Positions 1-64,000 of a stretch of 64,000 nt of DNA are shown in pieces (position 1 is the first letter of the stretch; every line of letters begins with the position of its first letter). Source of the DNA: Saururus chinensis (taxonomy: Eukaryota; Streptophyta; Magnoliopsida; Piperales; Saururaceae); NCBI GenBank assembly GCA_035235625.1, contig CP141150.1, forward strand, positions 7,874,001 to 7,938,000, read 5' to 3'. Both the position numbers and the translations under genes were made by a program. Below the pieces are notes generated by a model, which searched no databases, was not told the origin of the DNA, and worked only from the letters and a program-made list of their open reading frames with translations.

Positions 1-540
1 TTATTTTTTAATCTGAAGTCCTAGATCGCCAAAGTGAGGCCTTTTCGTCTCCTGCAAATCAAAATTATGTTGTCCAGAGCCTCTTCTCTGTTTTGTTTTT
101 TCCAGGAAAAATTGTATCTTTTCCACTTTAGAATTTTTTGTTGCCTGTCTACTGATGAAACTGCATATGCTTTGTGTTTATTTTTATTTTTTAATCTGAA
201 GTCCTAGATAGCCAAAGTGAGGCCTTTTCGTCTCCTGCAAATCAAAATTATGTTGTCCAGAGCCTCTTCTCCGTTTTGCTTTTTCCAGGAAAAATTGTAT
301 CTTTTCCACTTTGGAATTTTTTGTTGCCTGTCTACTGATGAAACTGCATATGCTTTGTGTTTATTTTTATTTTTTAATCTGAAGTCCTAGATCGCCAAAG
401 TGAGGCCTTTTCGTCTCCTGCAAATCAAAATTATGTTGTCCAGAGCCTCTTCTCCGTTTTGCTTTTTCCAGGAAAAATTGTATCTTTTCCACTTTGAAAT
501 TTTTTGTTGCCTATCTACTGATGATTGTGAACACCGAATG
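1..540. repeat. Left terminal array of the giant MULE: tandem 183-bp units
   Basis: Three head-to-tail copies of a unit containing 'atctgaagtcctaga', at about 11, 194 and 377, give a period of 183 bp. The third copy diverges after about 525. The same units occur on the opposite strand at 18,410-19,000 with the same period, so this is one arm of a long terminal inverted repeat. The window starts inside the array, so the true element end and any target duplication lie to the left. Short ORFs across the units are shadows. Confidence 0.85.
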
Positions 541-689
541 GTTTCATTTCTCATGTTCACGAAACCTGCCATGCATAAAAGGATTTCAGAGTGTCCCCTT
601 TGTCTTCTCTTTATATCAACTAAATGCTTGCCGATGATTTTGATGCCTTTAAATGTTCGATTATTTTGATGCCTTCAATTCATATAAGC

Positions 690-1250
690 CTTTCAGCAAT
701 ATTGCTGTAGGGTTGGAGCAATATTGCTCCAACCTTGAGCAATATTGCATCAGCATTGGAGCAATATTGCTCCAACTTGGAGCAATATTGCATCAACCTT
801 GGAGCAATATTCTTCCAACTTGGAGCAATATTGCATCAACCTTGTAGCAATATTGCTCCAACCTTGGAGCAATATTGTTCCAGCTTGGAGCAATATTACA
901 TCAACATTGGAGCAATATTGCTCCAACCTGAAATGTTCAATGATTTTGATGCCTTTAATTTATACAAGTCTTGGAGCAAAAATTACATCAACATTGGAGC
1001 AATATTGCTCCAACCTTGGAGCAATATTGCATCAACATTAGAGCAATATTGCTCCACTGTTGGAGCAATATTGTTCCAACCTTGAAGCAATATTGCATCA
1101 ACATTGGGGCAATATTGCTCCAACCTTGGAGCAATATTGCTACACTGTTGGCACAATATTACTCCAACTTTGCAGCAATATTGCTCTAACATTGCAACAA
1201 TATTGCTCTAGATTGCAGTAGTATTGCTACACTCTTGGAGCATTATTGCT
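690..1250. repeat. Left subterminal palindrome array (GGAGCAATATTGCTCC)
   Basis: About twenty copies of the perfect palindrome TTGGAGCAATATTGCTCCAA or close variants, spaced roughly 22-30 bp apart with linkers such as 'catcaacc'. Punctuating copies of 'gatgcctttaatttatacaag' give a higher-order period. The stretch 640-1,050 is almost the reverse complement of 18,340-17,700, so the array belongs to the inverted arms. ORFs translating as repeated LEQYC/SNIA words are a product of the repeat. A natural role would be clustered transposase-binding sites; that is inference. Confidence 0.85.
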
Positions 1251-1362
1251 ACAATATAGCCCTATAGCATTTTGTTACACACTAATAAAATGTCTTAGTT
1301 TCAAAATTTTGAATATATTCCCTTCTTTTCTTCATAATATTTTTATGGACTTGTGTAGGGCA

Positions 1363-3603
1363 ATGGCAAGTGAGGGGTCAAGTGTTCGATGTGATGGGCA
1401 TAATGAAGGTGATGAACAAAATGACATTCAAATAGGGAGCCAAGTAAACTCTGCTTATCGAAAATTAGATTTTCATGAAGTAGAAGAAAGAGTACCAAAT
1501 ATTGGAATGGAGTTTGTAACAGAGGAGATGGCTTACAAATTCTACAATGATTATAGTGCAATAATTGGATTTAGCATTCGAAGAGGATGGAAATGGAAAA
1601 AAGATGGCATTATTAGAATGCAAAGATTTTGTTGATCAAAAGAAGGCAAAAGAGTTGAAGATAAAAGAAATAGAGTGGTTAAGAATCCTCGTCCAGAAAC
1701 AAGAACGGGCTGTTTAGCTCTGATGGTTATTAACCTTGTAGGTGACATGTACAAAATTGTACAATTTGAGCCAAGTCATAATCACATGGTTGTGACCCCA
1801 ACAAAGGTTCCATTTTTGAATTCACATAGACGCATGAGTATGTCTCAATCTGTGTTGGCTGATTCAGCGGCAAGTGTAGGCATTCCACCTAAAGATTCTA
1901 TAGCTTTGCAAGCAAGCCAAGCTGGTGGTCAACAAAATGTAGGGTTTCTTGCAGTGGATCTGAAAAATTATTTACGTACTAAGCGTCAAAAGGTGATGGA
2001 AAAAGGAGAAGCAGCGGCTTTGTTAGAATACTTCAAAAGAAAACAAAAGGATAATCCATCTTTCTTCTACTCAATGCAGTTGGATGAAGATAGTCTGATA
2101 ACTAATATCTTTTGGGCAGATGCGAGGATGATAGTAGACTATGAGAATTTTGGGGATGTGATCAGCTTTGATACCACTTATAGAACTACTAACATAAATT
2201 GGCCGTGTGCATTGTTCACTGGTGTAAATCATCATCGCCAAGATACCATATTTGGGGCTGCCTTGTTATATGATGAGACTGCTGATTCTTTTATTTGGTT
2301 ACTTGAGACTTATCTTGTTGCAATGTCTGGTAAGAAACCGGTTACTATCATTATAGACCAATGTGCAGCAATGGCTAAAGCTATTCGAGTTGTTATGCCG
2401 GAAACCCATCATCGTTTATGTATATGGCATATATATCAGAATGCAGCTAAACATCTCAGCCATGTTTTTGAAAAGTTTCAGTCATTTGCAAGAGATCTAA
2501 AACAATGCATATTTGAGTTTGAAACAGAGGAGGAGTTCTTAGAGGGATGGAATAGGATGATTGAAAAATATATAGTTCAAGATCATCCGTGGTTGCTTCA
2601 GTTGTTTCGTGAGAAGGAAAAATGGGCTATGGCTTATGGTCAACATCATTTTTGTGCGGGAATGAAGTCCACACAGCGCAGTGAATCTATGAACAATATT
2701 TTGAGGAGGTATGTAAATTCTAAAATAAATCCTATGGAGTTTCTTCATCATTTTGATAGATTAGTAGATGATCGACGTTTTCAAGAGTTACAAGCTGATT
2801 TTAAAATGTTGGATAGAACTCCTAGGTTACTCATGTTCTCTAAAATGTTAGCACAAGCAGCAAAAATTTATACCCCAACTGCTTTTGAAATATTTTTAAG
2901 TGAGTATCAAGATCACTTAGATTGTGAAATTCATGAATATATAGAGAAAGGAACAACAATGGAGTTCAAAGTTGTAGGAAAGCATGGTCAACACAATGTC
3001 ACATTTGATTTACAAGATCACACAGTTGTTTGCAGTTGTAAGAAGTTTGAATTTGCAGGAATACTATGCAGTCATTCATTGAAAGTGTTTGATAATCGAT
3101 GTGTGAAGATGCTCCCTCCTCAATACATAATCAGACAGTGGTCAAGAGATGCAAAAGTTCAGGTCATAATGAATTCAACTTCAACAACTACTGACATTGA
3201 CCCACATAAGGCTATGGGAACACGCTTCATGGAGTTGTCACGTATATTGATTGCCATAGCAGCACGGGGTGCTGAATCTAAAGCGGCATATAAGGCAACA
3301 ATGATTCAAGCTAAAATTATGTCCCAAGTAATAGATGAGGAATTGAAGCAAACTCATCAAAATGAGCTTCAAGATAGGGCTGCAAATATGCATGAGACCC
3401 AAGCAGAAAAGGATATCAATGACCAAAATATTGAGGTACATGCATCAGGGATAAAAATACGGGAGAAACGTGCTCGTGGTGGTAAAGCAGCTGCGAGGAA
3501 GAGGGGTTGCCTTGAGAGACATCACAAGAAAAAAAAGCAATCAAGTCCAAGCACTCAGCAGTCTCCCGCCTCATGTACTCAATTGCCTCAATTGCAGCTT
3601 TGA
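1363..3603 (+). pseudogene. FAR1/FHY3-type Mutator-like transposase, one in-frame TGA
   Basis: One frame runs for 746 codons with a single internal stop, TGA at 1,633-1,635 (codon 91). The ATG at 1,363 follows a good splice acceptor (ttgtgtag); an earlier in-frame methionine extends into AT-rich non-coding sequence. Order: an N-terminal FAR1 DNA-binding zinc finger (Cys117, His139, His141; the stop sits where its first Cys is expected), a MULE transposase core with candidate DDE residues Asp270 (FDTTY), Asp332 (IIDQCAAM) and Glu441 (RSESMN) plus a WHIYQN motif, a SWIM finger CSC..CSH (557, 559, 569, 571), then a basic tail. This enzyme would cut and join the terminal repeats in the nucleus. 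Apart from codon 91 the protein appears full length, so the loss is recent, or the TGA is a sequence error or is read through. Domesticated FAR1/FHY3 factors share this fold, but the flanking inverted arms favour a transposon gene. Confidence 0.92.
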
Positions 3604-4412
3604 CCTCATATCCCAATGTTTCAGCCACCTCAAGTAATTATATTTATTTACTGTGTTATAGATACTATCACATGTCTTTTTGTATTCTATATAATTCTAA
3701 ATTATTGGCATGTATTATAGGATTCATTTTGTTGTGAAGATACTCCTAGAGGTATCGAAAGTTTTTCCAACTTACTTGAGGTAAGTTCAATCATTTGCTT
3801 TAACTAAAGCATTTTATTTGATAGTTTTTGCAAAATATGATTTAGTAAATTTATTTACATTGTGCATCAGCAAGTCAGTATGTCTCCCATAGAATCAAGC
3901 CACTTGCAGATTCCTGAACCTCAATTGAGGTTTAGCTGAAGCCAATTTAGGTAAAAATAGATATTAATCACTCGTTATTAATTGAACATGAAGTATAAAA
4001 TCAGTTTTTATAAGCTTTTACTGATTACAATTTTAAGTGGTTTTTTATGCAGGAGGTTGAAAATATTTTTTGCCATTTTGCAAAGTGATGCTATATGCAA
4101 TCACATAAGGTTGATAACATTTTGTACCATTTTGTTAAGTCATGTTATATGTAATCTTGGAAGGTTGAAGACAATTTGTACGATTTGGAAAATAGATGAG
4201 GTAATTTTTCCTGCATGATGCTACTATGTAACAATTTGTATTGAATCTAGTCTTTGGAATCGAGTTTGTAAAAAAAAGAAATCCAGGTTATTTTGTAGAT
4301 ATTCTCAAACATGGTGATGAATCCAACTTCGATGAGTGTCACACTAATCATATTATGTAGCTCTCCTTTTGTCATTTGGTTGTTCTGTCTAAATGCTTTC
4401 TATTTCTTGTAG
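3604..4412. other. AT-rich stretch after the transposase
   Basis: AT-rich DNA with several intron-like segments. A short open piece near 3,870-3,940 could be an extra transposase 3' exon or UTR, but nothing is recognisable. The last part (about 4,250-4,412) leads into the acceptor of the SAP18-like exon and probably belongs to that captured fragment as intron. Confidence 0.4.
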
Positions 4413-4724
4413 ATTGGTAGGCACCATTCCAATGAAGATTTTGCAATGAGAGATAAGGAACCCAAGGATGAAGTACAAATTTAAACATGGAAGGATGCTA
4501 CAATTCATGAATTGATAGATATGGTATATTAAATTTTATATTACCCCTCTTGAAGTCTTTTTTAATACCTTTTTTCCTGGATGTGAACTGTACACATTTA
4601 TAAACTTTTTCAGGTCAAAGAGGTTGATCCTCAAGCAAGAAGAAGAGATGCTAAATTGTCGTTTGCTTTTGTATATCCTAATAAGAATGACCGCTTTGTG
4701 GTCAGACCTGTAAGAACAATGACT
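4413..4724 (+). pseudogene. SAP18: Captured SAP18-like gene fragment, two exons with intron
   Basis: Two exons, 4,413-4,523 and 4,614-4,724, with acceptors cttgtag and ttttcag and GT donors. Translated, they match the conserved core of SAP18, the Sin3/histone-deacetylase-associated protein that is also part of the ASAP splicing complex: HHSNEDFAMRDKEPKDEVQI, then a stop where Tyr is expected, then TWKDATIHEL; the second exon gives ARRRDAKLSFAFVYPNKN and a RFVVR motif. Only the middle of the roughly 150-residue family is present. The intron shows capture at DNA level, not through mRNA. It lies just downstream of the transposase in the same orientation. Non-functional as it stands. Confidence 0.85.
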
Positions 4725-5659
4725 GTAAGTAGGGTTGATTGTTCATAATATAGTTCCTATCAATGTTTGGCAATCATAAACTTTATGATGGAACTTTGAT
4801 TATTGGAATTGTACCATAATATTTTAAGCTTTATAGGTAGACATGTAACTGATTTGGCAACTATGTTATAGGCAACAATATTGCAATGATGATATAGTTT
4901 TTTAAACTATTGCTTACTTGCATATGACAGATAAACAGGTACTTTGAAGGAGTTCTTATTCCATCAGCTGTGCAATATTCTTGAGATTTTTGAAACCTTG
5001 TTAGGTATTTTTTGTGTGATCCACCATTTATGTTTATACTGATATTCACTTGTTGAACTTAGGAACATTGTGATTTGCTCTATGTTTTAGTTAGGAACAA
5101 GGGTATGTATGTTTTAGTTAATGTTTTGGAAAAGTGAAAGTGCTTGTTTTTTTTTAAGTTTTTCGTTGTATAGATTTAGTTGGGACAAATGATCTAAATA
5201 TGCTTATTTTCGTGTTATATTAATTTCCTCTTTTTAATTGGGCTGTGGGATTAGAAGTGAGATATTTCGAGGTGTGGACCACAAAGTTTTTTCTGTTATA
5301 TTTTGCAACCAAGTTAGTATATGATTTGAGGTGATTTTTATGTTGCATAATTAAGGCCATATTAACTTTGCAACATCAATCTTAAAGTTATGATTTTCTC
5401 TCTCCGGATTTCTAGGACATATAGCATTTGGTTATCCATGGACTATTTATTTAGGGGGAATATAGTACTTTGCTGTAAAATGTTCTCCTTTCCCTTTTTC
5501 CTGTTAGCATTTGCAGGCTCTGTTCACACTTGCTATAAAATATTCTTCAATTCTTGGGTTTTATTCTTCCTTCATATTGGTTATAGTTTTAAAGAATCAG
5601 TAGACAAAATGTGTATAACATTGTATCCTTTTTGTAACTCTATTATATCTATGAATCAG

Positions 5660-6642
5660 AGGCTTCAAAAACCAACAACAAGAGAAAACTATCTACAAGT
5701 GTATCAAGTTTGACTCTGCCATCTTACAGCGAGAATAGTGGTAGTTCTAATGCTCCAACACCACAAACTGAGTGCAAAATCTCGTCATCCCCATATTTGA
5801 AGAACTTCCCTTTCAATGAGCTCAGAAATGCGACTAGAAACTTCCATACAGAATCTCTCCTTGGAGAAGGAGGATTTGGTTATGTTTTCAAGGGATGGGT
5901 CGATGAGCAAACAATAACTGCTTTAAAGCCTGGATCTGGAACAGTTGTTGCTGTGAAGAATCTTAAAGCAGATGGTTTTCAAGGCCACAAAGAGTGGTTG
6001 GTAAGCCTTTCTTCTCTTATAGAATTTGTTTAATTAAGTTTCTCAGTTTTATTGGTGTTATTAATTTGGTTTCACAACTGATGTGGACAGACAAGTGCAA
6101 GACTCACCAACTTCACTATCCAAATCTAGTTAAGCTCATTGGTTATTTCTCTGAGGGTGACTACCGATTACTGGTCTATGAGTACTTGCCAACAGGTAGT
6201 CTAGAGAACCACCTATTTAAACGTAAATTATCCTACTTTGTTTTATGTTACTTGGAAATGAAATCATGCTCCTTGTGCATCTTCGGGAGAAACATTTGTC
6301 ATAAGTAAAAAAAATCCCACACTTTCAACATTTAAAGACGTAGATTTCATATAATTCATGTATGATGAAGTGCCTTTGTTTGTGGTGTACGGACATGAAT
6401 GTGTACTTGTTGTGACTCCTGTTAATACGTAAAGATATCTATTTAGTAGTTGTTGATTTCTTTTTAGTTATATTGCATCTCATAGAAAATGGACCTCTTT
6501 TTCAGGAGGAGCTCAGACACTTTCTTGGGATATAAGAATCAAAGTTGCAATTGGTGTTGCACGAGAACTCACATTATTGCACGATTCAGAATGTCAAGTG
6601 ATATATCGCGATGTTAAAGCTTCAAACATCCTCCTTGATGCA
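5660..6642 (+). pseudogene. Captured RLCK-VII (PBL/APK1-like) kinase fragment
   Basis: Three exon-like blocks: 5,660-6,000, about 6,091-6,222 and 6,506-6,642. The first has the P-loop GEGGFGYVFKGW and the VAVK lysine; the second encodes [22 protein letters not shown]; the third ends with the catalytic loop [12 protein letters not shown] at a GT donor. These are hallmarks of subfamily VII receptor-like cytoplasmic kinases, which act in immune and growth signalling at the plasma membrane. Missing are the N-terminal acylation exon and everything after subdomain VI (DFG, activation segment). The start of the second exon is degenerate, and reading straight on from exon 1 gives a stop. Intron positions fit the family, so this is a genomic capture and not a working kinase. 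Confidence 0.85.
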
Positions 6643-6959
6643 GTATGTCTAAAGCTGCACATATTACATGATCCCAAATAAAATGTGTTGACTTCATTCT
6701 TATTGTTTGGATGGGTGGGGCTTGCCTAAGATGAGACTGCTAGTGTTTCTTATTTGTGCACAATATTGCATACTTTGAGAATTTCTTTACGGCCAACAAG
6801 CTTGGAGATGGTGGATGTGGACATGTTTATATGGTTTTTCCCCACTTCATTGTAGGGATTTTAAGAACCGTAACTTCACATAAACATAAGAAAAGGAATT
6901 GGAGGATCATAAAAATAGATATTTTATAAAATAGCTCACTGATCATTAATCATAAGCAT

Positions 6960-7206
6960 CTAGGTATTAAAGGAGCTTAATGGCAATCTTGCACGGAAAA
7001 ATTAGTAAAGGGTCAAGAAATAGCTGTGAAAAGGCTCTCTCAAAGTTAAGGACAGGGATTTGAAGGGTTCAAGAATGAGGTGGAACTAATTGCAAAGCTC
7101 TAGCACTAAAACCTTGTTAGGCTTTTGGGATGGTGCATCCGCTAAGAATAAAAATTACTGATGTATGAGTTCATGCCCAACGAAAGTGTAGAGAAATTTT
7201 TGTTTG
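6960..7206 (+). pseudogene. Receptor-like kinase fragment, degraded
   Basis: With stops and small shifts the sequence reads GQEIAVKRLSQS, FEGFKNEVELIAKL, NLVRLLGWCI and LLMYEFMPNESVEKFLFG: subdomains II-V of a CRK or S-domain type receptor kinase. It is a different lineage from the RLCK-VII fragment just upstream, so the two kinase pieces were probably acquired separately. At least four stops interrupt about 65 codons. Confidence 0.7.
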
Positions 7207-7464
7207 GTTCGTTCTTATCTTTGATCATTTTATTACTTGATATGTTTGTTAGAGGGAATGAATATGAAGTAAATACTAAAAGAGTAGTTGGCACCTAGTA
7301 AGTTTCATATGCATTAATATATTAAGCGTGATCATCAAAGCATTAACGAACTCAGGTTTTGAAATGTAATTTAAAATTTCCATTAGTAAATTATCACTTG
7401 GAAACACTTAATATGAAACAAATTTATAGTGAATAACATCAATGTTCATCCAATATTATTCTAA

Positions 7465-8380
7465 ACTTGCCGCAATATCGCTCCAACATTAGTGCAATAT
7501 CGCTCCAATGTTGGAGCAATATTGCTACAACAATAGCAATGTTGGAGCATTGGAGCGATATTGCTCCAACAGTAGCAATGTTGGAGCGATATTGCTCCAA
7601 CATTAGAGTGATATTGCTCTAATGTACAATGTTGGAGCGATATTGCTCCAACAGTAGCAATGTTGGAGCGATATTGTTCCAACATTAGAGTGATATTGCT
7701 CTAATGTACAATGTTAGAGCAATATCGCTCCAACATTGCTACTGTTGGAGCAATATCGCTCCAACATTAGAGCGATATTGCTCTAATGTACAATGTTGGA
7801 GCGATATTGCTCCAACAGTAGCATTGTTGGAGCGATATTGCTCCAACATTGGAGCGATATTGCTCTAATGTTGGAGCGATATTGCTCCAACAGTAGCAAT
7901 GTTGGAGCGATATTGCTCCAACATTGGTGCGATATTACTCCAACATTGGAGCGATATTGCTCTAATGTTCAATGTTGGAGCAATATTGCTCCAACATTGG
8001 AGCGATATTGCACCAATGTTGGAGCGATATTGCTCCAACATTGAAGCGATATTGTAGCAATTTTGGAGCGATATTGTAGCAATTTTGGAGCGATATTGCT
8101 CCAACATTTGAGCGATATTGCTCCAATGTTGGAGCGAGTTTGCTCTAACATTGGATCGATATTGCTCTAATGTTGGAGCGATAATACGTTATAACAGTAG
8201 CAATGTTGGAGCGATAATACGTTATAACAGTAGCAATGTTGGAGCAATATTGCTCCAATGTTGGAACGATATTGCCCTAACAGTAGCAATGTTGGAGCAA
8301 TGGTATGACAAAACTGGCATGTTGTTGCTGCAATGTTGGAGCAATATTGCTCCAACATTGGAGCGATATTGCTCCAACAA
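7465..8380. repeat. Internal palindrome array, variant GGAGCGATATTGCTCC
   Basis: About thirty copies of a 16-bp near-palindrome related to the terminal motif but mostly carrying one asymmetric change (GCGATATTGC on one strand, GCAATATCGC on the other). Spacers are typically 'aacatt' or 'aacagtagcaatgtt'. The array divides the element into a left block (transposase, SAP18, kinases) and a right block (UFL1, ZNHIT2, Ulp1 gene). All ORFs here are repeat shadows. Confidence 0.85.
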
Positions 8381-8861
8381 ACGTGACATGAAGTTGACGT
8401 CGCACGATTCAACCACCCCAATGAAGGATATTGAACGTGAAATAAGCTACCTATTGGATAACGGTGTGTGACACAAGAAATCTGGCTTACCCAATTACTT
8501 TCCAACCTTTTTAATGGATAACCGGGGCGTGTCTCTCTATGCAATAAGGGTTCATTATTCAACATATTGCTCCAATTTTTTAAACACCCCTAAACCTAAA
8601 CATCTAACTAGGCAACAAAAAAAGTGAGCAACGTAGAGGCTACCAGCGAAAAAATGCTAGGCAAAAAGAAGGTATGAGATATAGTATATTTACACATGCT
8701 ACATATGGATAACAGATGATATGGAACACCTTTTTCATAACCATTCTATTTAGAAAAATGTTGTATATTAGTATCATCTTAGTTATTTACCCCTCAAATA
8801 AATTTGATTGTACTATTTAACATTTTAAATATACAACTGCAGACCGAATACCATCTGCAGA
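8381..8861. other. Spacer between internal array and captured genes
   Basis: AT-rich DNA with no recognisable gene. It begins with a short moderately GC-rich piece (8,381-8,550) after the last palindrome, with one isolated half-motif near 8,568. I see nothing else I can support. Confidence 0.4.
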
Positions 8862-9376
8862 TCACAAAGTCCACAGATCAGAGCATTCCCCCCTAGTGAA
8901 CGCAAGTTGATAGCATCCCCTACCAATCTCTAGCTGCACAGCTTCCCCTAGAACGTTTGATACACTACATACTAGTGTGGCTGCACCCAAGGCATCTGAT
9001 TGTGAATCTCCATTGTAAAGACGGAGAGTAAAGCGATAGCAGAAAAGGACATCCACCGAGTGAACAGCCAAGAGTGGTGATGGATTTCCATAGACCAACT
9101 TGCTAAGGGGGGTTAGTGGAGCTTCAGGGCCTGGTGGCACTTCATTTAATTCTACTTCTGAATCATCATTAAGTGAAAGAGTTGATGTTTCTTGGTCATT
9201 TTGGACTGCTCCGACAAGTTGAGCTATTTCCCGACTAAGAGAAATTGTCCTTGCAGACAGTGTCATCCACCATGGGATCCATGGCTTTATCATCTTGCTG
9301 AGTTCTCCTGTTGTAATTGCTATTTGGAACCTTATCATTTCCTCTGGAGACAGGTCTTCTAATCTGACTTGTTTTC
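8862..9376 (-). pseudogene. Captured ZNHIT2-like (HIT zinc-finger protein 2) exon
   Basis: The minus strand opens at a clean acceptor (ttttcag, boundary at 9,376) and runs to a stop at 8,862. The translation has the conserved middle and C-terminal part of plant HIT-type zinc finger domain 2 proteins: GELSKMIKPWIPWW, SLSREIAQLVG, VPPGPEAPLTPLSKL, a PSPLLAVHSVDVLFCY block and RFTLRLYNGD, then SDALGAATLVCSVSNVLGEA. The N-terminal zinc finger exon is absent and the end is unlike the family. ZNHIT2 works with the R2TP chaperone in assembly of spliceosomal and other complexes. It directly follows the UFL1 fragment on the same strand, so it was probably captured with or next to it. Family call confident, function not. 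Confidence 0.8.
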
Positions 9377-9589
9377 CTGAAAATAAATCATTGATTTGAG
9401 TGATGGTAACAGAAAGAAAAATGACGCAGAAGAATGATTGAACATATTATCCTTACCATATTCAAAATAAATATGTGCTCTAAGAAAAGAGAACTTTTAA
9501 CGGATAATTTTAGCATAATAATTCAAAAGGTTATTGTCATGATTATCATTGTACAGAATCAGTCGATTAAGTGGGTGAAGTAAATTTTA

Positions 9590-12500
9590 CCAAATTTGAT
9601 AAAAGAAAATCCACCATAGATGAACATGTCGTCCTTAGCAGATGCCTAAGGAGAATTACCTAAAATTTAAAGAAGAAAATCTTAGCATCATCATTCTACA
9701 AATATTAAATATCCATATTAAGTACAAAACACTATAGCATAAGATCAACAATGAAAAACATACTGAGGTTGATGGATCATCTTCAAATAAATCGAGGGCT
9801 TTCTCATAAAGTTGAATATCCAAAAAGGCCTGGAAGGAGATATGAAAAAGATGTTATAAAAATATATAAATCTTGGGCTTTTATTTCTCATAAAAGAAAT
9901 AAACTAGAATAAAAATCCTCATTCACAAATTGTCATGCCATTAGAAGGTAAAGACCAAACTAAGATGCCATACAAAAGACTACCTTAGATTAAAAGGGTG
10001 GGCTTCTAATTTTTCTTTTTATTTCACATAAAAGAAAGAAACTATAAGAAAATTTTTCATTCACAAATAATCATGCCATTAGAAGGTAAATACCAAACTA
10101 AGATGACAAAGGAAGTATGGAATTTATACAAAAATTATACTGTACATCAACGTAGAAGAACAAAACTATTAAAGATACACATCAAGAAAGGAACCTCATC
10201 TAGTTTCTTTTGCAAATTAGCAACCAAGCGCGCCTCCTTTTATCTGCGTTCTCTGCAAACAAAGCATTTCTGGAGCCTGTTTGCTGTTGCTTTGATGGTC
10301 AACAGTCTCATTCAATTCAGAGCGCCATCCACTGTCACTTCCATCTTCAGGTTCATTAACAAATTGAACAGTGTCATGAGAAGCCCTTATATGAGTAAGA
10401 GTTTTTGTTTCTTTGTCTAGGAGACCGAACACATCCTGCACATTAAAGAAAGGGAGAATGACATAACCTCATAATAAACAAACAAATAAAAAGAGACCAA
10501 AGGAAAGGGAAAAAAATATATTTGCAGAAATCTTAAATACCAAGGGACTAGGATCTATAGACTGACCTTGATGAAATTGGTACTCAACACACAATACTCC
10601 CCTAGAATAGTTGCTTTAGCTGACTGGGGAAGTGATGTGTGAGAAATAATTCAAAATTAAAGTACATGTCCAAGAAGTGTCTTAAACATTAAAAAGTTCA
10701 CCTTAAGCGCCCTCTTAACTGATGGACAAAGAGACAAAAGCTTAGAAGCATCCTGAGGCCCATAAACTGCAGGTAGAATTGAAAGGCAGTCAATCTTGTA
10801 ATCCACAAGGGGAATTATATTAGAAAAGGCAGCAAGGATGATGTATGCATTAATTTTTCTTAAAAATAAAAATCTGTTTCAAGCTGGAATGCTAGTATGC
10901 ACTCCTACCTAAGTGAAAAAAGATTCTATGCTTTCTCTTTGAGCATGGGCAAAAACCTGCAGCACAAAACCGACAACAGCATTTAAAAATAAATGTCCCA
11001 CAACAACCTTCATCAAATTACTAACAGTTTAATTTGCTCCCATTTTCACATTCTTAATCCTGGTAACTTTTTATCATAAAAGTTCAAGTAAATTTAAGCA
11101 AATCAAGCCAGAAAACTGGAGATTTTGAAAGCCACAACATAATTAAGAGCAACAAATGCTAATAAGATGTTTCATACAGCAGGTGTCCATTGAACTCCAG
11201 CATGAAGTGATCCAAGTATCTCGCCTTCCTTAACTAGACCATTACATAAAGATTGGAAGAAAACACCTTCAACAGATACACCACTCGATCCATCTGTCTC
11301 AATTAATAATTGTTGTAGAGAGCTCCAAACTGTTGATAAATTAGTGGGAACAATGATACCCCTTGAAGCTCCACGCACCATAGCATTAATACGTGCAACA
11401 TATGCAGGTGTATACAGCTGTCCTCCCTCAAGTCTTCCTTGCACCTAGAAAGAATAAAATTGTAATGTTGGTACTACTTTGACAATTGGAGACATGATAA
11501 ATACAAATGGTTATTGATGAAGCATATTTTTGAGTAGTAAAGAATGTCTCAGAGAACAAAAATAAAGAAAAAAGTTGTAAAAGTCATGGAGATCCTTTTC
11601 TTCATAGGCCAGTGACATGGCTACAAGTGATTGCCTGGTATTTCTTTCAGCTCTCAGAAGTATAAAATCCCATTATGACTAGAACTCAGAGGATTATATT
11701 CGGATCTAAGTTTCTATGAGTAGCACCTCATATTTTTTGGCTCCACATATCCCTGTAGAAGAACATTTTAACTTATAAACAGTGGTTAACCTAATCTTCT
11801 GTTCATCTTTATTTTCTTGGAATAGTTAAGTTCATATGATATTGTGCTATTCACATAAATGATATTCCTAGCTACTGCTCCACTTGACAATGAGGTTTTT
11901 GGCATACACAAAATTATTACATGATAAAAAGTTTCATTGAATTTAACATGGAAGAATTTGAATGCATGTTAACGTAGGATGAAGAAAATAAAAATAAACA
12001 AGAGAAAGATAATAAGTATCCACTAGTCAATTAGTAGCAGCAAATGATCCACACTTTGTGGGTGCCATAATCTCAATCAAATTCAATTTTCTCAAATGAG
12101 CAACAGATACGATGATAGTAAAGGTGATAACTATTCATGAAATATGTAAAATTGTCGATATTGGCTATAAATTGGTGAGTGCAGCACAAAGAATGATATT
12201 AACTTTTCTACAACATTTTTCATATCCTACAAATACAAAGTTGGCACGTTGATGTACTATGTGGTTTCAACAAGGGGAAAGATATAATTTGATAACAAAG
12301 TGCAAACTTCATGACACCCTGTTGCATACAGTGGTCATCTACAATCACACAAACATTATACGATATAAATGCAAGGAGAAATATATGCTTACAAGAATCC
12401 AAAGACGGGTCTCCAAAACAGAAGCCAGCAACTCTGAGCTGACATGCAACTGAGCAGCGAGCTCTGCTAATGCAATTTGACTACATTCTCGAAGCCTCTC

Positions 12501-12681
12501 ATTAATTTCTTCAGCAACTGCAGACCAAATAGGATTGAGCTATTATATCTCCTTGTATTAGCATGAGATCTGAATTGCTAGAAACTATCTGTTGAGACTG
12601 CATCTCCACATAGAACAAATCATCACCAATATTATCAGCAAGATCTATCAATGAAACTCGTCCAGACTTTTCAATTTCTGC
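9590..12681 (-). pseudogene. UFL1: Captured UFL1-like (UFM1 E3 ligase) multi-exon fragment
   Basis: A row of minus-strand exons in correct order: 12,681-12,393, 11,444-11,178, 10,956-10,909, about 10,820-10,702, 10,623-10,567, from 10,435, then pieces near 9,834-9,763 and 9,660-9,590. Translations include EKSGRVSLIDLADNIGDDL, AEEINERLRECSQIALAELA, LEGGQLYTPAYVARINAMVR, SSLQQLLIETDGSSGVSVEG, DCLSILPAVYGPQDASKLLS and LDIQLYEKALDLFEDDPST, matching the N-terminal and central part of UFL1, the ER-linked ligase that attaches UFM1 to ribosomes and other targets. Lesions: one extra base near 12,510 shifts frame, about 80 residues are missing after the third exon, and the exon from 10,435 stops early. 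The start and C-terminus are absent. Retained introns mean capture from genomic DNA. Confidence 0.88.
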
Positions 12682-12689
12682 CTACATTT

Positions 12690-13567
12690 CAAGTCTCAGA
12701 TGATTCTGTCACCACAAACAAATGGGCCAACGTTTTATTAAACATAGTTGCAAATGCTCTTTATTATTCAAAACAAAAAGGAAAAAATGTAAAATACAAA
12801 GGTATATCACCATGTCCCATATATGGATCACACCACAAACCGTGACTTCAACATATAATCACATGATGCAGAAACAATTTTTATTTTTAAGCTAGCTGGG
12901 TAACAGTTCAAAGGATGAGTGTCATGACGTATCTAATTGATGAGTGAGAACAACTAGGATCAGCCAAAGCAATAGTTAGTTTTCTTTTGAAAGCTAATTG
13001 GGTAATATTCAAAGAATGAGGGTTATGGCGAAATTAATTGACGAGTGAACAACCAGGATCATAAAAAAATTAAACATACATTTCATTAGAAGACCTCTAG
13101 CAAATAATGGCGAACTGTCAATGAATTTGGTATAAGCATTTGATAGAAAGTGAGAAAGAAAAAGAGACGAATATAAATTTGGTGAGAACCTTTGTATTAT
13201 ACTCTACCATTTAAAACAAAGGCTTCTCATCTATCATCACCTTTTTCTGGAGAAAAAGAAATAATTGGGTGATAAACATTGAAGGAGATAATGAAGAAGA
13301 AGAGAGTTAAATATTGGGCGGATAAAAACAAAAGACCCCATGACAGTCTCAACCGGGAACATTTGTCTTCATTCATCTAACCACCAATGTAAGTAGTAGA
13401 ATAAAAAAAAACCAACGGAAACCAAATTCATCAGCTTTCAACCATTAATACAAAGAAAAGCCCAAGCAAATGTTAGATTCACCCCTTTTATATATACAGA
13501 CCTATGGATCTAGGAAACATTAATACATATCATTTAAGGTTCTCACCATCATCATAAAGACTCATAC
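12690..13567. other. Non-coding spacer between UFL1 fragment and Ulp1 gene
   Basis: AT-rich DNA with a partly duplicated passage ('gatgagtgagaacaactaggatcagcc' near 12,940 and 'gacgagtgaacaaccaggatcata' near 13,040). It probably includes the 3' flank of the Ulp1 gene and upstream intron sequence of the captured UFL1 fragment. No coding sequence seen. Confidence 0.4.
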
Positions 13568-16500
13568 TCAATCAATAGAGCCTCTTAGGATCTTTGCAGC
13601 CATTCCAAGTCTCAAACGCTGAGAGATATCTTCCTAAAAAAGTTGAAACGAATAAATTTGTTAGTATCCCATTTTGACTGAAGGAATAAAGAAGAAATAA
13701 AAAAATATATGCAATTGGCCCATATATCTTATTAACCCCATTATACCTGAGTATAATCAACTGGCAAACCAGAGCTAATGCAATATACAGTACGCATGAG
13801 GAAGAACCCACAATCAACCCCGTTTGATTGGTATGGTCCCTTCTTACTAACGATCTTCCACTTTTTAGCATTAGGTACCTTAAGGTGCTCCTCAAGAAAT
13901 ACTCCAATGCTATCCATCTATTATTCACATATTTGCCAAATTAGTTTCAAAGCAATTGTTTAAAAAAAAATTGGTTTCAATGAATCATACATTAACTCAC
14001 CAATTTTTTCACATTAGGATGTCGTTTCTTATGGCCATACCCAGGCATGGAATCGAACCATTTCACTTCAGTCTTGTCAACATCTATGACCAATAAGTGA
14101 AAATGTGCATTGTCACACATTGGTATAAAGATGAAATCAGGACATTCTTTATCCGCTCCAAAACATGTGGTTGCGAGGTCCTCCAATGCGTCCTCTGCCA
14201 TAACCTTCAATTGCAATTCCCATTGGATTTGACTTAGTCCATATCCTAACTTAACCCAATACATAAAAATATTAGGCTTTGGACCATACCTTGGTGAAAT
14301 AAAATTGCAACGCAAAGGTCCCAAAGTGGCATTTGGGGAAGGCATTTCCAGTAGATCTAGATGCTCTTTGTTGTAGCATATACATGTAAGCATCTATTAC
14401 CTACATACATTGAAGCATACACTTAGTATAAAATCAATATTGAATACTTAAGATTTAAAGAGATAGAAATTGTAGTCTTACATTAGACGAGATGTACTCC
14501 GCCTTCAACATATCCACTAAGTCATTGTTTGCGACACCGACACCCACCACAGAATGGCTCCTATCTGTAATGAATTTTTGAATAGTGTCTTGATCTCGCG
14601 TACACAAATTAGATAGAGGACTGCATAAGTTAATCTTCATTGGACGGCAAGGGAAGGTACGGGATGCTTGCTTGGCTGAGGCTTCGCAAGAAACTAAAAT
14701 GGTTGCAGCCTCCTCCACAGTTATTTCCTTCTTCTCCCTCCTCTTCCTCTTTGTCTCCAGAGTAAAAGGGGTCCCATACTTCTTACTTTTATATTTTATC
14801 CGTAGAGGTCTTTTCGAAGTGAGACCCTCTTTATCTCCCTCCCCATCTCCCTCCTCATCATTCATACTCTCCTCCCCATCTGGACCTTCCTCTCTCTTAT
14901 CCTCCCCTTGCTCCGCTCCCCCCTCCTCCTCATCCGCCTCTCTCCCCTCTCCCTCATCCACTCTCCCCTCCTCTCCTGCCTCTCCCCCATCCTCTCCCCC
15001 TCTTCCTCCTCTCCCCCCTCTCCCTCATCCACTCTACCCTCCTCTTCCGCCTCTCCCCCATCCTCTCCCACCTCCTCTCCCCCTCTTCCTCCTCTCCCCC
15101 ATCCTTTCCCACCTCCTCTCCCCCCTCTTCCTCCTCTCCCCCATCCTTTCCTACCTCCTCTCCCCCTCTTCCTCCTCTCCCCCATCCTTTCCCACCTCCT
15201 CTCCCCCTCTTCCTCCTCTCCCCCATCCTCTCCCACCTCCTCTCCCCCTCGGCATCCTCTCCTCCTTCTCCCCCCTCGGCCTCCTCTCCTCCTTCTCCCC
15301 CTCTTCCTCCACCTCTTCCCCCTCTTCCCCTCCCTCCTCCTCACCCTCCTCTTCCCCTCCCTCCTCCTCACCCTCCTCTTTATTATCATCATCATTATCT
15401 CCAATATCTTCCTCGTCAGCTTTGCCACCTTCATCCTTGTCCGCTGCTGCAGGGGAGGTATGCCTCATCCTCTTTGATGACCTCTTAACCAAATGATTGG
15501 CCATGTTCTTAAATGTCAAAATTTTTTCTGAAATGGTGTCCATGACACCATGTAGATGGTCAGTAGGGTAGCCCTCCTCCTCCAATATATGCATGGCAGT
15601 ATGCACAACTCCAAGTGCAGAGGCCATATTATCTAGTGCCAACTTCAGGACCAACATTCCTCCCCCACTCGCCTTCACCAGCGCCCCACCTTCCATTCCT
15701 ACCTTCCTTTTTTTAAGGCTTTTCCTGCCCCTTCAATGAGATTTGCCTCATTCGCAACAGGAACCAACACAGATAGAATCTGTGGTCAACATATGCACAA
15801 TTAGTTAACATGCAAAGTTCAATAAACTAAAAAGTTGAACAAATTTTAAAAACTCAAACATTTCAATATAAAAAATAGTCACAATTACCTCTTGTGGTCT
15901 CAGAAATTTAAACATTTGTGCATATTTGCCCACCGACCTATGGTGCTTAGCCTCTTTTTCCCCCTTTAACATGCCACAATTTGGCCACTTGGCAAATCGG
16001 GGCAGCTTATGCGGCACAGGGGATATGAACATCTTAAAATGCTCAAACACCCAAACCTATAACATATAAAAGATAAAAATTAGCATTTTGTAACTCCTAT
16101 ATAATCATGTAAATACAATTATGTAGCAAGTATAAAATACCTGTAGGACAAATGTTGCTCCAATCAATGATCCATAGCCCTTAGACTTGCCTGCCTCCTT
16201 CGACATAATCTTCCTATGGAGGGTTGAGGCTGAGACTACTAAAAATTCATAAATAGCTTGAGGCCAGTCATATTGATGGAGGCTGCCCATGTCTTCCACC
16301 AGGTCAATTAACGCGTTCTTGACCACATTGTGGGTCTGAGGAAATAGGAGGCATGAGAAAATGTGCAAGATGATCGTTCTTGCACAATCCTCCACCGATG
16401 TAGGGTCGGTTGTGGCAGTTAAAACATCCATGGTCTTCTCAATTTCAGATCTTGTAACCTGCTTCTTCCCAAAATGATGCTTACAATACGCACCCCTCTC

Positions 16501-17238
16501 CTCCCTTTCTTGGGCGAAGACCACCCGATTGCCCCCCTTCTTTAGGCCAGTAATGAGGGCCACATCCTCCACAGTGAAGTCCACTCTACATCCTTTGAAT
16601 GTGACCCCAGGTTGGGCCTCAGTCCAATAACCCAAAATTACTTCAAAAAGTGATGCCTGACAAACGATGTTTCTGGCGTCTAACAATTGGATGAAGGGGG
16701 TTTGGCTAACAAGAGTCTTCATCTCTGGGAAGGTAGACAATATGTTCACTGACTTTGCTAGTCCCGAGGGGAAACAAGGGACTTTCAATGACTCTTGCCT
16801 ATTTCTTCCTGATCCTCCTCCAAGGTTTGAGCCCCTCTTCTTTGATTCAAGAACTTCTGCATCAATACATATCTAAGTATTAGTAAGAAGGTACCTAGAC
16901 ATGTAATAAAAGTGTTGAATATAACCCCGTAAATAACATAGCAATATTTAAAATATACACTGGCATCATATTCAAGATGGTATGAGTATAGCTGAAATAA
17001 TGCTACAACATTTTAGCTAGTGTGCTATAAAATTACCAATAATGCAGAAATGTTGTAGCAATAATGTCTTTAAAATGTCGCATATAATTCAATTATTGAT
17101 AATAGGATTAACATTTAAAATATTGCTATAACAAGAGCAATAATCCTAATGCATAAGCATTAATATTAGTACATCAACAACATCCACAAACATTTTAAAC
17201 GTAGGGATTAAAAAAAACCTACTTGATTTAGTTGCCAT
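13568..17238 (-). pseudogene. Mobile-domain/DUF1985-like plus Ulp1 (C48) protease gene of the MULE
   Basis: Exons I infer: 17,238-17,223 (MATKS, donor gtaggt), 16,856-16,141, 16,056-15,889, 15,779-14,482, 14,400-14,290, 14,249-14,001, 13,917-13,747 and 13,633-13,568 (stop). Exon 2 carries a plant-mobile-domain/DUF1985-like region (DFTVEDVALITGLKKGG). Exon 4 is a linker of Glu, Gly and Arg repeats followed by basic KRKRREKKE. The last exons give a C48 peptidase: His (HFHLLVID, codon 14,099-14,097), Asp (WFDSM, 14,054-14,052), Gln and Cys (QSNGVDCGFF, 13,812-13,810). Three lesions: a frame break at an A7 run near 15,705 (one more A would restore the frame and create a KKRKV nuclear signal), a TAG at 15,153-15,151, and a frame change at 14,289-14,250 that needs either a 40-nt intron, too short for plants, or a one-base slip. 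The product would presumably cleave SUMO-like conjugates. It faces the transposase from the other arm. Confidence 0.85.
14860..15400 (-). repeat. Coding minisatellite in the Ulp1 gene linker
   Basis: Imperfect repeats of a pyrimidine-only unit on the plus strand (ctcctctccccctcttcctc type, about 18-48 bp), purine-only on the coding strand. In the gene's frame it encodes Glu/Gly/Arg-rich repeats. The strand asymmetry opens all three minus frames, which explains the overlapping long ORFs here; only the frame shared by 15,696-15,154 and 14,961-14,482 joins the flanking exons. The single TAG at 15,151 comes from one base change in a repeat unit. Confidence 0.8.
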
Positions 17239-17354
17239 GATAGATATTCAATGAAAGGAAGCCCTACTATAGTGAAGACACTGTTCCTGAAACATCAAAA
17301 AGCACATTACAAAAGTTATAATGTTGTTAAGAATTATTAGCATTATAATTTACA

Positions 17355-18290
17355 ATTGTAGCAATATTGCTCAATCCCTGCATCAATATTGTTGCAAGGT
17401 TGGAGCAATATTGATCCTAAGGTGTAGTAATATTGCTCCTACGGTGTAGCAATATTGCTCCAATGTTGATGCAATATTGCTTAAACCTTACAGCAATATT
17501 GCTCCAAGACTTAAATAAATTAAAGGCATCAAAATCATCGAACCTATCAGGTTGGAGCAATATTGCTCCGACGGTGTAGTAATAATATATTTAATGTTGG
17601 AGCAATATTGCTCTGACGGTGTAGTAATATTGCTCTAAGGTTGGAGCAATATTGCTCCAATGTTGATGTAATATTGCTCCAACCCTATAGCAATTTTGCT
17701 CCAAGACATATATAAATTAAAGGCATCAAAATCATAGAACATTTCAGGTTGGAGCAATATTGCTCAAAGGTTGGAGCAATATTGCTATGCAATATTGCTC
17801 CAAGTTGAATCAATATTGCTCCAACCCTACAACAATATTGCTGCAAGGCTTATATAAATTGAAGGCATCAAAATAATCGAACATTAAAGGCATCAAAATC
17901 ATCGGTAAACATTTAAAGGCATCAAAATCAATGAACAGTTTCAGGTTGGAGTAATATTGCCCCAATGTTGGAGCAATATTGCCCCAATGTTGATGCTATA
18001 TTGCCCCAATGTTGGAGCAATATTGCCCCAATGTTGATGCTATATTGTCCAAGGTTGGAGCAATATTGCTCCAATGTTGTTGTAATATTGCTCCAAGTTG
18101 GAACAATATTGCTCCAAGGTTGGAGCAATATTACTACAAGGTTGATGCAATATTGCTCCAAGTTGGAAGAATATTGCTCCAAGGTTGATGCAATATTGCT
18201 CCAAGTTGGAGCAATATTGCTCCAATGCTGATGCAATATTGCTCAAGGTTGGAGCAATATTGCTCCAACCCTACAGCAATATTGTTGCAA
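17355..18290. repeat. Right subterminal palindrome array
   Basis: Inverted counterpart of the left array: many copies of GGAGCAATATTGCTCC, with 'aaattaaaggcatcaaaatcat' punctuating at about 17,515, 17,710, 17,860 and 17,900. The part at 17,930-18,345 is nearly the reverse complement of 640-1,050. This array is longer than the left one, so arrays expand or contract independently in the two arms. Confidence 0.85.
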
Positions 18291-18409
18291 GGCTTATATG
18301 AATTGAAGGCATCAAAATAATCGAACATTTAAAGGCATCAAAATCATCGGCAAGCATTTAGTTGATATAAAGAGAAGACAAAGGGGACACTCTGAAATCC
18401 TTTTATGCG

Positions 18410-19010
18410 TGGCAGGTTTCGTGAACATGAGAAATGAAACCATTCGGTGTTCACAATCATCAGTAGATAGGCAACAAAAAATTCCAAAGTGGAAAAGATA
18501 CAATTTTTCCTGGAAAAAGCAAAACGGAGAAGAGGCTTTGGACAACATAATTTTGATTTGCAGGAGACGAAAAGGCCTCACTTTGGCGATCTAGGACTTC
18601 AGATTAAAAAATAAAAATAAACACAAAGCATATGCAGTTTCATCAGTAGACAGGCAACAAAAAATTCCAAAGTGGAAAAGATACAATTTTTCTTGGAAAA
18701 AACAAAACGGAGAAGAGGCTCTGGACAACATAATTTTGATTTGCAGGAGACGAAAAGGCCTCACTTTGGCGATCTAGGACTTCAGATTCAAAAATAAAAA
18801 TAAACACAGAGCATATGCAGTTTCATCAGTAGACAGGCAACAAAAAATTCCAAAGTGGAAAAGATACAATTTTTCCTGGAAAAAGCAAAACAGAGAAGAG
18901 GCTCTGGATAACATAATTTTGATTTGCAGGAGATGAAAAGGCCTCACTTTGTCGATCTAGGACTTCAGATTCAAAAATAAAAATAACCACAGAGCATATG
19001 CAGTTTATTC
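18410..19010. repeat. Right terminal array of the giant MULE: inverted 183-bp units
   Basis: Three units in reverse orientation to 1-540, marked by 'ggacttcagatt' near 18,594, 18,777 and 18,960. The third copy is broken at about 19,007 ('cagtttattctctccgac'). Identity to the left arm is very high by eye; one visible difference is tgcatg versus cacgca beside 'aaaagg'. The outer limit of the element is not certain and may lie further right. Confidence 0.82.
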
Positions 19011-20000
19011 TCTCCGACATATAGAAGCGTGGTAAGCTGAAAGAAAGCCCATCAAAAAATGCGGAACAAACAAAATGCAGGTTGGTGGAAATGTGGTAAA
19101 AAGCAAAAAATCCAGTTTTCTATTCTTTAAAGAATCTGGGATGGAGTAGTGACTGAAGCTTGCAGTAAACACAATGTGGAACATTCAAAACCCAGAAAAT
19201 ATCTGTGAAAGAAAATGGAACCTAAAGAATCTGGGATGGAGCAGTCACTTTGGCTCGCAATAAACACAATGCAGAACAATCAAACCCCAGAAGTTGTCCG
19301 TGAAAGAAAATGGAATGTTAAAACAATCGAAGTTCCTTTTTTTCCCCTGGAATGACGGATAGAGACAAAATAAAAAATACATAAGCGCATCTACATCTCA
19401 AGTTCGTTTGTTGTACCTCAACGATCGTGCTTTTCCGACTGTTGAACGGGAATCAGACCGACTTGCAGGAGCGAGCGCCAACAGACTGCACCTCCTATTT
19501 CGTTTTTTATGTGTCGGCTGCCTCTGAGAATGTTGCTGCCTGACCACTCTTCTTTGGCGTCGATCGCTGCTTCTCTGGTCATCGGGATGGGTGAGTTGCA
19601 GAGCGCTCTTCCGATCGTCGGGGTGGGTGGGAGCGGGAGTTCTGAAAGTGGGTTCCTTGAAGAACACTCCACTCTTCTCCGGCGTCGATCGGTGCTTCTC
19701 TGGTCACCAGGTGGGAGTGGGAGCAGCGGGACGGAGTGAGTTGCAGAGTGCTCCAAGGATCACCAGGGCAGATCAGAGCGGGAGTTCTGGGTTCCGTGAA
19801 ATGCACTCCACTGGCCTAGCCCGGCTCTGATCTGATTAATACCTTCGCCTGGTCGTCCTGTTCACGAAACCATCGGTCACCCGGGTCACCGAGTAACCCG
19901 GTCTCTTGCTCCCACCTGATGACGTGGTTTCACCTGATTGGGCACTCCCACCCACCCCGGTGGGAGTGCATCACAGCCGATCCGAAGCGATGAAAAAGTG
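19011..20000. repeat. Outer flank of the MULE arm: two kinds of short tandem repeat and a hairpin
   Basis: A unit of about 93 bp is present twice (starting 'aaagaatctgggatggag' at about 19,132 and 19,224). A GC-rich unit of about 126 bp is also present twice ('cgtcgatcg(c/g)tgcttctctgg' at about 19,558 and 19,684). Near 19,948-19,975 'cactcccacc' and 'ggtgggagtg' can pair. This could be the true outer part of the long inverted repeat, whose left partner would lie outside the window, or host DNA. The ORFs here are not convincing. Confidence 0.5.
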
Positions 20001-20337
20001 TTCATAGTAAGAGAGGCTATAATGAGAACACTCACATGTGAATGCTTCAGAGGATCCGCATGTCTTTGGCTTCATACCAAAGTGAGTTTGTTGAAGTTAT
20101 CATGAATGAAGACTATATTTAGTCATGATATAAAAGTGAAACATTTTATTCGCTATTGATTGATCCACAAACTTTGAGATAGCACGTGACATGAAAATAT
20201 GCGAAAACAAGTTTTAAAATATGTGTCCTATTTAATTTTATAAAAAAAATAGTTTATTTTAAAAAATTAAGTAGGATACTTATTTTAAAAGGGAGAGAGT
20301 GAGTAAAGAATTAAGGACAAGAAGTATATGTTTTATT

Positions 20338-21093
20338 ACCATGATAATGGCCTTAATGTTATCTCTGGTGAGCTTGATGGATCCCTGAAGTTCATCGGAC
20401 CCTGACCCTGGCCCGTTCGAGCCGCTTGTTGAACCCTTGTGGGTCGACCCAGCGGAGCCAGGCCGGCAAGAAGTCCACAATATTGAAGTCCCCCATGAGC
20501 TTGGAGAACTCCTGCAGGATTCCCATGAACTCCTCCTGGCCCTCATGGGAGCTGGACCCAAAGGCAGCCCGGTACGTGATATTCCGGGTCATGTTGAAGA
20601 CCAGCTCGCCGGAGTGGACTGCCTGGACGAGGGACTGGACCTCTTCGCGGACGGACGTCCAGGACTCGGCCCGCTTCCGGCTGAAGAGCCTCATGACGCA
20701 GATCTTGCGCATCTGCCGCCAGAAGGGGCCGTAGTGGGCGAAGGCCATGTCAGACCGGTCGTAGGTCAGGTACCGGACAGCCACCGTCGCAGGCCGGTTG
20801 GAGAAGACGTGGTCGTGGACCTGAAGGATCTCGCGGGCCAAGTCCGGCGTCGAGACGGCCACGTTGTGCAGCACGCCGAGGCGGAGGTGCACGAGGCCGC
20901 CGTAAAGCTTGCCCAGCTTGGCCAGGCCACGGTGGGTGAGCTGGTCCATCATGTGCATGTGCCCAATAATTGGGTAGCCCGGCGGCCCCGGCGGCAGGGG
21001 GAGCTTCCTGCGTTTCTTGGCAAACAGGCCGACGAGGAAGAGGAAGGAGAAAAAGAGGACGGACAGAGATAGTGGCTCTGGCAGAGAATCCAT
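20338..21093 (-). pseudogene. F5H: CYP84 (ferulate/coniferaldehyde 5-hydroxylase) exon 1, damaged
   Basis: The ATG at 21,093 opens a GC-rich frame: membrane anchor (LFFSFLFLVGLFAKKRRK), proline hinge PLPPGPPGYPIIG, then SNRPATVAVRYLTYDRSDMAFAHYG broken here into the typical blocks, WRQMRKICVMRLFSRKRAES, TRNITYRAAFGS and FLPAWLRWVDPQGFNKRLERAR. This is the N-terminal 40 percent of CYP84A, the ER P450 that commits monolignols to syringyl lignin. After RLERAR some 50 codons are missing and the frame shifts (stop at 20,393-20,395), but the end of exon 1, LQGSIKLTRDNIKAIIM, follows in another frame with a proper donor (ATCATG/gtaata, 20,340/20,339). Exon 2 with the haem-binding Cys is not in the window. 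The MULE arm lies within 0.4-1.3 kb downstream, in what would be intron 1. Confidence 0.9.
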
Positions 21094-21247
21094 ATCTATA
21101 TATGGCTAACAACACCTGCTAGTTGCTTCTTCCTCTTTGTTGCTCCTTTTGTTACTCTCAATCACACATATCTCAAGCTTTGGAGTGTTGAAGGCCAAAG
21201 ATGGGTCGATGGATTGAAGCTTGCTATCTTGGGAATATGGAGGTCTG

Positions 21248-21255
21248 TATTTATA
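21248..21255 (-). promoter_or_regulatory. TATA box of the CYP84 gene
   Basis: The minus strand reads TATAAATA inside 'ccagtataaatacagacc', 155 bp upstream of the ATG at 21,093. That is a normal distance with a 5' UTR of about 120 nt, so the promoter appears to have been left intact. Confidence 0.55.
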
Positions 21256-21319
21256 CTGGTTTTGGCGGGCGCACTAAGTATGTACAGGGCAAGGAAAATG
21301 TTGCTTCTGTCATTCTCAT

Positions 21320-21850
21320 TTGATGAGTACACATACTAGACTAATCGGGTGCATCCTTTTCCATTTAGCTTTATTTCCCTTCCTACAAGATTCACATGCA
21401 GGGGTTACATTAAAGCATGGGGAATGGATTCGTGACTATGACAAACTCACATCCTCCGGAGGCATTTTTGAGCTGGGCTTCTTCAGATTCGGTCTTGGAT
21501 GCCTCAAAGAATCTCACACTCAAGGTCTTGGACTCTGAAAACCTTGTATTGAGAGATGACAATGGAGGGCAGCAACTTTGGCAAAGCATAGACTACCCAT
21601 GTAATGCTTTTCTTCCTCGCATGAAGTTGGGCATAAACAGAAAAACTCGTCAAGTTCGGCAGCTGACTTCATTGATGAATCCTGAAATTCCAGCTCCAGC
21701 GGCCTTTACTCAAATGGCACAAAACAGTTGGTAATATAACAGAGAGGGGTGGCTATTTGGAATAGTGGGACCTGGGTTGGGAATGACTTCAGCTTCATGC
21801 CCTGGATAAAGCTGCAATTTAATTTTGAGGAAAATTATTTCGTCTATCAT
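21320..21850 (+). pseudogene. G-type lectin S-receptor fragment, copy 1
   Basis: Signal-peptide-like start (MMSTHTRLIGCILFHLALFP) and the start of a bulb-type mannose-binding lectin domain (LTSSGGIFELGFF), then, after an internal deletion, NLVLRDDNGGQQLWQSIDYP, LPRMKLGINRKTRQVRQLTS and the start of the S-locus glycoprotein domain. The frame changes at the deletion and again near 21,710. The copy stops at 'cgtctatcatg' (21,851), where CACTA-type repeat DNA begins. The family consists of plasma-membrane receptor kinases; no transmembrane or kinase part remains. Confidence 0.85.
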
Positions 21851-23924
21851 GATTTTTTATAAATTACTATATTATAAAAATAATAAAAATAAATATTATT
21901 AACGACGCATATGAGCATACATCGCAAATAGGTTAGGTATTAGCAGTGCATAATAATATATATCGCTAATACATAGCCTATTAGCGTATGCGTCGCTATA
22001 ATATTTATTTTATTTATTATTTTTTTTTAAAAAATTAAAAATAAAAAACATAAAAAAATTGAAATTAGAGGAGAGATACTGCTTAGAGAGAGAGGGGATA
22101 GAGAGAGGAGAGAGGTAAGGGAGAGAGCGGGAGAGAGAAAAAGAGGAAGAGAGAGGAGATCTAGAGAGATTGGAGAGAGGGAGAGAGAAAGAGAAGAGAG
22201 AGAGGAGAGAGAGAGTAGAGAGGGAGGGAGAGAGAGGAGAGAGATGAGAGGGAGAGAGAGGGGGAGAGAGAGTGTGTGTTATGAGAGAGAGAAGAGAGGG
22301 CGATTAAATAATTTTAAAATTTTGAAGATTTTTTATAAATTATTATATTTTAAAAATTAAAAATAAATAAATATTGTTAGTGATGCATAGAAATATGTGT
22401 CGCTAATACCTACTCTATTAATGACGTATATACCTATGTGTAGCTAATAATAAATTTGTTTTATTATTGTTAGCAAAAAAAATTTAAAAATAAAAAATTA
22501 TAAAAAATTAAAATTAGAGGAGAGATACTGTGTAGAGAGAGAGGGAGAGAGAGGGGAGAGGAGAGGGGGAGAGAGAAGAGAGGAGAGGGGGAGAGAGAAG
22601 AGAGAGGAGAGAGGAGAGGGAGAGAGAGGAGAGAGAGAGAAGAGGGAGAGAGAGGAGAGAGATAGACAGAGAGGAGAGGGAGAGGGAGAAGAGAAAGAGT
22701 GTGTGCACTATGAGAGAGGAGAGGGAGATTAATGACTTTTAATTTTTTAAGGTTTTTTTATAAATTATTATATTTTAAAAATAATAAAAAATATAATCAA
22801 ATAATTATTATTAGCGATGCAAAGTTATATGCGTCACTAATAGGCTAGGTATTAGCGACGTATATATATGTATATACATATACTTCGCTAATACCTTGCC
22901 TATTAACGACGTATATTCCTATGCGTTGCTAATAATATTTATTTTTTTTGTTATTATTGAAATAAATTTATAAAAATAAAAAATATTAAAATGAGAGGAG
23001 AGATAGTGTGTAGAGAGAGGAGAGAGGGTGAAGAGAGAGAGAGGAGAGAGAGAGGAGAGGGAGTGAGATGAGAGAGAGAGGAGAGAGAGAGGAGAGGGAG
23101 AGAGATGAGAGAGAGGGGAGAGGGAGAGAAGAGAGAGATAGAGGTAGAGAGAGAAGAGAGGGGAGATGAGAATATTTTAATTTTTAAAAAAATAGTATTG
23201 GTGACGCTTAGTAGTATAGTTGTAAATAATTTACTATTTTAATATTTACTTATAAATGTTGTAATTATTAATAAAAGTCGCAATAGATAGTCTTTTAGAG
23301 ATGCTTCAACCGATGCGTTGCTAAAGGTTCTACTGCGCGCAAGAAATTTTGCCAGCTTGTGCGGGTGATTTCGTTTGCACAGTATTTATTCGCCCCCAAG
23401 CCCCGCCTCTTCAATTCTTCTCCCGTTCCCACAGCCGTCGCGCCTCCACCCTGCCTCCGCGGCGCCGACAACTGCCGCCACCCACACCCTCCGTCCCGTC
23501 TTGCCACTTCTACCCTACCTCACTGCATCCACTCCGATGCTGCCGTCCCGGCTCCGTCTCCTCTGTCCCAGCTCCGCCTCCTCCCTTCCCCTTGCCCTAC
23601 CCCCACCGCGGCTGTCTTGGTTCGCCCGGCAGATTCCAGTACCCCACCCCCTCTCCCACCTCCTGCCCCCCTCTCCGTTCCTCCCCTCCCCTCTCCCTTC
23701 TTTCCCTCCCCTTATTTCCATTTCTCCCCCCTTATTTTTCGACGTCGGAGGAGGGGCTACCGAAATCCGGTTCCCCCGCCGGATTTCAGCACTCCACCCC
23801 TTCCTCCCCCTCTCCCTTCATCCCCTCCCTCCCCCTCCCACTTGCCGGAGGAGGGGCTTTGGCTGCCGGAATCCGGTTCCCCCACCCCACCCCCTCCCTT
23901 CCTCCCCTCCCCTCAGTTCCATCC
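21851..23924. mobile_element. Truncated CACTA-like non-autonomous element
   Basis: Three alternations of a GA-rich block (22,060-22,310, 22,520-22,715, 22,995-23,170) with an AT-rich block carrying the 'tagcgacgcata...atgcgtcgctaata' inverted motif, then a GC-rich piece (23,330-23,920) beginning with a degenerate 'aaattttgcc' motif. Order and content match the internal part of the complete element at 42,887-46,860. Neither CACTA terminus is present. The Pro/Ser-rich ORFs at 23,349-24,051 come from base composition. Confidence 0.7.
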
Positions 23925-24652
23925 TGTCACGCCCCGGCGATGCCCAACTCGAGCCGAACCCGGTCCAAGGGCCGGTCACGCGCGCGGGGGCGATGAAGGG
24001 AAATTGAGAAACGATTTAGCGGAAGACTTAACCCTAACCACGGGCGATTAACAAAATTACGGAGTGCGCACAATCCTTTGAGCAAGAGTAAATAGGAAGG
24101 AAAAAAAGAGAGTTGCTTATCACAAAGTAAACAACAAATCTCAAACCCACATGCTTAGTTAACTATAGCCCACACCGGCTCAAAATAAGTCTTAAACAAA
24201 CATAACTGTTATATGTGATATAAATCCAACAAAGAACCCTACACAAAGGTTCTAAACATAAAGCATAAAAACCAAAGGAAAATAAGTCACACAACGATCT
24301 CCACGATTACATCCAAGTCATCTCCGACCTTTCCTCAAAGAGGAGATCCTGTCCGTCTGCGTGTCGCACCACGCAACCCCAAAGCAAAACACAAGAAAGA
24401 GGGGTGAGTTTAACAAACTCAGCAATGATTTTTAATATCACTATAAATATCGAAAATACGATAGCATAGCAAATATGATCATTCAGATCAAAGATTTACA
24501 TGGTGCATCATTTTCTGATCACACATACACATTACCTAAAACTGCATCATAGTGCATAATCCACATAGTTTCATTCTCATCATAACATCCTGCATGAAAT
24601 GTATCTCTAACGTACATATTCCATCATGCATCACATCATAAAGCATTAAAGC
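23925..24652 (+). mobile_element. Partial LTR (TGTCACGCCCC type)
   Basis: Starts with TGTCACGCCCCGG, a widespread LTR start in plant Ty3/gypsy elements, immediately after the CACTA fragment, and breaks off where the second lectin-receptor copy begins. No matching 3' end, internal region or target duplication is visible, so this is a truncated LTR. Confidence 0.6.
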
Positions 24653-25090
24653 ATGCAGGGGTTACATTAAAGCATGGGGAATGGGTTCGTGACTATGGCA
24701 AACTCACATCCTCCCGAGGCATTTTTGAGTTGGGCTTCTTCAGATTCGGTCTTGGATGCCTCAAAGAATCTCACACTCAAGGTCTTGGACTCTGGAAACC
24801 TTGTATTGAGAGATGACCATGGAGGGCAACAACTTTGGCAAAATAGACTACCCATGTAATGCTTTTCTTCCTGGCATGAAGTTGGGCATAAACGGAAAAA
24901 ATCATCAAGTTCGGCAGTTGACTTCATGGTTGAATCCAGAAATTCTAGCTCCAGGGGCCTTCACTCTGGGTGCCGATCTCAATGGCACAAAACAGTTGGT
25001 AATACAACAAAGAGGGGTGGCTATTTGGAATAGTGCGACCTGGGTTGGGAATGACTTCAGCTTCATGCCTTGGATAAAGCTGCAACTTAA
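24653..25090 (+). pseudogene. G-type lectin S-receptor fragment, copy 2
   Basis: Begins inside the signal peptide/lectin junction ('gcaggggttacattaaagcatgg', as in copy 1), shares copy 1's internal deletion, loses part of the 'QSI' codons (Q-N-R-L-P) and runs through FLPGMKLGING, GAFTLGADLNGTKQLVIQQR and VAIWNSATWVGNDFSFMPWI. It ends within 'gctgcaacttaatttcgagg', after which copy 3 starts. Frame broken at least twice. Copies 2 and 3 are a collapsed tandem pair. Confidence 0.82.
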
Positions 25091-25099
25091 TTTCGAGGA

Positions 25100-26357
25100 A
25101 AAGATTGAAAATATTGAAGAACTCCATTTACTTTTATTACCGTTCTTACAAGATTCACGTGCAGGGGTTCCTTTAAAGCATGGGGAATGGATTCGTGACT
25201 ATGACAAACTTGATAGAATTTAATACAAAAGATTAGGCATACCTGTAGCCCTTAAACTTAACAAAGCTCGATCTTCTACTAATCTTTTTCAAAATTACAG
25301 AATTTCAATAGTATTTCTGGTTTTGAACTTGGCTGAGAGTAATTTCACTTAAGACACGAAATTAGGATGGTTAATGATGTATTTATAACTAAACCAGGAT
25401 ACCACTATTAAAAACCTTAGAATCCTGATCGTCCATGCATAGGTCATCTAATAGTTTAGATTTACCATTTGAAACCACAGCTTAATGGGTATTCTAACTT
25501 AGGCCCATTACCCAGACAGTTTTAAAAGCCCAAAACAATGTCAATTAAGATAGTTGGGCCACTTTATATTTTATTACAAAACAAAACGCAACAAAACTCA
25601 CATCTTCCTAAGCCATTTTCGAGCTAGGCTTCTTCAGATTCGGTCTTGGATGCCTCAAAGAATCTCACACTCAAGCTCTTGGACTCTGGAAACCTTGCAT
25701 TTAGAGATGACCATGGAGGGCAGCAACTTTGGCAAAGCATAGACTACCCATGTAACGCTTTTCTTCCTGACATGAAGTTGGGCATAAACAGAAAAACTCG
25801 TCAAGTTCGGCAGGTGACTTCATGCTTGAATCCAGATATTCCAGCGTCAAGTTCGGCAGCTGACTTCATGCTTGAATCCAGATATTCCAGCTCCAGGGGC
25901 CTTCACTATGGGTGCCGATCTCAATGGCACAAAACAGTTGGTAATACAACAGAGAGGGGTGGCTATTTGGAATAGTGGGACCTGGGATGGGAATGACTTC
26001 AGCTTCATGCCTTGGATAAGGCTGCAACTTAATTTCACCTTTGTTTCCAGTGAGGAGGAAAATTATTTCGTCTATCATGATGAGAGCAGTACCGTGTTGT
26101 CAATCTGGGTGATGAATTCCACCGGAGATATTGATCAGTATGTTCGGCATGATGATCCAGGGAGGTGGGACATGTTTGGCTTGCAGCCCGCTGGTTCATG
26201 TGCCACCCACACAAGGCCAGTTGGGTGCTTGGGAACATTGACATCAAAATGCAGTGCAGGAGATGAGTTCACACGGTGGTGGAAAACAAGTCTACCAGAA
26301 CCTGACTGGGCATATTTTTTAAAATTAAACTCAACAAATATCAGAATACAAAAATAG
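25100..26357 (+). pseudogene. G-type lectin S-receptor fragment, copy 3, split by a solo LTR
   Basis: The signal peptide and first lectin residues (LHLLLLPFLQDSRAGVPLKHG) are at 25,110-25,210, then a 383-bp insertion, then the rest from 25,594. It shares the internal deletion of copies 1 and 2. A 46-bp tandem duplication at 25,799-25,890 shifts the frame. From 25,872 it is open: PGAFTMGADLNGTKQL, GNDFSFMPWIRLQLNFTFVS, SSTVLSIWVMNSTGDIDQYV, then an S-locus glycoprotein part with GSCATHTRPVGCLG and a QPAGSC-type Cys. The frame closes at 26,357 before PAN/TM/kinase regions. This is the longest S-domain part of the four copies. Confidence 0.85.
25211..25593. mobile_element. 383-bp solo LTR with 5-bp target duplication
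   Basis: Starts TGATAGAATT, ends GCAACA (TG...CA), and is flanked by 'aaact' on both sides (25,206-25,210 and 25,594-25,598). Removing it restores the 'gacaaactcacat' reading of copy 1. Size and borders fit a solo LTR. Confidence 0.75.
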
Positions 26358-26397
26358 GCCAGGAATTCCAGTTTTGTAAAAATAGACTTACGCACAT

Positions 26398-26841
26398 ATG
26401 AAACCCCACAGGTACAGTGCGAAATGGCGTATGCACTTTCTCTTAGTAAACTCCCCTCGTCTCGATGCAATTGATTCCACTATTGGCTGGGTGATGGCAC
26501 AATTCCCTCTCACCGGAGAACACCAGGTTGCATCGGCAACCAGATCCGCCTCTCCCCGGCCCCATCTCTCCCTCTACACTCTCCTCCTCCACATCTGCGC
26601 ACTCACAGTCCCACTATCCCACTGCTCTAACTCCTCTCCCAACCTACTGATAAAGGAATGCTCACCTCCTCGAAGTGATCCTCCTCTCTCATGCCCTCCT
26701 TGCTCCCACTCCTCTGTCCTACTTCTACCCATGCTCATGGTCCCATCCTTGGGCGAATTTTCATTGCCTTTTGCACCGTTGGTGCAGCTTTCAGCCGTCG
26801 GCCCTCTGAAGCTTGGGCTTCATAATCAATTGGCTAGGTAA
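26398..26841 (+). other. Possible 5' exon of an unknown transcribed gene, duplicated inverted at 55,590-55,160
   Basis: GC-richer block ending at 'ttggctag/gtaagatgcc', a good donor, present in two inverted copies. The two copies differ by frame-changing indels, so the Pro/Ser-rich ORF is probably not protein; a non-coding exon or 5' UTR fits better. The long AT-rich stretch that follows looks like an intron. I do not recognise the gene. Confidence 0.4.
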
Positions 26842-27409
26842 GATGCCTGATCCCTTATTTTTTGCATAACAAAATAAATATTAAGGTGGTTTCAATGATT
26901 TTTTGGCTTAGAATGCATGCTATAATTTGCTTTGCTTATCAAGTTCCCTCTTTTAGATGTCTAATTGCTTCCACTCATGAGTCTATGAATTATTTATGAT
27001 ATTGTTTAAATGTTTGTACTAACTGAGATTTCACAGCAAATATTTGCATTTGTCTGACTGAAAACTGTAAGTTGCTCACTGATAAGGGTGAAAGTGTGAA
27101 CTATATGTTGAGATTAATTGTCATGCTCTAATTTTTGTATTATTGATTCAATTTGCCTTATTGTATGTCCAAATTATTCATTTTTTTTATCATTGCTTGG
27201 AAAGAAAATTTATTCTCTCCGTTAGTGATTGTGGTCAGAATACCTATTATGGACCAAATATACTTTATTGTGAATGCCTATTAGCCCATGGAACCTTTGT
27301 CTTGTATGGGTTATAGTGGTTGTGGTCAGAATACCTATTAGCTTAGTATATTATGGCGGATTGTAGTTGGGCTGTGGATTGCATTTGTTGGTGATCGTTG
27401 GTTTATTTG
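26842..27409. other. AT-rich intron-like DNA, duplicated inverted
   Basis: No coding sequence. Matches the reverse complement of about 55,150-54,630. The left copy is interrupted at 27,410 by the solo LTR; the inverted copy shows the uninterrupted sequence. Confidence 0.55.
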
Positions 27410-29065
27410 TGGTGACCGCCATTAAATAATATGCATAATTATTATTCCGCTCGGTATGTGTTACATCACAACGTGAAACCGAATGCAAAAGCCTTCAATA
27501 CGTATCAAAGTGAAATAACAACACATAAAATAACATAATTTATAAAAACCTGGAGTTGATACACAACCAAAATTTTACATAACACAATAATACATGTTTT
27601 AACAAAATATTGTCAAACTAGGACATAATCTAGATACATCGTACGTAGAGCAGTTAGATCACAAAATATAGGCATAATAAGTCTTTACATAAAAGTCATA
27701 TTATTACAAAATTTCGCTAAAATATTTAAGGAAATTATGTAAAAAATTCCTCAGCTGTCTCCTCTGGTTTGATTTTACTACCTGCAGAGTCTGGAGGTAG
27801 GTGAGTATTTTTATACTTAGTAGGTGGAATTAAAATTTAATTTAATGCTAAGTAAAAATACTTATGGCGGTATAATTCTTTGCTAAATAGAATTCATTAC
27901 ATAAACAAATTTAGAATTAATTCCAAAAAAATACCGGTTCGTTCGATGATGATAAATCCAAAGCCGTAATATCGAATTACGTTCCTCCCGATGCTCATGG
28001 GGTAACGAGAAGCTCAGGAGGTAGGAGATTTCACATGACACTCCACACTTATGTGAGCACGCCAGATACCAATTATTTTATCGGTAAGTATCTAAATAAA
28101 ATATAGTTTTAGGTTTAATCCCATAACTATATATAAAATACATGACTATAACATAATTTCGAGTATGTAAAACATGACACATGTATAACATTTTTTCAGA
28201 AAACTCAAGGAAATAAGCATAATGGAATCACAACGGTGCATAAAAAGTTAGCAATACAAGCAAAGCATAAGCTAGAGTTTAAGACCCTCTACCTTAGATT
28301 TGAGGTGAAAAATTCATGGTTGTAGATAGCTAAAATAGAAAAACTGGCCCTGTCATAGCGTCCATCACAGTTGATTTTGTTGCAAATGCCTTTTGAACTG
28401 CTTGATTTAGACTTAAAACGACTCAAAACGGAGGGTCAGAAGTTTTAACACTTGGTAGAATGGAAATGGTGAAAAAATTTGAGAGACATATATAGTAGAA
28501 GCGCACTCCACGATGCGCTATGCGTATCCAACATGCGTCGCTTGTTAACACTGTGCTCAGTGTCTGCGTGGTTTTGCGGGACCCGACACACAGGTACTAC
28601 TTGTCGCACGAACGGCCCGCGCCTCATGGCCTTGATGCATAGAGCACGAGATGACGCAATGCGGTGCTGTGTCGCGGCTCATGTCGGCATTGCGTCAGCG
28701 GACCCAAAAATAATATCTTTTTTTCTATTTTTAAATTTAAAACTGACATAACTTTTTAACTATGAATCGGAATTACGTGTTCTTAGTACCGATGGACTCG
28801 AATCGATGAGCCATTCAAAATAAGACCACCCAAGAATAGGTCTTACTGCAGTTTTACTATAGGTCCCACCTATAAAGCATGCTTCCCACGATCAATATTT
28901 ATGGCTTCGATGTCTGATTTAAATGATTTGAAAGCCGTTATGATCGTCTTTTAGAGTTCTACTACAACTCTTTAGGTACTAACTTCACAATAGTACTCTT
29001 ATAATAAAATATATTAAAATTATATTATTGGTTTAAAAGAATGTTCCCAAATCAGGGTCGTCACA
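27410..29065 (-). mobile_element. 1.66-kb solo LTR with 7-bp direct repeats (copy A)
   Basis: Minus strand TGTGACGACCCTGATTTGGG through GGCGGTCACCA, so TG...CA, flanked by 'ttatttg' at 27,403-27,409 and 29,066-29,072. The inverted paralogue near 54,620 has a single copy of this site and no insertion, which proves the boundaries. The same element occurs at 41,464-52,469 (copy B). No gag-pol. The ends resemble the TGTCACGCCCC class of plant Ty3/gypsy LTRs. A 7-bp duplication is odd for LTRs, which normally make 4-6. Confidence 0.8.
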
Positions 29066-31240
29066 TTATTTGATCTGCATTCTTGATTTTTTTATTGACT
29101 GCTTGAGCTCAGGAAAAGTGATATAAAAGAGGTTAAATATCTAATATGTGATGAATATGAATCCAATATTTCAACAATTATGCTTTTGGCAACTAACCCT
29201 TCATTATATCCTCTTTCACGAGTTTGCATTTTCTTCAATGTAGTATGTATCACTAGATGTGCAATTTGCCAGTGTATATTACTTGTATGTAGATGCTTCA
29301 ATTGAAGGTCCTCATTGCACCTCTTAAGAGATTCAACATTGTCATTAAGCTCTTGTGTTTTTTATGGAAAATTGATCTTTTGTGAACCTAGGTTCAACAT
29401 CTTAAGCCAATGACTAATATAAAAGAATTTCTTTAATTAAAATCTCTTATTGATAACCAATAGAAACTGATAAAGGCCACCATTTCTCACTTTGCTAAAA
29501 ATTTAAAACCGCCGGGTGATATTGCTAATGACCATTTCTCACTTTTTGTGTGTATTCTTTATGTTACATAACTGGATTTGGGGGGAAACAAAAACTTACA
29601 GCTTGATCATAGTAGATAGACTGAGTAACCAGTGAGACGTCAGTAATATACCCTAACAAAAGAGAATTTTGCATCTAGTAAACACTCTAACAAACATAAG
29701 ATGAACCATCTATTCAAATCACGCAGGGATCTTTGACTAATTCGAATCATCTGTGGCTTTATTTTGTCTTCATTTGACCGTAACCAGTCACGCTGGTTCT
29801 ATAGTTTCATTTTGTCTTATTTGCATTTATATACATGTCCAATAATTCAGTGGAGTTGATACGTGGAAGTGATCTAGTCAAATTGATTTCAAAAGCAAAT
29901 TGTCTACACCAATGGAAAGGCGCTTCTTCCCATAATTCTGCTATTAATTATATAAATATGCATAGAATTGTACTTTGTGTGACCTATATATATTTTTTCT
30001 ACAAGTTTATGTGATGTCATTTGTCTTCCTTTTGTGGTCTGTGAATTATATAAACATGTATAGAATTGAATACAATTCCTGCTCAAATATAACCATTTAC
30101 TTTATTTCTGCGTGATTTTCTCTATGTTTTGTGAAATAGATACTTTATTATATGCTTGTCCAGAAACATTTGCTTTACTTGCTGTGTAATTTTTTTATTT
30201 TTTTGGTATGCTTTCTTGAGTTTTAATAATTATTTTTCCAGCCACATTGGGTTCTGGTAGGAGTTCCTCTCCATTGTGATTTTTTTGGTCTTTGTCACGG
30301 TTGTTTCTTTTTGGTTCTCCTTTATACTTCTACCATTAATTATATAAACATGTATAGAATTGCATATAGTTCCTACTCAAATACATCCATGTAAATTTTT
30401 TTTTGCATGATTTTTCTCTATGTTTTGTTAAATAGATATTTTATTATATGTTTGTCCATAAACATTTGCTTTGCTTGCTGGGCAATTCTTTTTATTTTCT
30501 TATGTTTTATTTTCTTGAGTTTTAATATTTGTTTTGCTGGCCACGTTGGGTTGTGGTAGGAGTTCCTTTGCACTGTGATGTTTTTGGTCTTTGGCATGGT
30601 TGTTTCTTTTAGGTTCTCCTTTATAGCAAATCATCATGTATAATGTTTACTTCTGCATGATATCACTACTACCTTTTCAATTCTACTTTTTTGTATTGTA
30701 ACTTTGTTCATGTAATGATTCCATAATATTTAGTTGCAATCATTGATTATAATTTGCAATTAGTGTTTATAGTTGTCCAAGTAGTTCATATTATGGTCTA
30801 GTTCATTATCTTGTTGGACTTAATGCTTAATATATGTGTTGATGATTATCTCTCTGCTATGGACTTCAAATGAGCCTTTGGTGGTTTTAATTTAAGTGCA
30901 AGAGAAAATACTTTCTAAATAGTAGATTTAGAGGGAGGTTGTTTACTAATATTCTCTATGACAATAGGGAGAATTTCATCCAATTGCTTCCTCTCCCAAC
31001 ATGTTTTTTAATCAATTTTTGGTTTCTTTCTTGATTTTTTTGTGATAGGGAATAGATACTTGTATTCATGTATGGAAAATTTTTTTTAGCTCTATATGGG
31101 TTGGTCACAGAAGTTGTTTTTTTTATTTGAGTGGGGCATATATCTTAATAAATGACAGAGAATAAACTGCACATTTTTATGAGCTTCTCATTTGGTTTTC
31201 TTTTATAATGATCAATTCTTCTCATTTGCTTTCGACACAC
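29066..31240. repeat. AT-rich stretch with ~270-bp tandem repeats, part of the inverted duplication
   Basis: No gene to about 31,240. A unit marked by 'tctatgttttgt(g/t)aaatagata' and '(c/t)ttgagttttaat' followed by 'ggtaggagttcct' occurs at about 30,110-30,330, 30,400-30,620 and partly at 31,435-31,550. The part 29,830-30,570 matches the reverse complement of about 53,085-52,640. Confidence 0.6.
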
Positions 31241-31251
31241 GCATAATTTCA

Positions 31252-31412
31252 GGGCACTCGCTTTGGAACTTCTCAGGGGCAATTCCAGGAAGGGATCCAC
31301 TATTTATTCTAGGTGGAATAGCAAAAGCTCGTGCTGACCATTTCTCCACAGCCCTACCAGCAACTTCATTTGGATTATTAACTCCCGGCAATGGGGTTAT
31401 GCAATGTGTAAT
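31252..31412 (+). pseudogene. Exon-like block, family unknown
   Basis: After a good acceptor (taatttcag) a GC-richer frame reads HSLWNFSGAIPGRDPLFILG, then GIAKARADHFSTALPATSFG and LLTPGNGVMQC before a stop. It stands out from surrounding AT-rich DNA and looks like a conserved exon, but I do not recognise it. It lies between two tandem repeat copies and may be the next exon after 26,841. Confidence 0.4.
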
Positions 31413-31599
31413 TTTGTTGATTTTTCTCTAGTTCTGTTTTCTTGAGTTTTAATGTTTGTTTTGCTGGCCACATTGGGTTGTGGTAGGAGTTCCTTTGCAC
31501 TGTGATTTTTCTAGTCTTTGTCATAGTTGTTTCTTGTAGGTTCATTTGCCTGTTGAATATGTTCCAGACATTTAGGTCATTTCTTTCGGCCATGGCAAT

Positions 31600-32749
31600 C
31601 TTTTTAATACTCCAATGCAGACTGATTTAGGATTTGTCCTAGCCAGTTCTTGTGGGTTGGAATAGTTGACAGAGAAAGTCAAACATCTTAAGTCAATGAT
31701 GAGTAAGAAGAAGTTTTGGAGTTTCTTTTCTATTTAGTCGCTAAACATTGAAAAAAGAATAGGCTAAATTGATATTTCTTGATTTGGAGGGAGGCTATTT
31801 ACTAATTATGTGTGACTCTTTACTACAAGATAACAGTGCAAGACTAAGCCCTGATCCTCTTTGTAGTACATGTAGTTTGATATGCTCCTACTAGGATATT
31901 TCTATGAAGCAGTTTGCTTAATGCTAAATAACTGATCATATTATTTACTATGATGCTACCATCCCTCTATTTGTATGTCATATGGTTGATACATGTCTTT
32001 ACTTTAAATTTAATTACGATATCAAATGAGCCTTTGGTTTTTGAAACGTCGCCAATAGTGTTTCAATTGCACATTACTAATTATTAGCAACGTTTCTAAA
32101 ATGTCGCTAATTCCTTCTTATGACTTCCTTATATTTATAACAATGCTTGTAAATGTCGCTAATTGTTATCAAAAAATGTCACTAACATTTTTAGTGACGT
32201 TTTATAAAATGTCACTATTAATTATAATTGCAACATTTTGTACAAACGTTGCAAATACTTTTAGTGATGCGACCTTTAGTGACATTTGTATAAAATGCTG
32301 GTACAAGTATTAGCGACATTTTATATACATCAGTTAGGTACTATCCACCATATAAGTGCTTCCATCTCATCTGAACATGCTTCACATGCCCATTAGTCCA
32401 TCGAATAGGAAACCATTAAATGTACTCAAGAGTTACGTTAGTTAGGTACTAACAGTTATGAGTTGAGCCATATTAGTTAATGCTTTAGGTCTTAATTTTT
32501 CCACCATTTCTGTTGACTTTCTTTAGTTTGGTTCTTAACCCCACTCATTCTCTCCTTTCTAATTGCATCTCAACATGCGTCACACCCACCTTATAAGTTC
32601 TTTCAAAAGTAAAGATTAAATGTACCCGAGAGTTATGTCAACTAGATACTAATAGCTATCAATTGAGCCATATGAGTCAATGCTTTTGGTGTCAATTTTT
32701 TACCATTTGTGTTGACTTTCTTTAATTTGATTCTTAACACCCAGTCACC
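31600..32749. other. Non-coding; decayed GCGAC-motif repeat at 32,040-32,335
   Basis: Contains a run of 'attagcgacattttataaaatgtcgctaat'-like inverted motifs, similar in style to the CACTA elements but diverged, then two copies of a segment of about 200 bp ('ttgactttctttagtttggttcttaac' at about 32,513 and 32,712). The CACTA-like element is inserted in the second copy. Confidence 0.5.
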
Positions 32750-33849
32750 CACTATAACAAAATGTACTATTAGCGATGCTTTTATTAGCGAGACAAAAAT
32801 AAGTGTCGCTAAAAACTACTAATTGTGACATATAAAAAAGCGTTGCTACAAAATTCACTATTAGCGATGCTTTATATTAAGCATCGCTAATAGTCATATA
32901 TTAGCAACGCATAATATAAAGCATCGCTAATAATAATCATATTAGCGACACTTTATATTATGCTTTGCTAATACTTATGTTATATTAGCGAGCCATATAT
33001 TATGCTTTTTCTTAAGCGTCACTAATAATTTTAACAATAGTGACGCTTGTGAAAAAATATCGCTAATAGTTAGAGTATTAGCGATGCTTAAGAAAAAACG
33101 TCGCTAATAGTTATGAATTTAAAATAAAAATTAAAACTTTAGAACTAATAGCAATGTTTACAAACAAGTGTCGCAAATAGCATTGATAATAGCGATGCTT
33201 ATAAACAAGAGTAGCTACTATCTTTATTAATTAATTTTATTTAATAAATAATTATATAATAAATATAAAAAAATTTAAATAAACTTTTTAAATATAATAT
33301 TTTTTTTAATATTGACTATTTGTATAAATAATAAATAAATATTAATTTTTTAATAAAAGGTAGTGTCAATAATATATTAAAATTTCACTATTTAAATATA
33401 ATATATTTTATTTTTAAAAGTTTCTTATTAATTTTAAAATATAATTTATAATAAAAGAGAGAGTGAAGAGAGAGAAGTGAGGAAGAGAGAGTGTGCATAG
33501 TGAGTGGAGAGGAGAGAGAGTGCATAGTGAGTGGAGAGGAGAGAGAGAGCAGAGGAGTTAGAGTGAGGAGAGGGAGAGAGAGAAAGACATGAGAGAGAGG
33601 GTGAGGAGAGAGATAGTGAGAAAGACATGAGAGATAGAGGAGAGAGAGTGAGGAGAGAGAGAGAAGAAAGAAGAGAGAAGGGAAGAGAGAGAGGAAGGGA
33701 GAGAGAGGAGAGAGAGAGGGTAGAGAGAAGAGAGAGACAGTGAGAGGAGAGAGAAGAAAGAGAGAAAGGAGGGAGGGAGAGAGGGTAAGAGAGAGGAAGA
33801 GAGAGAGGAAGAGAGAGAGGAGAGAGAAGAGAGAGAGAAAGGAGGGAGG

Positions 33850-33893
<44 letters not shown>

Positions 33894-34051
33894 GAGAGAG
33901 AGAGAGGAGAGAGAGAGGAAGAGGGAGAGGGGAGAGAGAGGAAGAGAGAGAGGGTGGAGAGAAGAGAGAGATAGTGAGAGGAGAGAGAGAAGAGAGAGAG
34001 AAAGGAGGGAGGGAGAGAGGGGAAGAGATAGGAAGAGAGAGAGGAGAGAGG

Positions 34052-34082
<31 letters not shown>

Positions 34083-35161
34083 CAAGAGAGAAGAGATAGA
34101 GAAGAAAGAGAGAGAGAGAGGAGCTAGAGAGGTGAGAGAGAGAGGAAGAGAGAGAGGAGAGACGCATACTTATATTTGTCACTAATAAGAATTTTTTTAT
34201 TTTAAAAAAATTAAATTAAAAAAAATAGAGAGAAAGTGAGGAGGAAGGAGAGAGAGAGAGGATGAGATAGAGGGTAGAGAAAGAGGACATATAAGAGAGA
34301 GAAGGGAAAAGGGAGAAATGATATTGAAGGAAAAATTGGATTTTCATAAAGCACTTCTTTTTCTCATACCCAAAAACCTGAGCAACAAAATTCAAATAGA
34401 TTCTTAGCGAAACAAGCAAAGTAAATAGTTTACGAAGATGGCTGAAACATCTTTCAAGTAATACCTATTGTTGCTCACACATTTATGAGGACCATGACTT
34501 AAGTTCCTCCTATTGTCCCCTCGTACACTCACGGGGAGTGCTTTAGTAGGCATGAGAATTCGGGAGTGATCTTCCTTGAATCTGCTCTGATTCGAGTTTG
34601 ACAAGTTGCTGCTAGTTGGAAGATCGCAGATTGGAAGGGTGGAGTTTGGGTATGGCACAAACCTGAGTGACGGAGTCCATCTGCGTCGCTGCTACGGTAG
34701 AAGTGTCTAAAAATGAGGAGAGAGAGAGATGAGAGGAGAAAGAGGAGAGAGAGGGTAGAGGAGAGATGAGGGGAGAGAGACAGAGGGAGGAAGAGAGAGA
34801 GAGAGAGGAGTGTAATGACCATGAATTTTTGGTATGATTTCTTGCCTCTAATAAAACTATTTTATAAGTTTTTAATTATTTTAAATTATTTAGAGGCATA
34901 TATTTGGAGAGTTTTTATATGGGTTGATAGAGCTCGGTGAGATGAGAGTAATGAACCCAAGAACATGTAAAACGGAGGTCTGGAGCGAAAGTTACGACCT
35001 CAAGAAATGTGTCATATGGGTGGGACCCACTTTGAAAGTATGAGGTAACCTACTCATGTGTGGTCTAGTTTCGAAGGACTTGTCAATATGAGTCCATCGG
35101 TACTAAGAATGAGCAGTCCCGACTTCAGGATAAAAAAATATGATGTTTTAAATTTGAAAAA

Positions 35162-35233
<72 letters not shown>

Positions 35234-38200
35234 CCACGTGGCAGCGTCAGAAGATGACACAAGTCAGAGACGTGTGCTAGACAGCTAAGACAGCTGATGT
35301 GTGTCAGAGATGCGTGTCAGAGTTGTGCGTTAGAAATCTGACGCATGTATGATGCATGTCAGTCCTATTTTCTTATAAATGGGCGTCGACTTCTATTTTA
35401 AATTATTCCAAAACTTCTTTTCTTCATTTCTCACTCGTTTTAAGTCTGTTTTCTTTTATTCAAAAAACGTTCTTAGTTAATTTGAAGGCGATCTACGCAA
35501 TGGAAGTATCCATTTCTAGAGTTAGCAACTCTATATAGGGGAAACACCCCAAGGTAAGGGGAGGTTCTGTCCGCCGCCTAAGGGCATGTGAAGGGTAAAA
35601 TGTCTCTGGGCAAGTGAAAATTCTATCTGTCGCCTACAGGCATATTGTGAGAATAGTGTCTTGGGCCAATGGGAGGTTCTGTCTGTAGCCTACGTGCATG
35701 GAAAGAGAAAAGTGTTCCGAGTAAGGGGAGGTTCTGTCCGTAGCCTATGAGAATAGAAAAAGAGTTTCTAGAGTCGTATTGGGTTCGTTTTCTTCCATTT
35801 AAGAGGCATTCTTACCTAAATTGAGTGTGCTGGACATCGTGGCAGGGTTATTATTTCTGGTTAGAGTTATCCAGAGCCCCAGAAGTGGACATCCAATTTC
35901 GTGGTGTCCTATTTATCGACTCCAAACACGCACGGAGAGCGAGGTAGGGTCTTTTATCCTTTCTTAAGGCATGATTATAAACTTTGGTTGTGTTTTAACT
36001 TATTATTTATATGATTCTCGCATGTTATGCATTAGAGATTATTTTCAGGTTACGATTTATGATTTCTGCACATATATTCGATCTATCGAAGGGTTAATCA
36101 TTGAGATAGAATATGATTATATATTGTACGCTATTATGTATATTCAATTAGTCGAATGATTTGCCACTAGAAGTGGATATGTGTTATATACTACATGTTT
36201 TACGATTGCCTCATATATGATAGTTTAATAGAATGATTATCCGTGGATTTTGATATAAATTATACATGTTGGAGCATGTGAGATGGAGACAAACTAGCTT
36301 TGCCACTGTTTTCATTGTAAATGAATACAATATATTTAAAAGAAAGTTTTAGAGGACTTGTCCTTGTTGAAAGGAGGATTCTCGAGATTATTTTTGAAAA
36401 GACATAAGCATGGTGATCGAGTCACTAAAGTGGGACAAAGAACGGGTAACTGTCTCATTGGAATGAGTAACCAACCTTGCCTTTATAAGTCTTTGATAGT
36501 GACGCTCCCATGTCTTGTAGAGGCGGAGCTAGGGTTTTCAAAAGGTTAAACATTGGGATAAAATGTTTTAAAAGAAAACAACCCTTTTTGGAGTCTGGAA
36601 ACTCTAGGATATTTTGATTGAGTTTGGGACTCAAGAATGTTTTGGTTGTCCGAAGCTATTGTTGGGCACCTTGATAGAGCTCTGCTGACTAGTTAAGGGC
36701 ACAATTAATCCGGTTCATAATCGGATGCACGATGCCTATTTTAGCCTGGTGATCCCCTAACGAAGGGCAAGACCCTTGATTAGCCCCTAACAAAGGGCGC
36801 ATATCAAGGCTACGTGCGCTAGGGTAGAGAGTATCATGGGAAAACTCTCTACTCTCTAGATTCCGGCGCCCCATGAGCACGGGTGGCTCTTCAATTCACA
36901 AGCATGAAATGTTTTGAGATGATATGTGGAGGAGTAAGAGGTCGCTGCTTTGTACCTGCAACAAATTCTTATATATATATATATGTCTGGGATATTTGTA
37001 GCGAGCTGTGAGAGCTTGCAAACCTTAGTAGCATCTTCAATACGTAGGAAGAAGCTCTAGGGGTGGTTTTGGGTGAGTGGCACACCTTGTTTTCATGAAA
37101 AATATTATATATGATATGTGCTGTGAAACTACCATGTGTTTATTCATACCTGATCATATAAACTCATCTACTAAGTATTTTAAAATACTCACCACCCCCC
37201 ATACTTTGCAGGATTTGATGAAGATTAGTGTGCAGGTAGAAGGGCCTACTCCGAGTTTTATAAATATGATTTCAAGAATTTCAACCGCACTGAAATGAGT
37301 AAGAACTCTCCTTATTATTTTTATATAGTGTGTTTGTACATGGACCGTGGTTCTTGAAAAATTATTATTATATTATCGCATAAGGCAAGCGGCTCCCGTC
37401 ACGGGCCCGGGTCAACTCCGATATCTTTATGAAAATAAAATTTTATATGCTTCCAAAATCCTGGGGTGCGACAAGGTGAGATAGAGAAAAGAGAAAGAGG
37501 AGAGAGAAGAGAGGAGGAAGAAAGAGAGTGGAGAGAGAGAAGAGTGAGATAGAAGAAAGAGGGGAGAGAGAGATGAGGTTAGAGAGAGAAGAGAGAGAAA
37601 GAAGGGGGGAAATTTTTTTATTATATATTTTTTAAAAAAATAAAAAAATGTATATATGTGTTGCTACTATACTTGGGTAGTAGCGACACATACACATAAC
37701 CCTATGCGTCGCTACTACCTGAGTATAGTAGCGACTTATACCAGTATGCGTCGCGACTACCTTGTGTAGTAGCGATGCATACTCTTATGCATCACTACTA
37801 CAATTTTTTGTAAAAAATTTAAATAAAAGGGAGAAAAGGGAGAGAGAAGAGAGAAAGACAAGAGAGAGTGAGGGAGCAGAGATGGAAGAGAGGGAGGAGA
37901 GATAGAAGAGAGAGAGGGAGGAGAGAGAGAAGAGAGAAAGAGGAAGAGGGGAGAGCGGGTGAGGAGAGAGAGAGAGAGGAAAAAGAGAGATGAAGAGAGG
38001 GAGAGATCGAGAGAGGAAGAGAGAGAGAGGAGAGGGAGAGAGAGCAAGAGAGAGACATAGAACGAGAGAGAGAAGAGGAAGAGAGAGAGCAAGAGAGAGG
38101 ATGAGGATAGAGAGAAGAGAGAGGAAGAGGGTACAAAGAGAGGATGAGGAGAGAGAGAAAGAGGGGAGAGAGAGGGTAGGAGAAAGGATGAGGGGAGAGA

Positions 38201-38851
38201 GAAGAGAGAGAAAGAGGGGAGCGAGAGGAGAGGAGGGAGAGGGGAGAGAGAAAGAGAGGAGAGAGGTAGAGAGATATGAGAGAGACTGTAGCGACAAATA
38301 CGTAATGCGTTGCTCATAACTACTGTATTAGCGACGCATATATTATGCATCGCTAATACTTATTTTTTTCACCTACGTGGGCGAAATTTCAATCGCCTGT
38401 GCGGATATTTAATCCCCCACCCTCTCCCCTCTTGCTCCGCCGTCCTCAACCACAAGTAGCCGTCTAGCCACCACCACCCAGTCCCCCACCTCCATCCCCT
38501 CTTTGTTTACAAAGGGGGGGGGATGGCAAGAGAGGGGGTGAGCGGGAGAGAGGAGGGGGGCCTCCCCCATTCACAACCCCCCACCCCCTCCTTCCCCTCT
38601 TTGTTTACAGAGAGGGGAAGGAAGGGGTGGGACAACAAGAGGCGGGGGAGAGGGGGACAGCGAAATAGGGGGAGCGGGAGGGAGGGGCCCCTCCCCCATT
38701 CACAACACCCTCCCACCCCGACCCCTCCTCGGTCCCCCACCCCCTCCTTCCCCTCTCTGTTTACATAGGGGGATTCGGCACCCTTCGGGAATCCTACCAT
38801 CTCTCTCTTCCCCACCGGGCCCACCACCGACAACGCATATCATTATTCGTC

Positions 38852-38942
<91 letters not shown>

Positions 38943-39375
38943 TTTTATAGTAACGACACTTATCAAGTGTCACTAATAACTTTTCATTAGCGATTCATAT
39001 CATTATGCGTCGCTAATAATATATTTTTTATTTTTTTTAAATTATTATTGAACATTTCCGATACATAATTTAGCGTCGTTAATAAGATATATTAGAGCTG
39101 CTTATAAGGATGCGTCGCTAATAAGCAAATTTTTTATTTTTTTACATATTATTAAATTATTAGCGATGCATAATTACATGTCACTAGTAACCAGTTAGTA
39201 GTGATGTATAGAACTATGCATCGCTAATACTTTAATATTATCTACGCTTGATTATGTGTCTCTAATGTTAGACTTTTAGCGACACTTTATGTTAAGTGTT
39301 GCTAATGTCGCTAATAACTATCAATAGCGACGCTTACAGTACTAAGCATCGCTAATAGTCAATTTTGTTGTAGTG
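32750..39375. mobile_element. CACTA-like non-autonomous element 1 (complete ends, holds an LTR)
   Basis: Starts CACTATAACAAAATG and ends TTTTGTTGTAGTG, inverted termini of the CACTA (En/Spm) type. Subtracting the nested LTR at 34,811-37,473, net length is about 3.96 kb, nearly the same as element 2. The inside is packed with TAGCGACG/CGTCGCTA motifs, GA-rich blocks (33,450-34,170, 34,240-34,300, 34,700-34,810, 37,475-37,610, 37,820-38,290), a GC-rich block (38,380-38,840) and an (AT)n run. No transposase. Flanking triplets are acc and ccc, so the 3-bp duplication is imperfect. Confidence 0.78.
34811..37473 (+). mobile_element. 2.66-kb LTR nested in CACTA-like element 1
   Basis: Begins TGTAATGACC and ends GGGGTGCGACA; the end's reverse complement (TGTCGCACCCCAGGATTTTGG) resembles the start (TGTAATGACCATGAATTTTTGG). 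Flanked by aggag/aggtg (4 of 5). Inside are four copies of a unit of about 65 bp ('aaggggaggttctgtccg(c/t)(c/a)gcct', 35,555-35,750) and an (AT)n run at 35,164-35,231. No coding sequence, so probably a long solo LTR. Confidence 0.65.
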
Positions 39376-41463
39376 CCCACTCATTCCTTCCTTTCTTATA
39401 TCCTTCAAATCAATAATAAAATTAATGAGCCATAATGTAATTCAAAAAATATAAGCCACCTACTATCTACCATTCAACAGTTAGTTTGTATTAGTTAATT
39501 TTGTTTTAACCATATAAACTAAGTCATATGATCTCCTCTTCACTAGAGATCAGATCACATAATTGAAACCTACCTTGTAAACCTATCTTGCTCAAAACTA
39601 ATGACCACACAATGTACTTCGACAAATAAAAACCTCCTAACATCTACCAGTCAATAGGTAGCTGGTAGCCCATATCAATTAACTTTATTTTAACCATATA
39701 AACTAGGTTATATGGTCTCCTCCTCGCTATATATCAAATCACATCATACTCATGCATAAAACTAATTATGTATATTCTTCTTAGCCTACCAACAAAACAT
39801 ATATATTCATTTACTTGCTTTCCATCTATTAAAATCTATTACAAGCATGCACACTAAGCACCAAACACATAAGATAATGTTGAAATTATTACTTGCACGC
39901 TTATTTATCCACCCATATGTTGACCTAACTTGTGCAAATCTAATGACCACTCAATATACTTCAAAAAATAAAAGCCTCATATAATCTACCAGTCAATAGT
40001 TAGGTTGTATTAGTTAACTTTGTTTTAACCTTTATACTAGATCATATTGTCTCCTTCTCACTAGGTATCCTCGCTACGTATCATATCGCATTATTTAAAC
40101 CTACCTTGTAAACCCATCTTGCGCAAATCTAATGACCACACAATGTACTTCAAAAAATAAAAGCCCTCCTACCATCTACCAGTACAAGTTAACAGTTCGA
40201 TTGTATCAATTAACTTTGTTTTGACCATATATTCTAGGTCATATTGTCTCCTCCTCGCTAGATATCAGATCACACTATTGAAACCTACTTTCAACAAAGT
40301 TAAGCCTCCTACCATCTACGAGTGAACAACTAGGCTATATCAGTTAACTTTGTTTTACCCATATGAACTAGGTCATATGGTCTCCTACTTGCTAGATATC
40401 TGATCACATTATTGAAACCTACCTTGTAAACCTATTATTTTCAAATCTAATGACCACATAATGTACTTTGACAAATAAAAACCTCATACCATCAACCGGT
40501 CAACAGTTAGGATGGATCAGTTAACTTTGTTCTAACCATATAAACTCAGTCATATTGTCTCCTCCTCGTTAGATATCAAATCAAATCATTTGAATCATGA
40601 GTTAAACTAATAAGCTATATTCTTCATACTTAGCCTACCAACAAACCATATATAATCATTTAATTACTTTCCATCTATATGGTCACATATAGAAAATTTG
40701 AGTTGATTGAACAACATATGCCAATTGTGGCCACATGATATGATTAAATTAAACATACAATCAAAATACATAATCCATTAAACGAGGAGACATTAAACAA
40801 GGAATAATGCTATGCTAAGCGAATGACTACAAGCGGTAGTGAGGGCAACATGATCATAATTAGCCACAAAGCTGAAAATTGGCAATTTTTGCTAAAAAAA
40901 TAAATATTTGAAATTCTTCTCACAATGGCATGAACTTTGGTATAACACTCAACTATTTGGTCAAAAACCATGAAAAGGTAGACACAAGGAACATCCTAAA
41001 AGTACACACTTAAAAGAAGTACAATCTTGACTGGTAAAAAAATTTAAAAATTGATATATCTTACTTTTTTAGTCATTTTAATGAAGAACCCCTTTTTTTA
41101 CCAACGAGGCAACAGCCTCAAAAGCTCATGATTTTGGGCAAAATAGGTCATTTAGGCTAATTGCAATTTAATTATATCCTAGAACATGTACTAGTCTTGC
41201 ATGACTCCCAAGTCTGAGGATACAATATTGAGTGATTAGATGCTCCTTGGAAATTGTATACAGATTAACCATAAACCTTAATTTCTTTGCAAAAGTAAAA
41301 TAGAAGTCGAGAATTCGAGGTCACTAACATTGCATAATTTAAAATTGAAGGATAATTAAAAAGTGCTTGATAACAAATCAAAAAGATCATTCACAAGTGC
41401 AAGAATATCAACCCTTTTTTTCTCTTTTTTCCTCTTGTTAACAATGGTGCCCAGGTCCTTATG
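39376..41463. repeat. Intergenic, with a degenerate satellite-like array (39,500-40,640)
   Basis: A unit of roughly 200 bp marked by 'gtcatatggtctcctcctcgctagatatcagatcac' and 'ctaccatctaccagtcaacagttagg' recurs at about 39,515, 39,710, 40,040, 40,248, 40,377 and 40,548, with internal deletions. No gene. The remainder to 41,463 is AT-rich with nothing I can name. Confidence 0.6.
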
Positions 41464-42886
41464 TGGCGATTGTCATTAAATAATATATAACATAATACAC
41501 ATAATTATTATTCAGCTCGGCACTGTTCCATCGCACATAAAACTGAACATGACGGCCATCAGTATGTATCAAAGAAAAATAATGACACATAAATATAATA
41601 ATTTATAGCAAACTGAAGTTGATGCACAACCAAAATTTTACATGGTACACATGATTTTAAGAACACAGTAGCAGATTAGGACAAAGTCCAGGTACACTGT
41701 TTGTAGAGCAGTTAGATTACAAAAATATAAACACAACAAGCCTTTACATAAAAGTCATATTATTACAAAATTTAACTAAAACAATCAAGGTAATTAAGCA
41801 AAAAATTCCTCAGTTGACACCTTTGGTTTGATTTTACTACCTGCAAAGTCTGTAGGTGGGTGAATATTTTTATACTCAATAGTGGATTTAAAATCTAATT
41901 TAATGCTAAGTAAAAGTACTTATGACAGTAATAATTTTTGCTAAACAGAATGTATTACAGAAACAAATTCAGAAATAATTCCAGAAAAACACCAGTTCGT
42001 TCGATGGCGATAAATCTAGAGTTGTGATATCAAACGATGTTCCTCCTGATGCTCATGGAGCAACAGGAAGCTCAGAAGGTAAGAGTTTTCCCATGACACT
42101 CCACACCTATGTACGCGCGCCAGATACCGATTATTTTCTTGGTAGGTATCTAGACAAAATATAATTCTAGGTTTAATCCCAGAACTACCCAGAAAATACA
42201 CATACTGTAACAAATACTGTGTAGGTATAACATGGCATACATATAGCATTTCTTCTAAAAACTCAAGCAAATAACCATAACGGAATGAAAAATGTGCATA
42301 AAAAGTCAAACATAGAAGCAGAGCATAAGCTAGAGTTTAAGACCCTCTACCTTAGATTTGGAGTAGAAAGTTCGTAGTTGTAGATGTAATGCCCGAGATT
42401 TTTCATCACATTTTCTCAAAATTCACATTTTTTTTTGCAATATGATGGCTATAAATCAGGAAAAATGACGAATACGAAACCAATGAAAGCAGTTTTATAA
42501 TTTAAAACATAACACATCAATTTTTCCCATACAAATTTTTGCTCATTCGATCAAACATCGTAGAGACAAAACCAAACATCCTCAAATGCTACTCGAAATC
42601 AAGCGTACGAGTAAATTGCTATGATTGTAGACTTTAAATACAAATATCTCCCAGGCATCCTTGAGTGCAAGTCCTATAACAGTCCACATTCTAATCCAAA
42701 TTACAAGTCCAAAAAGGATAAACACTTTAATTTCTCATCTCACCCAATACAGCAGATCGTGGCACAAATAATACTTTCAGTGAATTAGAAATATACCTGA
42801 GTCAAAGGGATACAATCTACCACGAAAACTGCAAAAGCCTCCCAAACAAAGGGGTTAAAAAATAGGGTAATTAATATTGTCATACT

Positions 42887-45800
42887 CACTACAACAAAAC
42901 GTAGTATTAACAACTCATTTATTAGCAACGCAATGCTATGCATCCTAAAAACAACTATTTGCGACGAATGGAAAAGCGTCGTTAAAAAAATGAACTATTA
43001 GCGACACATTTTCGTATGTGTCGCTAATAGTCATATATTAGCAATGCTTAGCTTAGAGCGTCGCTAATACTAATCATATTAGCGATGCTTTATTCTAAGC
43101 ATCGCTAATAGTTTTTCTATTTGTGATGTTTTATACAACCATCGCTAAAAGATATATATTTTAAATAAAAAAATAAAAAAATGTCACTAATAGCTTTGGC
43201 AATAGCGAAGCTTATTCGAAAGCGTTGCTCATAGCTTTAGCAATAGCGACACTTATTCAAAAGTGTCACTAATAGTGCTACTATTAGCGACGCTTACAAA
43301 AGCATCACTAATAGTTATGAATAAAAAATAAAAAGAATAAAAATTTTGAATTATTAGCGACGCTTTTAACTAAGCGTCACAAATGCCATTTCTAATAGTG
43401 AAGCTTGTAGACATGCGTCGCTGATAGATTTATTAATTAATTTTATTTAATAAATAAATATTAAAAAAAATTATAATAAACTTCCTAAATGTAATATATT
43501 TTATTTAATATTTACTATTTATATATACAATAAATAAATGTTAAATTTTCAATAAAAACTAGTGTTAATAATAGATTAAACTTTCACTATTTATATATAA
43601 TATATTTTATGTCTTAAATTTTATTATAAATTTTAAAATATAATTTATAATAAAAGAGAGAGTGAAGAGAGTGCTTGGAGAGAGAGAGTGAGAGTGAGGA
43701 GAAAGAGGGATCAAAGAGAGAGAAGAGAGAGAGGGGTAGATGAGAGAGTGAGGTGAGTGAGAGAGGGGGGGGTGAGGTGAGTGAGAGAGAGGGAGGAGAG
43801 AGAGACGGAGAAGAGAGAGGGAGGAGAGAGAGAGGGTGGAGAGAGAGGAGAGAGAAAGAGGGTGGAGAGAGAGAAGGTGGAGAGAGAGGGAGGAGAGAGA
43901 GAGGGTAGAGAGAGAGGAGAGAGAGAGAGGGTGGAGAGAGAGGGGAGAGAGGGAGGGAGAAGAGAGAGAAGAGGGAGGAGAGAGAGATAAGGATAGAGGG
44001 TAGAGAGAGAAGAGGGTGCAAGGAAGGAGGAGAGAGGGAGGAGAGAGAGAGAATTTTATTTTATTTTATGTTTTATATTTTAAAATTAATTAAAATATAA
44101 AAATATAGTAGCGACGTATAGGCATATATGTTGCTAATACCTTTGAGTATTTGTGACATATAGATCAATACGTAGCTAAAAGCTTTGAGTATTAGCGACG
44201 TATAGACATATACATCGCTAATACCCTTAGTATTAGCGACATATAGTTCTATGCCTTGCTAACATATTTTTATTTATTTTTTAATTATATTTTAAATAAA
44301 AATATAAAATAAAGAGGGGGAGAGAGGGAGGAGAGAGAGGAGAGAGGGAGAGAGAAGGTGGAGAGAGAGAGAGGAGAGAGAGAGGGAGGGGAGAGGGAGA
44401 GAAAGGAGAGACGGAGGAGAGAGAGAGAGGAGGGAGGAGAGAGAGAGAGGAATTTTGTTATTTTATTTATTTCATATTTTTTATTTAAAAATTAATTAAA
44501 AAATATATTAGCGACGTATAAGCATATACATCGCTAATACCTTTGAGTATTAGTAATGTATAGCTCTATACGTCGCTAAAAGCTTTAAGTATTAGCCACG
44601 TATAGGCATATACGTCACTAATACCCTTAGTATTAGCGACATATGGTCCTATGTGTTGCAAATATATTTTTATTTATTTTTAATTTTAATAACAATATAA
44701 AATAGAGAGGAGGAGAGAGGAGGAGAGAGAGAGTGGGAGAGAGAGGGCAGAGAGAGAGGGTGGAGAGAGAGAGAGAGGGAAAGAGAGGGCAGAGAGAGAG
44801 AGGATGGAGAGAGAGAGGGTGGAGAGAGAGGGTGGAGAGAGAGGAGAGAGAGAGGGAGGGAGAGGCAGAGAGAGAGGAGAGGGGAGGAGAGAGAGGTAGG
44901 GAGAGAGTGTAGAGAGAGGGGAGGAGAGAGAGGGGAGATATAGAGGGAGGAGAGAGAGGGGGAGGGAGAGAGAGGTAGAGGGGACGGAGAGAGAGAGAGA
45001 GGATAGAGAGGAGAGAGGGAGAGGGTGGAGAGAGAGGACAAGGATTTTACTTTTAAATAAATGGTATTTGTGACGCTTATGAGTAAGCGTCGCAAATATG
45101 AGCATTATTTGCGACAGAAGAGAGAAAACGTCACAAATATAAAAGTTATTTGCGATGCTTAGAAATAAGCGTCTCAAATAAGTTAACTACAGAAACATTA
45201 CAATTTGGCTTATTTTAGCAACTATTAATGTGCGTCGGTAAAATTCGCTGGGTTTTTTTCATTTGCTCACGCGAGCAAAATTTCGCCCGCATAGGCTCGA
45301 AGTAAAATACCTCGCGGGCGAAATTTTGCCCACCCGATAGTTATCTTGGTCCCCCTTGGCTCTCTTTGTTTTCCCCTGCCCCCTGCTCCCGGCCAGCTTT
45401 GGCTCCGCCTTGTCGCCTCCTCCTCCGGCTCCACCCAGCCGCCGCAGTTCCTGCTCAACCACAGCCTCCCCCGCGCGCCGGCTCCTCCTCCCTCCCCCTC
45501 CCCAGTCCCCTCTTTTCCCTGGAATCCCCCCGAGAGCCGCCTCCGCCCAGCGGCATTCGGCTATGCCCTGCCATCCTAGCTCAGAGCCCCAGCTCCGCTC
45601 CGGCTCCGCTTCCCCCCTCCTCCCTCCCATCCTTAGTTCTCTTGAATCCCCCTCTAGCCGCCTAGATCCGCCTCCGGCTCCGCCCCTTTGCCTCCTCCTC
45701 GGTCTCCTCCCCACAGCCGCCGTCCCGGATCCGCTACAGCCAGAGCCCCCTTGCCCAGGCTCCGCCTCCCCCCATCTCCCCGGTATTCCCCTCTTCTCTG

Positions 45801-46860
45801 GAATCCCTAAGCCGTTGCCCAGAGCCACCATCGGCTCCACCCCGCCGGCACCTCCATCTCCACCACTTCCCTCCCCCTGCAATGGGTTTGCCTCCCCCTC
45901 CCCCTCCATGGTTCCCCCTTTTCTAGGGAATCCCCATGTTGTCGCCGAGAGCTGCTGCCGCTGGCTCCACCCTGCCGCCTCTGCTTCCCCCCTCCTCCTC
46001 CTCCTCCTCCCACTCCCCGATCCCCTCACCCTGCCGTCGCCCAGAGCAACCACTGCCTTTGGCTCCACCCCACCGGTTCAGCCCCGCTACTGCGGTCCCA
46101 GCTCCCCTGCGCCGGTGCTCCCCAACCATACACCGGTTCCCCCTCCTCTCTCCCCGGCTCCCCTCCCCACCCTACACTAGTTTCCCTCCCCTTGCTCCCC
46201 CCCTCCCTGGCTCCCCCCTCTGATAAATAGAGGGGAAGGAGGGGGGGGTCCCAAATGATTGCCCGGATTCCAGCGCTGGAATCTAGCCCCTCTCCCCTCC
46301 TAGGGCTTGCCATCGGAACAATTTATTTTTAAAATTTTTAAGGTTTTTAGCGATGCTTTTAAAAGCGTCGCTAAAGCCTGTTAATTTTTTTTCTTATTAG
46401 CGACTCTGGGTAAAGCGTCGCTAATATATGAATTTTAATTTTTTTTAAATATTTTTTCATATTAGCGACACTTAAAAAGCGTCGCTAATAACGAATTATT
46501 AGCGACACATATAACTATGCGTCGCTAATAAGATATTTTATATTTTTTAAATGGTTTTTTATTTTAGTGAAGTATGTATAATGTCGTTAATAATTGATTA
46601 TTAGCGACACAATAATGAAGTGTAGCTAATAATTTTATTATTAGCGACATAATTGTTTTATTAGCGACGCATCAATATACGTCGCTAATAGTACCTATTA
46701 GCAATGCTTTTTTTTATGTGTCGCTAATGGGCAATAGCGATGACACTTTTTACAACGCTTATAGCGACATTATTTATGCGTCGCTAATAGTCATTAGCGA
46801 CGCTTATAGGACTATTAGCGACACATAAATGCGTCGCTAAAAGTTCTTTTTGTTGTAGTG
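42887..46860. mobile_element. CACTA-like non-autonomous element 2 (complete, 3,974 bp)
   Basis: Starts CACTACAACAAAACG, ends CTTTTTGTTGTAGTG. Internal order: inverted TAGCGACG motifs, GA block (43,660-44,050), motif block, GA block (44,310-44,450), motif block, GA block (44,700-45,040), GC-rich block (45,240-46,320) introduced by 'gggcgaaattttgccc', then dense motifs (46,340-46,850). Flanking triplets act and tta differ. The Pro-rich plus-strand ORFs and Gly/Arg-rich minus-strand ORFs of the GC block are not conserved between copies in any way I can see. Confidence 0.8.
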
Positions 46861-48700
46861 TTAGTAGAAAAATACCCAGTAGGGGAGCACTAAACAGTGA
46901 AGTCAGTAAGTCCATACATAGATGCGTAATGCAACTCAAACATGAAGCAAATAGGCATATCATGATCATGCTCATACGCATACAATCATGCACACCATCA
47001 TGCCAAATACATACCATCAAGCTAATCTTATACATACACTCTTAATTAGAGTCTTACAAACTTACTCATGCAATCATATACTTACTCATATAACTTACAC
47101 ATACTTGTATAACCTTACTTGTACATCCTTACACTTACAATCTTACTTAGAAACATACGCTTACAGTCTCACTCAAAATCATATTCTTACAGTCTTACTC
47201 ATACTCATACTCTTACAGTCATGCTCATACTCATACTCTTACCGTTGTGCTCATACTCATACTCTTACAGTCGTGATCATACTCATACTTTATAGTCGTA
47301 CTCATACTCTTACAGTCATACTCATACTATCAACCATTGAAGCTCATTACAACTAATAAGCTCTAGCTTCAAAATGGAAAAAAATGTCACTGGGGCATCA
47401 CCTTAACCTCCGGGGAGTGACTAGATGCCATGGAATTTTTTGAAGGCAAGGCACACCAATGCTACTTACATGATCACGTAGACATAAACACAAACTCCCA
47501 CACTTTATGGGCCATACAATTGCCCACCATTATGGGTTTTATAGTTCCATAAAATTGCCCACCATTATGGGTCTTATAGTGCCATATAATTGCCAATCAT
47601 TATGGGTCTTATAGTGCCAGTGCCACTCTTAGGCAGAGATCATACAGTGCCGCTCTTGGGCAGAATCATACTGTGCTACTCATGGGTAGAATCATACAAT
47701 GTCACTCTTGGGAAGAATCATACAATGCTCTCCATAGAGCATCAAATGCCTGGGCAGCACACATACCAAATCGAAAACATACATTGCTCTCAACAGAGCA
47801 TCAGACGTATGGTGCTCTATACAACACACAAACAACATCCTGCAGGATAAACACCATGGCAAGAGATGAGAAATGTACAATTGACTCATTATTGGCTAGC
47901 TAAAACACGAAACTTAATCCGTCGAAACCCTCAGGTCTCAAACTCACAACGTTATCATTAGTAGTGTTTATAATTCAAGTTTGAATTAAGTAAGTTATGT
48001 AGTACAATTATGCTATAAAAACTCTCAAGCATACAGTGCTTCACTGATCACACCAAAGCTGAGCCTTATCTGAAACCCTAGTTCATTAGATATCAGACTT
48101 CACTTAACCCATCCATCTTATAACATAACTCACCATACATCAAATCCTTACGTATTCATACAATCTCCACCATCCACCTTATGGCCAACATATCTTACTC
48201 GAAAGGCATTAACTGAGCTCCTCAAAGCTAAACCCAGTTATCACCCTCTTACTAATACCTCACTTATTAAGCTTACTTTTCACTTCATAATGTGTATGTT
48301 ATGCTTGTAAATTTATGCAACACTCTTACTGTCTGACAATCCCCCAAACATATGCTCTGATCCAAACCAATCCTTACTTGTCAAACTTATATCCTCTGTC
48401 TTCCGTCATATGCTTACACATCCACATCCAAATCCATACCAAATACTATGTCACTTCTTACCATCCATTGCCCATACCTCTGCCCCCCCACACACATACA
48501 CATATCCATTGCATAGGCATAGCCATCATACATATGTATGTCTATCACACATACATATAACATACACATACTTCCATACATAGCTTACCAACATACTTGT
48601 TGGCCATCACTAGCACACACATAATCTACATACATTTGCTTACCAATGCACTCACTAGCCATCACTAGCACATACATACACATCCATACACGTAGCTTAC

Positions 48701-49511
48701 TGTTAGCCCCTCAACTTGTCCCATAGAGAAGGGGGGTGGCTACCCCCTAGACTTGGCAGTGGATAGCCAAGTCAGCCAAGGCAACGGACAGCCTAGGCAG
48801 CCCCTTGGGCATGGATGGATGTTGGGAGCCGCATTGGAGTGGTTATGGATGGATACTCATCTTGCGGAGCAGGTAGAGGAGGAGTCCCTGCGCGGGTAGG
48901 ACTATAGGTGGCGAGCTGATCGCCACTTGCACTTAGGGACGGACTCCTAAGGCAGCTAGGACTCACTGATGCATAGCAGCCCCACTCCTAGCTCGAGTAG
49001 GAGTTGAGGCAGCAGGTTCCTTGGACGGCTCGAACTCTTGAAGGCAGCAGGGTGCTGGACTCCTAGTCGGAGAAGGACTCCCTTGGTTTCCTGATTTGGG
49101 CTAGGGCGGTTGCCTAGAGGGGAGAGAGTTGTTCAGGATGAGACTTCTTGTATGGGTGGGTTTGTATGTTCTACTAGCATAAGGACTGGCCTATGGCTAA
49201 TTCTATATATGGGAGAGTGCAAGGGAGGCCATGGCAGAGACAGTCAGCCATTGATGTAGCGAACTAGAGTTCTCAGAGAGAGAACTTCGTCTTGCTGAGC
49301 AGCCTTGCCCTCTCCCTGCCCCTGTACATTGACGGACTGATTTACATAGCATTGGGCGGAGCCCCATTGCACCAGAGACGGCTTGTGTTTTCTGATTGCT
49401 TGTTCCCTTTTTGCATACGAGTGGGAAGGTCAGAGAGATTGGCTGCTGGTTGCACAACACAACCAGGCCATCATGAGGGCAAACACTAGGCACAACTTCG
49501 CTCCTGTGACA
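48701..49511 (+). mobile_element. 811-bp solo LTR with perfect 5-bp duplication
   Basis: TGTTAGCCCCTC through CTCCTGTGACA, flanked by 'cttac' at 48,696-48,700 and 49,512-49,516. It interrupts the 'acatacgtagcttac' minisatellite of the larger element. GC-richer than its surroundings; a 'tctatatat' TATA-like sequence lies near 49,202. ORFs inside are LTR shadows. Confidence 0.82.
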
Positions 49512-52469
49512 CTTACCAACGTGCTCACTAGCCATCACTATCACATACACAATCCACATACGTAGCTTACAAACATACTCATTAGCCATCATTAGCATAT
49601 ACACAATCCGCATACGTAGCTTACAAACATACACGCTAGCCATCACTAGCACACACATACTTCAAACATACTTACAGCCCACATGCATGTCATATGCATT
49701 TCAACATGACATAATTTATCCTCATACATCATGAAAATAAATCATAATTTAACATCCAAAGCATTGAATCATACAATCCTAGCAGATTGCTACTCTTTTA
49801 AAGCATGATGTCATGAAATTACGAGTTCAAAGCTCCCCTACCTCGTAATCATGATGTTTGATGGCGAGCACGTGACAGTGGCGGCGTCGGCGGTGGAGTT
49901 GGCAGCCAATAGCATTGCCAAGTTGAGAGAGTTGTTGTCCCGAGGGTTTAGGAAGTGCTGGAAGTACTCAAGGCCAAATGGGGTGACACTGATCAACACA
50001 ACAAAATCCGTAATCTACGTCGGCACACTAGGGTGGCTGGGATAAAGGTCATGCCAACTAATGGCATGTGCGACCAGAACTCAAGGTGTACTCACTGAAG
50101 GTCGGCTGGCAGCTAAGAAGTACTCGACCGGCTGCAAGACATCGAAATTGGCCGCAGACAACACCCAACGACATCGATTTTGCATCAACAAGGGCCCACA
50201 TAGGGGTGGAGGGCGTGGGATGACGCTCAAGGATAGAGGAGAGGTGGTGGAGGGCTTTGATGTCGACTGCATTCAGTGGTAGAGCCAGTTGATGGTTAGG
50301 TGGCACAAAAATGGCGCCTAAGCCCTAAATTGCACGCGCGACAATTTGCACACGCGGCCATGGGGGAGGGAGAGAGGGTTGGACAGTGTCGGCCCAAGGT
50401 GTGGAAGGGGCAGGAGGACCATGCCCAAGGGTGGTGACCAACAAAGATGACCTTTGCCATTGTAGTGCCGAGGAAGGCCAACTAGAGGCCAATCGGCGTC
50501 CGACAAGGGTAAGACGGTGGAGCTCTAAATAGCGCGGTCAAACACATAACCAACAGAGGGGGAGTCTGGCTCATGTAGGACAAAGAGAACTGGTACCATG
50601 CTAGGGTGGCGACCTGGCCATCTCAGACTAAAACCGGCCGGACGGAGGTGATCCAAAGGCCATCAGGCATCCAACGGTGCTACAATGGCCCAAAGCATCT
50701 AAACGGGTAGAAAACATAGAGGGGCCGGGGAACACAGGGAGGAGAAAAAGGGTTATCAACACTCTAGCCGACTCTGGTTGGAGCTGGGTCCGGCGGAGGG
50801 CGAAGGATCCCGTTGGCGATAGCCCTCCAATGGCCCAACACAATGAGAAAACACAAATCTAAGGGGAGGGCAGAACCTCAGCGAGGAGAGACGGAGGGGA
50901 CGGAGGCTGAACTGTCCTGGTAGGGCCATCCCCGGGCTAGAGCCCACGTGGCCAGGTCACCCTCACCAGCCAATGACAACTCACCAAAGAATCAAAACAC
51001 AGTAAGGGGCAAAATGAACTGGGCGGAGTAGAGGATGACAGAGGAGATGAAACCGGGCTGGGTGGGGTGGTCCACAGCCTTCGCTAGACCAAGGAGGTCT
51101 GGACTACGTCTATCCAGGTTGTCCAACAGCGGCCGAAGGCAACTGGCCAGCTTGACTGAAGTGCACAAAACAACAGGGGCAAAGGGGGAAAAAAGGTCGA
51201 ACAGTGGAGGAGAGGCCCAGGAGGCCGGGAGGGACATCTTCTTGCCGTCGTCATCCCAAGGCGGAGCCATGGCCGGCCGACCAGTCCTTGCTTGCCCACG
51301 ACAGTGGCATAATCAAAACAGAGAGGGGAGAAGGCAAACCGGGGAGGAGGGTGGCACGGCCGTGGGGGCCAGGACGGTGGCCCCTTGGCATCGCACCATT
51401 GATGCAGAACCAGTGGTGGTGGCCAGGCATCCCGTTGGCAGCCTCCGGTCGCTGAAGAGGAGACATCAAATGGGGGGGGTGATCTCTTCCAGATAGTTCT
51501 GGATTGGGCTTGGCCGAGCCTGAGGCTTTTTTTCCTTTTTTTCTCACTTATCACTTCTCTGGCTATTTCCCTTTTCTTTTCCACAAGCATGCGTCTAGGC
51601 ACGTGGCCTACGATTGAACTCACACCTGACTCTACAAGTACGAATAACAAGGCTAAATACACCAGAATGTCACATTTTTTCATCGAAAATGATTAGAAAA
51701 ATAACAAAAAATTAATAGAAAATCATAAAACAATCAGGGACATTATAGTAGAGAGCTTAAACGAAAAAACTGGCCTCGTCCCAGCGTCCAACATCGTCGA
51801 TTTAGCTGAAAACGCCTTTTAAACGGCTTGATTGGACTTAAAACGACCTAGAACGGAGGAACATAATTTTTAACATGGGGTAGAAATAAAATTTACTTTG
51901 GAATTCCAGTTTCAATAGTAAAAAATGGGGTGACGTTGCGTGTGTGATATGCATCGCTTGTCGGGCGTTGTCAATGCTGGCATCCGCCACACGGAACGGC
52001 ATGTGGCGCGGGACCCGACATGCAAGTCCCGCATGTCAGTGGACGGCCCACAGGCCCGAAGCATGGTTGAGCTGAGCGATGAAGCAATGCTTGCGTCAGC
52101 CAGCCCAAAAATAATATTTTTTTTCTTTTTCATTTTTAAATTTAAAACTAACATAACTTTTTAACTATAAATCGAAATTATGCGTTCTTGGTACTGAGGA
52201 CTCGTATCGACGAGCCCTTCAAAACAAGACTACTCAAGGATAAGTTTTACCGCAGTTTTACTGTGGGTCCCACCTATGAAACACACTTCTCATGATCAAT
52301 ACATTCAACTCTGATGTCCGATTTAAATGATTCAAAAGCCGTTATGATCGTCTTTTAGAGTTCTACCACAACTCTTTAGGTACTAACTCCAAAATAGTAG
52401 TCTATCAATAACATATATTAAAATTATATTATTGGTCAAAAAGAACATACTGAAATCAAGGTTGTCACA

Positions 52470-53083
52470 CCTTATGACCGAACTAGGAGCAGGGCCGCTG
52501 ACCTATTAGAAGAAGGCAAAGCATGGCTGGGACTAGATTCTTTGGCTTCCTTTCTAACAACAGTCCTGTTCAGAAGAATAAGATAGGTATATTGTTTATA
52601 GGAATCTTAAACTAGCATCTCTCAATTATGCACTTACATCATGTGCGGTAAGGAACTCTTACCACAACCCAACGTGGCCAGCAAAACAAATATTAAAACT
52701 CAAGAAAATAGAACCATAGAAAATAAAAACAATTACACAGCAAACAAAGTAAATGTTTCTAGACAAGCATATAATAAAGTATCTATTTCACATAACATAG
52801 AGAAAATCATGCAGAAAAAAAGTAAATGGATGTATTTGAGTAGGAACTGTATTCAATTTTATACATGTTTATATAATTCATAGAACACAAAAGGAAGAAA
52901 AATAATATCACATGAACTCGTAGAAAAATATATGTAGGTCACACAAAGTACAATTCTATACAGGTTTATATAACTAATGGCAGAATTATGGGAAAAAAAG
53001 TGCTTTTCCATTTGTGTAGACAATTGGCTTTTGAAATCAATTTGACTAGAACACTTCCGCATGTCACCTCCACTAAATTATTG

Positions 53084-53170
<87 letters not shown>

Positions 53171-53180
53171 TGCAAGGAGG
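52470..53180. other. Non-coding, part of the inverted duplication, with (AT)n
   Basis: 52,640-53,085 is the reverse complement of about 30,570-29,830. A long (AT)n run (about 53,089-53,168) begins where the other arm has only 'tatatacatg', and the 29,210-29,830 sequence of the other arm is missing here. The 52,477-52,640 part is unmatched. Confidence 0.55.
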
Positions 53181-54491
53181 TAAAAATATTTACCACTATT
53201 AGCGACCTAGTTGCAAATTTATTTTTTTAAAAAATTTAAAATAGACCAAACCGGGTGACCCGGTTTTGAACTGCTGCTGACCCGCGTTGCGGGTTGCTGC
53301 TGACCCGCGACGGGCACAGGTCGTTGCTGACCCGTGACAGGCACTGGTCGCTGCAAACCCAAGTGGGCGGCAACGAGGAGCAGGAGTGGGGTGTGGGGGA
53401 GCGGGGAGCTAGAGCGGGGCACAGGGAACGGGTCAGTGACGACCCGCAGAACCGGGTTGTCTTCAACCTCTCGAAGGTGTGTTTGGAGGCGAAAAATGTT
53501 GCCTTCCTCTGTCAGGTGAGGCCCGCCGTCTCCCAGCCTCCTAATGAGCTTCGGCCGTCAGCTCCCAGCCTCCTGCAGCCGCTTCCTCCATCCGGCTCGT
53601 AGGATTATATATATTAGTCGCTAATATTACATGTATTAGTGACATATCATTCAATATGTCGCTAATACATGTACTAATAGTGACGTATATGAGTATACGT
53701 CGCTATTAGTATTTATTTTTTATTTTCAAAATAAAAAAATTTAAAAAATTACTCTCTCTCTCTTCTCTCTTTTCCCTCTCCTCTCTTTCCCTATCTCTCC
53801 TCTTTCTATCTCTCTCCTCCCTGTCTTCTCTCTCTCTCCTCCCTCTCTCCCTCTCCTCTCTCTCCTCTCCCTCTCTCTCATCTCCCTCTCACTCCTCCCC
53901 CTCTCCTCTCTCTCCTCCCTCTTCTCTCTCCCTCTCTTCTCTCTCCTCCCTCTTCTCTCTCCCTCTCCTCTCTCTCCCTCCCTCTCCTCTCTCTCTCTCC
54001 CTCTCCCTCTCCTCTCTCTCTCTCTCTCTCCCTCTCCTCTAATTTCAAATTTTTAAGATTTTTCATTCCTTAAAATTAATTTTGAAAAATGAAAAAGAAT
54101 TAAAAGAAATATGTATATATGTATACATTGCTAATATATATACTAATAGCGACATATATACCTATACGTCGCTATTAGTATATTTTTTTATTTTAAAAAT
54201 AAAAAATTTAAAAATTAATTATTTTTATTAAAATTAATAACTATTAGCGACGCTTATTATAAGTTATAATTTTTTTCTTTTTTTAATTAAAATATATATA
54301 TATTTTCACGACGTTTGTATAAAGCGTTGCAAATAGGTCAACTATTAGCGACATTGGGAATGAAGCGTCGTTAATATCTATTTATGCGTCGCTAATAGTT
54401 AATTTTATTGTGACGTTTCCATATGCGTCGCAAATAGGTATTTTTAGCGACGTTTGTGTTTGCGTCGCTAATACTACATTTTGTTGTAGTG
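53181..54491. mobile_element. Truncated CACTA-like element 3
   Basis: Has the right terminus CATTTTGTTGTAGTG (ends 54,491), TAGCGACG/CGTCGCTA motifs, one CT-rich block (53,750-54,040) and a GC-rich block (53,240-53,600) with repeats of 'gacccgcgacgggcac'. No CACTACAAC left terminus; the left side runs into (AT)n. It disrupts the inverted duplication arm: host sequence resumes at 54,492 as the reverse complement of 29,199 downward. Confidence 0.7.
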
Positions 54492-55590
54492 GTTAGTTGC
54501 CAAAAGCATAATTGTTGAAATTTTGAATTCATATTCATCCCATATTAGATGTTTAACCTCTTTCATATCACTTTTCCTAAGCTCAGGCAGTCAGGGAAAA
54601 AGCAAGAATGCAGATCAAATAAACCAAACATCACCAACAAATGCAATCCACAGCCCAACCACAGTCCGCCATAATATCCTCAGCTAATAGGTAATCACTA
54701 TAACCCATACAAGACAAACATTCCATGTGCTAATAGGCATTCACAATAAAGTATATTTGGGCCCATAATAGGTATTCTGACTACAATCACTAATGGAGAG
54801 AAGAAATTTTCTTTCCAAACAATGATAAAAAAATGAATAATTTGGACATACAATAAGGCAAATTGAACAATTAATACAAAAATTGGAGCATGACAATTAA
54901 TCTCAACATATAGTTCACACTTTCACCCTTACAGTGGATAAATGCAAATATTTATTGTGAAATTGTAGCTACTACAAACATTCAAACAATATCATAAATA
55001 ATTTATGGATAGACTCGTGAGTGGAAGCAATCAGACATCTACAAGAGGGAACTTAACAAGCAAAGCAAATTATAGCATGTATTTTGAGCTAAAAATCATT
55101 GAAACTACCTTAATATTTATTTGGTTATGCAAAAAATAAGGGATAAGGGATCTTACCTACCCAATTCTAGCCAATTGATTATGCCCAAGCTTAAGAGGGC
55201 TGACGAATGAAAGCTGCACCAAGGGTGCAAAGGCAATGAAAATCCGCCCGAGGACGGGACCATGAGTGCGGGTAGAAGTAGGATAGACGAGTGGGAGAGA
55301 GGGAGGCATGAGAGAGGAGGATTGCCTAGAGGAGGTGCACATTCCTTTATCAGTAGGCCGGGAGAGGAGAGTTAGAGCAGCGGGATAGTGGGATTGTGAG
55401 TGTGCAGAGGTGGAGGAGGAGAGTGCCGAGGGAGAGATGGGGCTGGGGTGAGGCAGATCTGGTTGATGATGCAAGCTAGTGATCTCCGGCAAGAGGGGAC
55501 TCTACGATCAACCAGAGGCCAATAGTGGAATCAAATGCATCAAGAGGAGGACAGTTTATTAAGAGAAAATGCATATACGCCATTTCGTAC
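54492..55590. other. Inverted-duplication arm, non-coding
   Basis: Reverse complement of 29,199-29,066 joined to 27,409-26,400, that is, the version without the solo LTR. Contains the inverted counterpart of the exon-like block 26,398-26,841 (at 55,590-55,160). No supported CDS. Confidence 0.6.
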
Positions 55591-55599
55591 CGGACGTGT

Positions 55600-56540
55600 G
55601 GGGTTTTTTCACGTGCGTAAGTCTATTTTTTGCCAAACTGGCTTGCCTATTTCGGATATTTGTTGCATGGGCTTCCTTGTACCGGAGTCATCATGCCGAA
55701 CATATTGAACAATATCTCCGGTGGAATTCATCACCCAAATTGACAACACGGTACTACTCTCGTCATGATAGACGAAATAAATTTTCTCCTCACTGCAAAC
55801 AAAGCTGAAATTAAGTTGCAGCTTTATCCAAGGCATGAAGCTGAAGTCATTCCCATCCCAGGTCCCACTATTCCAAATAGCCACCCCTCTCTGTTGTATT
55901 ACCAACTGCTTTGTGCCATTGAGATCGGCACCCATAGTGAAGGCCCCTGGAGCTGGAATTTCTGGATTCAAGCATGAAGTCAGCTGCCGAACTTGACGAG
56001 TTTTTCTGTTTATGCCCAACTTCATGCCAGGAAGAAAAGCATTACATGGGTAGTCTATGCTTTGCCAAAGTTGCTGCCCTCCATGGTCATCTCTCAATAC
56101 AAGGTTTCCAGAGTCCAAGAGCTTGATTGTGAGATTCTTTCAGGCATCCAAGACTGAATCTGAGAACAAGGTGATGTTCTTCCCCTTCTGGTCAGAAACT
56201 ATGAGTCGTCTCCCACGAGTGCCATCTATTGTCAAGAACCCGGATGCGTCAGTGATTGGGTTCTCTCTGTTGGCAACCCATACCACTGTTTGTTCCGTTA
56301 CAATTCCATTGTACCTAGCCAATACTGAAGAAGCCTAGTTCAAAAATGCCTCGGGAGGATGTGAGTTTGTCATAGTCACGAATCCATTCCCCATGCTTTA
56401 ATGTATCCCCTGCATGTGAATCTTGTATGAAGGGAAATGAAAGTAAATAGAAAAGGATACACCTGATTAGTCTAGTATGTGTACTCATCAAATGTTTGTA
56501 GGGGAAGTTTTCCAGTTTGTACATGAGGTGAGAAAGGTTT
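55600..56540 (-). pseudogene. G-type lectin S-receptor fragment, copy 4 (least deleted N-terminus)
   Basis: Reads from a signal peptide (STHTRLIRCILFYLLSFPF) through LTSSRGIFELGFFSIG, a stop, then the lectin middle missing in copies 1-3 (VVWVANRENPITDASGFLTI, LIVSDQKGKNITLFSDSVLD), another stop, then LLDSGNLVLRDDHGGQQLWQ, FLPGMKLGINRKTRQVRQLT and the S-domain start, WVMNSTGDIVQYVRHDDSG. After that it is deleted relative to copy 3 and joins downstream sequence. Stops at about 56,335 and 56,140 make it a pseudogene. It shows the ancestral lectin domain and dates the shared deletion of the other copies. Confidence 0.85.
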
Positions 56541-58241
56541 GGCTACTCATTAAAAATTGCTGGGAGCAAGTATCTAGTTTGTTGATAAGGGGAGAGAAGA
56601 ATTAAGTCTTCTCTTGGTATTGACCTCCTGGTCTTTTGCAATAGTTGTGAGTTTGATCCTATCCGGGGAAAACATGACATTAGTCAATGGTAAGGAATCA
56701 GCACTTTAACATATAAAGTTGGTATTAGAAATCCAATTGCATTGAATGTTCCATTGATAGAGCGAACTTGGTGACAGATCATGCGTAAGGGGCCCTTTGT
56801 GGAATTGTTAAAACTTCCTTTTGCTGGAGTCTTCAAAAGGGACATGGTCACAGCCTAGTGAATATGACATGTTTAGTTAGAAAATGGCCCATTGCTAGCA
56901 TAAAAAATGACCCAAAGGGTTTAGGTCAAGCTGAAAAATTGCCCATTCTGTCTAAACGTTTATGTAAGTCATGGCTCATTGTCATGGGTTCTACTCCGAC
57001 CATTTTTTCCATGCGTGAAGGAGACATTTAACAAACATATATTGCCCAACAAGAAGTCTCAATTAACTCCAATAGCTTGACTTGTTAAAGAGAAACTTTA
57101 GAGGTTGGGACAGTAAAACATACGTTGCCTTCCTTCTGTCCCTGGTCACACTCAGAGTCGCAGACACGGATTAAATTCACGAGAAAGGAGCTAAGCCATC
57201 CTAATTCTCAGATGCTCTCCCATCTCCAAAAGGAAAGGCTACTTATAAGCAACCACATGGCTTGCATAAGAGCTGGAGTTTCAATTGTCATGCTACTGAA
57301 AGTCACCCTCCGGCGAATGGGGCATGTAGAAAAGACCCAGTTTAAATGGCTTGCATATCAATAATGTCAGGAACCTTAAAGACATATTTGATTAAAACTA
57401 GAGTTTTTTCCATAATGCCTAGCTAAAGAATGAAATATTCTATATTCTCTAGATTTTAAATAGAAATGCTATAAAATCTGGAATAACACGACATAAAGTA
57501 AATTTGTGATTAAAATACTACTGATTGGAGGCAGGGTTTTATATTGTGTAAAACCCTCACGAAGTCGCATTCATTGGCATACGACTTTAGATGCAGGCGA
57601 TTCCTCTGATTGAAGACCCCGTTCCGATTGCAAAGTACTCTGGTTCAGCACCATTCATGCAGCGTGTGCGACCTATCCGACCAGACATGGAAGATTAGGG
57701 TTTTCTTTGTTTTGGAACGAGTTTACGAAGAACGAGTTTTGAAATGAGTTTGCGAAGTTGAGTTTTGAAATTGCACGCCCCAAAGGTGGTTCTTCTTTAT
57801 AGCAGTGGTTCGGGTTTGCAGCAATCCGGGTAAAGGAGTAAACTTTGTGGAAAAGCAGCGGCTGAACGAGTAGTTAATCTGGCTCGGAGAACAGCAACAA
57901 CAGTTTCATGGTAAGGCATTTCATATATTTGTATGCGCGAATTTTTGTTTAGTGTGTATTAGAGCACACGGCATAGGCAGTTGAAGCATACTATAGTTGG
58001 GTTAGAAAGATGATGAGGCATATATTGTGTGTTTAATAAGATGCTAGAAACACGATGTTCAACTATTATGATATCGTGTATGCGACTTTCTCGTAGCGTA
58101 TGTTCGAGCATATGATAAATATACTTATCGTATAAATATAATTTAGCAATATAATGTGAATCGACACAATTATTGATTATGGTCCATGATTGACATATAT
58201 TTATCCAATTTTGCATATGTAAAGTTAGAGTATTGTATCAC
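56541..58241. other. Upstream region of copy 4 and 5' flank of the second Ulp1 gene
   Basis: 56,541-57,480 is the unique 5' flank of the lectin receptor with no supported gene. About 57,480-58,241 is the 5' part of the second mobile element: a GC-balanced stretch (57,530-57,860) that may be a first exon or UTR, then the first ATCGTGT/ACACGAT motifs (58,050-58,090). The element's left end should lie near 57,450-57,550 but I cannot fix it. Confidence 0.4.
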
Positions 58242-61200
58242 ATGGCAGAGTCAGTGAATGTTGCAAAAGAGAAGAAGAAGAGAATTTACAGGAGAAGACC
58301 GGGTATGAGAACAAATAGTTTCCTCGCTAGACTGAGTCTATCAAAAGACCTTGTAGATTCACGTTCGGGATGCAAGGCCATATTGGTGGAAACTGGGTTC
58401 TACCCATTATATGATTGCGGGCCCATCATCATCTTCAGGCCGCTATTGGATGTACTCATTGGTGATTGTTGGGACGACTCACTAAAGGTCTTCAATATAA
58501 GGAGCAAAAGACTACCCCTTACTGTGGCTAAAGTGGCTATGATCACGGTTTGAGTGGAAAAGGAACCCGTGTAAATTGGAAAGTAGCGAGGGGAAGGCTG
58601 CCTAAGGCAAGGGGCAATTCTACAAGAAGTTCTTCCAAGGGAAGCGGCCGGAGAAGGCAAGACTTGAAGAAATGTTGAAAGAAGTGGCTGACGAAACAAG
58701 GACTGTTTCAGACGAGGACTTAGCATGGTTGGTGATCGTGCACATAGGTGTCCTCGTGTTGTTCACACAAAGCAACAGAGTCGTATCCCCAGCTTTGTGT
58801 GATTACTTAGATGACATGTCCATCATGGGGAGCCCACCGGTACATCATGAGTAGATAGGATGAGCATTCTGCCATGGCTGAAATTCTCGTTGGAGCTTCA
58901 TTAGTGCTCCAAGTAAGGCTCGTATGTGTTATACCACGTGAATTCTAATATCGTATGGCTAATGACACGATATGCTTACAGGCAGATGAATATCGTCGTA
59001 TCAGTCATACGATACAAACTAAATCGTGTTATCGGACATATGATATACAACATGCACGTAGACATATCGTGTTCTTGGTAACACGACTAAGTATAATATC
59101 GTGGATATGACATTAGACTATCAGAACGTATAGTGTTACCTGAAACACGATGGGGCTGAAAGTTTGTTATCAGTAACACGACTAGTTTGTTATAGTGAAG
59201 ATATTGACCATTTGCACTAATGACTATATTCTTATGTATTGTCTGCCAGGTATGGTTTTATGAGCATACGTCCATATGGGCTCCTAGTGGTCCTCCATGC
59301 AACCAAGGTGCAAGAGTTGGCCCAGATTTACGCAACTTTTGAGCGACGTGGAGAAGGCTGATAAACTTGACCCGGCTGACGAAAAAGGGAAGAAGAAGAT
59401 TCTAGCTCATCACTGGATGAGGAAGTGGTACGAGGATGTCGTCATGAGGTTGAAGCTAGACTTCCAAATTGTTATGTGCATCACACCAATTCCCGAAGTG
59501 ATGCACTTGATGGATGTCGAAAGGGCAACCCCGAAAGCTAAGAAGGTGGGTACGCTGGCTTTCCGGCCAATGAGACCTGGCCACGTCCTCCACGGCGAGA
59601 CGTCGGGGCATGTACATTCCGGCCATGATGTCATTGAATCATTTGTCATGTAAGTTAATGTCATGACGAGAATATGTGAAGTTGTTTTGGAGAAGGTTGT
59701 GCTCTACGGTGAGTGGGGATGGAACACGGAGCGAGTTGAAGCTGCACTCCAGTGTGTTAAGAATGATCTCGAGGTGGCAACTAGCCTCATAGAACAGATG
59801 CAACCCCCTAAGGAACCGGAGACAAAATAACCGCCTGAACCCACTCAACCGAAGGTCGCTCAAGCATCAACCCCTCTGCCAAGAACCAAAGGATTGTCAT
59901 TGGTTCGTTTAAAGACAAGAACTTCAAAATACAGAGAAGATTGCCAACCATCTGCCCCTGAAGATCAACTAGTACATATCCCTTAGTCGGTGGAAGAGGG
60001 ATTCATTTTGAGTAAGTACGACATTTTAATGTATCATGTTTTGTTAGGGAATCTTCATGTAGTCAAGTACACGATAGGGGATCATGTTGTTTATCAAGAA
60101 AGATGATTTTGTATTGTTGTATCATCAATCACACAATCATAAAAGCAACAGTTAATTCTGAAAACAATCTTTGCGTGGTCATGTGATCGTGAGCACAATT
60201 AGTCCTCTTTTCGTTTGTCCAACAGTACGATATGTAGTTTCATCTTGTTTGGTAATTGACGACTAGCATACATATCGTGTTTACTAACATGATGGCTTAC
60301 TTCTTAAATACAGAGAAATGACAACCGCAAGCTGCCACCAAACCGAAGAATAAGATTGGTCCGAAGTTGCAAAGGACCATAATAACTATATTTTTGATGA
60401 AAATAAATGCAAAATTCATGGAACAACCATGAGAGGTCGTGGAACAACCATGGGATGTCGTGGAACCACCCAAGGAGGTGGAAGAACAACCCTGGGATGT
60501 CGAAGAACAACCCCGAGAGGTAGAGGAGCCGGACCTTCCTCGGGAGCTTGTGGCTCAAGTCCGCGATGGGCCGGAACAACCCCGTGAGGGACCGGCAGAA
60601 CAACTGGAGATTCTGGAACAACCCTTGGAGGGACCGGAAGCACCCCATGAAGCAATTAAGGAGCAGTCCCGAAACAAGCAATAAAAATAAGATTGAAGCA
60701 GAAAGCTGGTCCTCATGCTCCTTTCTTACCTCCTGTGTCACAAAAGTTGAGGTAGACCACAGTTGAACAACCTACTGAAGGTGAGGAGCCTATGAAGAAA
60801 GTCTCAGCTCAAGGCTCGAAGATGCCGAAGCATTTCAGTAGCTACATTGATGAGAAGTTAGTAAAGTTAGGACACATTGCCCAGCCTGGAAAACTCGGTG
60901 ATGGAGTACCTCTGGCATCGGTCCCTGGCCCAAGCATTATCCATTTGGCACATCCAAAGTCTCCCACCCCGGAACTAGTAGCCTCAATCGTAGTTTCCAA
61001 TGAAGGCACTTTATTGGATACTCCTCCAATAGATGCAGAAGTAATGGAGAGTATCCACAATGTTGTTGATGTCGAAGATGATACTACGACTAAGATGAAT
61101 AAGGAGAAGCGCAGTCTGCGGCCAAATGACTATCATGACACAGAGTTGGTGTTCCACATGGAGGTTCAGAAGGAGGCAGATAAGGAAATTATCACCGAAT

Positions 61201-62070
61201 TTTTGTTGAACCCATACAAGTCGTGGCCCATTAAGACACTCCTCTACACCGATTACCTATCTCTGTTAAAGCAGGAGTGCATAATGAATGAGGTAATATC
61301 ATTTCATTTCTCATACGTTTGAACATCTATCGTGTTATCAATCAAACAATTGAATAACTGACACAGATTATAATTAATTATCATTTTATCGATTACATGA
61401 CCTAGGATCATATTGTTGTTTTCCTTATACGCTAAGTTTCGACTGTAATTGTTGAAGTAAAACTAACGTGTTAATTCATACACGACTTGTAAATGCGTCA
61501 TGTTATTGTTAATTCGATATAATCACTTATCGTGTAAATGATGTCACGATCAATGGAGTATTGTGTCATTACTAACACATATGGTTTTGTGTAGGTCATC
61601 GATGTCTTCTTCCAACTTCTTGATGAACAAAATTTGAGAAATCCATGCAGGTACCCCAATTGTTTTTTGGCAAGTTCACTATTCAAGACTACTTTAACGT
61701 TGGCACAGCGGAAGGAATGGAGGAGGAGGGCAAACTCTCTGGCATATTGTTGAGAGGCCTGAATGTTAACACGGAGGGTGGTTTCATTCCTATCTACGTC
61801 AAGGGCCACTTTTTGTTGCTTATTGTCCGTTGCAAAGAGAAGCAATTTAGGTGGTACAATCCTCTAAAGGGTGAACATAGTCACCACTTCGCCGAGGTGG
61901 ACAGTGTCAGGAAACATGTTGCCAATGGAATGAAGAAGGCACTTAAGATAAAGGGCGCTCGGTTGTGGCCAATGACTAAGATCAACAAATGCCTGTACCA
62001 GGAAACAAACGAAGATTGCAGTTTGTTTGTCATGTACTACATAGCAAAACTGGCAGGGGGTGTCATTTAA
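58242..62070 (+). pseudogene. Second mobile-domain plus Ulp1 (C48) protease gene, decayed
   Basis: Exon blocks: 58,242-58,912, 59,250 to about 60,015, about 60,310-61,293 and 61,595-62,070. The first starts MAESVNVAKEKKKR and has a mobile-domain-like core (TNSFLARLSLSKDLVDSRSG, FNIRSKRLPLTVAKVAMIT); it ends LVLQ at a donor and the next begins VWFYEH, the same junction as in the gene at 17,238-13,568 (LVLQ/VWVFEH). The third block has Pro/Glu repeats (EEQPWDVEEQPREVEEP) and ends at a junction followed by VID, also as in the first gene. The last encodes the peptidase: His (KGHFLLLIV, 61,807-61,809), Asn in place of Asp (RWYNPL, 61,858-61,860), Gln and Cys (YQETNEDCSLF, 62,017-62,019). At least four one-base frame losses (about 58,550, 58,605, 59,310, 61,690) plus stops make it inactive. 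Confidence 0.82.
58913..59249. repeat. Intron filled with ATCGTGT/ACACGAT motifs
   Basis: This intron of the second Ulp1 gene has about ten copies of 'atatcgtgtt' or its complement 'aacacgat', often as facing pairs ('catatcgtgttcttggtaacacgac'). The motif recurs at 60,030-60,300, 61,320-61,590, 62,280-62,440, 63,020-63,240 and 63,775-64,000, always outside the coding blocks. Confidence 0.7.
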
Positions 62071-63862
62071 CCAGATTTTAGACAACTCGAGATAACATGC
62101 TTGGTCAGGCCGATTATTTACGCCGCTATACTTCGGGCCCGAATCGAAGAGGAATTTGATATGGAAATAGATGAATTGTAAAAAAACTGACAAATTCAAT
62201 GTTCAACCAATTATTTTGTAATTAACTACTAGAATAGAAATACATGTACCAATGTCAGATGGCGTATAACCAATCAAACTATTTGCACCAATATCATGTA
62301 TTCGATAGCGCGAAATGGAAGTACACATATATCCGATCGTATTATAGTTCTCACGATCGCTTATTAGGTTGTGTTATCGCATACATGCCACCTCGTATTA
62401 GGTTGTGTTATCGTGGACAAGACATCTCGTATTAGGACGTCTTTGATGTCGTGTAATCAAACAAACAAAAAAGACGCATGTCATTGATCATAACCGATGA
62501 CCGAATGTTCTTGAACGAGGATGGTCATTGGAAAGTTTCAAACAGTAACCAAAATAAAATATGTTTCTGGATGACTACTTTAGAGGATGTTGATGACCTA
62601 TACGTCGCGAAAGTGACAGATCATAATAGTGTAGGTCGTGTTATCCGATTGATCTACATATAAAGCTCAATTGTGACAAGACATTAGTGACATTAAAATA
62701 ACACTGGGTAGTAAATTGCCCCCCTTTAGAGGCTGGTTAGGACTGTGCTACTGAAGGGGACGAATTACCATCTGGCACTATATGAATGTCCCAAAGGCTC
62801 CGTCTCGTGCTCTTTGCAAATTAGCTTAGCCCAGAGGTCACTTTGATATATATAGGCAAGATGAGAGGGATACGGACCGTTAAATATATATCGAAATTAT
62901 TCCATATTTAGTGTAATTGGAAATTGGAAATGACTCCTTGCGAATTGGTGATTCTAATTAAATTGAAATCCCGGAAATTGTGGTGTCTCTTCGGGAATTG
63001 GGTGTTTAAATTAATGCAATTGTCGTGTGTTTGATAGCATGACATGACCAATATCATGTAATTGATTACACGTCTAGCATAAATATTCATTATCATACTC
63101 ATGAGCTAGTAAAATGGATTGATAACTCATCATGTTCATGTGAACACGATATTTATGAAAGTCATGTGAAAACAAAGTGCGAGTGTATTATTGTCGTGTG
63201 GTCGGTAACACGATATACGAACATATCGTGTTAAGGAATACACGCTTCAACAAGTATTATTACATCCACTATATAGGAAAGACAACTTTCAATGGGAAGA
63301 AAGATATAACTGCTATTAATTCATTACATCCAAAAAACTAATCTTTACAGAACTTTAAAAATACAAAGAAAATAATAATCCATCTTGTCGCCAGCGATCA
63401 GTTGGCGTGCGATCTCCTTACAGACTTACGAACCCATCATTTCAAGAATATGGAGCTATCTAGTGAATAGGGCGCGAATGCGACAGATCACTAGAGACAT
63501 TGATGTATTGCCGTCTAGTGAAACAAGTCCATCATCGGATATAGGTGAGGACCGTATCCGATGGCGGACCGATTCACCAGTTGTCGCTAAAGCAATCTCC
63601 CGAATGACCAATCTCTGCAAAGAACCAGTGAGTGAGCGTTCTGCAAAACCTAACCCTAATATATATATATAGGTAGGGTGAGTCGATTATGGACCACCAA
63701 GTTATTGAAGGTATTGATTACTCGGGAATAATGTCTCATCAATTGGAAAATTAAGAATATGGAATTGTTGTGGGTTTGAACACACGATATGACCAATATC
63801 GTGTAAGCAAAGGACGCTTTGACATCGTGTAAGCAAAGGACACTTTGACATAAAAATTAATA

Positions 63863-63897
<35 letters not shown>

Positions 63898-64000
63898 CGT
63901 GTAATTAGTAACACGTAAACCCTTTTGGCTGTGTTGTCACTTAGATGATACATATATACAATATACCCTACGTACAACATGCCGTGTTTTTAGGAACACG
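62071..64000. other. 3' part of the second mobile element, motif-rich, no supported gene
   Basis: AT-rich with scattered ATCGTGT/ACACGAT motifs and an (AT)n run at about 63,869-63,893. An open stretch at 63,385-63,672 is GC-balanced and could be an exon, but I find no recognisable motif. The element continues past the window edge. Confidence 0.45.

Follow-up and report, generated by a model that had tools for sequence, protein, structure and literature searches.

A Mutator-like transposable element (MULE) of 21,363 bp lies within the Saururus chinensis genome (assembly GCA_035235625.1), at the left edge of the 64,000-nucleotide stretch of contig CP141150.1 that we analyzed (positions 7,874,001 to 7,938,000, hereafter the window). 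The element has inverted termini, a perfect target duplication, an interior shared with other copies, and pieces of host genes with candidate sources in the same genome. The sequences are best explained by a family of large MULEs with a two-gene layout that was active recently, accumulates host gene fragments, and moves as a unit, and we regard this account as very probable. As an initial annotation of the window had described, a transposase gene lies at one end of the element and an Ulp1 gene at the opposite end, with host pieces that retain introns between them.

The whole element spans G000:C11:7872627-7893989, starting at window position −1373, and positions 1 to 19989 of the window belong to it. 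With the DNA to the left of the window added, both ends could be located. The termini are inverted and begin CGCTTCGGATCGG, and directly outside both ends lies a perfect 9-bp target duplication, ATGAAAAAG, the right copy of which occupies 19990 to 19998. The initial annotation had set the right edge at 19010 and the size at ≈19 kb or more; position 19010 is only the end of the 183-bp repeats inside the arm, the true end is at 19989, and the measured size is 21.4 kb. Within the window, positions 1 to 929 pair with 18052 to 18980 at 98% identity in inverted alignment, and on leftward extension the pairing continues to −1373 and 19989, reaching the terminus rather than running into unrelated sequence. 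The left arm (−1373 to 929, ≈2.3 kb, of which the inner part, 1 to 929, is in the window on the plus strand) and the right arm (18052 to 19989, minus strand, ≈1.94 kb, two 183-bp units shorter) are inverted copies, as had been proposed, with an identity of ≈97%. The 183-bp tandem repeats comprise five units in the left arm, including those left of the window (1 to 524 within it, plus strand), and three in the right arm (18457 to 19006, minus strand). The window copy combines the transposase domain, 9-bp duplication, and long inverted arms of the MULE superfamily. The further suggestion that the arms had recently been homogenized or the element recently inserted is borne out in part, for homogenization: across the outer 900 bp, arm identity averages 0.968 within an element (7 elements, one outlier at 0.910) and 0.950 between elements, the latter being equal for same-side and opposite-side pairs.

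The insertion interrupted a P450 gene, presumably F5H/CYP84A. Exon 1 of this gene (20340 to 21093, minus strand; p450 domain, 1.9e-20) has its donor at 20340 and exon 2 begins at an acceptor at −1494; because these sites flank the MULE, the element sits in the intron, which measures about 0.46 kb once the MULE is subtracted. A frame break is present close to the 3′ end of exon 1.

The left inner gene, read inward, encodes the FAR1/MULE transposase that the initial annotation had recognized. Its main exon (1366 to 3630, plus strand, with predicted limits) matches the Pfam domains MULE (PF10551, 1.6e-27), PF00872 (6.3e-11), FAR1 (7.3e-7), and SWIM (2.4e-4), and the FAR1 DNA-binding domain (PF03101), a feature of the FAR1/Jittery-type MULE clade, reaches 30.3 bits (cut-off 28.1). 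Two last small exons (FSNLLE / QVSMSPIESSHLQIPEPQLRFS) probably lie within 3721 to 3938 on the plus strand, as judged from a frame reading with predicted splice sites. The window copy had been called autonomous, a description that fails because its transposase carries an in-frame stop at 1633-1635; this stop is absent at that codon from all seven other fetched copies. The main exon is free of stops and indels in one of the eight fetched copies, C10, for which we looked for a left end and found none. In favor of the account given above, transposase pN/pS is 0.33–0.60 when four family copies are compared with three older relatives (L069, L070, and L071); against it stand the single open copy, the pN/pS of 0.36–0.94 inside the family (6 pairs), and the recent changes, in which the synonymous excess is only weak (S 43, N 99, P 0.03).

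The right inner gene (13744 to 16872, minus strand) comprises a DUF1985/PMD-like exon, an acidic tandem-repeat region, and a Peptidase_C48 domain. It had been annotated as a mobile-domain/Ulp1 gene, and the Ulp1 half of that assignment is clear. With its two exons joined, the C48 domain (PF02902) scores 43.8 bits against a cut-off of 20.7 (E 3.5e-11); in the window copy a GT-AG splice separates the exons, and the His, Asp, Gln, and Cys residues that we take to be the C48 peptidase motif are all present across them. The DUF1985/PMD-like exon, however, falls below both Pfam curated cut-offs in three copies, with 34.3, 28.9, and 31.6 bits for DUF1985 (cut-off 35.1) and 30.5, 31.9, and 29.5 bits for PMD (cut-off 34.9). 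The remaining exons, among them the DUF1985/PMD-like one, probably join the C48 exons in one gene. The acidic tandem-repeat stretch of the predicted protein differs by indels among copies.

The genome holds at least 16 copies with both ends located, dispersed on several contigs. Perfect 9-bp duplications flank 12 of the 16, two have one mismatch, and two show no match as called (C6c, whose duplication has one mismatch once the right end is shifted by one base, and C1, whose right end adjoins another arm); 13 of the 16 are 19.6–22.5 kb long. The initial annotation had proposed a search for copies with the same internal order, and eight fetched elements show that order: the interior pieces, where present, are collinear and mostly 93–98% identical outside the arrays described below. 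The equivalent of window positions 5268-13655 is missing from C8s, and the Ulp1 half is missing from C3s. We considered C8s as a pre-capture ancestor and rejected this, since it retains 59 bp of the RLCK piece and is thus a deletion product; some other small copies may have a pre-capture origin. As one component of the account given above, the recent activity of this family of large, two-gene MULEs appears very likely.

Two neighboring but separate MULEs, or an assembly artifact, could mimic one long element, and the family does contain neighbors, the right end of the C1 copy (C1:40.127-40.150) abutting another arm. The number of two-ended elements, their perfect duplications, their lengths, and their common interior order speak against such a coincidence, which we consider very improbable. 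In the window copy itself, the left arm ends in a matching terminus and target duplication, in agreement with the proposal of a single MULE. Since the interior pieces recur in other elements and in unchanged order, the two arms did not arise from separate insertions, and the flanking duplications likewise led us to reject independent elements. Taken by themselves, the inverted arms and the host gene pieces might also point to a gene cluster that was duplicated in inverted form, by chance or long ago, with no transposon involved, but the MULE transposase, the 9-bp duplications, and the dispersal of copies on several contigs make this scarcely credible.

The cargo of this single MULE had been described as five captured host genes with introns. 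Candidate sources exist for SAP18, RLCK-VII, ZNHIT2, and UFL1, but the checked pieces are fragments and the second receptor kinase is only probable; ZNHIT2 moreover lies to the left of UFL1, the reverse of the order first reported. The SAP18 fragment (4397 to 4720, plus strand) consists of two exons, the first interrupted by a stop, and the stretch between them. Its match to PF06487 at the MULE locus (E 4.8e-6) spans three stops, and the exons (4397-4515 and 4603-4720) are 77–80% identical to the candidate host locus C8:32048092; 33 of 34 SAP18 matched stretches contain stops, some of which may lie at the borders of introns. The RLCK-VII fragment (5209 to 6774, plus strand) has three exons with introns, lacks the first and last exons, and is 91.2% identical over 1,575 aligned columns to the host gene C2:40594204-40595760. 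Degenerate frames at ≈6780 to 7330 on the plus strand probably represent a second receptor-kinase fragment. The piece at 8544 to 9467 on the minus strand presumably belongs to the ZNHIT2 family, although a Pfam search of it gave no ZNHIT2 match. It aligns in four pieces at 83–90% with C7:12606700-12609000, where there is a 316-codon open exon, and in two pieces at 91% with C10:13968900-13970500. A shared TTCAAA marks its junction with the UFL1 fragment (9461 to 13445, minus strand; PF09743), which has several exons with introns. The notion that the genome lacks a host UFL1 gene was rejected when that gene was located at C1:61982500-61989300; identity to it is mostly 93.6–96.1%, with two short pieces at 90.7 and 93.4%. 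The source stretch measures 5.17 kb, and internal pieces have been lost from the captured copy. For both RLCK and UFL1, intron sequence matches the candidate host source. Matches to the UFL1 exon occur in 14 of the 16 two-ended elements and in C10, many of them stop-free. At the ZNHIT2 position, an extra kinase piece, interpreted as Raf-like (20.1 bits for the Pfam kinase domain against a cut-off of 23.1), is present in C6a, C3b, C6b, and, for the most part, C10 (4 of 8 fetched elements).

Identity to the candidate sources differs among the cargo pieces, from 77–80% for the SAP18 exons through 83–91% for ZNHIT2 and 91% for RLCK to mostly 94–96% for UFL1, which suggests stepwise capture at different times. 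The capture age of SAP18 is judged from two exons compared with a candidate locus, and a closer source may exist. An alternative is that selection keeps the fragments as functional cargo or because they give rise to regulatory small RNAs directed at the parent genes. Each piece is oriented in the sense of the transposon gene on its side, the UFL1 exon is widely retained and often stop-free, RLCK pN/pS is below 1 (0.62–0.75, host branch included), and UFL1 exons have diverged less (0.027–0.053) than UFL1 introns (0.049–0.054), most clearly in the window copy. RLCK exons and introns, however, have diverged alike (0.072–0.085 versus 0.078–0.085 in 7 elements), UFL1 pN/pS lies near 1 (0.81–1.33 in 5 elements), the RLCK piece is truncated at both ends, and the recent cargo changes show no significant synonymous excess. 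Together with the SAP18 stops, the exon and intron divergence and the recent changes led us to reject functional cargo as the likelier reading, and we judge it improbable. The cargo would instead be passenger DNA that decays near-neutrally and whose pieces differ in capture age, a conclusion that is supported but not proven.

In the preferred account of a two-gene MULE family, the FAR1/MULE transposase gene reads inward from one of the long arms, and the DUF1985/PMD-like plus Ulp1 gene from the other. Host fragments would have been added one after another between these two genes, with introns kept and in the sense of the neighboring transposon gene, probably through template switching as excision gaps were repaired. 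The element, grown by these additions, would have continued to transpose as a unit. Copies with an open gene may have supplied the transposase, the window copy being mobilized in trans.

Three non-coding arrays of 11-bp-phased CAANNTTG palindromes lie at 690 to 1260, at 7432 to 8400, where the two convergent halves meet, and at 17340 to 18300. The left array is built of 22-bp units of these palindromes, with the 20-mer TTGGAGCAATATTGCTCCAA. The motif CAANNTTG occurs 95 times in the 2.5 kb of arrays versus 27 times in the remaining 61.5 kb of the window, and single-base shuffles of the arrays gave a mean of 0.8 and a maximum of 4 (500 shuffles). Seven of the eight fetched elements keep all three arrays, and C8s keeps two. 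Genome-wide, the 20-mer has 529 sites versus 0 for a reversed control; of 50 listed sites, which come from a single contig, 39 fall within or next to loci with sequence in common with the element and 11 are at four other places.

From these features we infer a putative role for the Ulp1 gene and the arrays, which would add to the best explanation a system like that of VANC/KIU: the DUF1985-Ulp1 protein would bind the three palindrome arrays and strip silencing marks. We regard this as possible but rather unlikely. Such a system would explain the continued activity of so large and strongly inverted an element. It is favored by the pairing of a DUF1985/PMD-like exon with Ulp1 in one predicted gene, the indel-variable acidic stretch, the enrichment and retention of the motif arrays, and the tie of most listed 20-mer sites to element loci, as well as by published VANC proteins with DUF1985, which are described as binding short motifs in non-coding tandem repeats (PMC5735166, PMC10398659). 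Against it are the subthreshold DUF1985 and PMD scores, the 20-mer sites found elsewhere, and the arms, which are degenerate in Arabidopsis VANDAL elements and near-identical over 2 kb in the window MULE. Alternatively, the transposase may bind the arrays, or they may be a neutral minisatellite. Measured against VANC/KIU elements, the window copy has the Ulp1 domain and the short-motif non-coding arrays, and its arms are ≈97% identical over ≈2 kb rather than degenerate. The fuller proposal is that a FAR1-type MULE with long, near-identical arms runs its own anti-silencing in parallel to VANC/KIU, its DUF1985-Ulp1 protein recognizing CAANNTTG arrays phased by one helical turn at the ends and in the middle, and that this protection lets a 21-kb element, despite its strongly inverted arms, evade silencing for the time needed to gather host genes stepwise. 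We offer it tentatively, as slightly less likely again.

The two-gene layout resembles that of maize MuDR, an element of a few kb whose genes read inward from two arms, but differs in the presence of an Ulp1 gene; to our knowledge, mudrB is not an Ulp1 gene. The two MuDR genes are mudrA and mudrB (PMC6446971). The premise that MULEs span only a few kb does not hold for grapevine, where published elements include Mutavine-18 (16.2 kb, with ULP), Mutavine-1 (17.7 kb), and the Jittery-like Jitvine-1 (11.9 kb) and Jitvine-2 (14.4 kb), and where ULP occurs in MuDR-like and some Jittery-like families with and without terminal inverted repeats (PMC2528002). Like these, the present elements are large and multi-copy, whereas the inverted repeats in the published grapevine table reach at most 710 bp versus 1.9–2.3 kb here (PMC2528002). 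Unlike the grapevine MULEs, a single 21.4-kb element here carries four host pieces with candidate sources and differing divergence. Arabidopsis VANDAL elements with VANC or KIU (KAONASHI) are reported to share the combination of a MULE transposase and a DUF1985-type gene, in KIU also with Ulp1, and a short motif repeated in tandem in non-coding DNA (PMC5735166, PMC10398659, PMC13317346). Our family differs from these elements, with their degenerate arms, in its long, near-identical arms, a transposase with a FAR1 domain, and several host fragments aboard, and its anti-silencing is putative.

As in Pack-MULEs, host fragments with introns are captured between MULE arms. Pack-MULEs, however, are described as lacking a transposase gene of their own and as mostly 1–2 kb, with none above 7 kb in the first survey (PMC6431247, PMC6446971), whereas here transposon genes and cargo travel together and a transposase gene, broken in the window copy, is present. 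The enlarged CACTA elements of Chondrus crispus (16–20 kb, 4–5 ORFs; PMC6431247) are likewise unusually large DNA elements, but they belong to another superfamily and carry ORFs rather than captured plant gene pieces. Among the matches listed in the open-licence literature searched, no title indicated a MULE of comparable size that bears both a transposase of its own and several captured genes. Gene capture by MULEs, Ulp1-bearing members, and lengths of up to 17.7 kb are already known, and the window family is a large new variant of such elements.

A review describes DNA transposition as dropping markedly above ≈6 kb of cargo and Pack-MULEs as small and mobilized in trans (PMC6431247). The S. 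chinensis family points to repeated transposition of a 20–22-kb unit that includes transposon genes and host fragments of unequal divergence, and it suggests that growth of its cargo need not stop a cut-and-paste element from moving. With a candidate source for each of four fragments within this genome, and with many copies to compare, the proposed stepwise capture can be dated. The DUF1985-Ulp1 gene and the motif arrays offer a putative second instance, open to testing, of anti-silencing encoded by an element, here in a different type of MULE; if true, it would run counter to the published suggestion that ties such genes to degenerate arms.

The inverted arms reported by the initial annotation are real and pair with each other inside the window; the right end that it placed at 19010 is only the end of the 183-bp units inside the right arm, and the true end lies at 19989. 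Once DNA to the left of the window is added (negative coordinates), the inverted pairing spans -1373 to 19989. The sequence CGCTTCGGATCGGCTGTGATGCACTCCCACC is read inward at both ends, and a nine-base duplication, ATGAAAAAG, stands directly outside each; the Mutator-like element (MULE) is therefore 21,363 bp long. Its left arm measures ≈2.3 kb with five 183-bp units and its right arm ≈1.94 kb with three. The MULE sits inside an intron of a P450 gene (Pfam p450, 1.9e-20), exon 1 of which ends at 20340 and exon 2 of which begins at -1494 with matching splice signals, leaving an intron of ≈0.46 kb if the MULE is removed. We take the interrupted gene to be F5H/CYP84A, and the linker that we presume usual for F5H seems absent from exon 1 (20340-21093). 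The reading frame of this exon breaks close to the 3' end, ahead of the splice site, so the gene may already be damaged. Farther right, repeated fragments at 21278-21734, 25830-26357, and 55609-56139 appear, by reading only, to be G-type lectin (S-domain) receptor kinases, and long low-complexity GA-rich (CT-rich) tracts occupy 22029-23176 (within repeats at ≈425-480 bp spacing), 33388-34215, 37757-38359, and 43607-45186.

A search of the genome (516 Mb, 11 contigs) places this copy in a family. The arm query gave at least 84 matches, and 40 of 123 first-look candidates were scored, so that family counts are lower bounds. Both termini were located for at least 16 elements, 13 of them 19.6-22.5 kb long and the remaining three 11.9, 12.8, and 16.4 kb; for a seventeenth, C10 (sister elements are named by contig), the right end alone was found. 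Perfect 9-bp duplications flank 12 of the 16, and two more (C3s and C5b) have one mismatch; C6c gives a one-mismatch pairing only when its right end is shifted by one base. The right end of the C1 element (G000:C1:40127479-40149778) abuts the family arm of a neighbor at ≈40.151-40.162 Mb, with no duplication between them. Eight elements, including the window copy, were compared internally, each being read whole or nearly whole, and the shared pieces keep the same order and are mostly 93-98% alike outside the arrays. C8s lacks the equivalent of window 5268-13655, and in C3s (G000:C3:11477770-11494171, 16.4 kb) the place of the Ulp1 half is taken by the element's transposase half repeated in inverted orientation; the duplication around C3s is present despite that inverted half on the right. 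Arm identity over the outer 900 bp averages 0.968 within an element (seven elements; 0.910 in C5a) versus 0.950 between elements, where same-side and opposite-side comparisons are equal. The two arms of one element thus stay similar to each other, in line with the earlier remark on arm homogenization.

The left gene codes for a FAR1/MULE/SWIM transposase. In the window copy it has a stop at 1633-1635 that is found in none of the seven other fetched copies, and only one of the eight, C10, has a main exon free of stops and indels. The convergent right gene appears to combine an exon resembling DUF1985 or PMD, a stretch of acidic tandem repeats differing between copies by indels, and a C48/Ulp1 domain. 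Three copies score 28.9-34.3 bits for DUF1985, all short of the 35.1 cut-off, and the C48 domain scores 43.8 bits against a cut-off of 20.7. The window copy retains the His, Asp, Gln, and Cys that we take to be the C48/Ulp1 protease motif. Among the seven copies having this gene, frame breaks occur in the DUF1985 exon of C5a, C6b, and C8s and in exon A of C48 of C3b and C8s.

Between these genes lie fragments of host genes, of which the four with candidate sources (SAP18, RLCK, ZNHIT2, and UFL1) are each in sense orientation with the transposon gene of their own side. The RLCK fragment (5209-6774) is 91.2% identical to a host gene on C2, introns included. The UFL1 fragment (9461-13445) is mostly 93.6-96.1% identical to a C1 locus, taken as the host gene because it alone among the PF09743 places has profile positions 1-53. 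The ZNHIT2 fragment (8544-9467) aligns with two loci, one on C7 (four pieces, 83-90%) and one on C10 (two pieces, 91%). We regard the C7 locus, where an open exon of 316 codons is present, as the host gene; the C10 locus, which has internal gaps in common with the element, may be another derived copy. Two SAP18 exons are 77-80% identical to a C8 locus, the weakest figure of the cargo age series; among 34 SAP18 places this one alone lacks a stop in the matched stretch, although some stops elsewhere may fall at intron edges. A second receptor-kinase piece is putative, from a reading by eye. The junction between ZNHIT2 and UFL1 falls on a shared TTCAAA, which is what template switching would leave. 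At the ZNHIT2 position, C6a (G000:C6:25011563-25033611), C3b, C6b, and mostly also C10 have an extra captured piece that presumably corresponds to the C terminus of a Raf/EDR1-like kinase; its Pfam kinase score is 20.1 bits, short of the 23.1 cut-off. Since divergence from the sources differs between pieces, the sequences suggest that the cargo was captured at different times, before the present copies spread.

Relative to its source, RLCK diverges alike in exons (0.072-0.085) and introns (0.078-0.085; seven elements), with pN/pS of 0.62-0.75 in the elements and 0.57 at the paralogous locus L064; for UFL1 (five elements) exons diverge by 0.027-0.053 and introns by 0.049-0.054, with pN/pS of 0.81-1.33. 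These figures fit near-neutral drift of both pieces, the ratio being pulled down by the host branch. Transposase pN/pS is 0.33-0.60 for four family copies against the older relatives L069, L070, and L071, which themselves hold 4-7 stops; it is 0.36-0.94 inside the family (six pairs), 0.52-0.76 among the older relatives, and 0.78-1.34 in short L072 comparisons. Recent family changes number S 43 and N 99 in the transposase (P 0.03), S 11 and N 23 in the DUF1985 exon (P 0.25), and S 6 and N 6 in C48 exon A (P 0.04), all single-test values, with S 1 and N 5 in exon B and S 4 and N 16 in the ULP middle. The cargo has S 6/N 13 (RLCK), S 2/N 10 and S 2/N 8 (UFL1), and S 7/N 18 (ZNHIT2). The pattern fits, modestly, source elements under constraint whose copies would then decay after insertion.

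Three non-coding arrays, one just inside each arm and one at the center, are made of CAANNTTG palindromes spaced mostly 11 or 22 bp apart. The palindrome occurs 95 times in 2.5 kb of arrays versus 27 times in the remaining 61.5 kb of the window, and arrays shuffled base by base contain 0.8 on average. The 20-mer TTGGAGCAATATTGCTCCAA has 529 sites genome-wide and its reversed control none; of the 50 sites that were listed, every one on contig C1, 39 fall within or next to loci with element sequence and 11 at four other places. Clusters or single sites outside the found element loci (G000:C1:18.778, 21.467-21.471, 26.240, and 40.110 Mb) are possibly small non-autonomous relatives. Arabidopsis VANC proteins with a DUF1985 domain remove silencing and bind short motifs arranged as non-coding tandem repeats (PMC5735166), and KIU genes add Ulp1 (PMC13317346). 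The DUF1985-like/Ulp1 gene and the arrays form a close parallel by analogy, with a putative function. The arms show the opposite of VANDALs, whose arms are degenerate (PMC10398659): here they are long and near-identical.

Grapevine MULEs include Jitvine-2 (14.4 kb), Mutavine-18 (16.2 kb, with ULP), and Mutavine-1 (17.7 kb; PMC2528002), and Pack-MULEs are described as small and mobilized in trans, none exceeding 7 kb in the first survey (PMC6431247). Large MULEs and ULP-bearing MULEs were thus already known; the family of the 21,363-bp element combines their features with those of Pack-MULEs at larger size.
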